This document shows positions 1 to 64,000 of a stretch of DNA of 64,000 bases, one piece after another (the first letter of the stretch is position 1; the number at the start of each line of letters is the position of its first letter). Under the pieces are notes generated by a model. The model ran no database searches. It saw only the letters and a list, made by a program, of their open reading frames with translations, and was not told the origin of the DNA. The position numbers and the translations under genes were made by a program. Source of the stretch: Ruminiclostridium papyrosolvens DSM 2782 (GTDB lineage Bacteria; Bacillota; Clostridia; Acetivibrionales; DSM-1351); assembly GCF_029318685.1 (NCBI RefSeq), contig NZ_CP119677.1, positions 4,579,001-4,643,000 on the forward strand, read 5' to 3'.

Positions 1-690
1 TCTCATCCCCGGAGGAAGATGTTAAAAGTAAGTCTACACCTTTTCCGTTTGTCACCTTCATTACAAATTCATCCACGTTTTCTTTTCTATAGTTTACTGT
101 ATGGTCTACTCCTATAGAATTTAAGTAATCAGCTTTTTCATCTGAACCAACAGCACCAATAACTACAGCCTTTGCTGCTTTAGCTATCTGAATAGCCATG
201 AGCCCGACTCCGCCGGCAGCACCTCTTATTAATATAGTCTCATTTTCCTCTATTTTCCCCAAATAGTTTAAGCAGTGGTGTGCAGTAAGAAATACTATTG
301 GCAAAGCAGCTCCTTGTGAGAAACTCATATAAGCCGGTTTTTGCCAAACTGTACTTTCATCTACACTTACAAACTGAGCAAAGCCTCCGATGCCTTTTGT
401 AAGTCCTATTACCTCCTGACCGACCTTGAACCTTAAAACTTCCTTACCAACTCTTTCAACAATCCCTGAAACTTCATTTCCTAATATATATGGGTATGTA
501 TTTAATGCGTTAGGATAGTTACCAAGTACAGTCAGTACATCTGAAAAGTTTATGCCTGCTGCTCTTACCTTTATAAGAACTTCCTTTGGGCCTATCTCAG
601 GGATTTTTGTCCCATTTATAACCAAATTATTAAAACTTCCGGGCCTTGTTATAAGTATGGCTTTCATTTTGTCTACATCTTCATAACATT
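1..690 (-). other. MDR-type enoyl reductase domain after the ACP, truncated by window edge
   Basis: Starting KAILITRPGSFNNLV, the segment shows the quinone-oxidoreductase/ER pattern: NFSDVLTVLGNYP, GNEVSGIV, LPIVFLTAHHCL and the NADPH loop GAAGGVG. The frame from the preceding ACP is unbroken through a Glu-rich linker, and the internal ATG at 667 has no clear ribosome binding site, so I read it as a fused domain. In most cis-AT modules ER lies between DH and KR; here it follows the ACP of module IV-3. Confidence 0.85.
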
Positions 691-3600
691 CTTCCTGTGT
701 ACATTTACTTTCAGTAGGAATAGGCTCTTCACCGGTTTCTGCTATTATTTTCTGTTCCTCTGTTTCAGCTGGTTCTGTTTCCGCTTCAACTCTGGAAGTT
801 AACAGTGTTTCAAACTCTGTTTTATATTCCTCCAGCAGATAACTTGATAATTTCTCCACATTGTTATACTCAAAAAATACCGTTGGATAGAGCATAATTC
901 CAGCATCCTTTTCCAATTCACTGCTCAAATTTATCAGTGTTATGGAATCGATGCTTAAATCTAAAAATGCTGTGTTGGTATCTGTTTCATCAATAACAAT
1001 GCCTATTAATTTATCTATTTTGCTTATTAAGTATTTTTTTGTTAGTGTTTTTAGTAATCCAATCTGATTACTACCTTTTTTTACCACAATTCCTTTGGCA
1101 ACTGAATCAGCCGTAGGCTTACTATGTTGTACAGCTTTAACCTCTATCGGTGCTTGACTGTCGTTATTCATAAGTACCTGTACAGCTCCCGTTGACAAAA
1201 TTCTTTTGAAAGCATCTATTCCTTGTTTATTTGTAATAGGACTTAAATTTCTACTCTTCAAAGACTCTATTATATCAGGTTTAGCTGCCATTCCTGTTTC
1301 TCCCCAGAACCACCAGTTTATAGCAATTGTCCTTGCCTTCTGCTCCATTTGCCTCTTGAAAGCGAAGGAATCCATAAACATATTTGCACCTGCATACGCA
1401 CTCTGGCCTTGGTTTGGATAAAAGCTTACCATTCCTGAAAACAGAATCATAAAATCCAGATTTTCCTTCCGGAGCAGTTTATCTAAAATCAATGTTCCTT
1501 TAACTTTTGGTGCAAATACTTCCTTTACATCTTCAATGGAGCTATTTACAGATATACAGTCCTTTACAATGCCGGCAGCATGAATTACTCCTGTTATACC
1601 GCCAAAATCCTCTTCTATTCTGCCAATACATTGGCTCATGCTGACTTCATCAGCTACGTCTGCCTTGTAGTAAGCGGCTTTTGCTCCATATTCTTTAAGT
1701 TCATCAATAATTGCAGTTTCTTTATTACTTCTTCCAATTAATGCGATATTACTTTTATAGTTTTTTGCTATGAACTTTGCAATTTCGCTGCCCACACCTC
1801 CAAGGCCCCCTGTAATAACATAAGTGCCCTGACTTTTAAAGTAGATATTATCGAACTTACCTTTATTAAGCTTAACTATATCTCGCACCCACCTGCTGTT
1901 TCTCCTGTAAGTTACCAATTCTTGGGACGGGTCACTTAGTTCATTTAATAAAACCTCATAAATGCCTATGTTTTCATCTGAATCAATACTGAAGCATTTT
2001 ACACCTATATTTTCTTGATTAATTACATTTGCCACAGCATGTACAGTTGACTTCTGAGGTTCTATATAGTCTTCTTCAAATACAACTGAATTGCTGCTTA
2101 TGATTCTTATAGTTGACCTTGTCCTGAGCTTACTTAATACCTGTACAATAAAATATAGACTGTATGAGCTTAGATACTGACTCCTGTCAAACTGTTCCAA
2201 ATGCGTTATGCCGGAACGCTCCTTGGAGTAATTCCACAAATGTACTATATTTGCCAAATCAATATTTCTGTCTTTTAACTCATTAAATAACAAAACAAAA
2301 CTATCTTTGTCTTCAACATTAACTACATATTTTATATCAGAAATCTTTTCATATCTGCTTCCCGGGTATACCTGCACAATATTTATTGACAAAGCCTTTA
2401 TCTGTTCTGCAAATATTTCATGTTCTCTGTTAAAATCCATGAATAATATTATATTTTCAGGCATTTCTGTTTTATTAGTATGCTTGATTACAGGTTTTCC
2501 CTTCCATTCAGCTGTCATAAGCATTACATTACTATCCTCCGAAGCTTGAATGTTTAGGTTCTCATTTGAAGCACTATTTCCCATATTTACTTTCTTCAGG
2601 CAGAAATTATTTACTCTGACTATTACATTTCCATTCAAATCAAGTATTTCAACATTTGCTTTTATTATTTCATCATTAGATGTATTTGGTACGAATTTTA
2701 CATGACTATAGCAGCTATCTTCCAATTCCTTGAAGTATAGCACCTCTTCTATAAAGAAAGGTATATATACTCCATTATCAGAAGCAGCTCCGGAAGGAAC
2801 AGCACAAATAACCGATTGCAGTGCCCCATCTAAAACAGACGGATTATATTTAAAGGTATTTGAAAGTTCTTTAGCTTCCTTAGGTAATTCAATCAAGGAA
2901 AGGCATTCCCTATCCCCTGTACATATATTCTTTATACTTCTGAAAGCAGGGCCATAAACCATATTCTTTGATGAAAAGTTGCTATATATTTTGTCTGAAT
3001 TTACAGTTTCCAAATTCAATTTATTTTTCAATAATATGATATTTTCACTGTCCGTACCTACTGATATATTAGTTTGAAGTTTACCCACACAATTTTCAGT
3101 TAGGTTTCCTTTTTCATCGAAGCTTTCTACGGAAAAACTATATCCTTTTTCCTGTCTATTAAGCTGTACCCTGCCTTTAAGCTTAGTCATTTTATCCAGC
3201 TTGATTTCTGATTTTTGCACAATTTCTCTTAATGATATATTTTCTGTGCCTATAGCATATATGGCTGCCTGCAATACCAGATCCCAATAGCTTACACCAA
3301 CTAAGGTAGGATATCCAGCTATAACGTGATCTCTTAAAATAGTATCGGTCTTCTCAAGCTCAAAAGTAAAAATAGCTTTTTCCATACTGAAAACTTCACA
3401 TGCATTAAAGCATTTGGGTAAATCTCTTATATCTGTTTTTGGTACTCCTGTATTGAGTTTAGAAACTGCCCAGTATTTCTTACCATTAAAAGGGTATGGG
3501 GGAAGAGCAATTCTCTTCCTTTTATAGCCCTTATCGTAAGCCTCATAGTTAATGCTTACTCCTTTTATGTATAATTGGCTCATTGCTTCCTGAAAACTGC

Positions 3601-6600
3601 GCCAATCTGAACTTCCCCTTTTCAAGGTGGATAGTTTTAGCAAATCTTCTCTGGTTACTATTTTTTTTGCCATGTTGCATAAAGTGTTTGTTGCACCTAT
3701 CTCCAACATAATTCCAATATTACTCTCTTCACAGCTCTTAACCGACGAATAGAAATCTACCGGCTCCATTACATGTCTTAGCCAGTACTCTTTTCCTAAT
3801 GTTTCTTCATCTGCCTTCTGCCCGGTTACTCCGCTTATTATGGTTATCTTACTTTCGTGGAAGTCTACCTCATCCAGAATTCTTTCGTAATCCTTTAACA
3901 TAGGCTCCATCATAGTTGAATGGAAACCATGGGACACTGAGAGTTCTGTTGCTCTTATATTTTCTGTCTCTGCTTTCGTCATTAATTCTTTTACTATATC
4001 TTTATCCCCGGAAATAACCGTATTTAAATATCCGTTTTTTGCTCCTATGGATACTAGTTTCTGTTTTTCTGTGTTCAGCCCATTTATTAGGTTTTCAGCC
4101 TTTTCCAAGCTGCACATAAGGGCAGCCATTGCCCCTCTTCGGCATTTTTCCTGCATTAACCTTCCGCGCCATGAGATTAATTTTAGTCCGTCTTCCAGAC
4201 TGAATATTCCTGCTATGCAAGCTGCTACATACTCTCCAACGCTGTGTCCCATTACCGCCGCCGGTTTTACGCCACAGGCCATCCACATTTTTGCAAGTGC
4301 ATAGTTAATGGCAAAGGTTATAGGCTGAGTTACTGAAGTTTCCTTCATTTCCTCTCCATTGGACTGATAAATCATTTCAATCAGTGATTTACCAATATAG
4401 TTTCTTAGCAGCTCATCGCATTTCTTTAATTCAGCTTTGAATATGGGCTGATTTTCATAAAGTTCCAAAGCCATTCCCGAATACTGAGCTCCCTGTCCCG
4501 TAAACATAAAAGCAACTCTATGGGGTGCAGCTAAGCCGTCTCCGGTTAGCACCTCCATACTTCCAAGCTTTTGAGAAAGCTCAGAAGTACTTGAGCACAG
4601 TACCGCTAAGCGATTTTTAAAGCTGGTTCTGCTTGTTCCGGCAGTAAAACATATATCCCCAAGCTTCAGCTCAGTGTTCTTTGATAGATATCCCGAATAA
4701 TTTGCAGCTAATTTTTTCAGAGCCTCTTGGGATTTTGCCGACAAAAGAAACAGCTGCTCCTTCCTGTCTTCATATTCTTCTGTAGACTTTACTTGGGCAG
4801 GGGCTTCTTCCAATATCATATGGCAATTTGTACCGCCGAAGCCAAAGGAGCTTATTCCTGCCCTTCTTACCCCTCCTGCGGGGTTCCACTCTGACAAATA
4901 TGCCGCAGGATAGAAAGGTGAATCTATAAATTTAAATCTTTTATTCGGGATTTCTATATTCAATGTAGGAGGTATTTTCTTGTTATACAGAGACAGGACA
5001 ACTTTAATAATACTTGCTATTCCCGCTGCAGTATCAAGATGTCCTATATTAGTTTTTACAGAACCTATCCCACAGTAGCCTTTATTCTTTGTGTGTTTTT
5101 CAAAAACTCTTGTCAAGGCCTTAACTTCAATAGGATCTCCTAACATAGTTCCCGTACCGTGGGCTTCTATATAGGAAACCGTAGCTGCATCTACTTTAGC
5201 ATTTCTCAGGGCAACATCAATTACAGCTTCCTGTCCTTCCAAATCCGGCGTTGTTATCCCCATTGTATGACCGTCATTATTAACTGCAGAACCTTTAATT
5301 ACTGCATATACGGTATCTCCGTCCTGAGTTGCTTTCTTTAGTGATTTTAAAATTATTGCTCCTGCTCCTTCTCCTGCAACAAATCCATTCGCTCTTTGAT
5401 CAAATACATAGCTTTTCCCATCAAAGGAGATAGCTTTAGAAGAACATAATCCTAATACATTTTCAGCTGTAGATTTTATCTCAACACCACATGAAATGGC
5501 AACATCACATTCTCCATTCAATATACTTTTACAAGCGTAATGTGTACTAACAAGGGAAGATGAGCAGGCCGTATCCATCACTATGCTTGGCCCTTTAAGA
5601 TTTAAAAAATCCGATATTCTGGCACTGTTGAAGTTACCCAGTTTTCCGGTCAGGGATGCTCTTACTAAATCACTGTTTTTAGTGTCCATGTCTGTTTTAT
5701 ACATGCATCCTCTGGCTCCTACAAAAACACCGGTATTACTTCCTGAAAGCTGTCCATTAGAATATCCTGAGTTCTCCAGTGCCTTCCATACAGTTTCTAA
5801 CAGTATTCTATGCTGGGGGTCAATAAAGGGGGCTTCTCCCTCAGGTATACCAAAAAATTCTGCATCGAATTTGTCTATATCTTCTATATAACCTCCCACA
5901 GGAGTATATACTTTGCTTAAGTTTTCCCTATCTATTCCGTATTGGCTGCATATATCTTCTTTGTTCCATCTATTATTGAGAGCAGAATTTATAGAGCTTA
6001 TTCCCTTAGACAAATTATCCCAGAACTTCTCTATACTATCAGCACCCGGGAATTTACATGCAAGCCCGATTATTGCTATATCGTCACTATTGCAATCATT
6101 ACAAGTTTCTTCTTTGCACACTTCTTCTATTTGTTTTGTTTCTATAGCATCGTTAGTATCAAATACAGAGTCTCTTAAATTTATAACCTTTGTAGCCTCA
6201 TAAAGCCCGTCAGTTGATGCCGCTTCCTCTAATTTTTCTATAGGCAGCAACTCTGAAAGGTGCTCTGCTAAAGCTTTGATTGTTGTGTACTCAAAAAATA
6301 TTCCGGGTTCCATACTACAATTAAATTCATTTTCCAAATACTGAATACACTTTTGAAGCATTAAGGAATCCAGTCCGCATTCGTCAAACCTTAATTCTGT
6401 GCTTAGCTGCTCCTCTCTCATAAACAGTACATCTATTAACATTTTATAAATAATTTTCACTGCACTTTTGCTGCTCTTTTTAGTTACAGAGGGCTTGTTT
6501 TGAGTATGTATCGGTCTGTTCTCAGGAGCCGTTTCATTTACTACAGCTTGTTTTATAACGCCTACATTGCTTAAAGCTTCTATTTGATAAAGAATTGACT

Positions 6601-9600
6601 CTAAGGTGGAAAAGGCCTCATCAGTTTGAAGGGGCAAAATACCTTTTGCAATCATATTTTTTAAATCAATATCTGGCATAGCCATGCTACCCTCCTGCCA
6701 ATAAGGCCAGTTTATAGACAAGTATCTTCTGCCGTTTCGACCTCTCATTTTAAACGCATAATAATCCATAAAAGAATTTGCAGCTGCATAGTCTGACTGC
6801 CCTGCATTTCCTGTTAAAGCAGACAGCGAAGAATACATAATAAAGAAATCCAGATTTTCTCCAATAGTAACCATGTCCAGCACATAGGTTCCTATAGTCT
6901 TACACTTAAACACCTTCAAATATGACTCGAAAGTCTTATTTCTTATAAGTTTATCTTCCTTTATTCCCCCGCTGTGTATTACACCATTTATTGTTCCGAA
7001 TTTAAGCTTCCCATCCTGTATGACTTCAGTCATCCTTGTAAAATCAGCCACATCGGCACTATAGTATTCTACTGTTCCCCCTTCTCTTTCAATATCCAAA
7101 AGAGCTTTAATCCTTTGGGAAGTAGTGTCCTCTTCCTTATGCTGCAATATCCACTGCTTCCAACTATCCTTGCTTGGTAGTTCTGTTCTTCCGATTATTA
7201 TTAACTTAGCCTTTGAGCTTCTGGCAAGGAATTTTGAAGTCAAAAGTCCTATACCTGTTCCGCCACCCACAATGACATAAACACCTTTGTTTTTAATTAC
7301 AGGAGTTTCTTTAAATTTAATGTTTATATCTTTAGCTGCTAATTGTTCAATGTATCTGGTACCATCTCTATACATAATTATTGAAGAATCTTCATTACTT
7401 TGTAATTCTTCTATTATAATATTTGAAACATTTTCAGCCTCAATTTTCTCCCATGAAAAATCTATCAGCCTGCAATTGCACGCAAACTCAGATTTTATTA
7501 CTTTTAGCAGTGCCGGAAGGGTGGACTTTTCCAGAGCAATATAATCTTCCTGAGTATTGCTTACAGCATCTGTAGAAACAGCAATTATTTGAGGATACCT
7601 TACGTTACTGCCACTCAATGCCTTAGCAATGAAAAACATAGAATGACTGCCCTTATAAAAGCTTTTTTCTAATATTCCTGAATCAACTGTACATTCTTTA
7701 GGGTAATAGCAGCTTAATAAATTTAATACACAAGAAATCTTGCCAAAGTCATTTACTATTTCTTTAAATAATTGCGCAAAATCTTCTTCTTTAAAAATGT
7801 TTACTGTATAGTTGCTACTATTTTTCTTAGCATAGTAATCCCCTTGATTAATTAAAACTATATTTCTTTCTGTCGTACCAAGTTTTTTTATGAGCTTCTT
7901 AGAAATACCATACTCATCCTCAAAAATCACCCAAACGCCATCATTTGTAATTTTCTGAGTTGTCGTAAGCTTTTTTGGTACCCAGGTATTTTCAGTGAGT
8001 ACAACTTTTCCGGCTATATTATTGGTTGCCTTCATTGCTGATGGCTTTTGTACTATTGATTGTTCAACTACCGGTTGTTCAGCCTCGTAACTATAATTCT
8101 GAAGCCAATAGCTGCTCCTGTTAAAAGGATATGTAGGAAGTGGTATTTTTTGTATATGTTTGCCATCAAATAATTCTTTCCATTTAATATTGACACCATT
8201 TACATACATTATTGCGATAACCTTGTATAACACAGCCAGCGAGCTTTCCCCCGGAGCTATGCATCGGGCTTCATTTTCCACATATTCGTCACTTACATAC
8301 TCAGATAAGTACAGCATAAAGCTGCTGTTATCCGGATATATTTTATCTATGGCTTTCTTTGCAGAATCAACAGAGCTGCTTCCTGTCCAAAAGTCAAAAT
8401 CAGGCTTGCCTTCATTTAGTATGCTTCCATTAAACTCTGATACTATTGGGATATTTGCATTGTTTACCGTTATGGACTGTAGGGTTTCCTTCAACCTTCC
8501 ATATCCATACTTTTCAACACTGTATTCATTAATTAAAACAGTAAGTCTTATTGCGTCCTCTATACTTATTATTCCTGAAAAGGCCGCTGCCAGAAATTTA
8601 CCATAACCATAACCAATTAAGAGCTTTGGATTTACACCTATAGAGATTAACATTGAGGACATTGCATATTGTACAGCAAAATCCTTTAGCAAATCATTTT
8701 TATCCATTAACTTACTATTTATCCATTCAAAAGAAGTTCTGAAACTATCAATATCCATAAGCTCACTTAAAGCTATTCCTCTGTCTGCATTTCCTCCAAA
8801 TACGAAAACCAGATTATCTGCTTTATCTTCTTTTTGAACATATATTCCCGGAATATCCATATTGTCTATTTGTTTCTCTTGAACTATTTTTAACAGGTTA
8901 ATTTTATCTGTTATGCTCTCTTTTGAAGTTGCTACTATAGCTATTCTGTTTGAAAAATGAAGTCTTCCTAAAAGAGCTGTACAAGTTAACTGTTCAATGG
9001 AAACATTCTTTTCTTTTTTCAGAAAATCCACATAACTGCATACCAGCTCCTTAAGGGATTCTTTATTTTTAGCAGATACTCCAAATATATAGCAGGATTT
9101 ATTATCTTGTGTGACACTATTGGGCTTAGGAGCTTCTTCTAAAATTACATGAGCATTAGTTCCGGTTAATCCAAAAGCACTTATCCCTGCACGGCGCGTA
9201 TTATGTATAGTCGTCCATTTTGAAGGTCTATCATTTATATAAAAAGGAGTTTCATTGAAATCAATAAATTTATTAGCTTTATTAAAGTTCAGCGTTGGTG
9301 GTATAACCTTATGTTTTAAAGCTAATATTACTTTTACCAGTCCCGCAAGCCCTGAGGCAGGCTCCAAATGTCCGATATTTGTTTTTACTGAACCTATAGC
9401 ACAAAAATTCTTTTTCTGAGTAAACTTTCTAAAACCATTTGATATTCCTTTTATTTCAATGGGATCTCCCAAGGATGTTCCTGTACCGTGTGCCTCAATA
9501 TATGATATTGTTTCGGGATTTATATCTGCCTTTACATAGGTATCAAATACTACTTCCTCCTGAGAGCTTGCATTAGGAGAAGTCATATTATTTGAATGCC

Positions 9601-12600
9601 CGCAGTGATTTACAGCGGTTGCTTTTATTACCGAATGTATATAATCCCCATCTTCTACTGCTTTTGTAAGTGGCTTAATAAGTATAATAGTAGCACCTTC
9701 TCCGGGAACATATCCGTCAGCACTGTCATCAAAGCTTTTACACTTTCCTGAATATGAAAGTGCCTGCACACCGCTCATAATTGAATAATGATTAGGTGAA
9801 AGTGTATGAGCCCCTCCAACTAAAGCCATTTCGCATTCTCCTGTCATAATACTCTGACAAGCTAAATGAACAGCTACTAAGGAGGATGAACAATATGTAT
9901 CAACAATCATGCTTGGTCCGCTCAAATTCAATAAATTGGAGAGTCTATTTGCCAACAGCGGATTCCCATTCCCTAAGCTTGCAAAAGGGGTTTCATTATC
10001 ACTATTCGGAATGTTTGAGTAATAATTATTATATGAGGTTCCTATAAATACTCCTGTTTTTCTGGGAAGTCCATTACTGCAATAGCCTGCCTTTTCTATA
10101 GCCTCCCAAGCCACCTCTAACATCAATCTTTGTTTAGTATCCAAAACACTGGCTTCCCTTGGAGAGATATTGAAAAATAAGGGGTCGAATTTATCAATAT
10201 CTTCAACAAATCCACCGTACCTGCAATAAGATTTCCCGTAAGCTTGGGAATCACTGCTGTAAACCTTATCAATATCCCAACGGGTTTTTGGTATTTCTGT
10301 TACAGAATCAACACCATTTTTCAGATTGTGCCAGAACTCCTCCTCATTTTTTGCTCCCGGAAGTCTCAAAGCATACCCAACTATGGCCATATCCATAGGC
10401 AAGTTTTTATGTTCATCATAGTTTACTTCTGAAACTTTTTCTGAGGTTTGTTCTGTCTCATCAACTTTTTTAACAGTATTTTCAATATACTCTTCCTCAG
10501 GTATTATAGGTATAGCTTTACTAATAACTTCAGCCTCATCATTTTTCTGTTGTTCACCTTCTAAAAACAAGTCCTCGACGACCGAATTTTTGGAGCACTC
10601 ACTTGAAAGATATTCTGCTAATTCATCCACAGTCTGGTATTCGAAGAATATAGTCGGATAAAGCTTTAGCTCCAATTTCTTTTCCAGCCCGCCAATCATT
10701 TTTACTAAGCTTGTTGAATCCATACCCATTTCCAGAAATGTATTTTCTTCCCACTGAGTTTCTGTTATAGCTACATCTTGAACAGCGTCCTGAATCATTT
10801 TCTTTAATAGCTTTTTAATTTCTACACCTAATTTCTTCGTATCCATATATGACCTTTCTACTACTATTTCCTCCTTAGTTTCCTTTTCCGAAGACTGTCC
10901 TTTATAAATAATAACCTGCCCGTTTTCTAAAGAAAAAGCATCAAAAAAGGCTCTAACACCCTCGTTAGGCTCGATAAACCGTACCTTGGCATTTTTAGCA
11001 TTTTGTATTGTAACAGGGTTATTACCCATACCAACCTTTGCCCACAGTCCCCAGTTTATAGCAAGTGTCTTTCCTTTTCTCTTCAGACTTCTTAAATAAC
11101 TGAAGCTATCCAAAAAGGAATTAGCAGCAGCATAGTCTGCTTGTCCTATATTTCCATCAATTGCTGCAATACTGGAAAACATAATAAAGAAATCCAAATT
11201 GTCCTTTGCAGTTAGTTCATCAATAATAACTGCTCCTTTTGCCTTGGTATCTATAACCCTTCTGAAAGTATCTATATCCTTATTTACAATAAATGAATCT
11301 GATATAAGACCTGCAGCATGAATAACTCCATTTATTCTGCCATGCTTTAATCGTATCTCATTGACAATATCAGTCATTTCATTTATATCAGTGACGTCAG
11401 CTCTTGCTATTTCCAAATGTCTTATTTTTTTCTTGATATTTTTTAATGCTGACAGAGCCTTCCGTTTATTATCATTATTTTTAGTATCAGCTATGTAAGA
11501 ATCCCATTGAACCTCTGCGGGAGCACCGTTTCTGCTGATTAAAATCAGACTGATATTGCTTTGATTTTCAGCGAGAAAAGAGGCTATTTCTATAGCTATT
11601 CCTCCTAAACCTCCAAGGATAATATATACTCCTCCGGCTTTAATGCCTTGTAACGAATTGCTCTTTTCAAGTTTTTCAATTTCTGAATATCTTATTTCAT
11701 ATCTTTCGCCTTTTCTTATTAGAATGTGCTTGTTAGTTGTTCCATTAAGTACTTCTTTAACATATAAAGAAGCGCTTTGTTCTGCATTATACAAGTCATT
11801 TTCTATGACAAGGCAATCCAACAAAGGTATTTCATAGCTTATGGTTTTTGCTAAGCCCAGTATAGAAGAATTATTTATATCTACATATTGTTCATCAACT
11901 AAAGCAGGAAAAATGGGGTTTGTTAAAATCCAAAGCTTTTGCTTGCTTGTAAAACGTACTTTAGTAAAGGTTTTTGCAATAAAAAACAATGAATGGGTGC
12001 CAGAGACTTGCTTATCCTCATAATCATTTAAAATTCCCATTTTATCGTTGCCTAAACTCCACAGGTGAATTATTCCGTCTAATTCTACTCTGTCACTTAA
12101 TACTGCATTAAATACTTTTAAATAATCTTCTTCTAACAGTGGATTTATTACAAAAGTATCTTTATCATGTCTATGATATCCGAAGCCTATGCCTACTTTA
12201 ATTATCTTCTTACCTTTGAGCTGCAGCTGATTAATTACCTGTTGGGATATTTCAGCTTCAGTAGCAAATACCAAAAACCTTCCGTTTATTGATGGCAAAT
12301 CTGAGTTCAGTGCCTGAAGTTTAGCTAATACAGGTCTTTTGAAAATCAAATTTGAAGCTGTTTCCGACTGTACTTCGCAAATATTTTTATCTAAAGACGC
12401 TTCCGCGTTTACTTTCTTGCTTTTGTTTGGAATTCTCTTAGCATAGGAATCAAGAATTTTTATTAACACTTCACCCTCTTCGTTAACAATAGTTATATCA
12501 AAATAAACCAGTTCATTATTATTCTTTTTAATCTTGGAAATTGCAAAGCATTTCCCCTGTACCGGAGAATAAATTTCAATATTTTTTAAGTAAAAAGGTA

Positions 12601-15600
12601 TAAAAGTAGAGTCATTAATTATCCTGCCATGGGAATCCATTACCGATACCAGCATTCCCTGCAAAGAACTGTCTAATAATCCCGGATGAAGAAAATAACC
12701 AACTTTATTTTCCTCTGATAGTTCCTCCAAACTCAGTTCAGTTAATATCACATTACTATTTCTATTGTAGTAAACCTTATTTACTCCTCGGAAGTAAGAA
12801 CCGTGCAGTATACCGATTTCGTCAGTAAAAGCATTATATAAGACCCTTTTATTTATTACTTCTTCAAAGGATTTAATCATCTCATTAATATCAATTTTAC
12901 TTTCTGCTGCTAAAGGTTTTTCAAGTCGTCCTGTGATAATTCCTTGAGCGTGCATAGTCCATTCATCCGAGAAAGAGTTAGCCTGCCTGCTTTGCACAAG
13001 AAATTCAACCTCATTAACACTTTTTTCTTCAATTACTATTTCAACTTGCTTTACTTCCTCTTCATTTATTTCAAGGGGCTTTAAAAAGCTTAGTTCCTTA
13101 ATTTTAGCTATTGGTAAAGAAAGAAAGTCTTCCGCAGCTCTTCTTGCAGCTTCAACCCAAACCATACCTGCTATTAAAGGTTTATTAAGTACTATATGGT
13201 CTTTAAAGAAAACATCATCATAATTGAAGCTTTTGTAATATACAGCTTTTTTATCTGTTATCCTTTTAGAAGCAAAAATCAAAGGATTTTTAGCAGCTAT
13301 ACCTTCATTGTCGTTGTGCTGCTTTATCCAAAAACTCTTTCTGTCAAACCTATATCCCGGTAACGATACTTTTCTAATTCTGGGGTTTATATCATTTAAT
13401 GAATATTGAGGAATATTATGTCCCTCACAATACAAGGCTGCTCTGGCTTTTAAAACAGACTCAACATCATCCGTACCCTTTAACAGAGAAGGTATTGCAC
13501 TGACAGTTTCTCCTGATATACTATTTACTAAATTTGTAAGAGTGGCATTTGGCCCTATTTCCAGATAATTTTTGTGCCCCATTTTATTTAATTTTTCAAT
13601 GCTGCTATAAAAACGAACAGGCTCAACTATGTGTTTTAAAAGATAATCCTTGTCAATTTCATATATCAGCTCTCCGCTAAGGTTTGACATCAGAGGTATT
13701 TCAGCCCTTCTGAAAGTTATCTCCTCTAACACGTTTGCAAACTCATTTAACATAGGCTCCATTAACTTAGAATGGAAAGCATGTGATACCCTTAAATATT
13801 GACTTCTTATATTAATGCTTTTGAATTTATTTATAACCTTTTCCAATATGTCTTTTCTGCCTGATATAACTGTATTTTTACTGCTATTAAAGGCGGCTAT
13901 TGAAAGAAATCTTCTTTCATTGGCAGGAAGTTCATCCAAAACAGAATTTATGTCTTCGCTCCCAGCAAAAATTGCTGCCATAGCTCCCGTATTGTCCAGC
14001 TTCTGCATTAACTTACCTCTGTAAGCTATAAGTTTCAGCCCATCTTCCAAGCTTACAATTCCGCTAATACAGGCAGCTATGTATTCTCCTACACTATGAC
14101 CAATCAGAACAGCAGGAGTTAATCCCATTTCCTGCCACATTCTGCATAGAGAGTAACCAAGGGCAAAAGTAACCGGCTGCATGACCTCCGTCTGTTGTAA
14201 TTCGTTTATGTTTGAACTATCTGAATAAAGATATTCAGTTAAGGTTTTGTCCATATAAGCTTTTAAAATTTTCTCACATTCCAAAAAAGCATTTCTGAAA
14301 TGACTGCTCTTTTCCATAAGAGCTTTTCCGGCTCCGGGGTACACAGCCCCTTGACCTGTGAAAAGGAATACAGGTTGCTTAGCAAATTTTCTTTCCAAAT
14401 GCCCTCTAAAAATCATGGAAGTCTGCTTATCGTCATACTTAATTGACATCAATTTGTTTTTTAAATCCTCAACCGAGGAAGTAACTACTGCTATTCTATA
14501 GTTAAAAAAGTCTCTATCCATATACGCAGAATTGCAAATGGCTTCAATATCCTTTTCTTCTGTTTTTCCTAAATAGTCTATATAAGCATCTATCATTCTA
14601 TTAAGACTAGTTTCTGATTTTGCAGATAAAACAAATAAACTGCAACTAGCTCCACGTGTATTAATGTTGCTTTGAGGTTCCGGTGCTTCTGTTAATACCA
14701 CATGACAATTTGTACCCCCGAAGCCGAAAGAGCTGATAGCTGCCGCTCTTATTTTCCCCTGTGGCTTCCAATCCATTAATTTTGAACCTACATAAAAGGG
14801 AGAATCAACCAGATTGAACCTTGGATTTGGTTCATCACAATTTAAGGTAGCAGGTATCTTTTTATTTTTTAATGCTAATATAACTTTAATCAGACTGGCT
14901 ACACCTGCTGCAGTATCTAAATGACCTATATTAGTTTTTACTGCTCCTAAGGCACAGAAAGCTTTCTTATCTGTAAAATTACTGAAGGTCTGGCTTAAAG
15001 CTTTTATCTCAATAGGGTCGCCAATAGTTGTGCCTGTTCCATGAGTTTCTACATAGCTTATATCAGCCGGAGAAATCCCTGAGACTTCGTATGCCTTTAT
15101 TAAAACATCTTTTTGGCCTTCCAGATTCGGACTGGTGATTCCCATGGTATGTCCGTCATTATTAGAAGCTGACCCCTTAATGACCGCTAATACAGAATCC
15201 CCATCGCTGAGAGCTTGTTTTAAGGTTTTTAATATTACAGCTCCGCCGCCTTCTCCCGGTACAAAGCCATTAGCTTTTTTATCGAATACGTAGCTTTTTC
15301 CATCTGGAGATAATGCTCCTGCTGAACTAAGAGAAATATATGGCTGAGGAGATATTTTAAAATCAATTCCTCCTGCAATAGCCATGTCGCATTCCCCCAT
15401 CAACAGACTTTGGCATGCCATGTGAACACAAACCAGGGATGAAGAACATGCTGTGTCTACATTGATGCTTGGCCCTTTGAGACTGAAATAATCAGATACT
15501 CTGGCCGGTATGAAGTTAGCCATGTTACTTATAACATTATATCTGTTTGACTTTTGGGTACTTCCTTTATATACTCCCGCTCTATTACCCACAAAAACTC

Positions 15601-16096
15601 CTGTATTTGACCCCCAAAGTTTCTTTTTGGGATATCCGGCCATTTCAAAAGCTTCATAGGCTATTTCTAAAAATATCCTTTGCTGTGGGTCTAAACTTGT
15701 TGCTTCCTCTTCTGATATATTGAAAAAATCAGCATCAAACTTGTCAATGTCCTGAATGAAGGCTCCCCATTTTGAATAGCTGGTATCAGCCTTTTGCTTC
15801 ATAGGGTCATAGAAATTTTTTAGTGACCATCTGGATTCAGGTATTTCTTCTATGCAAGAGACCCCACACTTCAAAACTTCCCAAAATTCATCAGTATTAT
15901 CTGCATATGGGAACCTGCCTGCCATTCCTATAATAGCTATATCCCTGTCTTGTATGTGATTATTTAATTGCGTTGATAGCAAATTGTCTTGAAGCTCTGC
16001 CTTTTTTATGTCCTTCAACATATTTGCAGCTACCTTATAATGAATCTGCCTTTTTGCAACTAAATCAGAAATATAATCAATTATAAAGCTTTTCAT
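1..16096 (-). CDS. type I PKS, at least three modules, 3' end outside window (PKS IV)
   Basis: At least 5365 residues, open to the left edge. The ATG follows GGGGGG at 7 bases. Docking helices 1-35. Module 1: KS about 53-480 (Cys217), AT about 582-920 (Ser668, HAFH), DH (DHIVLNKPLIAG, HPGLLDSSLQ), KR intact (FSSIAA, ADYAAAN), ACP (EMGMDSTS). Module 2: KS (Cys2069, DTYCSSS), AT remnant, KR intact (YSSLSA, SDYAAAN), ACP (ECGLDSLM). Module 3: KS (Cys3511), AT (Ser3952, HGFH), DH (DHVIAGYPTLVG, NPSVLDGALQ), KR with Tyr4901 but Gly4888 for the Ser, ACP (DLSIDSIT), then an MDR-type ER from residue 5144 running off the edge. It lies 59 bases after PKS III and carries the latest modules seen; release is encoded further on. 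Confidence 0.92.
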   Translation of the reverse strand, partial: MKSFIIDYISDLVAKRQIHYKVAANMLKDIKKAELQDNLLSTQLNNHIQDRDIAIIGMAGRFPYADNTDEFWEVLKCGVSCIEEIPESRWSLKNFYDPMKQKADTSYSKWGAFIQDIDKFDADFFNISEEEATSLDPQQRIFLEIAYEAFEMAGYPKKKLWGSNTGVFVGNRAGVYKGSTQKSNRYNVISNMANFIPARVSDYFSLKGPSINVDTACSSSLVCVHMACQSLLMGECDMAIAGGIDFKISPQPYISLSSAGALSPDGKSYVFDKKANGFVPGEGGGAVILKTLKQALSDGDSVLAVIKGSASNNDGHTMGITSPNLEGQKDVLIKAYEVSGISPADISYVETHGTGTTIGDPIEIKALSQTFSNFTDKKAFCALGAVKTNIGHLDTAAGVASLIKVILALKNKKIPATLNCDEPNPRFNLVDSPFYVGSKLMDWKPQGKIRAAAISSFGFGGTNCHVVLTEAPEPQSNINTRGASCSLFVLSAKSETSLNRMIDAYIDYLGKTEEKDIEAICNSAYMDRDFFNYRIAVVTSSVEDLKNKLMSIKYDDKQTSMIFRGHLERKFAKQPVFLFTGQGAVYPGAGKALMEKSSHFRNAFLECEKILKAYMDKTLTEYLYSDSSNINELQQTEVMQPVTFALGYSLCRMWQEMGLTPAVLIGHSVGEYIAACISGIVSLEDGLKLIAYRGKLMQKLDNTGAMAAIFAGSEDINSVLDELPANERRFLSIAAFNSSKNTVISGRKDILEKVINKFKSINIRSQYLRVSHAFHSKLMEPMLNEFANVLEEITFRRAEIPLMSNLSGELIYEIDKDYLLKHIVEPVRFYSSIEKLNKMGHKNYLEIGPNATLTNLVNSISGETVSAIPSLLKGTDDVESVLKARAALYCEGHNIPQYSLNDINPRIRKVSLPGYRFDRKSFWIKQHNDNEGIAAKNPLIFASKRITDKKAVYYKSFNYDDVFFKDHIVLNKPLIAGMVWVEAARRAAEDFLSLPIAKIKELSFLKPLEINEEEVKQVEIVIEEKSVNEVEFLVQSRQANSFSDEWTMHAQGIITGRLEKPLAAESKIDINEMIKSFEEVINKRVLYNAFTDEIGILHGSYFRGVNKVYYNRNSNVILTELSLEELSEENKVGYFLHPGLLDSSLQGMLVSVMDSHGRIINDSTFIPFYLKNIEIYSPVQGKCFAISKIKKNNNELVYFDITIVNEEGEVLIKILDSYAKRIPNKSKKVNAEASLDKNICEVQSETASNLIFKRPVLAKLQALNSDLPSINGRFLVFATEAEISQQVINQLQLKGKKIIKVGIGFGYHRHDKDTFVINPLLEEDYLKVFNAVLSDRVELDGIIHLWSLGNDKMGILNDYEDKQVSGTHSLFFIAKTFTKVRFTSKQKLWILTNPIFPALVDEQYVDINNSSILGLAKTISYEIPLLDCLVIENDLYNAEQSASLYVKEVLNGTTNKHILIRKGERYEIRYSEIEKLEKSNSLQGIKAGGVYIILGGLGGIAIEIASFLAENQSNISLILISRNGAPAEVQWDSYIADTKNNDNKRKALSALKNIKKKIRHLEIARADVTDINEMTDIVNEIRLKHGRINGVIHAAGLISDSFIVNKDIDTFRRVIDTKAKGAVIIDELTAKDNLDFFIMFSSIAAIDGNIGQADYAAANSFLDSFSYLRSLKRKGKTLAINWGLWAKVGMGNNPVTIQNAKNAKVRFIEPNEGVRAFFDAFSLENGQVIIYKGQSSEKETKEEIVVERSYMDTKKLGVEIKKLLKKMIQDAVQDVAITETQWEENTFLEMGMDSTSLVKMIGGLEKKLELKLYPTIFFEYQTVDELAEYLSSECSKNSVVEDLFLEGEQQKNDEAEVISKAIPIIPEEEYIENTVKKVDETEQTSEKVSEVNYDEHKNLPMDMAIVGYALRLPGAKNEEEFWHNLKNGVDSVTEIPKTRWDIDKVYSSDSQAYGKSYCRYGGFVEDIDKFDPLFFNISPREASVLDTKQRLMLEVAWEAIEKAGYCSNGLPRKTGVFIGTSYNNYYSNIPNSDNETPFASLGNGNPLLANRLSNLLNLSGPSMIVDTYCSSSLVAVHLACQSIMTGECEMALVGGAHTLSPNHYSIMSGVQALSYSGKCKSFDDSADGYVPGEGATIILIKPLTKAVEDGDYIHSVIKATAVNHCGHSNNMTSPNASSQEEVVFDTYVKADINPETISYIEAHGTGTSLGDPIEIKGISNGFRKFTQKKNFCAIGSVKTNIGHLEPASGLAGLVKVILALKHKVIPPTLNFNKANKFIDFNETPFYINDRPSKWTTIHNTRRAGISAFGLTGTNAHVILEEAPKPNSVTQDNKSCYIFGVSAKNKESLKELVCSYVDFLKKEKNVSIEQLTCTALLGRLHFSNRIAIVATSKESITDKINLLKIVQEKQIDNMDIPGIYVQKEDKADNLVFVFGGNADRGIALSELMDIDSFRTSFEWINSKLMDKNDLLKDFAVQYAMSSMLISIGVNPKLLIGYGYGKFLAAAFSGIISIEDAIRLTVLINEYSVEKYGYGRLKETLQSITVNNANIPIVSEFNGSILNEGKPDFDFWTGSSSVDSAKKAIDKIYPDNSSFMLYLSEYVSDEYVENEARCIAPGESSLAVLYKVIAIMYVNGVNIKWKELFDGKHIQKIPLPTYPFNRSSYWLQNYSYEAEQPVVEQSIVQKPSAMKATNNIAGKVVLTENTWVPKKLTTTQKITNDGVWVIFEDEYGISKKLIKKLGTTERNIVLINQGDYYAKKNSSNYTVNIFKEEDFAQLFKEIVNDFGKISCVLNLLSCYYPKECTVDSGILEKSFYKGSHSMFFIAKALSGSNVRYPQIIAVSTDAVSNTQEDYIALEKSTLPALLKVIKSEFACNCRLIDFSWEKIEAENVSNIIIEELQSNEDSSIIMYRDGTRYIEQLAAKDINIKFKETPVIKNKGVYVIVGGGTGIGLLTSKFLARSSKAKLIIIGRTELPSKDSWKQWILQHKEEDTTSQRIKALLDIEREGGTVEYYSADVADFTRMTEVIQDGKLKFGTINGVIHSGGIKEDKLIRNKTFESYLKVFKCKTIGTYVLDMVTIGENLDFFIMYSSLSALTGNAGQSDYAAANSFMDYYAFKMRGRNGRRYLSINWPYWQEGSMAMPDIDLKNMIAKGILPLQTDEAFSTLESILYQIEALSNVGVIKQAVVNETAPENRPIHTQNKPSVTKKSSKSAVKIIYKMLIDVLFMREEQLSTELRFDECGLDSLMLQKCIQYLENEFNCSMEPGIFFEYTTIKALAEHLSELLPIEKLEEAASTDGLYEATKVINLRDSVFDTNDAIETKQIEEVCKEETCNDCNSDDIAIIGLACKFPGADSIEKFWDNLSKGISSINSALNNRWNKEDICSQYGIDRENLSKVYTPVGGYIEDIDKFDAEFFGIPEGEAPFIDPQHRILLETVWKALENSGYSNGQLSGSNTGVFVGARGCMYKTDMDTKNSDLVRASLTGKLGNFNSARISDFLNLKGPSIVMDTACSSSLVSTHYACKSILNGECDVAISCGVEIKSTAENVLGLCSSKAISFDGKSYVFDQRANGFVAGEGAGAIILKSLKKATQDGDTVYAVIKGSAVNNDGHTMGITTPDLEGQEAVIDVALRNAKVDAATVSYIEAHGTGTMLGDPIEVKALTRVFEKHTKNKGYCGIGSVKTNIGHLDTAAGIASIIKVVLSLYNKKIPPTLNIEIPNKRFKFIDSPFYPAAYLSEWNPAGGVRRAGISSFGFGGTNCHMILEEAPAQVKSTEEYEDRKEQLFLLSAKSQEALKKLAANYSGYLSKNTELKLGDICFTAGTSRTSFKNRLAVLCSSTSELSQKLGSMEVLTGDGLAAPHRVAFMFTGQGAQYSGMALELYENQPIFKAELKKCDELLRNYIGKSLIEMIYQSNGEEMKETSVTQPITFAINYALAKMWMACGVKPAAVMGHSVGEYVAACIAGIFSLEDGLKLISWRGRLMQEKCRRGAMAALMCSLEKAENLINGLNTEKQKLVSIGAKNGYLNTVISGDKDIVKELMTKAETENIRATELSVSHGFHSTMMEPMLKDYERILDEVDFHESKITIISGVTGQKADEETLGKEYWLRHVMEPVDFYSSVKSCEESNIGIMLEIGATNTLCNMAKKIVTREDLLKLSTLKRGSSDWRSFQEAMSQLYIKGVSINYEAYDKGYKRKRIALPPYPFNGKKYWAVSKLNTGVPKTDIRDLPKCFNACEVFSMEKAIFTFELEKTDTILRDHVIAGYPTLVGVSYWDLVLQAAIYAIGTENISLREIVQKSEIKLDKMTKLKGRVQLNRQEKGYSFSVESFDEKGNLTENCVGKLQTNISVGTDSENIILLKNKLNLETVNSDKIYSNFSSKNMVYGPAFRSIKNICTGDRECLSLIELPKEAKELSNTFKYNPSVLDGALQSVICAVPSGAASDNGVYIPFFIEEVLYFKELEDSCYSHVKFVPNTSNDEIIKANVEILDLNGNVIVRVNNFCLKKVNMGNSASNENLNIQASEDSNVMLMTAEWKGKPVIKHTNKTEMPENIILFMDFNREHEIFAEQIKALSINIVQVYPGSRYEKISDIKYVVNVEDKDSFVLLFNELKDRNIDLANIVHLWNYSKERSGITHLEQFDRSQYLSSYSLYFIVQVLSKLRTRSTIRIISSNSVVFEEDYIEPQKSTVHAVANVINQENIGVKCFSIDSDENIGIYEVLLNELSDPSQELVTYRRNSRWVRDIVKLNKGKFDNIYFKSQGTYVITGGLGGVGSEIAKFIAKNYKSNIALIGRSNKETAIIDELKEYGAKAAYYKADVADEVSMSQCIGRIEEDFGGITGVIHAAGIVKDCISVNSSIEDVKEVFAPKVKGTLILDKLLRKENLDFMILFSGMVSFYPNQGQSAYAGANMFMDSFAFKRQMEQKARTIAINWWFWGETGMAAKPDIIESLKSRNLSPITNKQGIDAFKRILSTGAVQVLMNNDSQAPIEVKAVQHSKPTADSVAKGIVVKKGSNQIGLLKTLTKKYLISKIDKLIGIVIDETDTNTAFLDLSIDSITLINLSSELEKDAGIMLYPTVFFEYNNVEKLSSYLLEEYKTEFETLLTSRVEAETEPAETEEQKIIAETGEEPIPTESKCTQEECYEDVDKMKAILITRPGSFNNLVINGTKIPEIGPKEVLIKVRAAGINFSDVLTVLGNYPNALNTYPYILGNEVSGIVERVGKEVLRFKVGQEVIGLTKGIGGFAQFVSVDESTVWQKPAYMSFSQGAALPIVFLTAHHCLNYLGKIEENETILIRGAAGGVGLMAIQIAKAAKAVVIGAVGSDEKADYLNSIGVDHTVNYRKENVDEFVMKVTNGKGVDLLLTSSSGDE
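8110..9110 (-). other. inactive acyltransferase domain, module IV-2
   Basis: This is the least eroded AT remnant: it keeps AT length, LLIGYGYGKFLAAAFSGIISIEDA at the nucleophile elbow (codons 8600-8614), IPIVSEFNG, and ends LPTYPFNRSSYW. The elbow is GYGYG instead of GHSxG, so Ser is Gly and the His before it is Tyr. The fold may survive but acyl transfer is not expected. Confidence 0.8.
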
Positions 16097-16155
16097 ATAA
16101 AAACCCCCCACTAATCTCAAATAAATACCAAATCGACCTATACGTCAGGATAAAA
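16097..16155. other. 59-base gap between PKS III and PKS IV
   Basis: It holds the GGGGGG ribosome binding site (16104-16109) of PKS IV. No hairpin with T-run and no convincing promoter boxes are visible, so PKS IV is probably read on the same transcript. Confidence 0.5.
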
Positions 16156-19100
16156 TTAATCTTCGGAGACACTTAATAGCCGTGCTATTTTTTCCTTTGC
16201 ATCTTTTGTATTAATTGTCCCTTCATATAATTTACAGAGTAAATGCTCTATTTTATCTTCATCAGAATCTGTTGCAATATCTTCAGATATTTCACTTTCT
16301 CCACTATTATTAAAAGCTTCCTCAGTTTGATATTGAATGTTTTTGCTTAACCTGTCAGCCAAATAAACAACCAGTTTATCTATTGTAGGATTTTCTTCAA
16401 ACAAAGATGGCTCTAGTACAGTATCATATTGTTTTTCCAAAGCCGCCAAAGCCTCTTTTATAGCCAATGAATCCATACCGTATTCATCTAACCCTCTGCT
16501 TGTATCAATATCTGTAGCCTCGAGGTACAATAATTCAGATAACATCTTTAGAAGAAATTCTTTAGTCTCTTTTTCAAAGGTATTGGTTGTTTTATGTACC
16601 GACATATTTTTACTGCTCTGTGTACCGGATAAAAATAATCCATTTTTATCTGACATAGGATTTCTCATCTTCGATTCAAATAAATCTTTTATAAATTTGT
16701 CCGATTCTGAAAGCTTCATTACAATGTAATTAGACGCTTTTCTATCTTGTAATAACCTTTCAAGTGCTGTTATACCGTCACTTATTTCCAAGGGTAATAA
16801 ACCATCGTTTTCCATTTTTCGTTTTGCAAGTAATGGTATATCCATACCCGCTCCGTCCCACAACGTCCAATTGATAGAAGTAACAAAAGTTTCCGTATTA
16901 CCCGACCAATCATTTATAAATGCATCCATTAAAGCATTGGCTGAAGAATAGTCACTTTGTCCCGGAGTTCCATAAAGAGCTGCAATTGACGAAAAGGCTA
17001 CCACAAAGTCAACAGACTTACCCTCAATGGCTTTTTTAATATTACTGATTCCCGAAACCTTTGCAGCTATGGCATACTGGAAATCCTTGAAAGACTTCGC
17101 TGTTATAATCCCATCTCTTTTAGCTCCTGCGCAATGTAAAATACCTGTTATATGCCCAAACCTTTTGCTTATATTATCTAATATTTCTATTGTTTTTAAT
17201 TCGTCTGAAATATCACCATTATAGTATTCAACCTTGGCTCCTGCCTCTTGGATTTTTATGATATTTTCTATTTTCTCAATAACAGCCTTTTGATCTCCCC
17301 GCTCCAAATACTCTCTAAATTCTGACTTTTCAGGAAGTTTGGTTCTTCCGATTAAGATTACTGCAGCCTTTACCTTTTTTGCTATATGCAGGCCTATTTC
17401 TGCACCTATACCTGTTGCACCGCCTGTAATTACATATACCCCTCCATCTTTCCATACTGAATTTAGAATTTCAGGTTTTTGAAGAGTATTTTTTTTCAGC
17501 ATTCTTATATAGGCTTTTCCATGTCTGTAGGCCAATTCACTAAAACCGTTCTTCGTAAGTGAATATTTGAAAATAACGTCTTCCACTACTTCTTTAGAAG
17601 CCTCCAAACCATTAAAATCAATACTTCTGGCCGCTATATTTTTTATTTCGGCTGATATTAGTCTAGACAGCATGTGAACCGGATAGCCACCTACACTGAT
17701 TTTACCTTTATCAATATCCTCTACTTCTAAACTGTGATTAGTGATAGAAATTAAGTTTACTTCTGTATTTCCTTTTAGATTAGCATTCAATCCTAAAGCT
17801 ATTCCTAAAAGGCCATATACACTGGCATAGGTGGTTTCTTGGAATTCCGTATTTGTGTATGCCCAAAGATTTATTACCGTGTCTACTCTTCCAAAATCTT
17901 TTATTATATCTTTAAATAAAACCTTATAGTCTTCCTCAAGGTAAGAATTTATAGTATAGTTGCAGCTGTCTTTTTTATAGTATTTATCGTCAGCAAACAC
18001 TAAAATTACCTTTTGATTTCTAGTTTTCAGGCTTTCCCTAATATTCGCATAAAGCTCTTGTTTATCACAAAAGACAACCCATACAAAGCTATTTTCAAAA
18101 GTTAGAGGGGTATTTTCCTTAACCTCCTGCCAGAACCACTTATAAAAATAATCCTGTGCCTTTTGAACATCATGTTTAGCTTCGGTTACGGCGACAATTT
18201 CTTCCCTGCTCACATCTTTAAGCTTCTTTCGATTCCAGTAGCTTTTCGGCTGAAATGAATATGTAGGCAGTGATGTCTTTCTCTCTGAATCAGAATAAAT
18301 TGCATTAAAATTTATCTTACCGCCTTTAACATAAATTTTTGATATCAATGTATTAACACTGTCAGTATCAAAGGATTCATCTTCTAAAATATTGAAAATT
18401 CCGGCTTGTTCATCAGGTATGCCTAAAATATCTAAATAATCTCTTCTGCCTAAATTAATTATGTAATTACTATCAATTACTTGTGAAGCATTTAAAGTAC
18501 CTTCTTCATTATTTTCTAATACCTTACGTATACATTCTTCAGGGCTTCTTCTTTTTTCTGAGGCTGCCATTATAATTTCAGAGTTGTCCGGTGCAATTAC
18601 TTGAACAGTTTTAATTCCCAAAGTCTCTAAGAACTTAATCATACTTACAGTAAATGCAAAAGTAAAAATTTTTGCTTCATTGTCCAGACAGACTACTTCC
18701 GGCTGAAGACACTTTTTAATTGACATACCGATTTTATTTACTGCTTTTTCATATTCATCCAAAACTTCCATGAATACTCTATTTTTTTGGAAATACTTAT
18801 TTGTAAATTTAACAATATTATTGAAAATACTTCTGTCATGTGTAGGTATTACAACAACAGCCTTTACAATCTCGTCCTCTGATGCAGTCAAATGTGAGAT
18901 AGCATCATTGCCATTGGTGCTTCCATAAAATATCTTATGAGATTGCCAGTACTCAAAATTATTTGAGCTGATTTGTTGCAGTGAATAGGTTAACTCAGCC
19001 ACACTGGCGGCTACTATAGCAACTCTATAATTAAAATTGTATCTTCCCGTATTTAACGTATATGAAATATCCTTAATTTGTAAATGCGGTTTGTCCTCTA

Positions 19101-22100
19101 AGTATTCTGTAAGCTTTATTATTGATTTCTTTAAAGCACTATAACTTTTAGCTGACAAAACCACCGGATAACTTACATTGTTCTCATCAGAACTATCATA
19201 TTTTTTATATTCTGGTGCCTGCTCTAAAATCACATGGCCGTTGGTTCCTCCCATTCCAAATGAACTTATCCCGGCTCTCATTGGATTACCATAGGTTTGC
19301 CACTTTATAGGCTTGTCTAAAACATAAAAAGGTGAGTTTGCAAAATCAATAAATGCATTTTTTTCTTCAAAATGAAGATTTCCGGGAATAGTTTTATTCT
19401 TCATAGCCATTATTACTTTAATTATGCCTGCCATACCTGCGGCTGATTCCAGATGTCCGATATTACTTTTTACTGCACCTAAAGCACAATAGCTTCTTTT
19501 GTCGGTATATTCAGTAAAAGCCTCTGTAAGACCTTTTATTTCAATAGGGTCTCCTAAGGATGTTCCTGTTCCATGAGTTTCTATGTAAGTTATTGTTTCA
19601 GGATTTACTTTCGCTTTTCCAATACATCTCTTTATTAATTCAGACTGAGATTTACTGTTAGGTGCTGTCAGGCTTCCAGATTTACCATCATGATTAACTT
19701 CAGTGGCTTTGATTACACAATGAATATTATCTCTGTCTGTTATGGCGTCTGATAGCCTCTTTAAAAGGAGCACTCCAACACCTTCTCCGGATATAAATCC
19801 ATTTGCCTTTTTGTCAAAGGTCTTACAACTTCCATCCTTTGACACAGCCTCCATCTGACTGAGAAGTATATAGTAATCCTTTGGAATCAAGAAATTAACT
19901 CCCCCGGCTATTGCATAATCAGATTCCCCAATAATTATACTTTTACAGGCTTCATGCAGCGCAACCAAAGAAGATGAGCATTGGGTATCTATACTCATAC
20001 TGGGCCCTTTTAAATCAAAAAAATACGATAGTCTGTTGGCAGCTATAGCGTTGGCTGTGGCTAAACCACTGTAGTTATTATCCTCATCAAACGCTTCATC
20101 AAAGTAATTGTGATTTGAAACCCCCACAAATACTCCTGTACGAGTACCAAAAAGTTTTCCGTCAGCATAGCCTGCATCCTCCAAGGTTTCCCAAGTCGCT
20201 TTTAATAAGAATCGTTGCTGAGGGTCCAATACAGTTGCTTCCTTTGGGGACAAATTAAAGAACAGCGGATCAAATAAATCAATTTCATCTATAAAACCGC
20301 CCCACTTACAATAGGTTTTTCCCTTTTGCTTGTCAGGATGGTAATACTCCCTCCAATCCCATCTCTCAGACGGAACCTCCTTTACACAATTAATTCCGTT
20401 CATCAGGTTCTGCCAATATTCATTAACATTACTTGCTCCGGGAAAACTGCCCGACATGCCTATAACAGCAATATCCGTTGACAAAATGAGATTCTGTTCT
20501 TTTTCGGAAACAACCTCCGTCTCAGTGTTCTCAATCTCTGCATAATCTGTCTTTTCATCCCCAAGAATCAAGTTTTCATTTAAAATCTTGTCTAACACAC
20601 TATTGTTATTCTTTAATAAATACTTTGAAAGCTCCTGTATTGTAGGATACTCAAAAAGCACCGTAGGATAAAGCTTTATTCCGGTTTCATTTTCAAAGTT
20701 TTCTGTAAAGTTAACAATAGTTATAGAATCCAGTCCTGCGTCCAAGAAACTAGTCTTATAATTCATAGGTTTACTGCTGTTTTCTCTAAGCTCATTTATC
20801 TTTTTTAATAAATATTCCTTTAAAAGCTTCTCAATATCCATTGTAAAATGACCGGATAAACTATTTGAAATGCTTCTGCTTAGCTTTGTTGTAATTAATC
20901 TGCTAATAAGCTTATTTTCTAAGTCCTTACTTAATTTTCCGATACCAAACTGGAAATGCTTTTCAGTTAAGCAGGAATAAAACCCTTCAATCGCCTCACT
21001 GGTACTTAGTGGAATGATTCCTCTTTCCTCCAAAGACTTCTTGCTCACAGAATCGGCTACCAGTCCAACCTCTTCCCATACTCCCCAGTTAATAACTATG
21101 GTTTTTTTGCCCTTAACAAAATTTCTATATGCAGCAAAGGAATCTTCAAAAGCATTTGCGCAACTGTAGGCTGCTTGTCCTGCATTCCCGAAGTATGTAA
21201 CCATGGCTGAGAAGATAACGAAGAAGTCCAAGTTATCCTTATTTGTTGCATAGTCTAACAAACAGGAACCTAGAATTTTTGCTTTGGTTACTTTCTCATA
21301 CACTTCTTTTGTTACCCTGTTTATTAAGGCATCCTCTAAAATACCTGCAGCATTTATAACTCCGTTAATATGGTCAAACTTTGTTCTTATTGACTCCAAA
21401 GCAGAGGTTAACTGTTTCTCATTACATACATCTACAGCTAAAGTTATTACTTGGCTTCCCTTTGCCTCTATGTCTTGAATACTCTTTATTTTTTTAAGTA
21501 ATGCTTTGTTTTCTTCTGTCTCGTGACTTTGCCACTTACTTCTCTCTGGAAAAGGGCTTCTCCCTATCAATATCAGTCTCGCCTTAACCTTTGCTGCTAT
21601 TGCCTTTGCAATTTCTAAACCTATTCCTCCCAGACCTCCTGCTATAACATATACGCCTTGGTCTTGTAATGGCAGATTCATATCTTGATTTATGCAGAAA
21701 TTTTCCTTTTTAAAGGTTTGAGCAAAAAGCCTTCCATTTCTTATTGAAACGATTTCCTTCTTATATTGGTTCATTAAGTAGTCCGCTATAAGCTTCAATG
21801 TCCTTTCATTTTCCAGAGAATTTTCTTCAATATCTATAAGTACTCCTTTAATATTGCCATATTCATGAGGAATGGTGCGTATTAATCCTGCCACGGCTGC
21901 CTGAGGGTAGTTATAGCCTTTATCGTGACTATTTACTATAAAAGCATTACTGGTAACTACTGCAATATGAGTTTCATCTAAATTATAAACTCTCATGGAG
22001 TTGATTAAAGCTATAAGCCCTAATACTTTGCCTCCGGCCATATCTTCAACTGCAGCAAAATGGTTATCAGCAACTTCCTGTCTGTTTAAATCAAATGCAT

Positions 22101-25100
22101 ATATAATTCCTTCGGCTGCTATACCGTCTTTATGAAGGCTGCTGAACAAGTTCTGATAATCTTCCTTGTTATATGGATTAATATTGTATTGGTCTTCATT
22201 TATCTTTTTATATGAGAATTCTTTACTTACCTTTATTACTTTGCAGCCCCTGTTTTCATAAAATTTTACTAAGGGTGAATCCTTTCCTTTAATATCTTCA
22301 AATACTAAAAGGGTCTTTAAAGTTAAGGGCTTTATTTGCTCTTTTTCTATCTCAGTCCAATAAGGTGTATAATACTCTTTAATCTGTTTTTCTCTTGTCA
22401 CTATTGCTTCATTTGACTGCATATTTACAGCCTTGAGACACATTTTCTTTATTGATATTTTTACATTACCGTAAATATCAGTAATAGAAACATTAAATTC
22501 TATAATGCCTTTTTCTGTATTGTATTTGACTAAACTTACATAACCGAAACAGTCTTCCGGAAGCCTTCCATAGAAGTCTATCTGCTCTACTCTATATGGT
22601 ATAAAGGTACGAGTATCTTCTGCCACTTCCTGTACTAAAGCTATTCCCTGAAGTGCACCATCTAAAATTCCCGGATGATACATATAATTTTCTGATAACA
22701 TATCAGCCTTGAACCTTAATTCTGTCAGTGCCTCATTCTGTCCTCCCCAGGCATTAGTAACGGAATAGAACTTTTCTCCATAAAATAATCCCTTTTCCTT
22801 AAATTTTTCATTTAACTCTCTGCCTGAGAAGTAACGGTAATTTAACCGCTTCTTTATGCCTGATATATCTGTTAGCGAATTGTCTGCAGTATTAACCTCT
22901 TCAATAGTACCTAGCGCAACCTGTTCCCACAGCTGTTCAGACTTTTTATTGTACGCTGAAACTGTGAATTTGCCTTTTTCTTTATCAAGTATCAGCCTGT
23001 ATCGGCTGTTCTCTTTTTTATCAATAATCAGTGCAGACGGATAAGTTATTCTCTTCAAGGCTACAGGAACTTTTCCATATCCGAATAGAGACGCTATCTG
23101 CGCCATTTCCCAAAAACAGACTCCGGGCATAATTACATTGTCACCAACCACATGATTCCTTATTACTTCCAAGTCTTCAGTTGTAACAGTCTTTTCAAGG
23201 TGAATTTCATTCTCTGAAACGATTTTTATATTATCAAACAAAGCATATGCTAATCCATTTGTATTCTTGTGTTCTTCACTTGAATGCTTGATGTCAGAAG
23301 ACCTCTCCTGATTTATCCAATACTCTCTGTAGCTAAAGGGATAGGTTGGAAGCTCTATTTTATTTCTTTTGCTATATAAAACATTAAAATTAATTTCCAA
23401 ACCTTCTTTAATAACGGTGGAAATGGCTCCCGTCAAGCTATCCCAATCACTGTCATATTTGTTTAATGTTGGTATTATTACTTTTTGTGAGCACTGTTCA
23501 ATCCTTTTTAACATAGTTGCAGCGGTTGTTCCGGGACCCGCCTCTATAAAAATGTCATAATTATTGTCAGTCAAAAATACTATACTTTGGTAAAACCTCA
23601 CAGGCTCAATAATATGTTCTTGCCAGTAATCAGCATCAAAATTGTATTTAAAATCACCGGTAAGATTGCTTACCAATGGTATCTGTGCCCTTTTCATTTT
23701 TATAGAGTTGAATTCATTTCTGAATTCCTCCAGAATAGGAGCCATTAATTTAGAATGGAAGGGATGAGAAACAGCCAATTCCCTTGTATTTATATTTAAT
23801 GTTGATAATTTACTCTTTACTATTTCTAAATCCTTATTTGTACCTGATATTACAATATTGGACGGGCCATTAATTGCGGCAATGGAAATACCTGCTTCAA
23901 GTTTCGGTAAAGTATCACCGGAAACTTTTCTGACTGTAGCTTCATCAGCAAAAACTACCATCATTCCTCCGTTGCAATCAATGGAATTCATCAGTGCCGC
24001 TCTTTTTACAACTATTCGAGCAGCCTCCTCCAATGTAAATACACCTGCAATACAAGCAGCTGCATACTCCCCTATACTATGTCCGAGAACTGCATCGGGC
24101 TTTATACCTAAATCTAACCACATTCTGCCCATTGAATAATCTATTGCAAAGACAACAGGTTGAGTAATAGCCGTTTGATTTATCAAATCTTTGGATACAT
24201 CTGAAGAATAAATAATCTCTTTTATAGACTGCCCTAAATATTTACTGAAAGCAGTATCACATTTATTAAAAGCTTCTCTAAAACTTTCTGCTCTGATATA
24301 AAGTTCTTTCGCCATACCATAGTATTGACTGCCTTGTCCGGGAAATACCAATGCTGTTTTAGGTGTCTCACTGCTCTTTGAAGCTGCATTTTCTGATAAA
24401 GAAAACTGCTTTTCTTTATCATCAATTAATGCTGAGAGTTTGCCCCTTAATTCTTCTACATTTTTAAAACTAACACATATACGCTTTTCAAAAAGCTCTC
24501 TTCCTGTGTTTAATGTATATGAGTAATCCTCCGGTTGAACAAAGTTACTATTAAGGTACTCTAAATTATTGCATATAACCCTTTTAAGGGCTTCATTATC
24601 CTTTGCAGAATACACAGCTAAATGGTTTTCTATAGTTTCTGCCTCTTTTTTTGTATACTCTGACGGATGTTCCTCAAGAACTATATGACAGTTAGTTCCA
24701 CCAAACCCAAAGGAACTTATTCCTGCCCTTCTTTTTATCTTGTCAACTTCCCAATTGGTTGTTTTGTCTGAAATATAGAAGGGAGATGAAATTAGATTAA
24801 ATCTCGGATTTGGCTCATTACAGTTTAAGGTTGCCGGTATTCTTCCTTTATTTAATGCTAGAGCTATCTTTATAAAGCTAGCTATCCCCGCAGCAGAATG
24901 TAAATGCCCGATATTTGATTTCACCGTTCCTAAAGCACAAAAATTAAATTTATCCGTGTTTTCCCTGAATACTTCTGTAAGTGCTCTGAATTCAGTGGGG
25001 TCCCCCAAAAATGTTCCCGTTCCATGAGCTTCTATTAAGGTAACTGAATCAGGTTTTACACCAGCTTTCCTATAAGCTTTTTTAATAACTCTCTTCTGTC

Positions 25101-26103
25101 CTTCAATATCCGGCGTAGTAACTCCTACAGTGTATCCATCATTATTTACTGCGGTTCCTTTTATTACAGCAATTATATTGTCCTTATCCTTTATAGCTTT
25201 ATCCAGAGACTTTAGGATTACAGCCCCACCGCCTTCTCCCGGTACGTATCCATCTGCATTTTTGTCAAAGGTTTTGCATTTACCCTCAGGGGACAATGCA
25301 TTTATCTGACTTAAATAAACGTAAGTATTAGGATCTACTATTACTTCAATTCCTCCTGCTATAGACATATCGCAGTCCCCGTTAATTATACTTTGACAGG
25401 CAAGATGTATGCTTACCAAAGAGGAAGAACATGCTGTATCAACCGCCATTGAAGGCCCCTTGAGGTCTAAATAATTTGAAACTGCTGCTGCTACCATATT
25501 TGGCGCCTTTCCAAGCAGTACTGAACGTATAAATTCAATGCTGTCCTTTCGGGACATGTCGGACATATTCTTATTGCTTACAAAGGTTTCAGTATTATAT
25601 ACATTTCCTCTGACCCCAACAAATACTCCTATGTCATCTCCCCTTCTGCTGTCACGACTGCCATAGCCTGCGTTCTCCAAAGCTTCCCAGCAAAGATGTA
25701 AAAATAATCTTTGCTGAGGGTCTGTTACCATTGAACTTATCTCGGATTGATTGAAGAAATCTGAATCAAACTTGTTTGCCCTTCCGGCAAAGCTTCCCCA
25801 CTTACTATAACTTTTCAGAGCCTTCCTATCAGCACTGTATCTTTTTTCCTTATCCCATCGATATTCAGGCACCTCTTCCAGACAATCTATACCCTGCTCA
25901 ATATTGAGCCAAAATTCCTGAAGATTTTCTGACTTTCCAAAATTACATGACATACCTATAACAGCTATATCCTTAATACTGTTTTCTGAAGCCGGTCTGT
26001 CATTCATTTCTGCCTGGTGTTCTCTTATTATTGATTCAGCAATCTTACTATCCAGCTCTTTATTAGCTACATTTTTAAATATAAATTCAAGAAATTTTTT
26101 CAT
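16156..26103 (-). CDS. type I PKS, two modules (PKS III)
   Basis: 3315 residues. N-terminal docking helices 1-35. Module 1: KS about 45-480 (Cys225), AT about 580-925 (GQGSQ, Ser676 in GHSIGEY, HPFH, malonyl-like), DH about 948-1225 (NHVVGDNVIMPG, HPGILDGALQ), KR about 1240-1720 (GGLGGIG; Tyr1646 present but Ala1633 in place of Ser), ACP (DAGLDSIT). Module 2: KS about 1875-2300 (Cys2042, DTQCSSS), AT remnant about 2305-2625, KR about 2660-3140 (GGATGIG, FSSIAAL, SDYSSAN, intact), ACP (EYGMDSLA), C-terminal docking helix (KLYEGTINTKDAKEKI). GGAGGGG precedes the ATG, which overlaps the previous stop. Expected work: an alkene-forming or keto module, depending on its KR, then a hydroxyl-forming module that needs an AT from elsewhere. 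Confidence 0.93.
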   Translation of the reverse strand: MKKFLEFIFKNVANKELDSKIAESIIREHQAEMNDRPASENSIKDIAVIGMSCNFGKSENLQEFWLNIEQGIDCLEEVPEYRWDKEKRYSADRKALKSYSKWGSFAGRANKFDSDFFNQSEISSMVTDPQQRLFLHLCWEALENAGYGSRDSRRGDDIGVFVGVRGNVYNTETFVSNKNMSDMSRKDSIEFIRSVLLGKAPNMVAAAVSNYLDLKGPSMAVDTACSSSLVSIHLACQSIINGDCDMSIAGGIEVIVDPNTYVYLSQINALSPEGKCKTFDKNADGYVPGEGGGAVILKSLDKAIKDKDNIIAVIKGTAVNNDGYTVGVTTPDIEGQKRVIKKAYRKAGVKPDSVTLIEAHGTGTFLGDPTEFRALTEVFRENTDKFNFCALGTVKSNIGHLHSAAGIASFIKIALALNKGRIPATLNCNEPNPRFNLISSPFYISDKTTNWEVDKIKRRAGISSFGFGGTNCHIVLEEHPSEYTKKEAETIENHLAVYSAKDNEALKRVICNNLEYLNSNFVQPEDYSYTLNTGRELFEKRICVSFKNVEELRGKLSALIDDKEKQFSLSENAASKSSETPKTALVFPGQGSQYYGMAKELYIRAESFREAFNKCDTAFSKYLGQSIKEIIYSSDVSKDLINQTAITQPVVFAIDYSMGRMWLDLGIKPDAVLGHSIGEYAAACIAGVFTLEEAARIVVKRAALMNSIDCNGGMMVVFADEATVRKVSGDTLPKLEAGISIAAINGPSNIVISGTNKDLEIVKSKLSTLNINTRELAVSHPFHSKLMAPILEEFRNEFNSIKMKRAQIPLVSNLTGDFKYNFDADYWQEHIIEPVRFYQSIVFLTDNNYDIFIEAGPGTTAATMLKRIEQCSQKVIIPTLNKYDSDWDSLTGAISTVIKEGLEINFNVLYSKRNKIELPTYPFSYREYWINQERSSDIKHSSEEHKNTNGLAYALFDNIKIVSENEIHLEKTVTTEDLEVIRNHVVGDNVIMPGVCFWEMAQIASLFGYGKVPVALKRITYPSALIIDKKENSRYRLILDKEKGKFTVSAYNKKSEQLWEQVALGTIEEVNTADNSLTDISGIKKRLNYRYFSGRELNEKFKEKGLFYGEKFYSVTNAWGGQNEALTELRFKADMLSENYMYHPGILDGALQGIALVQEVAEDTRTFIPYRVEQIDFYGRLPEDCFGYVSLVKYNTEKGIIEFNVSITDIYGNVKISIKKMCLKAVNMQSNEAIVTREKQIKEYYTPYWTEIEKEQIKPLTLKTLLVFEDIKGKDSPLVKFYENRGCKVIKVSKEFSYKKINEDQYNINPYNKEDYQNLFSSLHKDGIAAEGIIYAFDLNRQEVADNHFAAVEDMAGGKVLGLIALINSMRVYNLDETHIAVVTSNAFIVNSHDKGYNYPQAAVAGLIRTIPHEYGNIKGVLIDIEENSLENERTLKLIADYLMNQYKKEIVSIRNGRLFAQTFKKENFCINQDMNLPLQDQGVYVIAGGLGGIGLEIAKAIAAKVKARLILIGRSPFPERSKWQSHETEENKALLKKIKSIQDIEAKGSQVITLAVDVCNEKQLTSALESIRTKFDHINGVINAAGILEDALINRVTKEVYEKVTKAKILGSCLLDYATNKDNLDFFVIFSAMVTYFGNAGQAAYSCANAFEDSFAAYRNFVKGKKTIVINWGVWEEVGLVADSVSKKSLEERGIIPLSTSEAIEGFYSCLTEKHFQFGIGKLSKDLENKLISRLITTKLSRSISNSLSGHFTMDIEKLLKEYLLKKINELRENSSKPMNYKTSFLDAGLDSITIVNFTENFENETGIKLYPTVLFEYPTIQELSKYLLKNNNSVLDKILNENLILGDEKTDYAEIENTETEVVSEKEQNLILSTDIAVIGMSGSFPGASNVNEYWQNLMNGINCVKEVPSERWDWREYYHPDKQKGKTYCKWGGFIDEIDLFDPLFFNLSPKEATVLDPQQRFLLKATWETLEDAGYADGKLFGTRTGVFVGVSNHNYFDEAFDEDNNYSGLATANAIAANRLSYFFDLKGPSMSIDTQCSSSLVALHEACKSIIIGESDYAIAGGVNFLIPKDYYILLSQMEAVSKDGSCKTFDKKANGFISGEGVGVLLLKRLSDAITDRDNIHCVIKATEVNHDGKSGSLTAPNSKSQSELIKRCIGKAKVNPETITYIETHGTGTSLGDPIEIKGLTEAFTEYTDKRSYCALGAVKSNIGHLESAAGMAGIIKVIMAMKNKTIPGNLHFEEKNAFIDFANSPFYVLDKPIKWQTYGNPMRAGISSFGMGGTNGHVILEQAPEYKKYDSSDENNVSYPVVLSAKSYSALKKSIIKLTEYLEDKPHLQIKDISYTLNTGRYNFNYRVAIVAASVAELTYSLQQISSNNFEYWQSHKIFYGSTNGNDAISHLTASEDEIVKAVVVIPTHDRSIFNNIVKFTNKYFQKNRVFMEVLDEYEKAVNKIGMSIKKCLQPEVVCLDNEAKIFTFAFTVSMIKFLETLGIKTVQVIAPDNSEIIMAASEKRRSPEECIRKVLENNEEGTLNASQVIDSNYIINLGRRDYLDILGIPDEQAGIFNILEDESFDTDSVNTLISKIYVKGGKINFNAIYSDSERKTSLPTYSFQPKSYWNRKKLKDVSREEIVAVTEAKHDVQKAQDYFYKWFWQEVKENTPLTFENSFVWVVFCDKQELYANIRESLKTRNQKVILVFADDKYYKKDSCNYTINSYLEEDYKVLFKDIIKDFGRVDTVINLWAYTNTEFQETTYASVYGLLGIALGLNANLKGNTEVNLISITNHSLEVEDIDKGKISVGGYPVHMLSRLISAEIKNIAARSIDFNGLEASKEVVEDVIFKYSLTKNGFSELAYRHGKAYIRMLKKNTLQKPEILNSVWKDGGVYVITGGATGIGAEIGLHIAKKVKAAVILIGRTKLPEKSEFREYLERGDQKAVIEKIENIIKIQEAGAKVEYYNGDISDELKTIEILDNISKRFGHITGILHCAGAKRDGIITAKSFKDFQYAIAAKVSGISNIKKAIEGKSVDFVVAFSSIAALYGTPGQSDYSSANALMDAFINDWSGNTETFVTSINWTLWDGAGMDIPLLAKRKMENDGLLPLEISDGITALERLLQDRKASNYIVMKLSESDKFIKDLFESKMRNPMSDKNGLFLSGTQSSKNMSVHKTTNTFEKETKEFLLKMLSELLYLEATDIDTSRGLDEYGMDSLAIKEALAALEKQYDTVLEPSLFEENPTIDKLVVYLADRLSKNIQYQTEEAFNNSGESEISEDIATDSDEDKIEHLLCKLYEGTINTKDAKEKIARLLSVSED
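18230..19190 (-). other. vestigial acyltransferase region, module III-2
   Basis: It retains the KS-to-AT linker and the closing LPTYSFQPKSYW, plus LETLGIKTVQVIAPDNSEI where the AT nucleophile elbow should stand. GHSxG is replaced by APDNS out of register, and no xxFH motif follows. An eroded AT. Confidence 0.68.
26100..26103 (-). other. ATGA stop/start overlap, PKS II to PKS III
   Basis: The TGA of PKS II and the ATG of PKS III share bases, with GGAGGGG just upstream. This implies coupled translation and near-equal amounts of two proteins that must dock. Confidence 0.85.
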
Positions 26104-29100
26104 GATTCCCCTCCAAAAATTTTAAGAGCTTCATCTACAGCTATTTCCCCTTTATATATGTTGTCCAGTAAACGGACTAAATCTGTCTCATTATTTTCAG
26201 TCTGCTGAGACAGCTTAACTTCGTCACTTAAAGTTTCACGCTCATGCTTGTTTTCACCGGAAATTTCAGTCCCGACTTCAATAACCCTGTACTCTTCCAT
26301 AAGGAAGTCGGCTAATGCATTAATAGTCGGATACTCCAGTATAATAGAAGGATGCAGGAATATTTTGTATTTACGTTCTATTACAGCAACTATATCTGCA
26401 ACTATAACGGAATCAATGCCATACTCTGAAAAATTCGTGTATTCGCTTATTTGTGAGACTTCTATTTGTAAAAATTCAACAAGCAGTCCCTTTAAATATT
26501 CCTTCAAGCTTTCTCTTGAAGCAGCTTTGTCAACATCAGAGGTTTTCATATCAGCAGCTTTTTCAAATGTCAATGTTTCCTCCTCTTTGAACAAACCATT
26601 TAAAGAAAAATCACTTTTATCGGTATTAAGCACAATTAAGTTTCCACAATTTTTAGACTTAATTACTGCATCAAATATCTTTAGTCCCATGTCACTACTT
26701 ATTGAAAAATCTTCCCCGCCATAAGCCTTTTTTGCTCCAAGTCCTACGCCTTCCCATAAAGGCCAGCTCACTGAAACTACCTTTTTCCCCGAATTTTGCG
26801 CTAGGGCTTTTGCGTATTCGTTCATATAGAAATTTGCAGCTGCATAATCGCATAGAGTAGCGCCTAACTTTCCATTAAGTCCGGAAATTGATGAGCATAA
26901 TATCATGAAGTCAGGCAGAATATTCATAAAAGCTCTTCCGATATTCATTGTCCCCTGAAATTTAGGACTTATTGTTTTTGCAAAAGACTCATAGGTTTTA
27001 GTTCTTAAAGTTCTATTCACACTGTCAACAAGTCCGGCGCAATGTACTATACCTGTTATCCTTCCGTATTTACTTGTAATTTCTTTAACAACTGAATCCA
27101 GTGACTCCGGATTTGAAACGTCCGATTTCCTGTACTCAATTGCAGTATTGTTTTTAATATCTCTATTTATGTTATTCAGCTTTTCTAACTCGGATATAGC
27201 CTTACTATCAGTTAACTCCTTTATATCCCTTCTGCCCGTGAGGTATACTGCCTCTGCATTATTTCTGATAAAATACTCTGCAAATATGGCCCCTAACCCG
27301 CTCAAACCACCGGTTATAAGGTAAACTCCTCCATCTGTACTGCAACCGGTTTCGTTTATATTCCCTTCAAACTCACGGGTTATTCTTATAAAGCGCTCAT
27401 TATTTCTATAGGATATTTCTTTAAATTTACTTCTGAAAGTTGATAATTCATAAATCAACTTATTTGCAAAGTCTTCATTGCTTATGTTTCTATTAAAATC
27501 TATTGCTAAGGAGGATATATTTTTCACTTCGTATGGGATATTTCTATCTAAACCAACTAATAAAGCACTTTCGGGAACTACGGACTTATCTGCTGGTACA
27601 GCCAATCCATTAAAGGTTGCCGATATAAGCTTTAAGCTATGAATTATTTTGGCAGCAAGGATTGCTTTAGCAAGATACATATGTACAAAAACTCCTGAGT
27701 CGGTATTTAATTCGCTCCCCAATAATTCATTTCGCTCATGAAGAGGTATGTGAATAACTCCTCTAAACTTCTCACCTGATTTTAAGTAAATATCCTGCAT
27801 CAACTTTTCATAATCTTCTGAATTAGAGTAATTTATGGTATAGCCATAAGCCTCGGCATTATAGAATAGTCCTTTTTTTACTCTGACTACAGTACTTCCT
27901 TTATGCCTTAAATATTCTTCTAAAATATTAAGCTTAATATCATCTTCACCTATTAGTGCATAGGTACCTTTAAAAATGTTCTTATCCTCTGGTTCCTTAT
28001 TTTCTGATGTTTTAACCCACTGCTGTTCAAATAAGTACCTTTGGCATTGGGGAGGGGCAAAAGTCTTTTGCTTGACTTCCTTAACGCATCTTAATTCTCC
28101 GGAGGTAATAGTATAAAAACACATAGAGCAGGAAGTACAAGCTCCCTCCTTATTTGCTTTTAAATCTTTAATAAAATCCGAACTATTTATAAACGGTCTT
28201 CCTATGCCAACAAAGTCAGCAAATGAGTTAGTAAGCAAATCTTCTATCTGCTCCAGCCTGCGTATTCCTCCGGTGATTATTATAGGGATACCAGCTGTCT
28301 CTTTAATTGTAGCCAGAATCTTTTTATACTCAGGCAAATAGCAGGATTTTAATACCTCTTCTCTGCTTAAAATCCCCCCACTAAGTTCAACAATATCAAA
28401 TCGGTTATCCTCTAAAGTCTTTATAATATTAACCAGCTCTTCTATATCTATTCCATTCTTACCACTTGGCATATCAATTTTGATACCTATTATAAAATCA
28501 TCTCCAAGTGTCTTTCTGATTCCGTCAGCAATACTTATGATTAAAGCAGTTCGGTTCTTGGTGCATCCGCCCCAATTATCACTGCGTGTATTTAATAACG
28601 GAGATAAGAAGTTGGACAATAAGTAACCGTGGGCAGCATGAAGCTGTATACCGTCAGCTCCGCCATTTTTAGCAGCAACAGCGGCTTCAATAAATCTGCC
28701 TGCTAATTCATTTATCTCTTCTTCAGATAGCTTATCTATTGACTTTACTCCCCCATGGTTAAGTTGCACCAGTAACAGAGAACCGTCTGACTTCAAAAGC
28801 TCCGAAAGCCTTTTAAGCTGGTATGTTTGATTGTTTACACTGTTCAATACAACTTCATTTCCATTCTTTCTTCCTTTTAAGTCAACAATACAGTTTCCTA
28901 TGATTTTTATTCCTGAGCCGATAGAACTCCAGCTTTTATATTTATTAATATAGTTTTCAGTAATTAACCCGTCCTTATCAGCCATACCAATTTCAATAGC
29001 AGACTTAACAATTCTATTGGATGCTGTTAATCCTTTTAACGTATATGGTCTTTCAAAACTTTTTACTTCTGCCTTTGGTTCAGTATTAATTGCCCAATAG

Positions 29101-32100
29101 GATTTGTTATCAAAAACATATGTAGGCAAATCCATAGTTTTCCCATTGAACAGACAAGAGAATTTTTCAAAATCCACATCAACACCCAGAGTATATATCC
29201 TTCCAATTAATGATATAATGGAATACCACTCTGTAGCACCAGTCTGAAAAAATGGTAATATATTGATTGATGTACCGTCAAAGCTTACATTTTCTAGTAT
29301 ACTGTCAGTGTAAAAATCATCCGGCCCAAGTTCAATTGTTACTACTTTAGTATCCTGTTCTTCCCCCGACTGATATAAATCCTTGATAGCATCAAATTCC
29401 ACAATCTGAGTTTCAGTAAACTTCATATACTGTATTTCTACAGCTTCGTTTATGTCTATTCCATGTTTATACGCTATTTCACTAATTGCTTCTTTTAAAC
29501 TAATCCGACCCGAAAGTACTCTTGCAGGTAAACCAGTTTTTTCTGCGGAAACTACCACGGCAGCATTAACATTAAAGTCCATCAGTATTTTAGCCATTGA
29601 TACTTGTAGTGCTAACGCTATAACTTCCTGTAGTGCTTTATTTATAGTGCTTGTAGAATTGATTTCGTCCAATCCCAATAAGGCTTTTATATATTCAACA
29701 GTTTCCTTGAACATAACATTTTTACTTATAGTCTCAATGTTATTAACCTCAAAAGTTCTGTCAGATATTAGGTATACAACTTTTGCCTTCTTATATCTTG
29801 AAGTTTCAGCTGTTACTAAGGAGTAATTTATAGCAGCTGAACTTTGTTGCCTCACTGTAAAATCATTTTTTAATACTTCCTTCATAAGCTTATATAGTTT
29901 TTCTGTACTGTTAGCTACTATAGAGAGCCTATTTGAAAAATGATTTCTGTTCACACTCATAGTGTGGCAAATATCCTCCAAGCTTAAATGAATATTATTC
30001 CCAATGTAATTACATATTTTCTCCATTGTAAGCTTCAAAGAATGTTGTGACTTGGCAGATATAGTAAATAAGTTAAATGGAACTTCCGGATGTCCCGGAA
30101 TTCTTTCCATACTTAATTTTGGTGCCTCTTCTATAATCGTGTGACAATTGGTTCCTCCCATACCAAAGGAACTTATTCCCGCCCTCATTAGCTCATTGCT
30201 TTTCCATGCAATAGGCCTATCTGCTATATAGAAAGGAGTTTCATTGAAATTAATGTAGCTGTTAGGTTGATTAAAGTTAATGGTTGGCGGAATAATCCTG
30301 TTCTTTATTGCAAGAACAGCTTTTATAATACCTGCAATACCTGCTGTTGACTCTAAGTGCCCTATATTTGTTTTCAAAGAACCAATTGCACAAAATGATT
30401 TTTTGTCGGTAAATTTTTCAAAGCTCTTAGTAAGTGCAGATACTTCAACAGGGTCTCCTAAACTTGTTCCTGTACCATGGGCTTCAATAAATGACAAGGT
30501 TTCCGGATTTATATCAGCTTTCATCATACCTTCTGTTATGGCCATATATTGAGAATTAGCATTAGGAGCACTTGTATTGCTGGATTTACCGTCATGAGTC
30601 ACCGCTACACTCTTTATAACCGCATGTATATTATCATTATCTTTTAAAGCTTTAGATAAAGGCTTTAACAGTAATGCAGTGCTGCCTTCCCCTGATATAA
30701 AACCGTTTGCTGTCTTATCAAAGGTTTTACATTTACCGTCTGGAGAAATTGCCTTAACCTGACTGAGAAGCACGTAATATTCCTTAGGTATAATCACATT
30801 AACTCCCCCGGCAATTGCCATTTCACACTCACCCGACAATATGCTTTGGCACGCGTAGTTTAGTGCCACCATAGAAGATGAGCACTGAGTATCAATAGTA
30901 AGACTCGGCCCTGTAAAATTCATAAAATAAGATAATCTGTTAGCAACCATAGCATTTGAGGTACTCAAGGTGCAGAATGAATCATTTCTGTCATAGGAAA
31001 TGTTGTGGTAGTTATGGTTTGATACACCGGCAAAGACACCTACCCTCAAGTCTGATAATCTTTTTGCCGTATATCCGCCATTTTCAATAGCACTCCAGGC
31101 AGTCTCTAAAAACAGTCTCTGCTGTGGGTCCATTCTTTTGGCTTCTCTCACGGAAATATTGAAAAACTGCGGGTCAAACTTATCAAAATTGTCTACTAAG
31201 CCAGCCCATTTGCAATAGGTTTTGTCTTTACCGGGAATACTGCTGTACACCTCTGAATCATTCCAGCGTTCAATACTAATATCCTTTATACTTGAAACGC
31301 CCTTTATCAGATTATCCCACAACTTATATACATCATCTGCCCCCGGGAAGATACCCGCCATACCCACTATTGCGATATCCTTCTCAGAGTAATACGGCAT
31401 CACGGCTTCCGGAGTTTCCTGTCTATATTCCTCTGTTATTACTGCTGCTTCTGATAGCTCTATTACTTCCTCTGCCTCTATTTCAGCGTCGTCCATTGGT
31501 GCTGTTTTCTTATTTGAGTTTATAAATTTAGCAATACTGTTAAAATGTTTTTCACATAGATAGGCAGCCAAAGCATCAATAGTCTGGTATTCAAAAAACA
31601 CTGTCGGGTAAAGACTTATTTCTATTTCTTTCTCTATTATCCCTGACAAAGCAACTAGAGATAAAGAATCCAGACCTAATTCCAAAAACCCTACGTCTGA
31701 GTCAACCGATGACTTTTCAATGCCGGATACTTCTAAGATTTTCAGGATTATAGTTTCTTTTGTAAATTCCAATACACTGTCATAGCTTATGCCTTCCTTT
31801 TGTGGAAGTGATTTAGTTTTCTGTGCTATTGGTATTGTTTTAACTCTTTCCGTCGGCTTTACCATTTGGTTAGCTTGGCTTGTACTACTAATAGAGTCAA
31901 CTTTCTCTTTTATACCCTCTGCTATTATGATGGAATATGGATATCTCACACTTTTTCTATCCTTTAAAGGCAGGGTGCTTATTCTGCTGAAACCTAATTT
32001 ATTTAAGCATGTCCTCCATTCGTATGGAGTTAATAATGTAGAATTTTTTCTTAAATCAGCATCTTCAAATTTCCACCAACCCTCTGTCAATCCAAACACC

Positions 32101-35100
32101 AAATCAGCAAAGCCTGTTATCATAGTAGTCTCCAGCATAACTACAACAGCGTTGCTCTTCATAACCTTCATTACATTATTAAAGGTATTAGACAAGCTTG
32201 CAGTAGCATGCAATACATTTGCGGCAATTATGATATCAAAGGACTCCTTTTGAAGCCTTTGCATATAAGGCTCCTTTTCAATATCCAGCTGTGTATAATT
32301 AACAAAGGTATACTCCTTAAAGGATTCTGAGGCATGCTTTAGTAACACGGGTGAAATATCTGTAAATGTATACTCTACATCCAAGCCGTTTATTTCTTTA
32401 AGAATTTTTGCTGTACTTCCCCCTGTTCCACCGCCTATCTCAAGAATTTTTACTTTTTTCCCCGGCGCGTGAGAGGATACTATGCTTTTAACTACTTTCC
32501 CTATATAATGATTTTGAGGTGATGGTAAGTGATAAAGCTTTTCCATTATATTAATGTTTCCGCCCGGAAAAAGAACGCTCATTGCATTCAACTGTCCTGA
32601 TATCACTTCCCCATATTTTGAATAGCAATTATCTAAAATAATTGCATAAATATCCTCATTTTTATAGTTTTCCTTAAATTGCTGACTTAATATATTAATG
32701 CTGTTATAGCAGATATTTCCCTTACGCTTAAACTTCTTACTGCCTTTAGCTTGTATAAAGTCCATTTTTAACAATATATCAAGCATGGCATCAACAAGCC
32801 TGTCAAACTTAGGAAGGATTTTACAGGTTGTACGAATATTATCTGCTGTATGATAAACATCTTGTTCTACAAAAATTCCATTGGCTTTAAAATAGTCCAT
32901 AACAAAAACCGCACAAAGTATGTCTAAATCTCTTCCAAAATTGAATTCATAGCTTTGATTAACTTCCTTTATTAATCTGTCTAATTCAATATCATGCTTT
33001 AATATATTGCCTACGCAGGATGCTTCGTCGGACAAACTGTACCCTGAGTCAACTCTTTTTCCTTCTCTATATAAAAGTTCAGCTTGCTTTTCAGCCGACA
33101 TATGTCCTATACCCACCTGAGGCATGTCTGTAGAAATAACCTTATCAAAGGCATCTAAAGCTTCTTTAACTTCCATTGGAGCGAAGCCCTTCTCTTTTAA
33201 AGACTGAATATACATAGGTTTAGCCACAATTCCTATAGTTCCCCATATACCCCAATTGATTGTTAAAGTCCTTTTTCTTTTTACAAAATTTCTATAATAA
33301 GTAAAACTATCTTCAAAAAAGTTAGCGGAGGTATGATTACTCTGACCCATTATTCCTACATAGGAAACAAACCCTGAGAAAAGTATCATAAAATCTACCG
33401 GATCATTCTCAGTCAACTTATCAGCAAATACAGTACCCAGCATTTTTGGGTTTAAGACACTATAAAACTTCTCACTGTCCATATTTAATATAAGTGCATC
33501 CTGTAGTACTCCTGCTGCATGTATTATCCCATTTATTGAACCAAACTTATGTCTTACTTCGTCAAAGACAGCTTTCAAAGAATCATAATCTGTTATATCA
33601 GCTTTATAAAAAGCTAAGCGGGACCCCTTTGCCAATACTTCTTTAAATGCTGAAATATTGTCTTTAATTCTGCTGTTCATAAGGTCTTGAGAGTTTTGTA
33701 GCTTCCCCCATTGATTTACGTCGGGGAATTCACTTCTGGATATGACTATAAAATTTGCCTGCTCTTTGTCAGCCAAGTGTTTTATAATTTCAACTCCCAG
33801 TCCGCCCTGTCCACCCAGAACTATATAGGTTCCGCCCTTTCTGACAGTTATCTCATTAATAGCGTCTTGTTTAAGCTCTTTCACTTTTTCTATAACCATT
33901 ACAAATCTTTTGGCATTCCTATACGCTATAAATGCGTCCTTATCAATAGCAGAAAGTTCTGTCAGAATACTTCTTGAAATAGGCTGTACTTTGAAATCCT
34001 GACAGTCAAAATCAATATTAACTGCCTGTACTTGTTCAAACTCTAAAGGAATAGTTTTTATTACCCCTAAAACCTCTGATTTTTCGGGAAACAATACATC
34101 TTTCCCCTTTAGTGCCGGCTGACAGTTATTTGTTACTGTTATAAGCTTAAATTTACTATTGATTTTATTTTCCTTTATAGCACGTAGTAAATAAATGATA
34201 TCTAATGCGTGAGAGTGCTTGTTCAGATTGATATCACCTATAGCTTGTTCTACTCGGTTATAGTCATCTAAGGACCACAAGTATAATACATTATGTAACT
34301 GAAGGCTTTTTTGTTGTAATTTGTTCAGAACTAATACCAAGTCGCTATATTCGCCTTGAGTTACATTAAAGCTATGACCGTCATTATTTAAATTTCTATT
34401 GCTTCTATATACTTTATAAACATCATATCCGGAACTTTTTATTTCTGCTGCTATGTTATTATGCTGTTGGTTATCTTCGTCCATAAAGATTAAAACATTT
34501 TTATGTATTCCTGTAGTTTCTATACGAAGCAGCGGTTTTTCTATCCATGTGGGTTTAAACAATAGGTTATGGCAGGAAACATTCTTTTCTATCTTTTTAA
34601 AATGAATTCCATTAAATTTCATAATGACTTGTCCATTATTATCAGTCAAAATAACATCTGCTTTAAGAATTTCCGACCTATTGGAATCGCTAAAAATTTT
34701 TACTTTACTTTTATAATTTGTATCAAGCATTTTACCAAAAACAGATATTTTACTTATACAGAACGGCACATATTTGTCTTTAATATTGTTTTTAAAAAGT
34801 ATAGCTGAAACCACCTGCAATGCAGAATCCACTACACCCGGGTGAAACACTTTGCTGCAATCAGTACTATCCTCAATGGTTAGCTTTATTTCTCCTGATG
34901 CAGTGGTGCTTCCGGACACAATTTTGTTTATTCCTCTGTATAACGGGCCATAATGCAGCCCCACCGAGTCCATATATTCATAAATTTTATCAGCCTCTGA
35001 AGTTACTTGATTCTCATCAGCATAATTTTCATAATCATCCTTACTCTTTATAGGCTCATCCTCAAAGGAATATTGTCCCCCGGAGCATTCAATAAAGTTT

Positions 35101-38100
35101 GTTAGGGTTTCGTCCCATCTGTCTATTCTGAAATAATTACTGTTATCCTTAAAAATTCTAACTCTAATGAGCAGATTTTTATCTTTTGCTGCAATAATAG
35201 GTTCTGAAAATCTTATATCTTCAATTGCTTTGATTTCCCTATTCCATAGCTTTTGTACACCCATAGCTGCCAGCTTAATTTGGTATACACCTGAAACCAC
35301 GCAATTTCCGCCAACAACGTGGTCTCCTAAAACTGCATCTCTGTCAGCATTCAGAATTTTATAAAATGAAACATATTGTTCTGTTTTAGATAAAATTCCA
35401 TCGAAAAACTCAATATTTGTTTCATCTGACACACAACTTATCGGAAGGTCTTTGTTACTGTTTATTACCTCTTCTCTTGTAAAGCTGTATAATGGCAATG
35501 CTATTCTTTTAGCTCCAACACTTTGGAAAAACTGTGTTAAATCAAACTCCGCTCCTGATATATTGAGTTTCCCCATTGAGTCAAAAAGCTGGAGCCAGTC
35601 ACTTTTTCCTCTGGTCAGAGTTGCAGCCACAGTTATGTCATTATAACCTTCTGCAACTTTACTTGTAAGCTGAGAAAGAGTTGTTCCCGGTCCTAACTCA
35701 ATAAAATACTTATAGCCTTCTGATAACAGTTTTTTAATGCTTTTATTGAATTGTACAGTACCCATTATATGGGAGAGCCAATACTCTTCAGTTAAAGCCT
35801 CTCCATCAATGAAGTCTCCCGTAACATTACTCACTATTTTAAACTGAGCTTTATTAGGCTTAATATACCGTAAAGCTTCCCTGTACTTATCAAGCATAGA
35901 TTCCATTTGCGGAGAGTGAAAAGCATGAGATACCTGAAGTAAAACAGACTTTACTGATTTTTCTTTAAATCTTCTGCAAACTTTATCTACAACAAGCTTA
36001 TCTCCTGATATAACGGTATTGGTTTCGCCATTAACTGCTGCAATTGATACAACAGCCCTCTCTTGATAGCTAAGTTCTGATAATAACTGATTAACTTCAT
36101 TTTCATATGTAAACACTGCTGCCATTGCCCCGTTTTCAGGGAGCTCACTCATAAGCTTTCCCCTTGTGACAACTAGCTTTAGCGCAGCTTCCAAGTCCAT
36201 AACCCCTGCTGCACAAGCTGCCACATATTCTCCTAAACTATGACCGATAACTACTGACGGTGTTAACCCCAAATGTCTCCATAGAATATATAGGGAATAG
36301 TCCAATGCAAAGGTTACAGGCTGAGTTATATATGTGCTGCTTAAAAGCTTTGTGTTTTCCGGATTAAATAACAGTTCATTTATTGACTTGCCTAAATATG
36401 GCATTAATATGTCGCTGCATTTATCCAAGGTCTTCTTAAACAAACTGTTTGTATCATATATTTCCTTAGCTGCACCCGTGTAGAGACTGCCTTGCCCTGT
36501 GAACATAAGTACAAGCTTGTTACCTGCTTTTTTAGATTTATCTCCAACGAATATTGATTTTTTTTCATCAGTTATTCCTTTTTCTGCATCCTCCAGCTTA
36601 GCTATAAGTTCCTGAATATTACTTGCATTTATAAATAACTTATTTGAAAAAGCCTGCCTTCCTGCGTTAGCAACAAAAGCTACATCCTTATATCTCAACT
36701 GTTTATTCTTTTTCAAAAAGTTTATATACTTTTTTATTAATCCATCTAAGGCTTCTCTGTTCAAAGCAGACAAAACAAAAGGCAGATACCTCTGTTGCTC
36801 CTGTTCCCCAACCTGAAAATCATTATGTTCTTCAATAATTATGTGGCAGTTAGTACCTCCAAAACCAAAGGAACTGATGGCAGCTCTTCTTTTATCACCG
36901 TAATTGTCCCATGTAACTGCTTTAGTTATAGGGAAAAACGGTGAATCAACGAAATTAAATCTTGGATTAGGAATATCGCAGTTTAATGTTGGTACTAAGG
37001 TTTTATTCTTAATGCAGAGTAATATTTTTATAAAGCCTGCTATTCCGGCAGCACTATGCAAATGACCAATATTAGTCTTTACTGAGCCGATGGCACAAAA
37101 GCCCCTCCTACCTGTACTCTCCCTATAAGTTTCGGTTAATGCCTTAACTTCTATAGGGTCTCCGATGGCAGTTCCTGTTCCATGAGCCTCAATATAAGTT
37201 ATATTTTCAGGAGATACCTTGGCATTTTTTAAGGCTTTCTTTATTAAATTTTTCTGTCCGTTAAGGTCAGGCGTTGTTATTCCCATGGTATGCCCATCGT
37301 TATTTACAGATGAGCCTGCAATAACGCCATATATTGTATCGCCGTCTGCAACAGCCTTGCTGTATTCTTTTAAAATTACTATCCCTGCTCCTTCACCGGG
37401 AACGTAACCGTTAGCTCTTTTATCAAAAGTGTAGCACTTTCCGTCTGGAGAAATTGCTTTGGCTTTTGAAAGTCCTACATAGGAATCACTATTTACTAAT
37501 AAATCAATTCCTCCTGCCAGTGCCATTGTACAGTCTCCTGCCAGGATACTCCGGCAGGCAGTATGAATACTTACCAGAGAAGATGAGCATGCAGTATCCA
37601 TGACCATAGAAGGTCCTCTGAGGTTTAGAAAGTCAGAAAGCCTTGCTGCTATCATATTAGGAGCTTTTCCAATTATGTAATTTCTGTTTGAGCCTTCCAT
37701 TAAATCTGTGTTATTTTTATCCAACATCCCTAATGTACAGTTATTTGCTCTGGCTCCTATGAATATACCCGTATCGGAATTTTCTCTTCTGATATTACCA
37801 TATCCTGCATGTTCCAATGCTTCCCATACAACTTCCATTATAATAAGCTGCTGAGGGTCTATTGTTAGTAACTCCTCTTTGTCCATCCCTAAAAAAACTG
37901 TATCATAATGTGATAATGAGCCTAAAAAGCCTCCCCATTTTGAGTAGCTTGTCTCGCTGTTGTTGTCTGAATTCTTATCATAAAATCCATCCAGTTCCCA
38001 TCTTTCCTTTGGTATCTCAGTAATACAATCTCTTCCATGTAAAATATTATTCCAAAACTCATCAGCATTGTCAGCCTGAGGGAATCTGCATGAATACCCA

Positions 38101-38246
38101 ATCACTGCTATTTTATTTTTTTCATTACCTTCAGATTCTACATTGTATTCTGATTTTTTCTCATCAATCATGTATTCAGCATCTATGTAATGCACTTCTC
38201 TTTTTTGTACTTTTTCTAACAATTTTACCAATTCATGCTTGTTCAT
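26100..38246 (-). CDS. type I PKS, two modules with cMT and an embedded OYE reductase (PKS II)
   Basis: 4048 residues. N-terminal docking helices 1-35. Module 1: KS about 42-474 (Cys220), AT about 576-930 (Ser670 in GHSLGEY, HAFH as in malonyl-specific ATs), DH about 946-1219 (DHVVGGNCVVSG, HPGVVDSALQ), KR about 1230-1720 with Gly1625 and His1638 at the catalytic Ser and Tyr positions, cMT about 1755-2110, ACP (LGLDSLSL). Module 2: KS about 2289-2708 (Cys2455), AT remnant about 2709-3060, OYE flavin reductase about 3065-3408, KR about 3415-3890 (GGLSGLG, CDYAAAN), ACP (EYGIDSVI), C-terminal docking helix (IYKGEIAVDEALKIF). Module 2 has no DH. The start has GAGG at 7 bases. The TGA stop overlaps the ATG of PKS III as ATGA, so the two are translationally coupled. 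Confidence 0.93.
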   Translation of the reverse strand: MNKHELVKLLEKVQKREVHYIDAEYMIDEKKSEYNVESEGNEKNKIAVIGYSCRFPQADNADEFWNNILHGRDCITEIPKERWELDGFYDKNSDNNSETSYSKWGGFLGSLSHYDTVFLGMDKEELLTIDPQQLIIMEVVWEALEHAGYGNIRRENSDTGIFIGARANNCTLGMLDKNNTDLMEGSNRNYIIGKAPNMIAARLSDFLNLRGPSMVMDTACSSSLVSIHTACRSILAGDCTMALAGGIDLLVNSDSYVGLSKAKAISPDGKCYTFDKRANGYVPGEGAGIVILKEYSKAVADGDTIYGVIAGSSVNNDGHTMGITTPDLNGQKNLIKKALKNAKVSPENITYIEAHGTGTAIGDPIEVKALTETYRESTGRRGFCAIGSVKTNIGHLHSAAGIAGFIKILLCIKNKTLVPTLNCDIPNPRFNFVDSPFFPITKAVTWDNYGDKRRAAISSFGFGGTNCHIIIEEHNDFQVGEQEQQRYLPFVLSALNREALDGLIKKYINFLKKNKQLRYKDVAFVANAGRQAFSNKLFINASNIQELIAKLEDAEKGITDEKKSIFVGDKSKKAGNKLVLMFTGQGSLYTGAAKEIYDTNSLFKKTLDKCSDILMPYLGKSINELLFNPENTKLLSSTYITQPVTFALDYSLYILWRHLGLTPSVVIGHSLGEYVAACAAGVMDLEAALKLVVTRGKLMSELPENGAMAAVFTYENEVNQLLSELSYQERAVVSIAAVNGETNTVISGDKLVVDKVCRRFKEKSVKSVLLQVSHAFHSPQMESMLDKYREALRYIKPNKAQFKIVSNVTGDFIDGEALTEEYWLSHIMGTVQFNKSIKKLLSEGYKYFIELGPGTTLSQLTSKVAEGYNDITVAATLTRGKSDWLQLFDSMGKLNISGAEFDLTQFFQSVGAKRIALPLYSFTREEVINSNKDLPISCVSDETNIEFFDGILSKTEQYVSFYKILNADRDAVLGDHVVGGNCVVSGVYQIKLAAMGVQKLWNREIKAIEDIRFSEPIIAAKDKNLLIRVRIFKDNSNYFRIDRWDETLTNFIECSGGQYSFEDEPIKSKDDYENYADENQVTSEADKIYEYMDSVGLHYGPLYRGINKIVSGSTTASGEIKLTIEDSTDCSKVFHPGVVDSALQVVSAILFKNNIKDKYVPFCISKISVFGKMLDTNYKSKVKIFSDSNRSEILKADVILTDNNGQVIMKFNGIHFKKIEKNVSCHNLLFKPTWIEKPLLRIETTGIHKNVLIFMDEDNQQHNNIAAEIKSSGYDVYKVYRSNRNLNNDGHSFNVTQGEYSDLVLVLNKLQQKSLQLHNVLYLWSLDDYNRVEQAIGDINLNKHSHALDIIYLLRAIKENKINSKFKLITVTNNCQPALKGKDVLFPEKSEVLGVIKTIPLEFEQVQAVNIDFDCQDFKVQPISRSILTELSAIDKDAFIAYRNAKRFVMVIEKVKELKQDAINEITVRKGGTYIVLGGQGGLGVEIIKHLADKEQANFIVISRSEFPDVNQWGKLQNSQDLMNSRIKDNISAFKEVLAKGSRLAFYKADITDYDSLKAVFDEVRHKFGSINGIIHAAGVLQDALILNMDSEKFYSVLNPKMLGTVFADKLTENDPVDFMILFSGFVSYVGIMGQSNHTSANFFEDSFTYYRNFVKRKRTLTINWGIWGTIGIVAKPMYIQSLKEKGFAPMEVKEALDAFDKVISTDMPQVGIGHMSAEKQAELLYREGKRVDSGYSLSDEASCVGNILKHDIELDRLIKEVNQSYEFNFGRDLDILCAVFVMDYFKANGIFVEQDVYHTADNIRTTCKILPKFDRLVDAMLDILLKMDFIQAKGSKKFKRKGNICYNSINILSQQFKENYKNEDIYAIILDNCYSKYGEVISGQLNAMSVLFPGGNINIMEKLYHLPSPQNHYIGKVVKSIVSSHAPGKKVKILEIGGGTGGSTAKILKEINGLDVEYTFTDISPVLLKHASESFKEYTFVNYTQLDIEKEPYMQRLQKESFDIIIAANVLHATASLSNTFNNVMKVMKSNAVVVMLETTMITGFADLVFGLTEGWWKFEDADLRKNSTLLTPYEWRTCLNKLGFSRISTLPLKDRKSVRYPYSIIIAEGIKEKVDSISSTSQANQMVKPTERVKTIPIAQKTKSLPQKEGISYDSVLEFTKETIILKILEVSGIEKSSVDSDVGFLELGLDSLSLVALSGIIEKEIEISLYPTVFFEYQTIDALAAYLCEKHFNSIAKFINSNKKTAPMDDAEIEAEEVIELSEAAVITEEYRQETPEAVMPYYSEKDIAIVGMAGIFPGADDVYKLWDNLIKGVSSIKDISIERWNDSEVYSSIPGKDKTYCKWAGLVDNFDKFDPQFFNISVREAKRMDPQQRLFLETAWSAIENGGYTAKRLSDLRVGVFAGVSNHNYHNISYDRNDSFCTLSTSNAMVANRLSYFMNFTGPSLTIDTQCSSSMVALNYACQSILSGECEMAIAGGVNVIIPKEYYVLLSQVKAISPDGKCKTFDKTANGFISGEGSTALLLKPLSKALKDNDNIHAVIKSVAVTHDGKSSNTSAPNANSQYMAITEGMMKADINPETLSFIEAHGTGTSLGDPVEVSALTKSFEKFTDKKSFCAIGSLKTNIGHLESTAGIAGIIKAVLAIKNRIIPPTINFNQPNSYINFNETPFYIADRPIAWKSNELMRAGISSFGMGGTNCHTIIEEAPKLSMERIPGHPEVPFNLFTISAKSQHSLKLTMEKICNYIGNNIHLSLEDICHTMSVNRNHFSNRLSIVANSTEKLYKLMKEVLKNDFTVRQQSSAAINYSLVTAETSRYKKAKVVYLISDRTFEVNNIETISKNVMFKETVEYIKALLGLDEINSTSTINKALQEVIALALQVSMAKILMDFNVNAAVVVSAEKTGLPARVLSGRISLKEAISEIAYKHGIDINEAVEIQYMKFTETQIVEFDAIKDLYQSGEEQDTKVVTIELGPDDFYTDSILENVSFDGTSINILPFFQTGATEWYSIISLIGRIYTLGVDVDFEKFSCLFNGKTMDLPTYVFDNKSYWAINTEPKAEVKSFERPYTLKGLTASNRIVKSAIEIGMADKDGLITENYINKYKSWSSIGSGIKIIGNCIVDLKGRKNGNEVVLNSVNNQTYQLKRLSELLKSDGSLLLVQLNHGGVKSIDKLSEEEINELAGRFIEAAVAAKNGGADGIQLHAAHGYLLSNFLSPLLNTRSDNWGGCTKNRTALIISIADGIRKTLGDDFIIGIKIDMPSGKNGIDIEELVNIIKTLEDNRFDIVELSGGILSREEVLKSCYLPEYKKILATIKETAGIPIIITGGIRRLEQIEDLLTNSFADFVGIGRPFINSSDFIKDLKANKEGACTSCSMCFYTITSGELRCVKEVKQKTFAPPQCQRYLFEQQWVKTSENKEPEDKNIFKGTYALIGEDDIKLNILEEYLRHKGSTVVRVKKGLFYNAEAYGYTINYSNSEDYEKLMQDIYLKSGEKFRGVIHIPLHERNELLGSELNTDSGVFVHMYLAKAILAAKIIHSLKLISATFNGLAVPADKSVVPESALLVGLDRNIPYEVKNISSLAIDFNRNISNEDFANKLIYELSTFRSKFKEISYRNNERFIRITREFEGNINETGCSTDGGVYLITGGLSGLGAIFAEYFIRNNAEAVYLTGRRDIKELTDSKAISELEKLNNINRDIKNNTAIEYRKSDVSNPESLDSVVKEITSKYGRITGIVHCAGLVDSVNRTLRTKTYESFAKTISPKFQGTMNIGRAFMNILPDFMILCSSISGLNGKLGATLCDYAAANFYMNEYAKALAQNSGKKVVSVSWPLWEGVGLGAKKAYGGEDFSISSDMGLKIFDAVIKSKNCGNLIVLNTDKSDFSLNGLFKEEETLTFEKAADMKTSDVDKAASRESLKEYLKGLLVEFLQIEVSQISEYTNFSEYGIDSVIVADIVAVIERKYKIFLHPSIILEYPTINALADFLMEEYRVIEVGTEISGENKHERETLSDEVKLSQQTENNETDLVRLLDNIYKGEIAVDEALKIFGGES
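28022..29053 (-). other. Old Yellow Enzyme-type flavin reductase domain inside a PKS module
   Basis: Residues about 3065-3408 of PKS II form a complete NADH:flavin oxidoreductase barrel. Visible marks are VQLNHGG, the His pair at 3203 and 3206 in LHAAHGYLLSNFLSP, NTRSDNWGG, PIIITGGIR and DFVGIGRPF (phosphate end). Cysteines 3370, 3373, 3376 and 3387 (CX2CX2CX10C) resemble the [4Fe-4S] motif of 2,4-dienoyl-CoA reductase-type members. The frame is continuous with the AT remnant before and the KR after, so this is one polypeptide. OYE-family enzymes reduce activated C=C bonds with FMN, so a role as built-in enoyl or dienoyl reductase is likely. Confidence 0.9.
29070..30120 (-). other. vestigial acyltransferase region, module II-2
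   Basis: This segment runs from the KS end to LPTYVFDNKSYWAI. AT-like strands remain (VSMAKILMDFNVNAAVVVSA) but the GHSxG nucleophile elbow has become VSAEKT. It lies just before the inserted flavin reductase domain. Confidence 0.68.
31915..32980 (-). other. C-methyltransferase domain, module II-1
   Basis: A SAM-dependent methyltransferase of the PKS cMT class, with the motif I sequence ILEIGGGTGGST (near 32412-32455), TFTDISPV and the downstream ANVLHAT and EGWWKF motifs. It lies between KR and ACP. It would put a methyl on the alpha carbon while the beta-keto group is present, which agrees with the dead KR next to it. Confidence 0.88.
33000..34560 (-). other. inactive KR domain, module II-1
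   Basis: The cofactor loop GGQGGLG is kept, but the catalytic positions read FSGFVS and QSNHTSAN. The Tyr is His (codon 33333-33335) and the Ser 13 residues before it is Gly (codon 33372-33374). Ketoreduction by this domain is not expected. Confidence 0.8.
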
Positions 38247-38268
38247 TATAATACCTCACATTTTCAAG

Positions 38269-41200
38269 CTAATAATTGCCCGCTGTCTCTTTATCCATCA
38301 TATATTCTAAAACTTCATCTACGGTTAATTTTCCTTCATAAAGCATTTTAAGAACCTCAGTCCTTACCAACGTACTTAAATCAGATTTATCCACTTGCAA
38401 TTTTTCTTCTACACTGAAGTTTTCCCCGAGATATTTTCCTAACTGGTTAATATTAGGATATTCAATAATTATAGATGGCTCAAAATGTTTTCCGTAATAT
38501 TTTTCTATCCCCCCCAGCATATCCGCCAAGGATATAGAATCTATACCATATTCACTAAAATCCACATCGTAATCAATGTCTTCCTCTGACAGCTTTAATA
38601 AATCCATGAGTAATTCTTTTATCAATTTTTTTGGAGCAGCATCTGCATCAGAAGTCGGTGATTTAACCCTAACTTTAACTTGTTTTTTCTCTTCAGCAGG
38701 CTTTATTGCTTTTTTGTCATTTAATTGGCTTATGAGCTTTTCCGTTTCTGTACCCGCGATTGCGATATTTCCTTTAAAACCGCTTTCGAATATTTCTTCA
38801 AAGGCTCTGACTGCGTTTTCAGCTTTTATACTATACCCTTCCTTTGTTGTTAACCCCCTGTTTGACATTCCTGTTTCAGACCAAACAGGCCAATTAACAG
38901 ATATAACCTTACAGTCTGATTTCTCGCTCATATATTCGGAATATGCATCTAAAAACCCATTAGCCGCAGCATAATCGCTGAAACCCACTCCCGTAAAGCC
39001 CGCTAAAGCCGCCAGTGATGAGAATAAAATTACTTTTTTAACCTTATGCCCTACAGCCAGATTACCTATATTTAACGTTCCATTGATTTTAGGAAGTAAA
39101 ACTTTCTTAATGGACTCTTCACTCTTTGACCTAATTGAAATATGCTCACTGTCTATTATCCCTGCACAATGAATTACCCCATTTATCTCTCCGTATTTTA
39201 AGGAAGTATATTCAAATACCCTCTTCATTTCACAAAAGTCACTGACGTCAGCTTTAATATAGCTTACATCCGGACTAAGTACCCTTAGTTCATTAAGATT
39301 TGCCAGTTTTTCTGAAATATTGTCAGCCTTCCTTGCTTCCAGCTCAGTTCTTCCGGTAATAACTAACCTTGCTTTTTTATTATTTATTAACTGCTTGCAT
39401 ATCTCAAAACCTGCTCCGCTAAGGCCTCCTGTTACTATGACCGTCGGACTGCTTTCACCGATAACGTTTTCACCTTCATCGCTCAGGTTAATTTTCCTGT
39501 ATTCTTCAACAAATCGGCGGTCATCTTTTAGATAAACACACTCTGTTTGGTCTGCTTCAATAACTTCCTTTATTAAATCTACGATATTATAATTTCTGCC
39601 TAAAATAATGCTCTTTGATTTATAGGCTGGAAATTCATATGGTATTATCCTGCAAAAAGCTGATGCCGCCGCTCCGGCAGCTATATCCGCACTTCTGCTT
39701 TCCTCCTGATGCCTTGAAACATTTATTAATTCTATATTTTTATTAATGTTATTGTCGTACAGATATCGTGTAATATTAAACAGTGTAAGAACACTTTTGT
39801 ATGTGTAGTCCTCACTGTTTCCATGATTATCGAATATACTCGAACAAATTATTTTAATGCTTGCAAAGCTGTCAGCATTGCTCTTACTTAGAACACTGCC
39901 TATATTGTGAAGCCCAACTAATACAAACGTTATTCTCAAGGCTTCAAATTCCGTTCTAAGCCTTTCTATAACATCATTATTTTCATCAACTAATATGTAT
40001 ATGGCGTTCTCTTCATTTTCTACAGGTATTAATGGTTTTTCCTTCAAGTATTTTTTTATGAAAGTATACCTTTTCTCTTGTACAGCTTTAGTCGTTGCCC
40101 AGTAACTTTTTCTTACCAGTGGATATTCCGGTAAAGGAATTTTATAAGCACACTGGTTTTTAAAGTATTCATTCCAGTCTATATTGCTGCCTCCTTCATA
40201 TAATGAAGCTAAACGGCTTAAATCAAAAACACTCTTTATATTACGCCTGTTGTAATCCTTTGACACCGGCTTAATGCTGTTTATATATAAACTGTTATTA
40301 ATGGTAGCATCTATTTTTTCTATCAAAGAATTAATGTCTTCTACAATATAAGAAATTCTGTATGGGTAGTGATCTCTTCCTGCAAACAAGGTATAGCTTA
40401 AGTCTTTTAAGCTTATACTTGTATTAACTGATAAGTACTTCTTTAAAGCCTGAAGGCTTGTAGTTAACGCATCTGTATTCTTTGCTGAAAAAGGTATTAC
40501 ATGAGCAATGCACCCATTTTCCGTATCCTTTATTTTGTCAGGTGCTTCTTCCAAAACTACATGAGCATTGGTTCCGCCAAAGCCAAAGGAGCTTACCACA
40601 GCTCGCCTTGAAATATCCCCTTCCTTTTTCCAGGGTATAAGCTTATCACTGATATAAAAAGGACTTTCAACCAGATTTATCAGGCTATTCAGTTTATTAA
40701 AATTGCATATGGGCGGTATTTGTTTTTTGTTCAAGGCCAATACTGTCTTTATTATGCCTGAAATACCTGCCGCCGGTTCAAGATGTCCAATGTTAGTTTT
40801 TACACTTCCTATTGCACAAAAGGAATTATCTTTGGTAAAGTTTCTAAAAGCTTTAGTTAAGGCCTTAACTTCAATAGGATCTCCTAAGGCTGTACCTGTA
40901 CCATGAGCCTCCACCATAGATATTGTTCTGGGGTCAATATTACCCTTTTCCCAAGCACTGAGAATAACTTCCGTTTGAGACTGAGCATTTGGCGCAGTAA
41001 GTCCATTTGAATGCCCGTCCTGATTTATTGAAGTACCTTTGATAACCGCTAAAATATTATCCTTGTCTTCTAAAGCAGCTTTCAGTGGTTTTAACAGAAC
41101 TGCTCCTGCTCCTTCGCCTCTCAAATACCCATTTGCCCCTTCATCAAAGGTTTTACACCTTCCATCCTTGCTTAGCATTCCTGCTTTTTCAAAAACTATT

Positions 41201-44200
41201 GAGAAGGTTGGAGTCAAAATAAGATTAATACCGGCTGCTACAGCCATGCTGCATTTACCTGCCAAAATGTTTTCACATGCCAAATCCAATGCAACAAGGG
41301 AAGACGAACAAGCTGTATCTACTGTAAGACTAGGCCCTTTAAGGTTGTATATATATGAAATTCTATTAGATAGAATAGATAACTCATTGCCTGTCCCCAT
41401 TAATGCTTCGTATTCTTTTATATATTTCATATATTCAGTTATACATGCACCTACAAATACACCTGTGTCAGAGCCTGACAAGGTATTTTTAGAAAGGGCA
41501 GCATGTTCAAAGGCCTTCCATACTACCTCAAGTAAAACCCTCTGTTGCGGGTCCATAAGTTCAGCCTCTTTTGGTGATATTTCAAAAAATAATGAATCAA
41601 ATTTATCAATTTCGTCTAAATAACTTCCATATAGACTGTTTGCACGGTCCTTAAAATCATTACTTCTATATACTTCGAGGCTGTCATCTATCCTATCCTC
41701 TGGGTAATTTTCTGATACGCTTATCCCATTTGCAAGGTTATTCCAAAATTCTTCGATATTTCTTGCTTTGGGAAATCTACAGGCCATACCTATAATTGCT
41801 ATATCTTGCTCATTAACTTCTGAAGTATTATCACCTGTAATAAGAGCCGAAGCAACCTCTTGTGCAGAGCACTCCAAAGCCTCTTGGTGGGTTTTGCAGG
41901 TTAAATAGTCAAGCTTTAAAACTTCATCTTTAAACTCTTCTATGATATATTTTGAAAGTTGTTCCAGATTAGGATAGTCAAATACTGTAGTAGGGTCTAT
42001 ATCTATGTTTAAAACTGAAACTATATCTTCTACGAATTTAGCTGATAAAATTGAGTCCATTCCAAGCTCCATAAAGCTTGTATAGTCATCAATAAAATCT
42101 TCCTGTATTTCCAAAGTTTCTGATAACTTAGCTTTTAAAAAGCTGTACACTTTAAAGCTTATACTTTCTTGAACTGTATTGTCTTCCGGAACATACGTTA
42201 ATTCTGATGTATTTTTTATCTTTAATTCAGCTGTAATAACCTGTTGGGCGCTACTTTTTTCTGCAATATAGCCTGCCAGCTTAGTAACATTCTGATAATC
42301 GAATATTTCTGTTGCGTCTAATTCAGTTTCTAACTCCGTATTAATAATTTCTATGAATTTAACTGCCAACAAGGAATCCATACCCAAATCAGTAAAGCTT
42401 GTTATTGTATCTAAGTATTCCAAAGGTAATTCCAGCAGCTCTGACAGCTTAGTTATTAAATACCCTTCCAAGTCCTCGGCTTTCTGCACTGACATTTCGG
42501 TATCGACAATTGGCTCTTCATCCTTTACTTTATCTGCTAAAACAGCTCTTCTTATATTTAAAGTAGCCAGATGCAATGCTGCCGCAGCCGCTTCCTTAGG
42601 CTTTAGAACTCTGTACCCCCGCTTTAAGGCAATATTTTCGTACCCTGCCCCCATTCCCGCATTCCAATAGGACCAGTTTATTGATAAACAGTGGATTCCA
42701 TAAGTAAGACTCTCTGCCATACCATCCATAAATGCATTAGCAGCTGCATAATCACACTGTCCTAAAATACCTTCCATTGATGATATTGACGAGAAAAGCA
42801 TTATAAAATCTATTTTTTCCTCTTTAAATAATTCTTGAAGTATTACAGTTCCTTTTACCTTTGCTGCCAGTACTGCATTAAAGTCTTCTATTGACTTGTT
42901 TTTAAGCAGGGAATCTCTTATTTCTCCTGCCGTATTGAAAATTCCATCAATTGTATTATATTTCTGTTTTATGGAGTTGACTGCATTCCTCATAGAGTCA
43001 TAGTCTCTTACATCACCAACTACATAATCAATTTTATTACCTTGGCTTCTAAGCCCCTGTATCCTTTCTTGCTGTTCTTTGCTGAGTTCACTAAAGTTCC
43101 TTCTGCCTAAGAGAACTATATTAGCTTTCAAGCTGATGGCAATATTTTCTGCCAATGAAAGCCCTATTCCTCCTGCACCACCTGTAATCAAATATGTTCC
43201 TTCACTTTTCAGCTTACGGCTCTGATTAAACTCGCATTTGTCAGCCTTTTTCAGACTAAATTCAAACCTCTGACAATTTCTGTAGGCAACCTCAGGTGCT
43301 AAAGCCTTACAGCTTAGTTCCTTGTAAATATTTAATGCTGAAGCTTCTATATTATTTTTATTTATATCAACTACCATACTGTTCATGCTTAAAAATTCTT
43401 TACGGACTACCTTCATTAAGCCCCAGATTAAACTGCACTCCGGTCTTACTGCATCTTGTTCGTCTATTTTCCAAGCCTCTTCAGTAACAACAATAAATTT
43501 TTCTATTTTTCCTGTTGCAATGCTAGCTATATTCTTTAATAATATAAAAATGGCAAATATGTCTTCCTTCAATATTGAATCAATATTTTCACAGGTAATT
43601 TTCAGTCTCTGTTCCAGCATCCATAAGTACAATATTCCGTTATGCTTTGAAAAATCTCTTGTTGTATATGTAAATAATTGCCTTATATCCTCCTGTTCAC
43701 CGGGCCTGACTGTATACTCAACTTCTGAGATTTTTTGAAAAGAACCACCTTTTAATACTCTTATAAATTCAATTTGATTCTCTGCAAATAACTCTTTAAG
43801 TTTTGTAGAAAACTCATCCCCTGCGTCAAAGAGCAAGTACCTTCCCTCAAGTTTTTCTTCTTTTACAAAATCTTTATCTTTAATAACCCAGCTTGGTACT
43901 TCGAGATTTTCAAGTAATCCCAAAGGATATGAGTCTGAATCTTTATTTACAGTTTTTACTGTACTTCTCTTTAAGCAAAAACCATTTACCTGCACAAGTT
44001 CGGCTCCGCTTTCTGATAATATGGAAATATTGCTTTTAAAGCTGCCTTCATCATTTAACTGTCCGTTAGCAATTACCTGATATTGTGATTTATTTATTTC
44101 ATTTTGAAAAATAGTTAAGTTCTTAATATAAAAAGGTAAAAACGGTTCACCTTGGTTATCAACTCTATCATAAATAAGACTTACAGCAGTCTGAAAAGCA

Positions 44201-47037
44201 GCGTCTAAAGCTGAGGGATGCAGCCCAAAAGCTTCCCTGACTTTTTTATCAAGATTATTTAAGTTAAATTGTGACCATGCAGCTGTATCATTCCTTTTAA
44301 CACTATTGAGCAATTTGAAGTTTGTACCGTAGTTAATACCCGTATAACTGAAATAGTTATAAAAACTTTCAATATTTAAAGCACCAGCCGTGTTTAGCTT
44401 CAATGCTTCCAAAGCATTATCAATACTGTCCCTGTCTGTAACGGTTTTTAATTTGCCTTTGGCATGTTCCTGCCATTGGTGGCTCTCACAGTCTGCAACA
44501 CAACTGTATATTGAAAAGTTTGTTGTATTTCCGCTTTTATCAAGCCTTATATGCAGCTGTGTTTTTGCCTTTACGATTAGAGGTTTATAAACAACAAAGT
44601 CATTGATTTCTTTTACACAATTATTATAAAACTTCTGTCCTGCCCTATAAACGGCATCCAAGTAAGCAGCTGCCGGTAGAACAGCATTTTCCTGAACTTT
44701 ATGATCTGTATAGAAAGTGATATCTTTTTCATTGAAATTTATAGAGTAAATCCCGCAATCAAAGGATTTATAAAGTTCCTTCAGCTCCGATAAAACTCCT
44801 GTGGGCTCTTCAATTTGTTCCTGCTGCTTTTCCTCCGAATCCAGCCTGTATGTATTACGTTCAAAAGGATATGTGGGCAACTCAGTTTTATATATATTTT
44901 CATTCATATACAAGTTTGTCCAATTAAAATCTATGCCATTAACATATAAAAATGCTAATGAACTGTAAAAACAAGAACTTGATTTATACAGTTCATCCGA
45001 AGGAACTGTAATAATAAAATCGTTTTTACACTTTGCTTCTTCCCTTTGGTCGGCCTTGCATAAATCAAAAAGGCGTTCTTTAGAAGCCTTTAATGTTTTA
45101 TCAAAGCTTATTTCCTTTTTATCTATAATATTTTCGACTGTATCTTCAAAAGAACTAATACCCAATAATACAGAAGCTACATATAAATCCTTTTGGTCAC
45201 AATATATTATGGTGGAAGGTATAACTCCCAGTTTCATGAGAATTCTGAAATATAAATATTTGCATAATAATTGTTCTAAAGACGAACTATCTTCAAATGA
45301 AATGTTTTGTAAGCTTTTATCCTTAATAATAGACAGACAGCTTACAACTTCCTCTTTAATTATGTGAATATTTTTAACAGAATCATCTATATATTCTTCT
45401 CTTATCTGCCCGCTTAAATCAAAAACAATCTTTTTCTTATCCACACGGCTATTATTAATAAAATAGTCAGCAGAAGAGTTTGTAATTAAACCTTCTGTAA
45501 AGCTTTCAGAGGCTTCTATCAATTTATCGTGAAGCTGTACACTTGAGTCAACAACAAAGGCTGCTCTATAACGAAAAGCTGTTTTGCTTATATTGGAAGT
45601 AAAGCAGACTTCGTTAAACACAGCTTCTTTTTCAGATAAATATGTTATAAACCTTTCAGAAAGCATTTTTAAAGCCTTCTGTGTTTTTGCTGAAAAACAA
45701 AAAATATTAGGTTTTCCCTCACTGGTAACTTTCTCTACATTTGGCGCTTCCTGAAGAATAATATGAGCATTTGTCCCACCCATGCCAAAGGCACTTACCC
45801 CGGCTCTTTTTACTCCCTTTACATTCCACTGAGTCAGCGTATCATTTATTATAAAAGGTGAATCAACTATATCAATAAAATGGTTTACCTTATTTATATG
45901 TAACGTAGGAGGTATTTTACCGTTCTTTAAGGCCATAACAGTTTTTATTAATCCTGCAGCACCTGCCGCAGGCTCTAAATGGCCAATGTTAGACTTTACA
46001 GAACCTATTGCACAGAAGCCTTTTTTATCAGTGTACTTAGTATAGCTCTTTTTCAATGCCATAATTTCCGTAGGATCACCGATGGTTGTTCCGGTACCAT
46101 GAGTCTCAATGTAAGATATTGATTCAGGATTTATATTAGTTTTTTCAAATATCTTAGAAATCATATCTACCTGAGCTTCAGCATTAGTAGTTGTAAATCT
46201 TGAGGACCTGCCATCGTTATTAATCACAGCTCCTTTTATTACAGCATGTATATTGTCTTTATCTTCTATTGCTTTTTCAACAGGCTTGAGCAGTAACATG
46301 CCTATTCCTTCGCCTGATACAATTCCGTTGGCATTTTCGTCAAAGGTTTTACAACGGCCTTCCTTAGACAGCACATTCATTTTGCTCAGCAGCATATAAT
46401 GCTGTGCTGAAAAATGTATGTATACCCCCCCTGCCAGTGCCATAGAACATTCATCATTTAAAATGCTCTTACATGCCTCATGTATTGCTACAAGTGATGA
46501 AGAACATAGAGTATCTATAGCAATACTCGGCCCCTTCAAATTTAAATGAAAAGATATTCTATTAGGTATGAATCCAAGAAGACTGCTGGTAAACATGTGT
46601 CCTTCCAAATTGGTTTTGGATGTTAATACTTTATCAAAATAACCTCTGCCCATTACCCCTAAGTATACTCCGGTGTCTGAATTTTCAAGGCCTGTTGGGC
46701 TGTAACCTGCATTTTCAATGGTTTCATAGGCTACTTCAAGAGCTTTTCTTTGCTGAGGGTCGATAAATGGTGCCTCTTTAGGCGCTATATTAAAGAACAT
46801 GGGGTCAAACTCATAAGAATTTTCAATAATACCACCCCAACAGGAATAAGTCTTATTGCTTTCTTCTTTGTTATCTGAATAGTATTTCTCAACGTCCCAA
46901 CGTTCTTGCGGAATTTTACTTATACAATCTAATCCTTGTTCAAGGTTTGTCCAGTATTCTTCTAAATTCCTGGCTTTAGGAAATATCCCAGACATACCGA
47001 TTATAGCTATATCCCCTTTATTAAAATTCCCTCTCAT
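38269..47037 (-). CDS. type I PKS, two modules without a working AT (PKS I)
   Basis: 2922 residues. Module 1: KS about 8-430 (Cys178 in an unusual DTLCSSS, HGTGT, NIGHLE), AT remnant about 433-725, DH about 747-1025 (DHKVQENAVLP, HPSALDAAFQ), KR about 1040-1500 (GGAGGIG, FSSIS, CDYAAAN, intact), then two tandem ACPs near 1516-1600 and 1622-1702. Module 2: KS about 1743-2165 (Cys1910, DTACSSS), a short linker in place of AT, KR about 2325-2765 (intact, SDYAAAN), ACP (SEYGIDS), and a C-terminal docking helix (MLYEGKLTVDEVLEYM). The chain begins directly with KS, without the N-terminal docking helices of PKS II-IV, so it probably accepts a starter from a discrete carrier. AAGGAG precedes the ATG. 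Neither module can select an extender unit alone. Confidence 0.93.
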   Translation of the reverse strand: MRGNFNKGDIAIIGMSGIFPKARNLEEYWTNLEQGLDCISKIPQERWDVEKYYSDNKEESNKTYSCWGGIIENSYEFDPMFFNIAPKEAPFIDPQQRKALEVAYETIENAGYSPTGLENSDTGVYLGVMGRGYFDKVLTSKTNLEGHMFTSSLLGFIPNRISFHLNLKGPSIAIDTLCSSSLVAIHEACKSILNDECSMALAGGVYIHFSAQHYMLLSKMNVLSKEGRCKTFDENANGIVSGEGIGMLLLKPVEKAIEDKDNIHAVIKGAVINNDGRSSRFTTTNAEAQVDMISKIFEKTNINPESISYIETHGTGTTIGDPTEIMALKKSYTKYTDKKGFCAIGSVKSNIGHLEPAAGAAGLIKTVMALKNGKIPPTLHINKVNHFIDIVDSPFIINDTLTQWNVKGVKRAGVSAFGMGGTNAHIILQEAPNVEKVTSEGKPNIFCFSAKTQKALKMLSERFITYLSEKEAVFNEVCFTSNISKTAFRYRAAFVVDSSVQLHDKLIEASESFTEGLITNSSADYFINNSRVDKKKIVFDLSGQIREEYIDDSVKNIHIIKEEVVSCLSIIKDKSLQNISFEDSSSLEQLLCKYLYFRILMKLGVIPSTIIYCDQKDLYVASVLLGISSFEDTVENIIDKKEISFDKTLKASKERLFDLCKADQREEAKCKNDFIITVPSDELYKSSSCFYSSLAFLYVNGIDFNWTNLYMNENIYKTELPTYPFERNTYRLDSEEKQQEQIEEPTGVLSELKELYKSFDCGIYSINFNEKDITFYTDHKVQENAVLPAAAYLDAVYRAGQKFYNNCVKEINDFVVYKPLIVKAKTQLHIRLDKSGNTTNFSIYSCVADCESHQWQEHAKGKLKTVTDRDSIDNALEALKLNTAGALNIESFYNYFSYTGINYGTNFKLLNSVKRNDTAAWSQFNLNNLDKKVREAFGLHPSALDAAFQTAVSLIYDRVDNQGEPFLPFYIKNLTIFQNEINKSQYQVIANGQLNDEGSFKSNISILSESGAELVQVNGFCLKRSTVKTVNKDSDSYPLGLLENLEVPSWVIKDKDFVKEEKLEGRYLLFDAGDEFSTKLKELFAENQIEFIRVLKGGSFQKISEVEYTVRPGEQEDIRQLFTYTTRDFSKHNGILYLWMLEQRLKITCENIDSILKEDIFAIFILLKNIASIATGKIEKFIVVTEEAWKIDEQDAVRPECSLIWGLMKVVRKEFLSMNSMVVDINKNNIEASALNIYKELSCKALAPEVAYRNCQRFEFSLKKADKCEFNQSRKLKSEGTYLITGGAGGIGLSLAENIAISLKANIVLLGRRNFSELSKEQQERIQGLRSQGNKIDYVVGDVRDYDSMRNAVNSIKQKYNTIDGIFNTAGEIRDSLLKNKSIEDFNAVLAAKVKGTVILQELFKEEKIDFIMLFSSISSMEGILGQCDYAAANAFMDGMAESLTYGIHCLSINWSYWNAGMGAGYENIALKRGYRVLKPKEAAAAALHLATLNIRRAVLADKVKDEEPIVDTEMSVQKAEDLEGYLITKLSELLELPLEYLDTITSFTDLGMDSLLAVKFIEIINTELETELDATEIFDYQNVTKLAGYIAEKSSAQQVITAELKIKNTSELTYVPEDNTVQESISFKVYSFLKAKLSETLEIQEDFIDDYTSFMELGMDSILSAKFVEDIVSVLNIDIDPTTVFDYPNLEQLSKYIIEEFKDEVLKLDYLTCKTHQEALECSAQEVASALITGDNTSEVNEQDIAIIGMACRFPKARNIEEFWNNLANGISVSENYPEDRIDDSLEVYRSNDFKDRANSLYGSYLDEIDKFDSLFFEISPKEAELMDPQQRVLLEVVWKAFEHAALSKNTLSGSDTGVFVGACITEYMKYIKEYEALMGTGNELSILSNRISYIYNLKGPSLTVDTACSSSLVALDLACENILAGKCSMAVAAGINLILTPTFSIVFEKAGMLSKDGRCKTFDEGANGYLRGEGAGAVLLKPLKAALEDKDNILAVIKGTSINQDGHSNGLTAPNAQSQTEVILSAWEKGNIDPRTISMVEAHGTGTALGDPIEVKALTKAFRNFTKDNSFCAIGSVKTNIGHLEPAAGISGIIKTVLALNKKQIPPICNFNKLNSLINLVESPFYISDKLIPWKKEGDISRRAVVSSFGFGGTNAHVVLEEAPDKIKDTENGCIAHVIPFSAKNTDALTTSLQALKKYLSVNTSISLKDLSYTLFAGRDHYPYRISYIVEDINSLIEKIDATINNSLYINSIKPVSKDYNRRNIKSVFDLSRLASLYEGGSNIDWNEYFKNQCAYKIPLPEYPLVRKSYWATTKAVQEKRYTFIKKYLKEKPLIPVENEENAIYILVDENNDVIERLRTEFEALRITFVLVGLHNIGSVLSKSNADSFASIKIICSSIFDNHGNSEDYTYKSVLTLFNITRYLYDNNINKNIELINVSRHQEESRSADIAAGAAASAFCRIIPYEFPAYKSKSIILGRNYNIVDLIKEVIEADQTECVYLKDDRRFVEEYRKINLSDEGENVIGESSPTVIVTGGLSGAGFEICKQLINNKKARLVITGRTELEARKADNISEKLANLNELRVLSPDVSYIKADVSDFCEMKRVFEYTSLKYGEINGVIHCAGIIDSEHISIRSKSEESIKKVLLPKINGTLNIGNLAVGHKVKKVILFSSLAALAGFTGVGFSDYAAANGFLDAYSEYMSEKSDCKVISVNWPVWSETGMSNRGLTTKEGYSIKAENAVRAFEEIFESGFKGNIAIAGTETEKLISQLNDKKAIKPAEEKKQVKVRVKSPTSDADAAPKKLIKELLMDLLKLSEEDIDYDVDFSEYGIDSISLADMLGGIEKYYGKHFEPSIIIEYPNINQLGKYLGENFSVEEKLQVDKSDLSTLVRTEVLKMLYEGKLTVDEVLEYMMDKETAGNY
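41925..42490 (-). other. tandem ACP pair, module I-1
   Basis: Two carrier domains in a row with serines in DLGMDSLLAVKF and ELGMDSILSAKF and matching DYxN helices (FDYQNVTKLAGY, FDYPNLEQLSKY). Tandem ACPs usually raise flux or serve trans-acting enzymes. Both keep their serines. Confidence 0.85.
44860..45740 (-). other. vestigial acyltransferase region, module I-1
   Basis: Between KS and DH, the segment keeps AT-like landmarks at both ends (linker after KS, and LPTYPFERNTYR at the end) and a strand like LGVIPSTIIYCDQKDLYVAS where a real AT has its GHSxGEY. The nucleophile serine and its histidine are absent, as is the later xxFH motif. It is an eroded AT, probably only structural. Confidence 0.7.
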
Positions 47038-47058
47038 ACCTATTACTCCTTAAAGATA

Positions 47059-47313
47059 CTAATTCTTCATAAGCTTTTGTTCCAAATAATACAGTATATC
47101 TTCTAACGATCTTATAGCTGTAACCTGTTCAATATTAAAGGATATTTTAAATTGAGCTTCGACCTCCATAATTATAGTTAAATGCATTGAAGAGTCCCAC
47201 TCTCCTATGCTATCCTGATTTATTTCTTCATCGGGAGTAGTTTCGTCAATTCCTAACAAATCTGTTAATAGCTTTTTTAGTTTGCTATTAATAACATCCC
47301 TATCCATACCCAT
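47059..47313 (-). CDS. discrete acyl carrier protein, FkbJ-type partner of FkbH
   Basis: 84 residues. The attachment serine lies in IGEWDSSMHLTIIM, the WDS pattern typical of ACPs that accompany FkbH. GAGGTG precedes the ATG. It sits between the FkbH gene and the first PKS gene, 21 bases before the latter. The likely role is to hold the three-carbon unit made by FkbH and hand it to a KS or another enzyme. Confidence 0.88.
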   Translation of the reverse strand: MGMDRDVINSKLKKLLTDLLGIDETTPDEEINQDSIGEWDSSMHLTIIMEVEAQFKISFNIEQVTAIRSLEDILYYLEQKLMKN

Positions 47314-47344
47314 GTAACACCTCGTTAATAATAATTTAGTTCAA

Positions 47345-49024
47345 TCAATTCTTCTTAATCAGTTTTATGTACTCAGGATTACATATTTCATCAAGCTTAT
47401 AATGATAGTACATGTTTTCTCTCTTTATAAACCCGTTTTTTATAAGGAAATCAGCACAGGCCTTATTTTTTTCAGTAGGAATAAACTGAGCCCTGATGCT
47501 GCTTTTAAACTTATTAACTGCCAAATCCTTAATTACATAAAGCATAGATTTTTCTATACCTCTTCCCATAGCCCTACAACTAAGTAAAAAATCTCTTAAT
47601 ATAATATCTGATTGATTTATATCAAATGAGCAGAATCCAATCAGCCCATAACTTCCAAATCTATCTCTGGCATAGAATGCAAGCCCTGATGAGTTTTCCT
47701 TATTACAATAGGACATAATTTCCGACTGCCCCATTCTTCTTGTGATTAAATTAAACTGGTTTGTTTTATTGAATAACTGTGAAACTCTTTCTAAATTATT
47801 CTCATTTATAAATTCATAGCTAACCTCAAGCTCTATCTGGTACAGCCATCCTTCAATATCTCCAACGGCTTCTACCAACTTTTTTCTTTCCTGTTCCTGT
47901 TTATAAAGATCCGTTCTATGGCTATCCTCTAAACTGAAGGCTGCCTTATCAAAACACTTGAGACTATTTAAGGCACGAACGTAATAAATAGGGTCTTCCG
48001 GCCATTCCGGAACAAGAACTTGGGGAAGCTCACTGGCTACTCTTGATCTTTCAAAAGGACTATCATCAATAAAAACTATTGAATCCAAACCCAGATTTAA
48101 TTCCAAAGCCAATTCACTTATATTTTTTGCTTTGTCCTGCCAATTAATTTTGAAGGCTGTAAAATCTTCCTTTTGTAAAATCATCTCTGAATGATTTTCA
48201 ATGACATTCATAGCTGTGACTTCGTCATTTTTGCTGCACACTGCTAAAAGAATGCCCCTATTTTTCAGCTGCAGTAAATGCTTTTGAAAATCTGTAAAGG
48301 CCTCTCCTATGTAATCTATTCCCCCCAGCCGTATGCCCTGCATTCCATCTTCTCCTAAAATTCCTCCCCAAAGAATATTATCCAAATCAAGAACTAAAAG
48401 CTTTTTGGCTCTGCCTTTTACTGCATCATACACTGCTCTTATATCTTCCGAAGCTTGAGTAAATATGCTCTGAGTAAATGGGATTTTACCTAAGTACCAC
48501 AACTTCTCATCTTCAGCCTTTTCTGAAAGCTTAATCCACTGTTCTGTATTCAATAAAAAAACATTTGTTAAATCATCTAAGCTTTCTGAAAGCTTTAAAT
48601 TCATTTGCATTAATATATTATAAATACCCGCTGAGTGTTTAAAGTCTAAAATGCCGTTTCCTCTATAGCTGCTGTCTATTGTCCAGATAGGCACTATAAC
48701 CAGCTTGGCAGTTCTGGAAACCCTCCTTATATACTCTGAAAATTCCGCTACCTGCTGAAAGATTAACTCTATATCGAATTTATTTTGTGTACACAAATTG
48801 ACAAACTCATATATCTGACGACGAGGGTTTGTCCATAAAACTACTATATGTTCTTCTTCTCCACTCTCTGCACTGCATATTTCATCAATGCTTTGCCTTA
48901 CCTGGTCTATTGGATGAATAAAAATCTCCAGATTCTGTTCTGCAAATTGTTTTTTTAGTGCTGCGTGAAGGGGATTTATAGTAAAATCAGATACCAGCGA
49001 AAATTTTATTTTCCCTTTACTCAT
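47345..49024 (-). CDS. FkbH-like protein (HAD-type three-carbon loading enzyme)
   Basis: 559 residues in the usual three parts: an N-terminal region of about 200 residues, a HAD domain with LLVLDLDNILWGG near residue 211, VCSKND and FIDDSPFER, and a GNAT-like C-terminal third. FkbH proteins dephosphorylate a 1,3-bisphosphoglycerate-derived acyl group and load glyceryl onto an ACP, for methoxy- or hydroxymalonyl-ACP, or as a glycerate/lactate starter. The usual Thr after DLDN is Ile here. The start overlaps the previous stop, and the partner ACP follows 31 bases downstream, which fits a loading pair. No FkbI-type acyl-CoA dehydrogenase is visible, so a starter role seems at least as likely as an extender role. 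Confidence 0.9.
   Translation of the reverse strand: MSKGKIKFSLVSDFTINPLHAALKKQFAEQNLEIFIHPIDQVRQSIDEICSAESGEEEHIVVLWTNPRRQIYEFVNLCTQNKFDIELIFQQVAEFSEYIRRVSRTAKLVIVPIWTIDSSYRGNGILDFKHSAGIYNILMQMNLKLSESLDDLTNVFLLNTEQWIKLSEKAEDEKLWYLGKIPFTQSIFTQASEDIRAVYDAVKGRAKKLLVLDLDNILWGGILGEDGMQGIRLGGIDYIGEAFTDFQKHLLQLKNRGILLAVCSKNDEVTAMNVIENHSEMILQKEDFTAFKINWQDKAKNISELALELNLGLDSIVFIDDSPFERSRVASELPQVLVPEWPEDPIYYVRALNSLKCFDKAAFSLEDSHRTDLYKQEQERKKLVEAVGDIEGWLYQIELEVSYEFINENNLERVSQLFNKTNQFNLITRRMGQSEIMSYCNKENSSGLAFYARDRFGSYGLIGFCSFDINQSDIILRDFLLSCRAMGRGIEKSMLYVIKDLAVNKFKSSIRAQFIPTEKNKACADFLIKNGFIKRENMYYHYKLDEICNPEYIKLIKKN
49021..49024 (-). other. ATGA stop/start overlap, MaoC-SDR to FkbH
   Basis: The stop of the hydratase-SDR fusion overlaps the FkbH start. 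Coupling suggests that the two proteins serve the same step or the same carrier. Confidence 0.85.
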
Positions 49025-50178
49025 ATTCCTCCTCCCGTAATTGGTATATTAGTACCGTTTATAAATGAACCGCCTTCCCCACTAAGAAATAATATGGTTT
49101 TTGCCACTTCTGATACTTCAGCTAAACGGTTCATTGGATTTTTCTGCAATTCAGCATATTTAACACTATTCGATATATCTGTAGTCATATCCGTAATCAT
49201 CATTGAAGGAGATACCATATTAGCAGTAATCCCATATCTGCCCATATCGGCTGCTAAAGATTTTGTCAAACCCCAAAGAGCTTCTTTTCCAACTATATAG
49301 GGATACATGGACAAAGGTGGAGTTCCTAAAATATATGACGTACCAATATTTATTATCCTTCCATACTTTGCAGCCTTCATTCCAGCTGCGCAGACATCCA
49401 GAATTTCGATTAAACTCTTTATATAAACATTAATATATTCGTCCAGTACTCCATTAATGCTGCTTCCTAAACTTATCTTATTGGGAACGGGACTGGCAGC
49501 ATGGATTACTATATTGATAGGCATGAATTCCTTATTTACATTTATAATTAACTCTCTTAACTGCGATAGATTATTTAAATCACATAATACATTTCGTATT
49601 TTTCCGAGATAGTCTTTTTGGAGGTTATTTATTTCCACAGACTCTTTTCTGGACAAAACTACTACATTATAACCTTCTTTTAGCAGTTCTTTTGTTACTT
49701 CAAGTCCCACTCCTCCAGAACCTCCGGTGACTAAAGCACATCTTTTAGATATTTCTAACATAGGCAGACTCCTGTTTATTTTATTCAGGCACATAACCTT
49801 TGCCGTTCCTGATAATACTTTTTTAGTACCTTTCATTACTAATATCTGAAGTTTAGCAACTCCTACAGCTTCACTTCTTTGTATTATTTCAATTTCTATA
49901 TCAACGGTCTCATTCCAAAATACCGGAGACATAAAACTAATGTTCAAATCTGACCACAAAGCACCGTAACCGGGTAATTCAGTGCCTATAATTCTGCTAA
50001 TCTCTGATAATAGAATCGCACCGTGGCATACAGGGTTTTGAAACCCATAACTATATGCACCGTCTTCCGAGACATGTATCGGATTATCATCTCCGGAGAA
50101 ATTTCTGAAATCCATAACCATATCTTTTGTCATAGTAAAACTGGTTTTATACTTTTCCCCAACCTCAGGTAAATTCAT
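49021..50178 (-). CDS. MaoC-type hydratase/dehydratase fused to an SDR ketoreductase
   Basis: About 385 residues. Residues 5-135 are a MaoC/hot-dog domain (FSGDDNPIH and FQNPVCHGAILLSE, with the Asp and His of R-hydratases). Residues 148-385 are a FabG-like SDR: GGSGGVG cofactor loop, catalytic Ser in INIGTSY, YIVGK with Tyr and Lys, and a C-terminal ITGGG. The fusion could reduce a beta-keto group and then dehydrate it, or run the reverse way, on a carrier-bound chain. The ATG at 50178 follows GGTGAT; the in-frame GTG 12 bases upstream has no site of its own. Its TGA overlaps the ATG of the FkbH gene (ATGA). It could supply reduction and dehydration in trans to modules with a dead KR (inference). 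Confidence 0.85.
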   Translation of the reverse strand: MNLPEVGEKYKTSFTMTKDMVMDFRNFSGDDNPIHVSEDGAYSYGFQNPVCHGAILLSEISRIIGTELPGYGALWSDLNISFMSPVFWNETVDIEIEIIQRSEAVGVAKLQILVMKGTKKVLSGTAKVMCLNKINRSLPMLEISKRCALVTGGSGGVGLEVTKELLKEGYNVVVLSRKESVEINNLQKDYLGKIRNVLCDLNNLSQLRELIINVNKEFMPINIVIHAASPVPNKISLGSSINGVLDEYINVYIKSLIEILDVCAAGMKAAKYGRIINIGTSYILGTPPLSMYPYIVGKEALWGLTKSLAADMGRYGITANMVSPSMMITDMTTDISNSVKYAELQKNPMNRLAEVSEVAKTILFLSGEGGSFINGTNIPITGGGI

Positions 50179-50217
50179 AGCTATCACCACTATCTGATTA
50201 ATATAGTTATTTTTGAT

Positions 50218-50982
50218 TTACAGCCTGCTTGCAATTACTTCTCCCACTTCTTTAGAATTGTTCACAATATAATTGTGATTTCCAGTAACCTTTACAAGCT
50301 CACATATCTTGCAATAATTCTTCCAATCCTCCATATATCCGGGCTCAACCATATCATCGTCGTGACTGAAAATTATATGACTGGGACATTTTAAGAACAA
50401 TTCTTCAGTCTCTTTAAAGCTTTTGAGCAAACTATAATCCGCTTTTATGACCTTCATATAGGAATAAAAAAATATACTATTACTCTTACCCAATTGCTCA
50501 TATTTACCGCCGAGTTCTATCAAACCGTCTCTTATGCCCTCTTTAGTTTCAAAAATACCGGTACTCTCTACTTCCTTTGAAATATTATTTGGAGAAGTCG
50601 ATGCACTAATAAATATACCTTTAGGAGCTATTCCTGCCTTTTCAAGTTTAACTGCTAAAAGATATCCGATAATTCCGCCTAAACTGTGCCCCAAAATATA
50701 GAAATCCCTGTCCACGTATTTCAGTATTCCTTGATAGTATATTTCCACTAATTTATCCATATCGCAAATTAACTCCCCATTTACAACTCCATGTCCGGGG
50801 GGATCAATGGACACAATATTGACTAGGTGGGAAATGGCTTGTGACAGCATTCTAAAAGCAGTTGAGGTGCCTCCGATAAAAGGAAAGCAAAACATTAACG
50901 GCTTAGTTTCATCTTCTGAAAAAAACCTTAATGCAAATTTATTTTTACCTTCAATAATTGCAACTTTCTCTTTTCTTCTCAT
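50218..50982 (-). CDS. type II thioesterase, second copy
   Basis: 254 residues. MFCFPFIGGTS, SIDPPGHGV, the nucleophile in ILGHSLGGIIGY near residue 100, a likely acid in FSHDDDMVEP and His in VTGNHNYIV. It belongs to the same thioesterase II family as the gene at 55396 but is clearly diverged from it. The likely role is editing of carrier proteins. Possession of two such enzymes suggests that different carrier proteins, or different wrong acyl groups, need clearing; a release function for one of them cannot be excluded because the end of the PKS line is outside the window. Confidence 0.83.
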   Translation of the reverse strand: MRRKEKVAIIEGKNKFALRFFSEDETKPLMFCFPFIGGTSTAFRMLSQAISHLVNIVSIDPPGHGVVNGELICDMDKLVEIYYQGILKYVDRDFYILGHSLGGIIGYLLAVKLEKAGIAPKGIFISASTSPNNISKEVESTGIFETKEGIRDGLIELGGKYEQLGKSNSIFFYSYMKVIKADYSLLKSFKETEELFLKCPSHIIFSHDDDMVEPGYMEDWKNYCKICELVKVTGNHNYIVNNSKEVGEVIASRL

Positions 50983-51017
50983 TATTTCTCACCATTTCTG
51001 AGCAGTTATTGATAATT

Positions 51018-52622
51018 TTATAACTCTGACCATATACGGCTTGGTGTAATTTGAAAATTATCAAGATTTATCTTACTGCACTGAGTTTTTAAATAATTCA
51101 ATCTTTTAAGATACATAGCGCCGTAAATCAGGTTTTTTGCTACATTAGTAACCTTTCTATTTGCAGGTTCCTCCAGATAAGTACCCTTTACCCATCTGTT
51201 AAAAGCTCCCATAGCCGGCCCGCAAAAGATTTGAAAGTCAGCTTTCTTGTCCATTTCGCCTCTTTGTGCCCACTTTGATGAAAGACCCAGATAACTTCTA
51301 AAAATCAATGCCATTTTCAACTTAGGATTTTTATCTGCCCTCTTAAGTATTTCAGGGTCCGTGTTTAAGAAAAATTGTCTGGTATTATTCCATACATTTT
51401 CTAAAGTATCATTAAATACCTTAGTCTCCAGATAAGTTTTTGTCTTATGGTCTATTTCTTCTATACTGGCGCAATTTTTAAATGTTTCATACAGTTTGTT
51501 GGCCTTTAAGTGGAACATTACTCCTTTGGTCATTACCTGAACTCTGCTTCCCATTTCAAACATATCTGCCGAAGGTGCATTGGCAACATCACTCATTGAA
51601 ATCTGTGATAATATTCCCTTAACTTCATCGCAAGTTCCTGCTTCAACACAACTCTGATTTATAGAACCGGTCATAACGAAATCAGCCCCTAATGTAAAAG
51701 CTGCCAATATGGTATATGGTGAGCATATTCCTCCTGCTGCGCCTATTCTTATTCTTCCATGCTTGTACTTATACTTGTCCATCATTTGAACTCTAAGTAT
51801 AGCCATGTTTTGAAACAATACCAAAGCAGGACGGTTATCTGTATGCCCTCCTGAGTCGGCTTCTGCAATTATATCTTCAGCCACCGGTATCTCTTGAGCC
51901 AGTTCTGCTTCTTGGCTGGTAATTCGCCCCTTCTCCAGTAGCAGTTTTATAATCTTTTCCGGTGGAGGTGACATAAATTGTGCTGCAACCTCTTCCCTTG
52001 ATACTTTTGCAAAAATCTTATTTTCAGTTATTACTCTTCCATTCTCCCTGTAAGCACCTCTAAGCCTGTATTCAACTATTGCAGGTGTAAGTGTTACCGC
52101 TCCTGCTACCTCAACTCTTTTAACATCATGCTTCAGCAGTAAATTTATCATTTCTTCATCCTTTAAAGGATTAGCTGAAATCATATTTACCCCAAACACT
52201 CCGTTGCTTCCTATTCTGCCTTTTATTTCAATTATGGCTTTTTCCACTTCTGAGACAACCATGCCCCCGGTTCCAAAAAAGCCCATAAACCCATCTGCTG
52301 CTGCGGCGACAACCATATCTACAGATGCTATTCCTTGAGCCATTCCACCTAAAACATAGGGATATTTTACATTGTGCTCCTCCATAAATTCTTGGGAACC
52401 AATGCTTATGTTTTTGTAATCATAGTCGTAGGCCACCAGTTTGTAATATCCTTCAGCCTCACTTAAGGATATTCTTCCTTCACTGGTAACAAAAAGCCTT
52501 CCGTGCTTTTCATAAATAAAAATACTTTTTGTAAAATCTCTTATCAGCTCTTGGCCGGATTCTAATTCTATTTCTGAATGTTCCGGATAAATCCATAAAG
52601 AAAATTGATTATTTAAACTCAT
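51018..52622 (-). CDS. PfaD-like trans-acting enoyl reductase (FMN-dependent)
   Basis: 534 residues. The family marks are the PYVLGGMAQGIAS start of the FMN barrel, GFFGTGGM, and AEADSGGHTDNRP near residue 260. PfaD-type proteins reduce enoyl-ACP in trans for polyunsaturated fatty acid synthases and trans-AT PKSs, where they are often fused to or next to a discrete acyltransferase. Here no AT domain is attached and none lies beside it. Expected partners are PKS modules that make a double bond but have no ER, such as I-1, II-1, III-1 or IV-1 (inference). Confidence 0.9.
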   Translation of the reverse strand: MSLNNQFSLWIYPEHSEIELESGQELIRDFTKSIFIYEKHGRLFVTSEGRISLSEAEGYYKLVAYDYDYKNISIGSQEFMEEHNVKYPYVLGGMAQGIASVDMVVAAAADGFMGFFGTGGMVVSEVEKAIIEIKGRIGSNGVFGVNMISANPLKDEEMINLLLKHDVKRVEVAGAVTLTPAIVEYRLRGAYRENGRVITENKIFAKVSREEVAAQFMSPPPEKIIKLLLEKGRITSQEAELAQEIPVAEDIIAEADSGGHTDNRPALVLFQNMAILRVQMMDKYKYKHGRIRIGAAGGICSPYTILAAFTLGADFVMTGSINQSCVEAGTCDEVKGILSQISMSDVANAPSADMFEMGSRVQVMTKGVMFHLKANKLYETFKNCASIEEIDHKTKTYLETKVFNDTLENVWNNTRQFFLNTDPEILKRADKNPKLKMALIFRSYLGLSSKWAQRGEMDKKADFQIFCGPAMGAFNRWVKGTYLEEPANRKVTNVAKNLIYGAMYLKRLNYLKTQCSKINLDNFQITPSRIWSEL

Positions 52623-52656
52623 AGATTCTCAACTCCATTTTCAATCTAATGTAATA

Positions 52657-54003
52657 TTAATGGTCAAGATATGCTTTTTTGATATTAAAATACAAATCCT
52701 TGAGGTCTGTCTTGGAGTATTCTCCATGAACCTTTTCTTTATGGCTGTTCTTAGTACTTCTTAAATATAAATTAGCATATTCGTTATAGAATCTGTGTAA
52801 TTCCAATTTTGTAGGAAGCAGAGTGTGGCTCATATCAAACAAGTCATAATTTTTCGATATCATTTGATCTTCAACTTCATCATACAATTCAGTGCCTGGA
52901 AGAGGAGTAAGAACAGTGTACATTATACTGTCAAAATTTAATGTGTTAGAAAACTCCAACATATCATCAAAATCCTGTTCCACAAAATCCTGACTTATAA
53001 TTATAGTCGCCGTTACTTTTATGCCCATTTCATGGGCAATCTCTACAGCCCTTACATTGTTAACTGATGTATTTTTCTTATTCCAATTATCTAAATCACT
53101 GCTTCGATGTGATTCAATTCCCATATGTACCTTTGATAGTCCGATTTCAGCCCACTTCCTCATTAAATCTGTGTGCTTGATAAATGTATCTGATCTTACA
53201 AAAGTATAGTATTTCTTTTTAATTCCTGATTTTTTTATTTCCTCTGCTAAAAGATCCATGTAATTCATATCTATAAATGATTCATCATCAGCGAAAAAGA
53301 CATATGGTTCTTCTATTTGTTTAAGCTCTTCAACTATTCTTTCTATTTCACGCTTCATGTATTTTCCGCCGGATTCCTTCCATAAGGAGCAAAACTTGCA
53401 TCTATGCGGACAACCTTTTGAGGTACGTATAGTAGCAAGTGGCTTGTACTCCTCCGTAAAATACATATGTCTGTATTTTTTAGTTAAATTTCTGTTTGGA
53501 AACTTAAAACTTTCTAAAGCCGGATAAGCTCTATTTTTATTTCTAATAAATTCACCATTCTTATTGAAAGCCATTCCGTCAATTTGTTCAATATCCCCGC
53601 CATACTGAAGTGTATTTAGATATTGTTTCATTGTTTCAATACCTTCACCAATCATAATGGCATCAATAGATGGTTTATAAAAATCCTTGGCACTTACCGA
53701 GGCATGATGTCCACCTATTAAAATAATAATATTAGGATAATTTTTTTTCACTTCTTCTGAAAGTCTTATTACTGTGTTAACATTTACAGTCAATGATGTA
53801 AATCCAATAACGTCGGGATTAAAATCCTCTATTTTGCTTTTCAGAGTGTAATCCTTATCAACTCTCATATCGAATATCTCTATATCATGCTCGTCCATTA
53901 GTCCTGCAGCTACATATTCCAACGCAAGAGGCTCAAGTATAAATAACTTATCATAATGAGAAGCAGTTTTAATTGTTGGTGGCTGAACTAAAAGTAACCT
54001 CAT
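52657..54003 (-). CDS. cobalamin-binding-domain radical SAM protein, copy 2
   Basis: 448 residues, paralog of the preceding gene over its whole length. B12-binding N-terminal half (LIGGHHASV), radical SAM motif CPHRCKFC (CX3CX2C) near residue 197, then FADDESFID and VHMGIESHRSSD in common with copy 1. A strong GGAGGAG precedes the ATG. Both copies keep the iron-sulfur cysteines, so neither is a dead duplicate. Two radical steps, or a heteromeric pair, are possible. The lack of a classic DXHXXG B12 motif is normal for this class. Confidence 0.88.
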   Translation of the reverse strand: MRLLLVQPPTIKTASHYDKLFILEPLALEYVAAGLMDEHDIEIFDMRVDKDYTLKSKIEDFNPDVIGFTSLTVNVNTVIRLSEEVKKNYPNIIILIGGHHASVSAKDFYKPSIDAIMIGEGIETMKQYLNTLQYGGDIEQIDGMAFNKNGEFIRNKNRAYPALESFKFPNRNLTKKYRHMYFTEEYKPLATIRTSKGCPHRCKFCSLWKESGGKYMKREIERIVEELKQIEEPYVFFADDESFIDMNYMDLLAEEIKKSGIKKKYYTFVRSDTFIKHTDLMRKWAEIGLSKVHMGIESHRSSDLDNWNKKNTSVNNVRAVEIAHEMGIKVTATIIISQDFVEQDFDDMLEFSNTLNFDSIMYTVLTPLPGTELYDEVEDQMISKNYDLFDMSHTLLPTKLELHRFYNEYANLYLRSTKNSHKEKVHGEYSKTDLKDLYFNIKKAYLDH

Positions 54004-54024
54004 TTTACTCCTCCTATTTTCTGC

Positions 54025-55380
54025 CTATTCATCAACTGTTTTATAATCCCTGCCTATTTTCCTAAGATTAGTAAACATCTCTATCATTATGGGTTTTGTA
54101 TAATCCGATGCATCTTTATTCTTAAAGTTATGCTTATTGCTTTGTATATACAAGTTTGCATATTCAGTATAGAATCTTCTGATACTAAGCTTAGTAGGTA
54201 AAACCGTATGAATCATATCAAAATAATCATAGTTTTTCAGTATTAATTGTTCTTCTACTTCTTTATATAAATCTGTTCCCGGAAGTGGAGTCAGCACTGA
54301 GAAGAAGCTGCTCTTTATGTTGGAGTTGGCTACAAATTTACGCAACCCGTCAAAATCATCTGAATCATAATCCTGATTAATAATAAAGGTTGCAGTTACT
54401 TCAATCCCCATTTCTTCAGCAAGCCTTATTGCCTTCACATTATTTTCAACTGAATTTCGCTTATTCCAGTTTACCAAATCGGACTCTCTATGTGATTCAA
54501 TGCCCATATGTACCTTTGCCAGACCAACACTAGCCCATTTTCTTATTAAGTCGGTGTTATGAATAACAGTATCCGACCTTACATAAGCATAGTATTTCTT
54601 TTTTATTCCGGCTTTCATGATTTCATCTGCTAAAGCATCCATATATCTGAAATCAATAAAAGATTCATCGTCAGCAAAGAAAACATACGGTTCCTTTATC
54701 TGTTTTAATTCTTCCACTGTACATTTCGGATCTCTCACATAATATTTGCCGCCTGCAAGCTTCCAGAGTGTACAGAATTTACATTTAAACACACACCCCC
54801 TGGAAGTTCTCATAGTTGCAAGAGGTTTGAAATCTTCCATAAAGTAATTATCTCTGTATTTTTCAGTAAGGCTCCTGTCAGGGAATCTAAATTCGTCCAA
54901 CTGAGGATATTCTCTGTCCTTGTTCCTTACAAATTCTCCATTATTATTAAAAGCCATCCCATCTACTAAAGCTATATCCGTATTATCTTGTAATGCCTTT
55001 ACGTATTCCTTAAATGTACAAACACCTTCGCCTATAAAAATACCATCTATAGTAGGGACATAAAAATCGTGTGGACATACAGTAGCATGGTGTCCTCCAA
55101 TAACTACTTTTGCAGTCGGGTTTAATTCTTTTACAAGTTTTGATAATTCAATTATAGTATTTACATTTATTGTATAGCCGGTAAAACCTACTACCTGTGG
55201 CTTAAATTGTTCAAGTTTAGATTTCAGGTCACTTTCTATTCTCATGTCTATTATTTCAACATTATGCTCGTCTTTTAATGCTGCTCCAACATATTCCAGA
55301 GCTATAGGTTCATGCATAAAAATTTTATCCATATATAACAATGAACTTATAGTTACTGGCTGTACTAAAAGAATATTCAT
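54025..55380 (-). CDS. cobalamin-binding-domain radical SAM protein, copy 1
   Basis: About 451 residues. An N-terminal Rossmann-like B12-binding domain (starts MNILLVQP, contains VVIGGHHATV) is followed by a radical SAM core with CVFKCKFC (CX3CX2C) near residue 195 and a GIESH motif. This is the BchE-like class whose members perform methylations at unactivated carbons, ring closures or ring contractions. I prefer the ATG at 55380: GGAG is 9 bases before it, whereas it touches the ATG at 55389, and the 55380 start lines up with the paralog's MRLLLVQP. It is followed 21 bases later by that paralog. The reaction is not predictable from sequence; a polyketide C-methylation is one option. Confidence 0.88.
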   Translation of the reverse strand: MNILLVQPVTISSLLYMDKIFMHEPIALEYVGAALKDEHNVEIIDMRIESDLKSKLEQFKPQVVGFTGYTINVNTIIELSKLVKELNPTAKVVIGGHHATVCPHDFYVPTIDGIFIGEGVCTFKEYVKALQDNTDIALVDGMAFNNNGEFVRNKDREYPQLDEFRFPDRSLTEKYRDNYFMEDFKPLATMRTSRGCVFKCKFCTLWKLAGGKYYVRDPKCTVEELKQIKEPYVFFADDESFIDFRYMDALADEIMKAGIKKKYYAYVRSDTVIHNTDLIRKWASVGLAKVHMGIESHRESDLVNWNKRNSVENNVKAIRLAEEMGIEVTATFIINQDYDSDDFDGLRKFVANSNIKSSFFSVLTPLPGTDLYKEVEEQLILKNYDYFDMIHTVLPTKLSIRRFYTEYANLYIQSNKHNFKNKDASDYTKPIMIEMFTNLRKIGRDYKTVDE

Positions 55381-55395
55381 TCCTACCATCTCCTT

Positions 55396-56187
55396 TTATA
55401 ATAAATCAATTATTTTTTTAGTAACCTCTTCGTACTCAGTCTGAACAAATATATGGTCGCCTTTCACCTTCACAAATGAAACATCTTGACCGTATATTCC
55501 CCATTCAAAAATATCTGTATATTTCACAAAGCTGTCTTCTTCACTGTAAAATATAAAACTTGGAGATTCTATCGGCTTGTCCATATCTACTTTTGTCTTC
55601 AAAAAAACAGCAATATCATCCTTTATCGTTCTGAAATAATACTCCAAATAAGTCTGATTATCCAGAAACGCACTGTTTATACTGCCAAAGCCGCTCATAA
55701 TCTCTACAAGTTCTTTCATGCTTTTTTTATCTAAATATTTATACTCTTCAATACGATGAGGTAATGGAGATGCTGAAATTATTACCTTTTTGGGCTTGAT
55801 ATTTTTTTCTTCAAGAATCTGTGTTATTCTATAGGCTAAAATTCCCCCAAGGCTATGTCCAAAAAAGTAAAAATTATCACCTAAATATTCTAGTAATACA
55901 TTTGATAAAAGATTAATTAATTCTTCAAAATCCTTAATACATTCTCCTCTGGCCCAGCCGTGACCCGGAAAATCTATGGCCAGAACTTCAATTCCTTCCG
56001 GCAACCCCCTTGCAATATCTTTAAAAGACAGTGACTGTCCACCCACAAAAGGGAAAAAAAATATCTTAGTTTTATTATCACTTGAACCTTTAAGTCTTCT
56101 TAAACCAAGGCCTTTTTCTAAAATAGCATAATCAGTATTTGACTTAGTAACCATACTATCACTCTTTCCAACTGCGCTTATTGGCAT
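55396..56187 (-). CDS. type II thioesterase (alpha/beta hydrolase)
   Basis: 263 residues. FFPFVGGQ with an oxyanion-type N-terminal motif, IDFPGHGWARGE, nucleophile serine in FFGHSLGGILAY near residue 110, an acid in YSEEDSFVKY and His in KGDHIFV give the thioesterase II pattern. Such enzymes clear stalled or wrongly primed acyl groups from carrier proteins. The motif GHSLGGI and the PGHG region separate it from FabD-type acyltransferases. Two starts are possible: the ATG at 56187 and the ATG at 56154; both have weak ribosome binding sites. A second, diverged thioesterase lies at 50218. Confidence 0.85.
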   Translation of the reverse strand: MPISAVGKSDSMVTKSNTDYAILEKGLGLRRLKGSSDNKTKIFFFPFVGGQSLSFKDIARGLPEGIEVLAIDFPGHGWARGECIKDFEELINLLSNVLLEYLGDNFYFFGHSLGGILAYRITQILEEKNIKPKKVIISASPLPHRIEEYKYLDKKSMKELVEIMSGFGSINSAFLDNQTYLEYYFRTIKDDIAVFLKTKVDMDKPIESPSFIFYSEEDSFVKYTDIFEWGIYGQDVSFVKVKGDHIFVQTEYEEVTKKIIDLL

Positions 56188-56247
56188 AAATCAACTCGTT
56201 TGCCTGTATCTTAGTAAAGAAAAGCTTGTAGTTACATAAATGGAACC

Positions 56248-57906
56248 TTATTTTTGTAAATTGTAATCATAAAAGCCTGTTCCATTCATTACTCCCAATT
56301 TATTCCTCTTTACCATTTGGTTTAACAAGTTAGGAACTTCAAAAGGCTGCCCGTATACATCGTATAAATAATCTGTTATGAATTTCAGTTTATCCAGACC
56401 CATGTAATCGGCATCCCTTAATATCTCCTCCTTCTGCATTAGCCGAATAATATTATCTCTGGAAGTTATTTCTTCCTCAAGACATCTTATAGTCTCGAAT
56501 ATCTTTGTTACCAGAAGAAACATTAATGGTCTTGTATAACCGTCATTAACCTCGAGACAATCACCGGTTAATTCAATGATAAATTTCTTTATTTCTTCAT
56601 ATATTGCTTTACCATAAGTATTGCTTCTAACTAATTCGGTATTACATATAAACGATTTTTGACAGTTAAACACAACTATTTTTTCTGAAGAATGCTTTGA
56701 AGCTTCAGCTATATCTTTAAACTTATATATAGGAGTGTTAATAGCTATCGGTACATCCTTGCCAAATCTATCACTTAATTCATTAATACTATTTACCACC
56801 TGTTCAAATGGTAAAATTTTAGATTCAATTATAAGGTCAAACTGTTTTTCAGGGTAATCATTTGTTAAAATAATGTTTTGTACAAGCTTGTCATACATAT
56901 TCTTGTTAACACTTTCAAGCACTTTGAAGCATTCAGTGTCAGTGCTGTCCATGTAAACTTGTTTTCCTTTGTTAATAAGTGCAAGCAAAAAATTAATCTG
57001 ATTAATGTACACATTATTTACAAAAATCTTGTTATAATCAGATTTCACATTTCTGATAGGCTTTTTGATTAAAACTGTAGGATCTACTTTTTTACTGGGA
57101 TATTCATAAAAGCCCTTTCCTGTTTTTGCACCAAGTTCATTTCTTTCAACTCTCCCGTTTAAGTAGTCAGAAACAAAAACTCTGTCTCCAAACTTTTCAT
57201 AAAGGTAATCAATAAGTGCTTTTGATATTTCCACTCCCAATAAATCAATAAACGCAACAGTCCATTGTCCTCTTATTGGATACAAAAGATACTTTGCTAA
57301 AGTAGCTACATCCACAAGGTTATGCTGTTCCATTGCTCTGAATAGATTTGAAAGCTCCATACCGTTTACTCTATTGAATACAAAGCCCGGACACTCTTTT
57401 ACTACTATAGGGCTAAATCCAACATCGTAAAGTAATTTAAAAGTGTAATCCAAAGTACACTTTGAAGTATACTTCGAGGGAATTAATTCTAAATCATGGA
57501 TTCCCCAGCTGACACCAAGAAAATGAATATTTATAAATCTATCCTTCTTTTCTATAGCATCAGCTAAAAAAGTAGGCAAATAACTAGATGAATTTGATGC
57601 AATAATTGCATCTTCACTAACAACCTTTTCTATGTCACTAAGCATTTTAAATTTAATTGCTTTATTTTCAGGTACATTTTCAATAATCAAGTTACAATCA
57701 CTTAAGTCTTCAAGGTTACCTGTAACTTTTATGTACTTTTCATATTTATGCCTTTTAGTGGATGATACTATCTCTTCATAAATCTTATTTCTCTGTTCCG
57801 GACTGATTTCATACACCATGACATCAACATTTCTTTTTGCGAACCAAAATGCTTCAGATTTTCCTTGAAATCCACCACCTAATATACCAACTTTTAAATC
57901 CTCCAT
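56248..57906 (-). CDS. 3-hydroxyacyl-CoA dehydrogenase-like protein with duplicated C-terminal region
   Basis: About 552 residues. The N-terminal Rossmann domain begins KVGILGGGFQG, followed by a Glu-bearing strand (LIIENVPENK) and a His in NIHFLG near residue 126; an HCDH domain follows (KECPGFVFNRV, with the Asn). Residues about 290-440 look like a decayed second Rossmann half, and 445-552 a second HCDH domain ending LGVMNGTGFYDY. Two-domain members such as PaaC/PaaH share this layout. The usual HFFNP motif is HFLGV, so the substrate pocket differs. The chosen ATG lies 9 bases after GGAG; the in-frame TTG 15 bases upstream would overlap that site. Such enzymes help make hydroxymalonyl-type units with FkbH in other pathways, but the acyl-CoA dehydrogenase needed there is not seen here. 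Confidence 0.82.
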   Translation of the reverse strand: MEDLKVGILGGGFQGKSEAFWFAKRNVDVMVYEISPEQRNKIYEEIVSSTKRHKYEKYIKVTGNLEDLSDCNLIIENVPENKAIKFKMLSDIEKVVSEDAIIASNSSSYLPTFLADAIEKKDRFINIHFLGVSWGIHDLELIPSKYTSKCTLDYTFKLLYDVGFSPIVVKECPGFVFNRVNGMELSNLFRAMEQHNLVDVATLAKYLLYPIRGQWTVAFIDLLGVEISKALIDYLYEKFGDRVFVSDYLNGRVERNELGAKTGKGFYEYPSKKVDPTVLIKKPIRNVKSDYNKIFVNNVYINQINFLLALINKGKQVYMDSTDTECFKVLESVNKNMYDKLVQNIILTNDYPEKQFDLIIESKILPFEQVVNSINELSDRFGKDVPIAINTPIYKFKDIAEASKHSSEKIVVFNCQKSFICNTELVRSNTYGKAIYEEIKKFIIELTGDCLEVNDGYTRPLMFLLVTKIFETIRCLEEEITSRDNIIRLMQKEEILRDADYMGLDKLKFITDYLYDVYGQPFEVPNLLNQMVKRNKLGVMNGTGFYDYNLQK

Positions 57907-57960
57907 GATTTTATTCTCCAATTTCTAATTTATTAAGATTCTACTTATGAAGCTGATAAA

Positions 57961-58386
57961 TTATAAATCCTCTTCAACATCGATATCTTTTTGTTTCTTA
58001 AGAGACAATGCTACTGCAAAAACTAAAGAGTTTATAGTGAATAGTCTTGGAATATCATTGAAAGTTAATCCTTCAACAAATTCAGATGGGTTAATTTCCG
58101 GCATTAACTTATGGAGTTCCTTTAAAACATGGGTTGGAATAACACCAGTTTCTAATTCTTCTTCTGAGCTGTTTTCCATAATAAACTGTTCTACACCATC
58201 TCCATCTTCCGAAAGTGAAACGTCAAATCTGCGTTCTAATCTCGCCATAATGTCAAGGAAGTCAATTGATTCTGCTCCTAGATCTTCTATTAATTTTGAT
58301 TCCAGAAGAACTTCTGCTCCATCTTCGATTCCTAAAGTATCAATCAATACGCTTTTTACCATTTCAAATATTTCTGATTTTTTCAT
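57961..58386 (-). CDS. acyl carrier protein with C-terminal extension
   Basis: About 141 residues. Residues 1-80 are a carrier protein with the phosphopantetheine serine in EDLGAESIDFLD; the remaining 60 residues (containing IPRLFTINSLVFAV) form an extension not found in ordinary 80-residue ACPs. The start is the ATG behind GGAGGG (58392-58397); an in-frame GTG 36 bases upstream has no such site and is rejected. I recall ACPs with a similar DIPRLFT-type tail in other biosynthetic clusters but cannot name a function. Placed between an aminotransferase and a dehydrogenase-like gene, it probably carries the unit they build (inference). Confidence 0.85.
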   Translation of the reverse strand: MKKSEIFEMVKSVLIDTLGIEDGAEVLLESKLIEDLGAESIDFLDIMARLERRFDVSLSEDGDGVEQFIMENSSEEELETGVIPTHVLKELHKLMPEINPSEFVEGLTFNDIPRLFTINSLVFAVALSLKKQKDIDVEEDL

Positions 58387-58391
58387 AGTAA

Positions 58392-58397
58392 CCCTCC
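58392..58397 (-). promoter_or_regulatory. ribosome binding site deciding the extended-ACP start
   Basis: GGAGGG, 5 bases before the ATG at 58386. It argues against the longer frame beginning with GTG at 58422. Confidence 0.7.
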
Positions 58398-58428
58398 AAA
58401 ATATATTTTTAATTTGTTTCACAAATTG

Positions 58429-59595
58429 CTAATCAATTAATTTTCTTAGTCTTTTTCCACTTTCATACAAAGTGTCCCATGACTTACAATAACAAAATCT
58501 GACTTGCCTGTTTCCCTTTGTTTTATCAGTATAAAAGGATGTGCCCGGAACTGTGGCGATACCGGTTTTCTCAATTAGAAACTTACTAAACTCAAAATCG
58601 TCAGATATTGAATATTTATTCATAAGCTCATCGCAATTTACCAGAAAGTAATATGCGCCATTTGTTTCATACAGTTTAAAACCACACTCTACCAACGCGT
58701 CATGTATATAGTTTCTTGCTTCAAAGTAATGATTGCGTAACTGCTCATAATAATCGTTTTTCAGTTCCATACAAAATGCAACTGCTTCCTGAAGCGGAGA
58801 CGGAGCTCCCACTGTAGTAAAATCATGTACAGTTCTTATAAGTTTTGTAATTTCAGGACAGGCTATAGCCCAGCCTACTCTCCAACCTGTAACAGAATAG
58901 GTTTTAGAGGCAGAATTAATAGTAACAGTTCTATTGGCCATATTAGGTAATGAGGCAATGGATATATGCCGTGTATCATCATAGGTTATATGCTCATAAA
59001 TTTCGTCACATATGGCTATAGCATTGAATTCATTACACAACTCTGCTATATATTCAAGTTCTTTTCTTGTAAACACTTTACCGGTAGGGTTATTAGGCGT
59101 ATTAATGATTATAGCCTTTGTATTACTGTTAAAAGCATTTGCCAGCTCCTCATAATCAAATTCCCATTTAGGAGGATGTAAGGTTATGTATTTTGCCTTT
59201 GCTCCGGAAAGTATAACATCCGGGCCATAATTCTCATAATACGGTTCAAATATGATTACTTCATCACCAGGATTTATTACTGCTTTTAATGTACAAAGCA
59301 TAGCTTCTGTTGCCCCGCAGGTAATCGTTATTTCTTCTTCAGGATCCACTTCTATTTTATTAAATGACTTAACCTTTTTAGCTATTGCACTTCTAAGGTT
59401 GGGGCTTCCAAAGGTAACGGAATACTGATTTACATCATCCATAATCGCTCTTACAGCAGCATTTTTTATCTCTTCCTTAGTAGGGAAATCCGGAAACCCT
59501 TGTGACAAGTTTATCCCACCTACCGAATCGCATATTCTTGTCATTTCACGAATAACCGATTCAGTAAAACTCTTTGCGGTCCTTGATAGTTCCAT
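58429..59595 (-). CDS. class I/II PLP aminotransferase
   Basis: 388 residues, fold type I aspartate aminotransferase family. Visible marks are NLSQGFPDFP near the N-terminus, the NTPNNPTG loop, CDEIYEH, the PLP lysine in NSASKTYSVTGWR near residue 230, and a C-terminal Arg motif (RQVRFCYCKS). Such enzymes interconvert amino acids and 2-oxo acids. A strong AGGAGG precedes the ATG. It sits between the class III pair and a carrier protein and could supply the amino acid or oxo acid used by this block. It could also be a general amino acid aminotransferase recruited to the operon; the sequence alone does not give the substrate. Confidence 0.88.
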   Translation of the reverse strand: MELSRTAKSFTESVIREMTRICDSVGGINLSQGFPDFPTKEEIKNAAVRAIMDDVNQYSVTFGSPNLRSAIAKKVKSFNKIEVDPEEEITITCGATEAMLCTLKAVINPGDEVIIFEPYYENYGPDVILSGAKAKYITLHPPKWEFDYEELANAFNSNTKAIIINTPNNPTGKVFTRKELEYIAELCNEFNAIAICDEIYEHITYDDTRHISIASLPNMANRTVTINSASKTYSVTGWRVGWAIACPEITKLIRTVHDFTTVGAPSPLQEAVAFCMELKNDYYEQLRNHYFEARNYIHDALVECGFKLYETNGAYYFLVNCDELMNKYSISDDFEFSKFLIEKTGIATVPGTSFYTDKTKGNRQVRFCYCKSWDTLYESGKRLRKLID

Positions 59596-59603
59596 ACATC
59601 CTC

Positions 59604-60926
59604 CTATATTAGCTCTTTTATTGTTTCACTAAATACTTCCACGGTTTTATCGCAGTCTTCATAAGTATGTTCAGAGGAAAGGAAGTATGAGCCGGTATCT
59701 GAAAACATAATTCCGTTTTTAATCATGTGCCTTCTCAAAACCATAAAGGACTGCATTGTAGATTTCCATTTACTTTCTCTGGTATTGGTTATTTCATCAT
59801 TATGGAAATACGAAACGAAGAATGAACCTTTTCCTAAGGTTTTAAATGTATAATTTAGTTCCCTTGCTGCTTCTTCCATTTTATTTCTAAGATATAAAGT
59901 CTTATCTTCCATTTCTTTATATACATTTTTATTGTTTTTTAAATATTCAAGTGTAGCAATACCTGCTGCACAGGTTACCGGATTACCGCTGAAGGTTCCT
60001 GTTAAATAGACCTTGTTCTTTCCGTCAGTTATTTTGTCGAAGCTAAGCACTTTCATATATTCTTCAGGTCCGGCCACTGCTCCTACAGGAAACCCTCCGC
60101 CTATTATCTTCCCATAAGTCACCAAGTCGGGTACTACCCCAAAATATTCAATTGCTCCGCCATACCCTAATCTAAAACCTGTTATAACTTCATCAAATAT
60201 TAGCAAAATGCCATATTTCTTAGTTACTTCTCTAAGCTGTATGATAAAATCTTTCATAACTAATGGACACATTAAGGGAAGTGGCTCTAAAATGATACAA
60301 GATAACTCATCTTTATATCTCTCTATTTTGTCAAAGGTCTCCTCTACATTCATAGATAATGTTATTACACTATCGACGATTTCCTTTGGAATACCACCGA
60401 AATCTGAAACACTCTTAGGATCCTCAATGCTGCCTGCAGTGGAATTTCTTCCTGATATCTGAGCATAGTCATGAGTTCCATGATAATTTCCTTCAAATTT
60501 ACCAATCAATTTTCTGTTAGTTATAGCTCTTGCACATTTTATTGCCTGCATTGTTGCTTCTGTTCCCGAATTTGTAAAAGTTACTTTATCTATACCCGGC
60601 ACAGCCTCAACCAGCAACTCGGCAAACTTAACTTCATAGGGGTTGCCGAAACCATGAACAGCGCCCGCTCTTGCTGCCTTGCTTGCTGCTTTTACAATAT
60701 CAGGATGAGCATGTCCCAATATTAGTGGCCCTAATCCCATGGCATAATCTATGTATTCATTACCATCTACGTCATATACTTTTGATCCTTTTCCATGGTC
60801 AAAGAATACAAATTCATTAAAATTACCATTTGTATAATGGGATAAAAGACTCTTCTTTCCGCGCTCTAATAGCTCACTTGATAATTTAAGTTTTTGTTTG
60901 AGAAACTCTCTATCATTAGACTTCAA
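59604..60926 (-). CDS. class III PLP aminotransferase, copy 2 (TTG start)
   Basis: Also 440 residues and clearly a duplicate of the preceding gene; the two align end to end without large gaps. PLP lysine is in TYGKIIGGG near residue 271, with FTNSGTEA and FDEVITGFR present. The start is a TTG preceded at 8 bases by AGGAGG (60935-60940), and the protein then begins like its paralog, so the TTG is preferred over any later ATG. The two may act on different substrates or form a mixed dimer; the sequence does not decide. Only 8 bases separate its stop from the next gene, which implies one transcript. Confidence 0.88.
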   Translation of the reverse strand: MKSNDREFLKQKLKLSSELLERGKKSLLSHYTNGNFNEFVFFDHGKGSKVYDVDGNEYIDYAMGLGPLILGHAHPDIVKAASKAARAGAVHGFGNPYEVKFAELLVEAVPGIDKVTFTNSGTEATMQAIKCARAITNRKLIGKFEGNYHGTHDYAQISGRNSTAGSIEDPKSVSDFGGIPKEIVDSVITLSMNVEETFDKIERYKDELSCIILEPLPLMCPLVMKDFIIQLREVTKKYGILLIFDEVITGFRLGYGGAIEYFGVVPDLVTYGKIIGGGFPVGAVAGPEEYMKVLSFDKITDGKNKVYLTGTFSGNPVTCAAGIATLEYLKNNKNVYKEMEDKTLYLRNKMEEAARELNYTFKTLGKGSFFVSYFHNDEITNTRESKWKSTMQSFMVLRRHMIKNGIMFSDTGSYFLSSEHTYEDCDKTVEVFSETIKELI

Positions 60927-60934
60927 TTTTTATA

Positions 60935-60940
60935 CCTCCT
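60935..60940 (-). promoter_or_regulatory. ribosome binding site fixing a TTG start
   Basis: AGGAGG on the minus strand, 8 bases before the TTG at 60926. It supports that codon as the start of the second class III aminotransferase. Confidence 0.75.
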
Positions 60941-60975
60941 AAATACCCCTTATCATATAAGTGTATTTTGTATTC

Positions 60976-62298
60976 CTAGTATATTTCATCTATAGATTTA
61001 TTAAATGCCTCTACAATTTTTTTGCAATCCTCTTTATCATGAGCTGCCGACAGGAATATTATCCCAATATCTCCCAGTGCTACTCCATTTTTAGCCATGT
61101 ATTTCCTGAAATTATCATATTGTCCGATATTATAAGTCCATTTTGTATCTCTGGGTTTGTTTATTTCTCCATTAAAGAAATAAGGAACAAATATTGAACA
61201 ACAAGATTTTGTTTGAAGTGGAAATTTTATTTTTGCTGCATGGGCTTCAATATTTTCGCATATGTATTTAACGTTATTACTCATTTGCTCATACAGGTAT
61301 TTATTGTCTCTTAAATACTCTATTGTGGCTATACCGGCTGCACAGGTTACGGGATTACCACTGAAAGTCCCTGTTATAAATACACTTTTCTTTCCCAGAT
61401 TGAACCCGTCAAAATATGCGGGCTTGAAAAATTTTCGTTTTCCTATAATTGCACCTACAGGAAATCCTCCGCCTATTATCTTACCGTAGGTAGATAAATC
61501 CGGAATTATATTATAGTACTCTCTGGCCCCTCCAAAGGACAATCTGAAGCCTGTTACTACTTCATCAAATATCAGTAATACTCCACATTCTTCGGTAACT
61601 TCTCTCAACCCCACCAAAAACTCTTTGTAATCCAGAGGTGCAGCTATCGGGAGTGGTTCTACAATTACTGCTGCCAGCTCATCCTTATTCTGTCTTATAA
61701 TGTCATAGCTTTCAGTTTGATTCATAGAAAGGGTTATTGTATCGTCTACTACAAAATTAGGAATCCCTGCATAATCCGGTACACTTTGAGGACTTTCCAC
61801 AGGCCCGTATTTAGCTGTTCGTCCAGAAATCTGTGCAAACTCATGAGTTCCGTGATAGTGCCCTTCAAACTTGGCAATCTTTACTTTACCGGTACAAGCA
61901 CGGGCTAATTTAATAGCATGCATTGTTGCTTCTGTGCCTGAATTTGTAAAGGTAACAACTTCTGCTTCCGGTATGCATTCAACTAAAAGTTCTGCAAACT
62001 TAACCTCATATCCATTTCCAAGTCCATGAACACTTCCCTTTGAAATTGCTTCTACAGCAGCTTCAGTAACAACATCAGGAGCATGTCCCAATATAAGAGG
62101 GCCTAAGCCTGAAGCACAGTCTATATATTCGTTACCATCAATGTCATATATCTTTGAACCTTTTCCATAATCATAGAATATGAAATCACTAAAAATTCCT
62201 GCAGTGTAGTGAGCTATTAAGGATTGCTTACCTCTTTGAGCCAATTCATAGGAAGACTTATTTTTTTCTTTTAAATATAACGCATCTTTCCTTCTCAT
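60976..62298 (-). CDS. class III PLP aminotransferase (glutamate-1-semialdehyde aminotransferase-like), copy 1
   Basis: This 440-residue protein is of full family length. It has the class III signatures: an FTNSGTEA loop near residue 112, FDEVVTGFR near 243, and the PLP lysine in TYGKIIGGG near residue 271. The family moves an amino group to or from a carbonyl on omega- or beta-carbons, or shifts it as in glutamate semialdehyde mutase; in polyketide pathways, members aminate keto or aldehyde groups of carrier-bound chains. GGAGG lies just before the ATG. The next gene encodes a close paralog, 49 bases downstream, and both keep all key residues. The setting next to dehydrogenase-like proteins and a carrier protein suggests making an amino-bearing building block (inference). 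Confidence 0.88.
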   Translation of the reverse strand: MRRKDALYLKEKNKSSYELAQRGKQSLIAHYTAGIFSDFIFYDYGKGSKIYDIDGNEYIDCASGLGPLILGHAPDVVTEAAVEAISKGSVHGLGNGYEVKFAELLVECIPEAEVVTFTNSGTEATMHAIKLARACTGKVKIAKFEGHYHGTHEFAQISGRTAKYGPVESPQSVPDYAGIPNFVVDDTITLSMNQTESYDIIRQNKDELAAVIVEPLPIAAPLDYKEFLVGLREVTEECGVLLIFDEVVTGFRLSFGGAREYYNIIPDLSTYGKIIGGGFPVGAIIGKRKFFKPAYFDGFNLGKKSVFITGTFSGNPVTCAAGIATIEYLRDNKYLYEQMSNNVKYICENIEAHAAKIKFPLQTKSCCSIFVPYFFNGEINKPRDTKWTYNIGQYDNFRKYMAKNGVALGDIGIIFLSAAHDKEDCKKIVEAFNKSIDEIY

Positions 62299-62417
62299 TT
62301 ATAGTTCCTCCATTATGTTAACCATTGATATCAAATTAATAATTTCGAGTTATAAGCTTACCCCAACTTTCAATTGGATTTATATTACTTGCAGATAAAC
62401 AACTTTTTGCTTTAACT
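62299..62417. other. 119-base intergenic gap, longest in window
   Basis: This is the longest non-coding stretch. It contains the GGAGG ribosome binding site of the next gene. Read on the minus strand it holds a TTGAAA and a TATAAC, but only 13 bases apart, too close for a standard sigma-A promoter. No clear hairpin plus T-run is visible. I see nothing that must be regulatory. Confidence 0.4.
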
Positions 62418-64000
62418 TCAACTATAAAACTTTTTATGGTGCTTCTCCATGTCCAGTAGTATTTCAGGCATAGAGAAAGTACGTCCGTATATAGGCTCAA
62501 GATAATTGCATATCTTAGAAATATTCTTTATTTCAAATAAGTCCATATACTTAAATATTTCACCGTCAACGCCAACGATTTCAATATCTTCCTTTGTAGC
62601 AATACCAGCCTCCAGCAATCGTGATGCTTCAAGAAGTTTGGCAAACACAAAATATACTAAAGGTCTTACATAAGTATCCTTTGTCTCTATATAGTCTGAA
62701 GCAAGTTTTTTAATCATACGTCTTATTGAAACATATATTTCCTTGTCAATTATGTCGTTAATAATAAGTTCTGTATTGGCTAGGTATGCTTTTTGAGTAT
62801 ACATTCCAAAAACCATAGAAGGTTTTACTAAGGTTTTTGATATATCCTCAAGTTTATGAATAGGTGTATTAAGTAATATAGGTATTTCTGTACCAAACTT
62901 CTGCTGAAGTATTTTACAGCTTTCTATCTTTTCATCCAGCATTTCTATTGTAAAATCCATAACCAAGTCTACTTCTTTTACATTTTCTTCATTAATAAAT
63001 ACTGTCTTACTTAATACCCTGTCGTATAAATCTTTGGTTGTATTTTTAATGTTATCAAAATACTCTTTACTTTCGTTTTCATCAAAATATAAGGTTGTGT
63101 CTCCTCTAAGAAGGGGGTAAAGAATGTTGTTATATATCGGATGAATTCCTTTGATATGTATTTTTTTAAATTCTTTGATTTGAAATCCTTCATCAGATAT
63201 GCTGTAGTCTTCAACTGAATCCTGCTGAATAACATTTAAAATATTATCAAATGTTAATTCGTCATAGGCATATTTGTTTATATAATTCGGTAGTCTGAAT
63301 TTGTCATTTCCTAACTTTTCACTTAATTGTATAAATACTTCCCTTGCTTCAATTAACTCAAACTTTGCTTCTTTTCCTAATGTCAGATTAAAAAAGAGTT
63401 TTGGACCCACCTTTGTTACAACTATATATTTAGACAAGTCCTTTAGTGTTATTATTTTTTCATCATAGAATTTTAGAAGGCACATAATACCAAACAATCC
63501 TATACGGTTATGTACAAACCCCGTACATTCTTTTACTACCCCTACACGTAAACCAGCTTCTGTAAAAAGAGTCTTGATTTTTTCTACAACCTCTTCAAAG
63601 CATTCAGAATGTGTTACAATCTCACCATTATTATTTCCATGCTCAATATCATATAAATAAATTCCAAGAAGTCTTGAAGGATTCTCTAAAACTGTGGCAA
63701 GTTCAGACGGGAAATACACTCTCCCACTTGTTAAAATGGGAGTATCTCTCAAGGAATTGTTTTCAATCTTCTTCAGCACCATCTGTTTACTTTCTTTAGT
63801 TCCATGAATTGCTTCTATAAGAAAATCAACATTTGATAGTTCTTCGTAGCTTTCAATCCATTCTATAGACTTGTCCTCAGTTGAAACTTCAACAAATTTT
63901 CCCTTTATATTTCTGATTCTTGTAATTCTTCTTTCAAGATTCCCGTCGTATTCGCCATTTTCATTAACATTTAAAACTTTAACATTGTAGTCTTTGTTTG
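62418..64000 (-). CDS. 3-hydroxyacyl-CoA dehydrogenase-like protein, 5' end outside window
   Basis: The frame stays open to the right edge, so the true start lies beyond it; the internal Met at 63782 falls in the middle of the Rossmann domain and is not the start. Just upstream of that Met is the family pattern VDFLIEAIHGTKESK, where the usual enzyme has a Glu-bearing strand (IEA/IEN). Then follow an HCDH C-terminal domain (KECTGFVHNRI, conserved Asn) and a second, diverged half. It is a paralog of the protein encoded at 56248-57906. By eye alignment, the catalytic His of the paralog (NIHFLG) is replaced by Tyr (GIYLYD), so ordinary hydroxyacyl oxidation is doubtful. It is the most upstream gene seen, 119 bases before an aminotransferase. 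Family assignment is firm; substrate is unknown, and a binding or structural role is possible. Confidence 0.75.
   Translation of the reverse strand, partial: NKDYNVKVLNVNENGEYDGNLERRITRIRNIKGKFVEVSTEDKSIEWIESYEELSNVDFLIEAIHGTKESKQMVLKKIENNSLRDTPILTSGRVYFPSELATVLENPSRLLGIYLYDIEHGNNNGEIVTHSECFEEVVEKIKTLFTEAGLRVGVVKECTGFVHNRIGLFGIMCLLKFYDEKIITLKDLSKYIVVTKVGPKLFFNLTLGKEAKFELIEAREVFIQLSEKLGNDKFRLPNYINKYAYDELTFDNILNVIQQDSVEDYSISDEGFQIKEFKKIHIKGIHPIYNNILYPLLRGDTTLYFDENESKEYFDNIKNTTKDLYDRVLSKTVFINEENVKEVDLVMDFTIEMLDEKIESCKILQQKFGTEIPILLNTPIHKLEDISKTLVKPSMVFGMYTQKAYLANTELIINDIIDKEIYVSIRRMIKKLASDYIETKDTYVRPLVYFVFAKLLEASRLLEAGIATKEDIEIVGVDGEIFKYMDLFEIKNISKICNYLEPIYGRTFSMPEILLDMEKHHKKFYS

Follow-up and report, generated by a model that had tools for sequence, protein, structure and literature searches.

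Organization of the module

What an Old Yellow Enzyme (OYE) domain could do inside a polyketide synthase (PKS) module, and on which substrate, is the question raised by the gene P0001 of Ruminiclostridium papyrosolvens DSM 2782. The gene lies within the stretch of 64,000 nucleotides analyzed here (the window), starts with ATG and encodes 4048 aa without an internal stop. The excised OYE domain (P0001 aa 3040-3420) is referred to as P0005, and the gene has the following parts, given in window coordinates:

26100..38246, minus strand: P0001, PKS gene, module II-1 (KS-AT-DH-KR-MT-ACP) and module II-2 (KS-degenerate AT-OYE-psiKR-KR-ACP)
31383..38246, minus strand: module II-1, presumed chain supplier, with KS, cis AT, DH, KR (His for Tyr), methyltransferase and ACP
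29865..31382, minus strand: KS and KS-AT linker of module II-2, with active-site Cys (DTQCSSSM) and HGTGT
29130..29864, minus strand: degenerate AT remnant of module II-2, without GHSxG and without a PF00698 match
29094..29129, minus strand: post-AT linker motif LPTYVFDNKSYW
about 28050..29051, minus strand: inserted OYE domain, P0001 aa about 3066-3399
28620..28643, minus strand: catalytic motif LHAAHGYL (P0005 H164, H167, Y169)
28086..28139, minus strand: four-Cys motif CX2CX2CX10C (Cys3370/3373/3376/3387)
26751..28034, minus strand: psiKR and KR of module II-2, the KR (PF08659) with its catalytic Tyr kept
26301..26501, minus strand: ACP of module II-2 (PF00550)

In module II-2, Pfam recognized the KS (PF00109, PF02801), the OYE domain (PF00724), the KR (PF08659) and the ACP (PF00550), and the residues of an elongating module were all present, namely DTQCSSSM and HGTGT in the KS and the Ser motif YGIDSV in the ACP. 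Judged by its active-site Cys and HGTGT, the KS is probably elongating. The DH model gave zero matches in module II-2, the sole PS-DH stretch found by Pfam in P0001 being that of module II-1, in agreement with the sequence-only reading that had preceded this analysis; an alkene handled in module II-2 must therefore come from elsewhere.

Modules with a cis AT and modules without an AT alternate across PKS II to V (the modules of PKS IV being assigned by motifs and its tail by Pfam), and no AT match was obtained in PKS I. The mixed cis/trans-AT PKS clusters of cellulolytic clostridia likewise combine modules with and without an AT in an anaerobic clostridial genome (PMC3250452, in part); the main text of that source has no occurrence of 'yellow', 'flavin', 'enoyl' or 'FMN'. 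In a quick tree the KS of II-2 clustered with those of III-2 and IV-2 (SH-aLRT 81, unstarred), and the modules upstream of III-2 and IV-2 carry DH and KR-Tyr motifs, the DH of III-1 being recognized also by Pfam and that of IV-1 by motif only. Elsewhere in the cluster, the first KS of the PKS at L029:3527-11692 (minus strand) reads NGTGT for HGTGT, a change by which it is probably non-elongating.

When II-2 was aligned with the sister modules I-2, III-2, IV-2 and V-2, a single extra block was observed, flanked by the post-AT motif (LPTYVFDNKSYW) on one side and by the psiKR on the other. The sister modules have no OYE, and a short linker joins their post-AT motif to the psiKR. The OYE domain is a clean in-frame insertion, in one piece, and takes the position usual for a DH or ER. 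GC content is 0.370 in the OYE block and 0.360 in the gene, with GC3 values of 0.320 and 0.305, respectively. Since the source genome is a single contig of 5.03 Mb and the GC and GC3 of the block are ordinary, an assembly chimera is unlikely. A pseudogene or frame error was rejected on the grounds of the 4048-aa open frame, which shows no compositional break, and a recent copy of a host OYE on the grounds of the best match of P0005 among the four stand-alone PF00724 genes (37% over 188 aa).

Fold and active site of the OYE domain

PF00724 matched P0001 with an E value of 1.7e-38 (133 bits, cut-off 27) and P0005 with 3e-41 (142 bits), each time in two stretches, and the best PDB sequence matches of P0005 were OYEs (7fev, 3krz, 3kru and YqjM). 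From an input alignment of 55 rows, AlphaFold2 produced a complete (beta/alpha)8 barrel (pLDDT 86.8, pTM 0.86), with weak spots at the termini (pLDDT under 50) and in a loop near residues 251-260 (average 61). The top Foldseek match was OYE6 (7fev). Among the best 50 entries of VIA-align, 2-naphthoyl-CoA reductase came first (Z 42.7, 344 aligned), 1ps9 and 6qkg were near the top (342 and 344 residues aligned, reaching model residues 368-369), and YqjM followed with Z 39.3 over 301 residues. The model and the Pfam match bear out the sequence-only reading of a complete OYE barrel set between an AT remnant and a KR in one open frame, and the motifs LHAAHGYL, NTRSDNWGG and GIGRPF, as well as the four Cys, lie where that reading had put them. 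The two ER families usual in such assembly lines were looked for as well: the MDR-type models PF08240 and PF00107 were absent from P0001 aa 2843-3784, and the PfaD/FabK-type barrel PF03060 gave zero matches in P0005 at E 1.

P0005 retains N38-R39, Q122, H164, H167, Y169, N180, R182, G187, S250, G287, G288 and R311, to which we assign the roles of their counterparts in OYE and YqjM (substrate-binding His pair, proton-donor Tyr, flavin phosphate site). The flavin-site residues checked in the alignment, whose loss would have counted against the sequence-only reading, are in place. A retained Tyr proton donor speaks for reduction and not for isomerisation. At near-invariant columns (at least 85% one letter among 54 relatives) P0005 matches 32 of 38, compared with 88 of 287 at other columns; the six losses spare the His pair that binds the substrate, the Tyr and those residues of the phosphate site that were checked, and the retention of 84% ranks ninth from the bottom among the 55 rows. 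The position of YqjM Cys26 is variable among the relatives and is occupied by Glu in P0005, as in four of the 54. The segment from Q122 to H164 spans 43 aa, the shortest of 55 (median 66), the other barrel segments being within range. In OYEs this stretch presumably contributes to the lid that covers the active site, and if so, its shortness would suit a tethered substrate.

Four-Cys motif and kinship within the OYEs

The four Cys had been read as a cluster-type motif, and they do align with the Cys of cluster-type OYEs, including the FadH-type relatives L019 and L020. The order CX2CX2C...C is found in many relatives, long FadH-type and short alike, and CX2CX2C occurs also in the long FadH-type proteins L003, L004 and L020; the motif described for the Fe-S flavoenzyme family is CX2CX3CX11-13C (PMC11574389, in part), compared with CX2CX2CX10C in P0005. 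A metal cluster on these Cys is putative. Since the substrates described for Fe-S OYEs include enones, bilirubin and isoflavones (PMC11574389, in part), the motif gives no pointer to a dienoyl substrate.

Trees were calculated from 107 rows by quick search and from 45 rows, hand-picked from a larger set, by careful search. In the careful tree P0005 sits with short stand-alone OYEs (branch 100/99), beside a group without the Cys motif, and its end branch of 1.78 is the sole one flagged as long. Constraining P0005 to the FadH-type side was 19.7 log units worse (p-AU 0.046), a borderline value obtained with a long branch and with groups named post hoc; constraining it to the short Cys clade was 5.8 log units worse and was not rejected (p-AU 0.057).

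With the short stand-alone OYEs (YqjM, OYE6/7fev, Methanosarcina and proteobacterial homologues) P0005 shares the barrel, HxxHxY, the flavin-site residues, the side of the tree and up to about 35% identity. These proteins are roughly 330-450 aa long, whereas P0005 is built into a 4048-aa PKS and has the shortened Q122-H164 segment. FadH/2,4-dienoyl-CoA reductase, BaiCD, BaiH, BilR and 2-naphthoyl-CoA reductase have, as P0005 does, four Cys in a motif behind the OYE barrel, but P0005 differs from these Fe-S flavoenzymes in its Cys spacing, in falling outside the FadH-type clade (borderline) and in lacking the FAD/NAD(P)-binding half (PF07992, Pyr_redox_2; zero matches in P0001 aa 2843-3784). 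The genome has 22 Pyr_redox_2 matches and 39 Fer4_7 matches, all of them outside the PKS cluster, so that there is no obvious partner there for a relay through a metal cluster. Electrons could come directly from NAD(P)H or, via a metal cluster, from the general ferredoxin of the cell, a partner elsewhere in the genome being allowed for. The kinship with 2,4-dienoyl-CoA reductases proposed earlier is weakened: the Cys alignment and the fold matches speak for it, and the missing half, the side of the tree (borderline p-AU 0.046) and, less clearly, the Cys spacing speak against it. On these comparisons a captured dienoyl-CoA reductase is an improbable origin for P0005.

Distribution

P0005 was searched against five overlapping genome sets, each with the source genome in it: 60 relatives at 1e-20, a class set of 391 at 1e-30, a genus set of 11 at 1e-25, a phylum set of 398 at 1e-35 and an order set of 58 at 1e-30. 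In the class and phylum searches up to four candidates were scored per genome. Among the matches listed, across all five sets, an OYE in a PKS-size frame was found in the source genome only (4051 aa). The longest non-PKS frame among the matches listed measured 946 aa, occurred in two same-genus genomes and was FadH-type in the tree. A single-sequence scan of a genome collection, with patterns drawn from variable stretches, confirmed none. In an alignment scan of the same collection, from which 80 loci were taken as a sample, the frames around the matches measured at most 795 aa within the limits of the contigs. On plasmids, 11 records matched at 1e-25 (five annotated as NADH:flavin oxidoreductase, six without an annotated feature under the match), and none of the best 15 of 2088 records at 1e-5 was marked as a PKS.

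Apart from the source genome, none of the 391 class genomes matched the KR-ACP part of II-2 at 1e-70 (390 genomes, up to three candidates scored in each), and hence this set offered no sister cluster without the OYE for comparison. No description of an OYE domain in a PKS was found in the open-access literature, covered mostly as titles and abstract starts; in PMC8902786 the term sought appears solely in the reference list. The sequence-only reading did not know this as a described module type, and the searches agree, with the source genome as the only carrier among the matches listed in the sets covered.

Reductases and other genes of the cluster

ERs of two other families are encoded in the same cluster:

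51018..52622, minus strand: PfaD-type protein, with PF03060 and a FabD helical insert, presumed to act as a trans ER
2..about 643 (start approximate), minus strand: MDR-type ER domain (PF08240, PF00107), closing the visible part of PKS IV at its C terminus

PfaD-type and MDR-type ERs are families acting on alpha,beta-enoyl thioesters. The MDR-type ER of PKSs is NADPH-dependent, has no flavin and has a fold unrelated to OYE; like the proposed OYE station, it works in cis in a module. PfaD/FabK-type trans ERs such as GbnE also perform FMN-dependent C=C reduction on the assembly line, but they belong to a FabK-related family, carry their catalytic His in GGHT/I and act in trans (PMC10921412, in part). 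The presence of three unrelated ER families in one cluster suggests that the OYE is meant for a separate substrate, one that the other two do not handle, because PfaD-type and MDR-type ERs are already at hand.

Several further genes were observed around the PKS. Two tandem B12-binding radical SAM proteins (PF02310 and PF04055; window 52657-55389, minus strand) are possible methylases of unactivated carbons. The protein at window 47345-49024 (minus strand) matched no Pfam model under the thresholds applied and looks FkbH-like by eye, its DLDNILWGG motif being the feature that we take as FkbH-like. Just beyond the last PKS gene lie two 2-hydroxyglutaryl-CoA dehydratase D-type proteins (PF06050; L029:1030-3511 and L030:266-1039, both minus strand), and a BcrAD/BadFG-type activator (PF01869) is encoded at the opposite end of the cluster. 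It may be speculated that the PF06050 proteins and the FkbH-like protein provide an acryloyl-type starter, which looks unusual for a PKS cluster. A block at window 56248-63782 (minus strand) encodes a 3-hydroxyacyl-CoA dehydrogenase (PF02737), another protein that resembles it by eye but has no Pfam match, a 153-aa protein that is ACP-like by eye, also without a Pfam match, and three aminotransferases (one class I/II, two class III), suggesting an amino-bearing starter unit. Phage tail and baseplate-like genes (ORFs, by eye) are located near the end of the PKS cluster (L030:5363-17900, minus strand).

Proposed role of the OYE domain and alternatives

The reading that we favor, and to which we give a little less than an even chance, is that P0005 is a working FMN-dependent ene-reductase responsible for a delayed enone reduction within module II-2. 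We infer that the domain binds FMN and saturates a C=C bond on the ACP-bound chain with a hydride from NAD(P)H or with electrons passed through a metal cluster on the four Cys. The alkene would originate in module II-1, module II-2 having no DH, and after condensation in II-2 it would be in the gamma,delta position relative to the thioester and conjugated, as an alpha,beta alkene, to the ketone just formed, giving an enone. Enones are the classical substrates of OYEs, which as a rule reduce them. The OYE would thus have the beta-keto-gamma,delta-enoyl thioester as its substrate and would saturate the enone, with protonation via Tyr3208 (P0005 Y169), while the ketone is still in place; reduction of the ketone by the KR would follow. 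The net effect would be an enoylreduction delayed by one module, alongside the PfaD-type and MDR-type ERs of the cluster. The enone timing is deduced from the chemistry and the module order. An enone is also reduced by BaiCD, a clostridial Fe-S OYE of bile acid metabolism (PMC11574389, in part).

This proposal depends on an alkene from module II-1. The KR of II-1 reads GQSNHTSAN (P0001 about aa 1634-1642), with His at the position of the catalytic Tyr that is present in the other 10 of 11 aligned KRs, and the DH of II-1 retains its His motif (by eye) and DxxxQ. If this KR is dead and has no substitute in trans, no alkene would reach II-2, and in that event a desaturase or an idle domain would be more likely. 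A single protein in which a MaoC-like hydratase is joined to a short-chain dehydrogenase is encoded at window 49021-50190 (minus strand); it is a possible trans-acting ketoreductase/dehydratase and may substitute for the KR of II-1.

The alternative that survives best, though we regard it as unlikely, is an active ene-reductase working before condensation on the alpha,beta-enoyl thioester of the II-1 ACP, that is, an ordinary ER housed one module later. The general preference of OYEs for enones over esters or thioesters counts against it, as do the position of the OYE between the linker and the KR of II-2 and the presence in the cluster of ERs for such substrates. II-1 and II-2 do share one polypeptide, and trans-acting GbnE serves an ER-less module with the ACP as key determinant; this is a trans and not a cis case, and in the same study a cis ER domain failed on the ACP of another module (PMC10921412, in part).

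A folded but non-catalytic domain, whether a relic or an element serving structure or docking, would be consistent with the very long branch, the six altered near-invariant columns of 38, the relic state of the adjoining AT and the impaired look of the II-1 KR. We consider it distinctly unlikely in view of the open frame, the barrel modelled with high confidence, the retention of the checked catalytic and phosphate-site residues, and conserved columns kept far better than the rest. A FadH-like Fe-S reductase of the 2,4-dienoyl type, reducing or shifting a conjugated diene on the chain, could account for the four Cys aligning with L019 and L020 and for 1ps9 and 6qkg among the top fold matches, but it is improbable: the FAD/NAD(P) half is absent from both domain and cluster, the tree points to the other side (p-AU 0.046), and there is no sign of a diene arriving at II-2. 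Least probable, with only a slim chance, is an oxidative desaturase putting a gamma,delta double bond beside the II-2 beta-ketone in an O2-free anaerobe, for which the oxidation of a 3-oxo steroid CoA ester by BaiCD (PMC11574389, PMC7371122, both in part) and independence from an II-1 alkene, with the II-1 KR possibly dead, would speak, against the absence from the cluster of electron carriers with Pyr_redox_2 or Fer4_7, the easier alkene source offered by the II-1 DH and the distance of BaiCD (128 bits, cut-off 825).

Implications

Taken more broadly, the delayed enone reduction in II-2 would add to PKSs a third type of enoylreductase working in cis, one based on flavin: an OYE recruited whole that reduces an enone a condensation later than usual. 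A metal cluster might be part of it, bringing oxygen sensitivity and electrons from the low-potential pool of the anaerobe. This wider claim is tentative and we regard it as rather doubtful. PKS product prediction relies on domain order. If the proposal is true, the chain is edited a step later than by an ordinary ER, on an enone and not on an enoyl thioester, which would break such prediction and might explain saturated positions without a visible ER. It would also mean that the OYEs, a compact and well-understood biocatalyst family, act on carrier-bound chains, which would be useful for engineering, and it would suggest that anaerobes widen PKS chemistry with flavin, and perhaps Fe-S, enzymes of their own.
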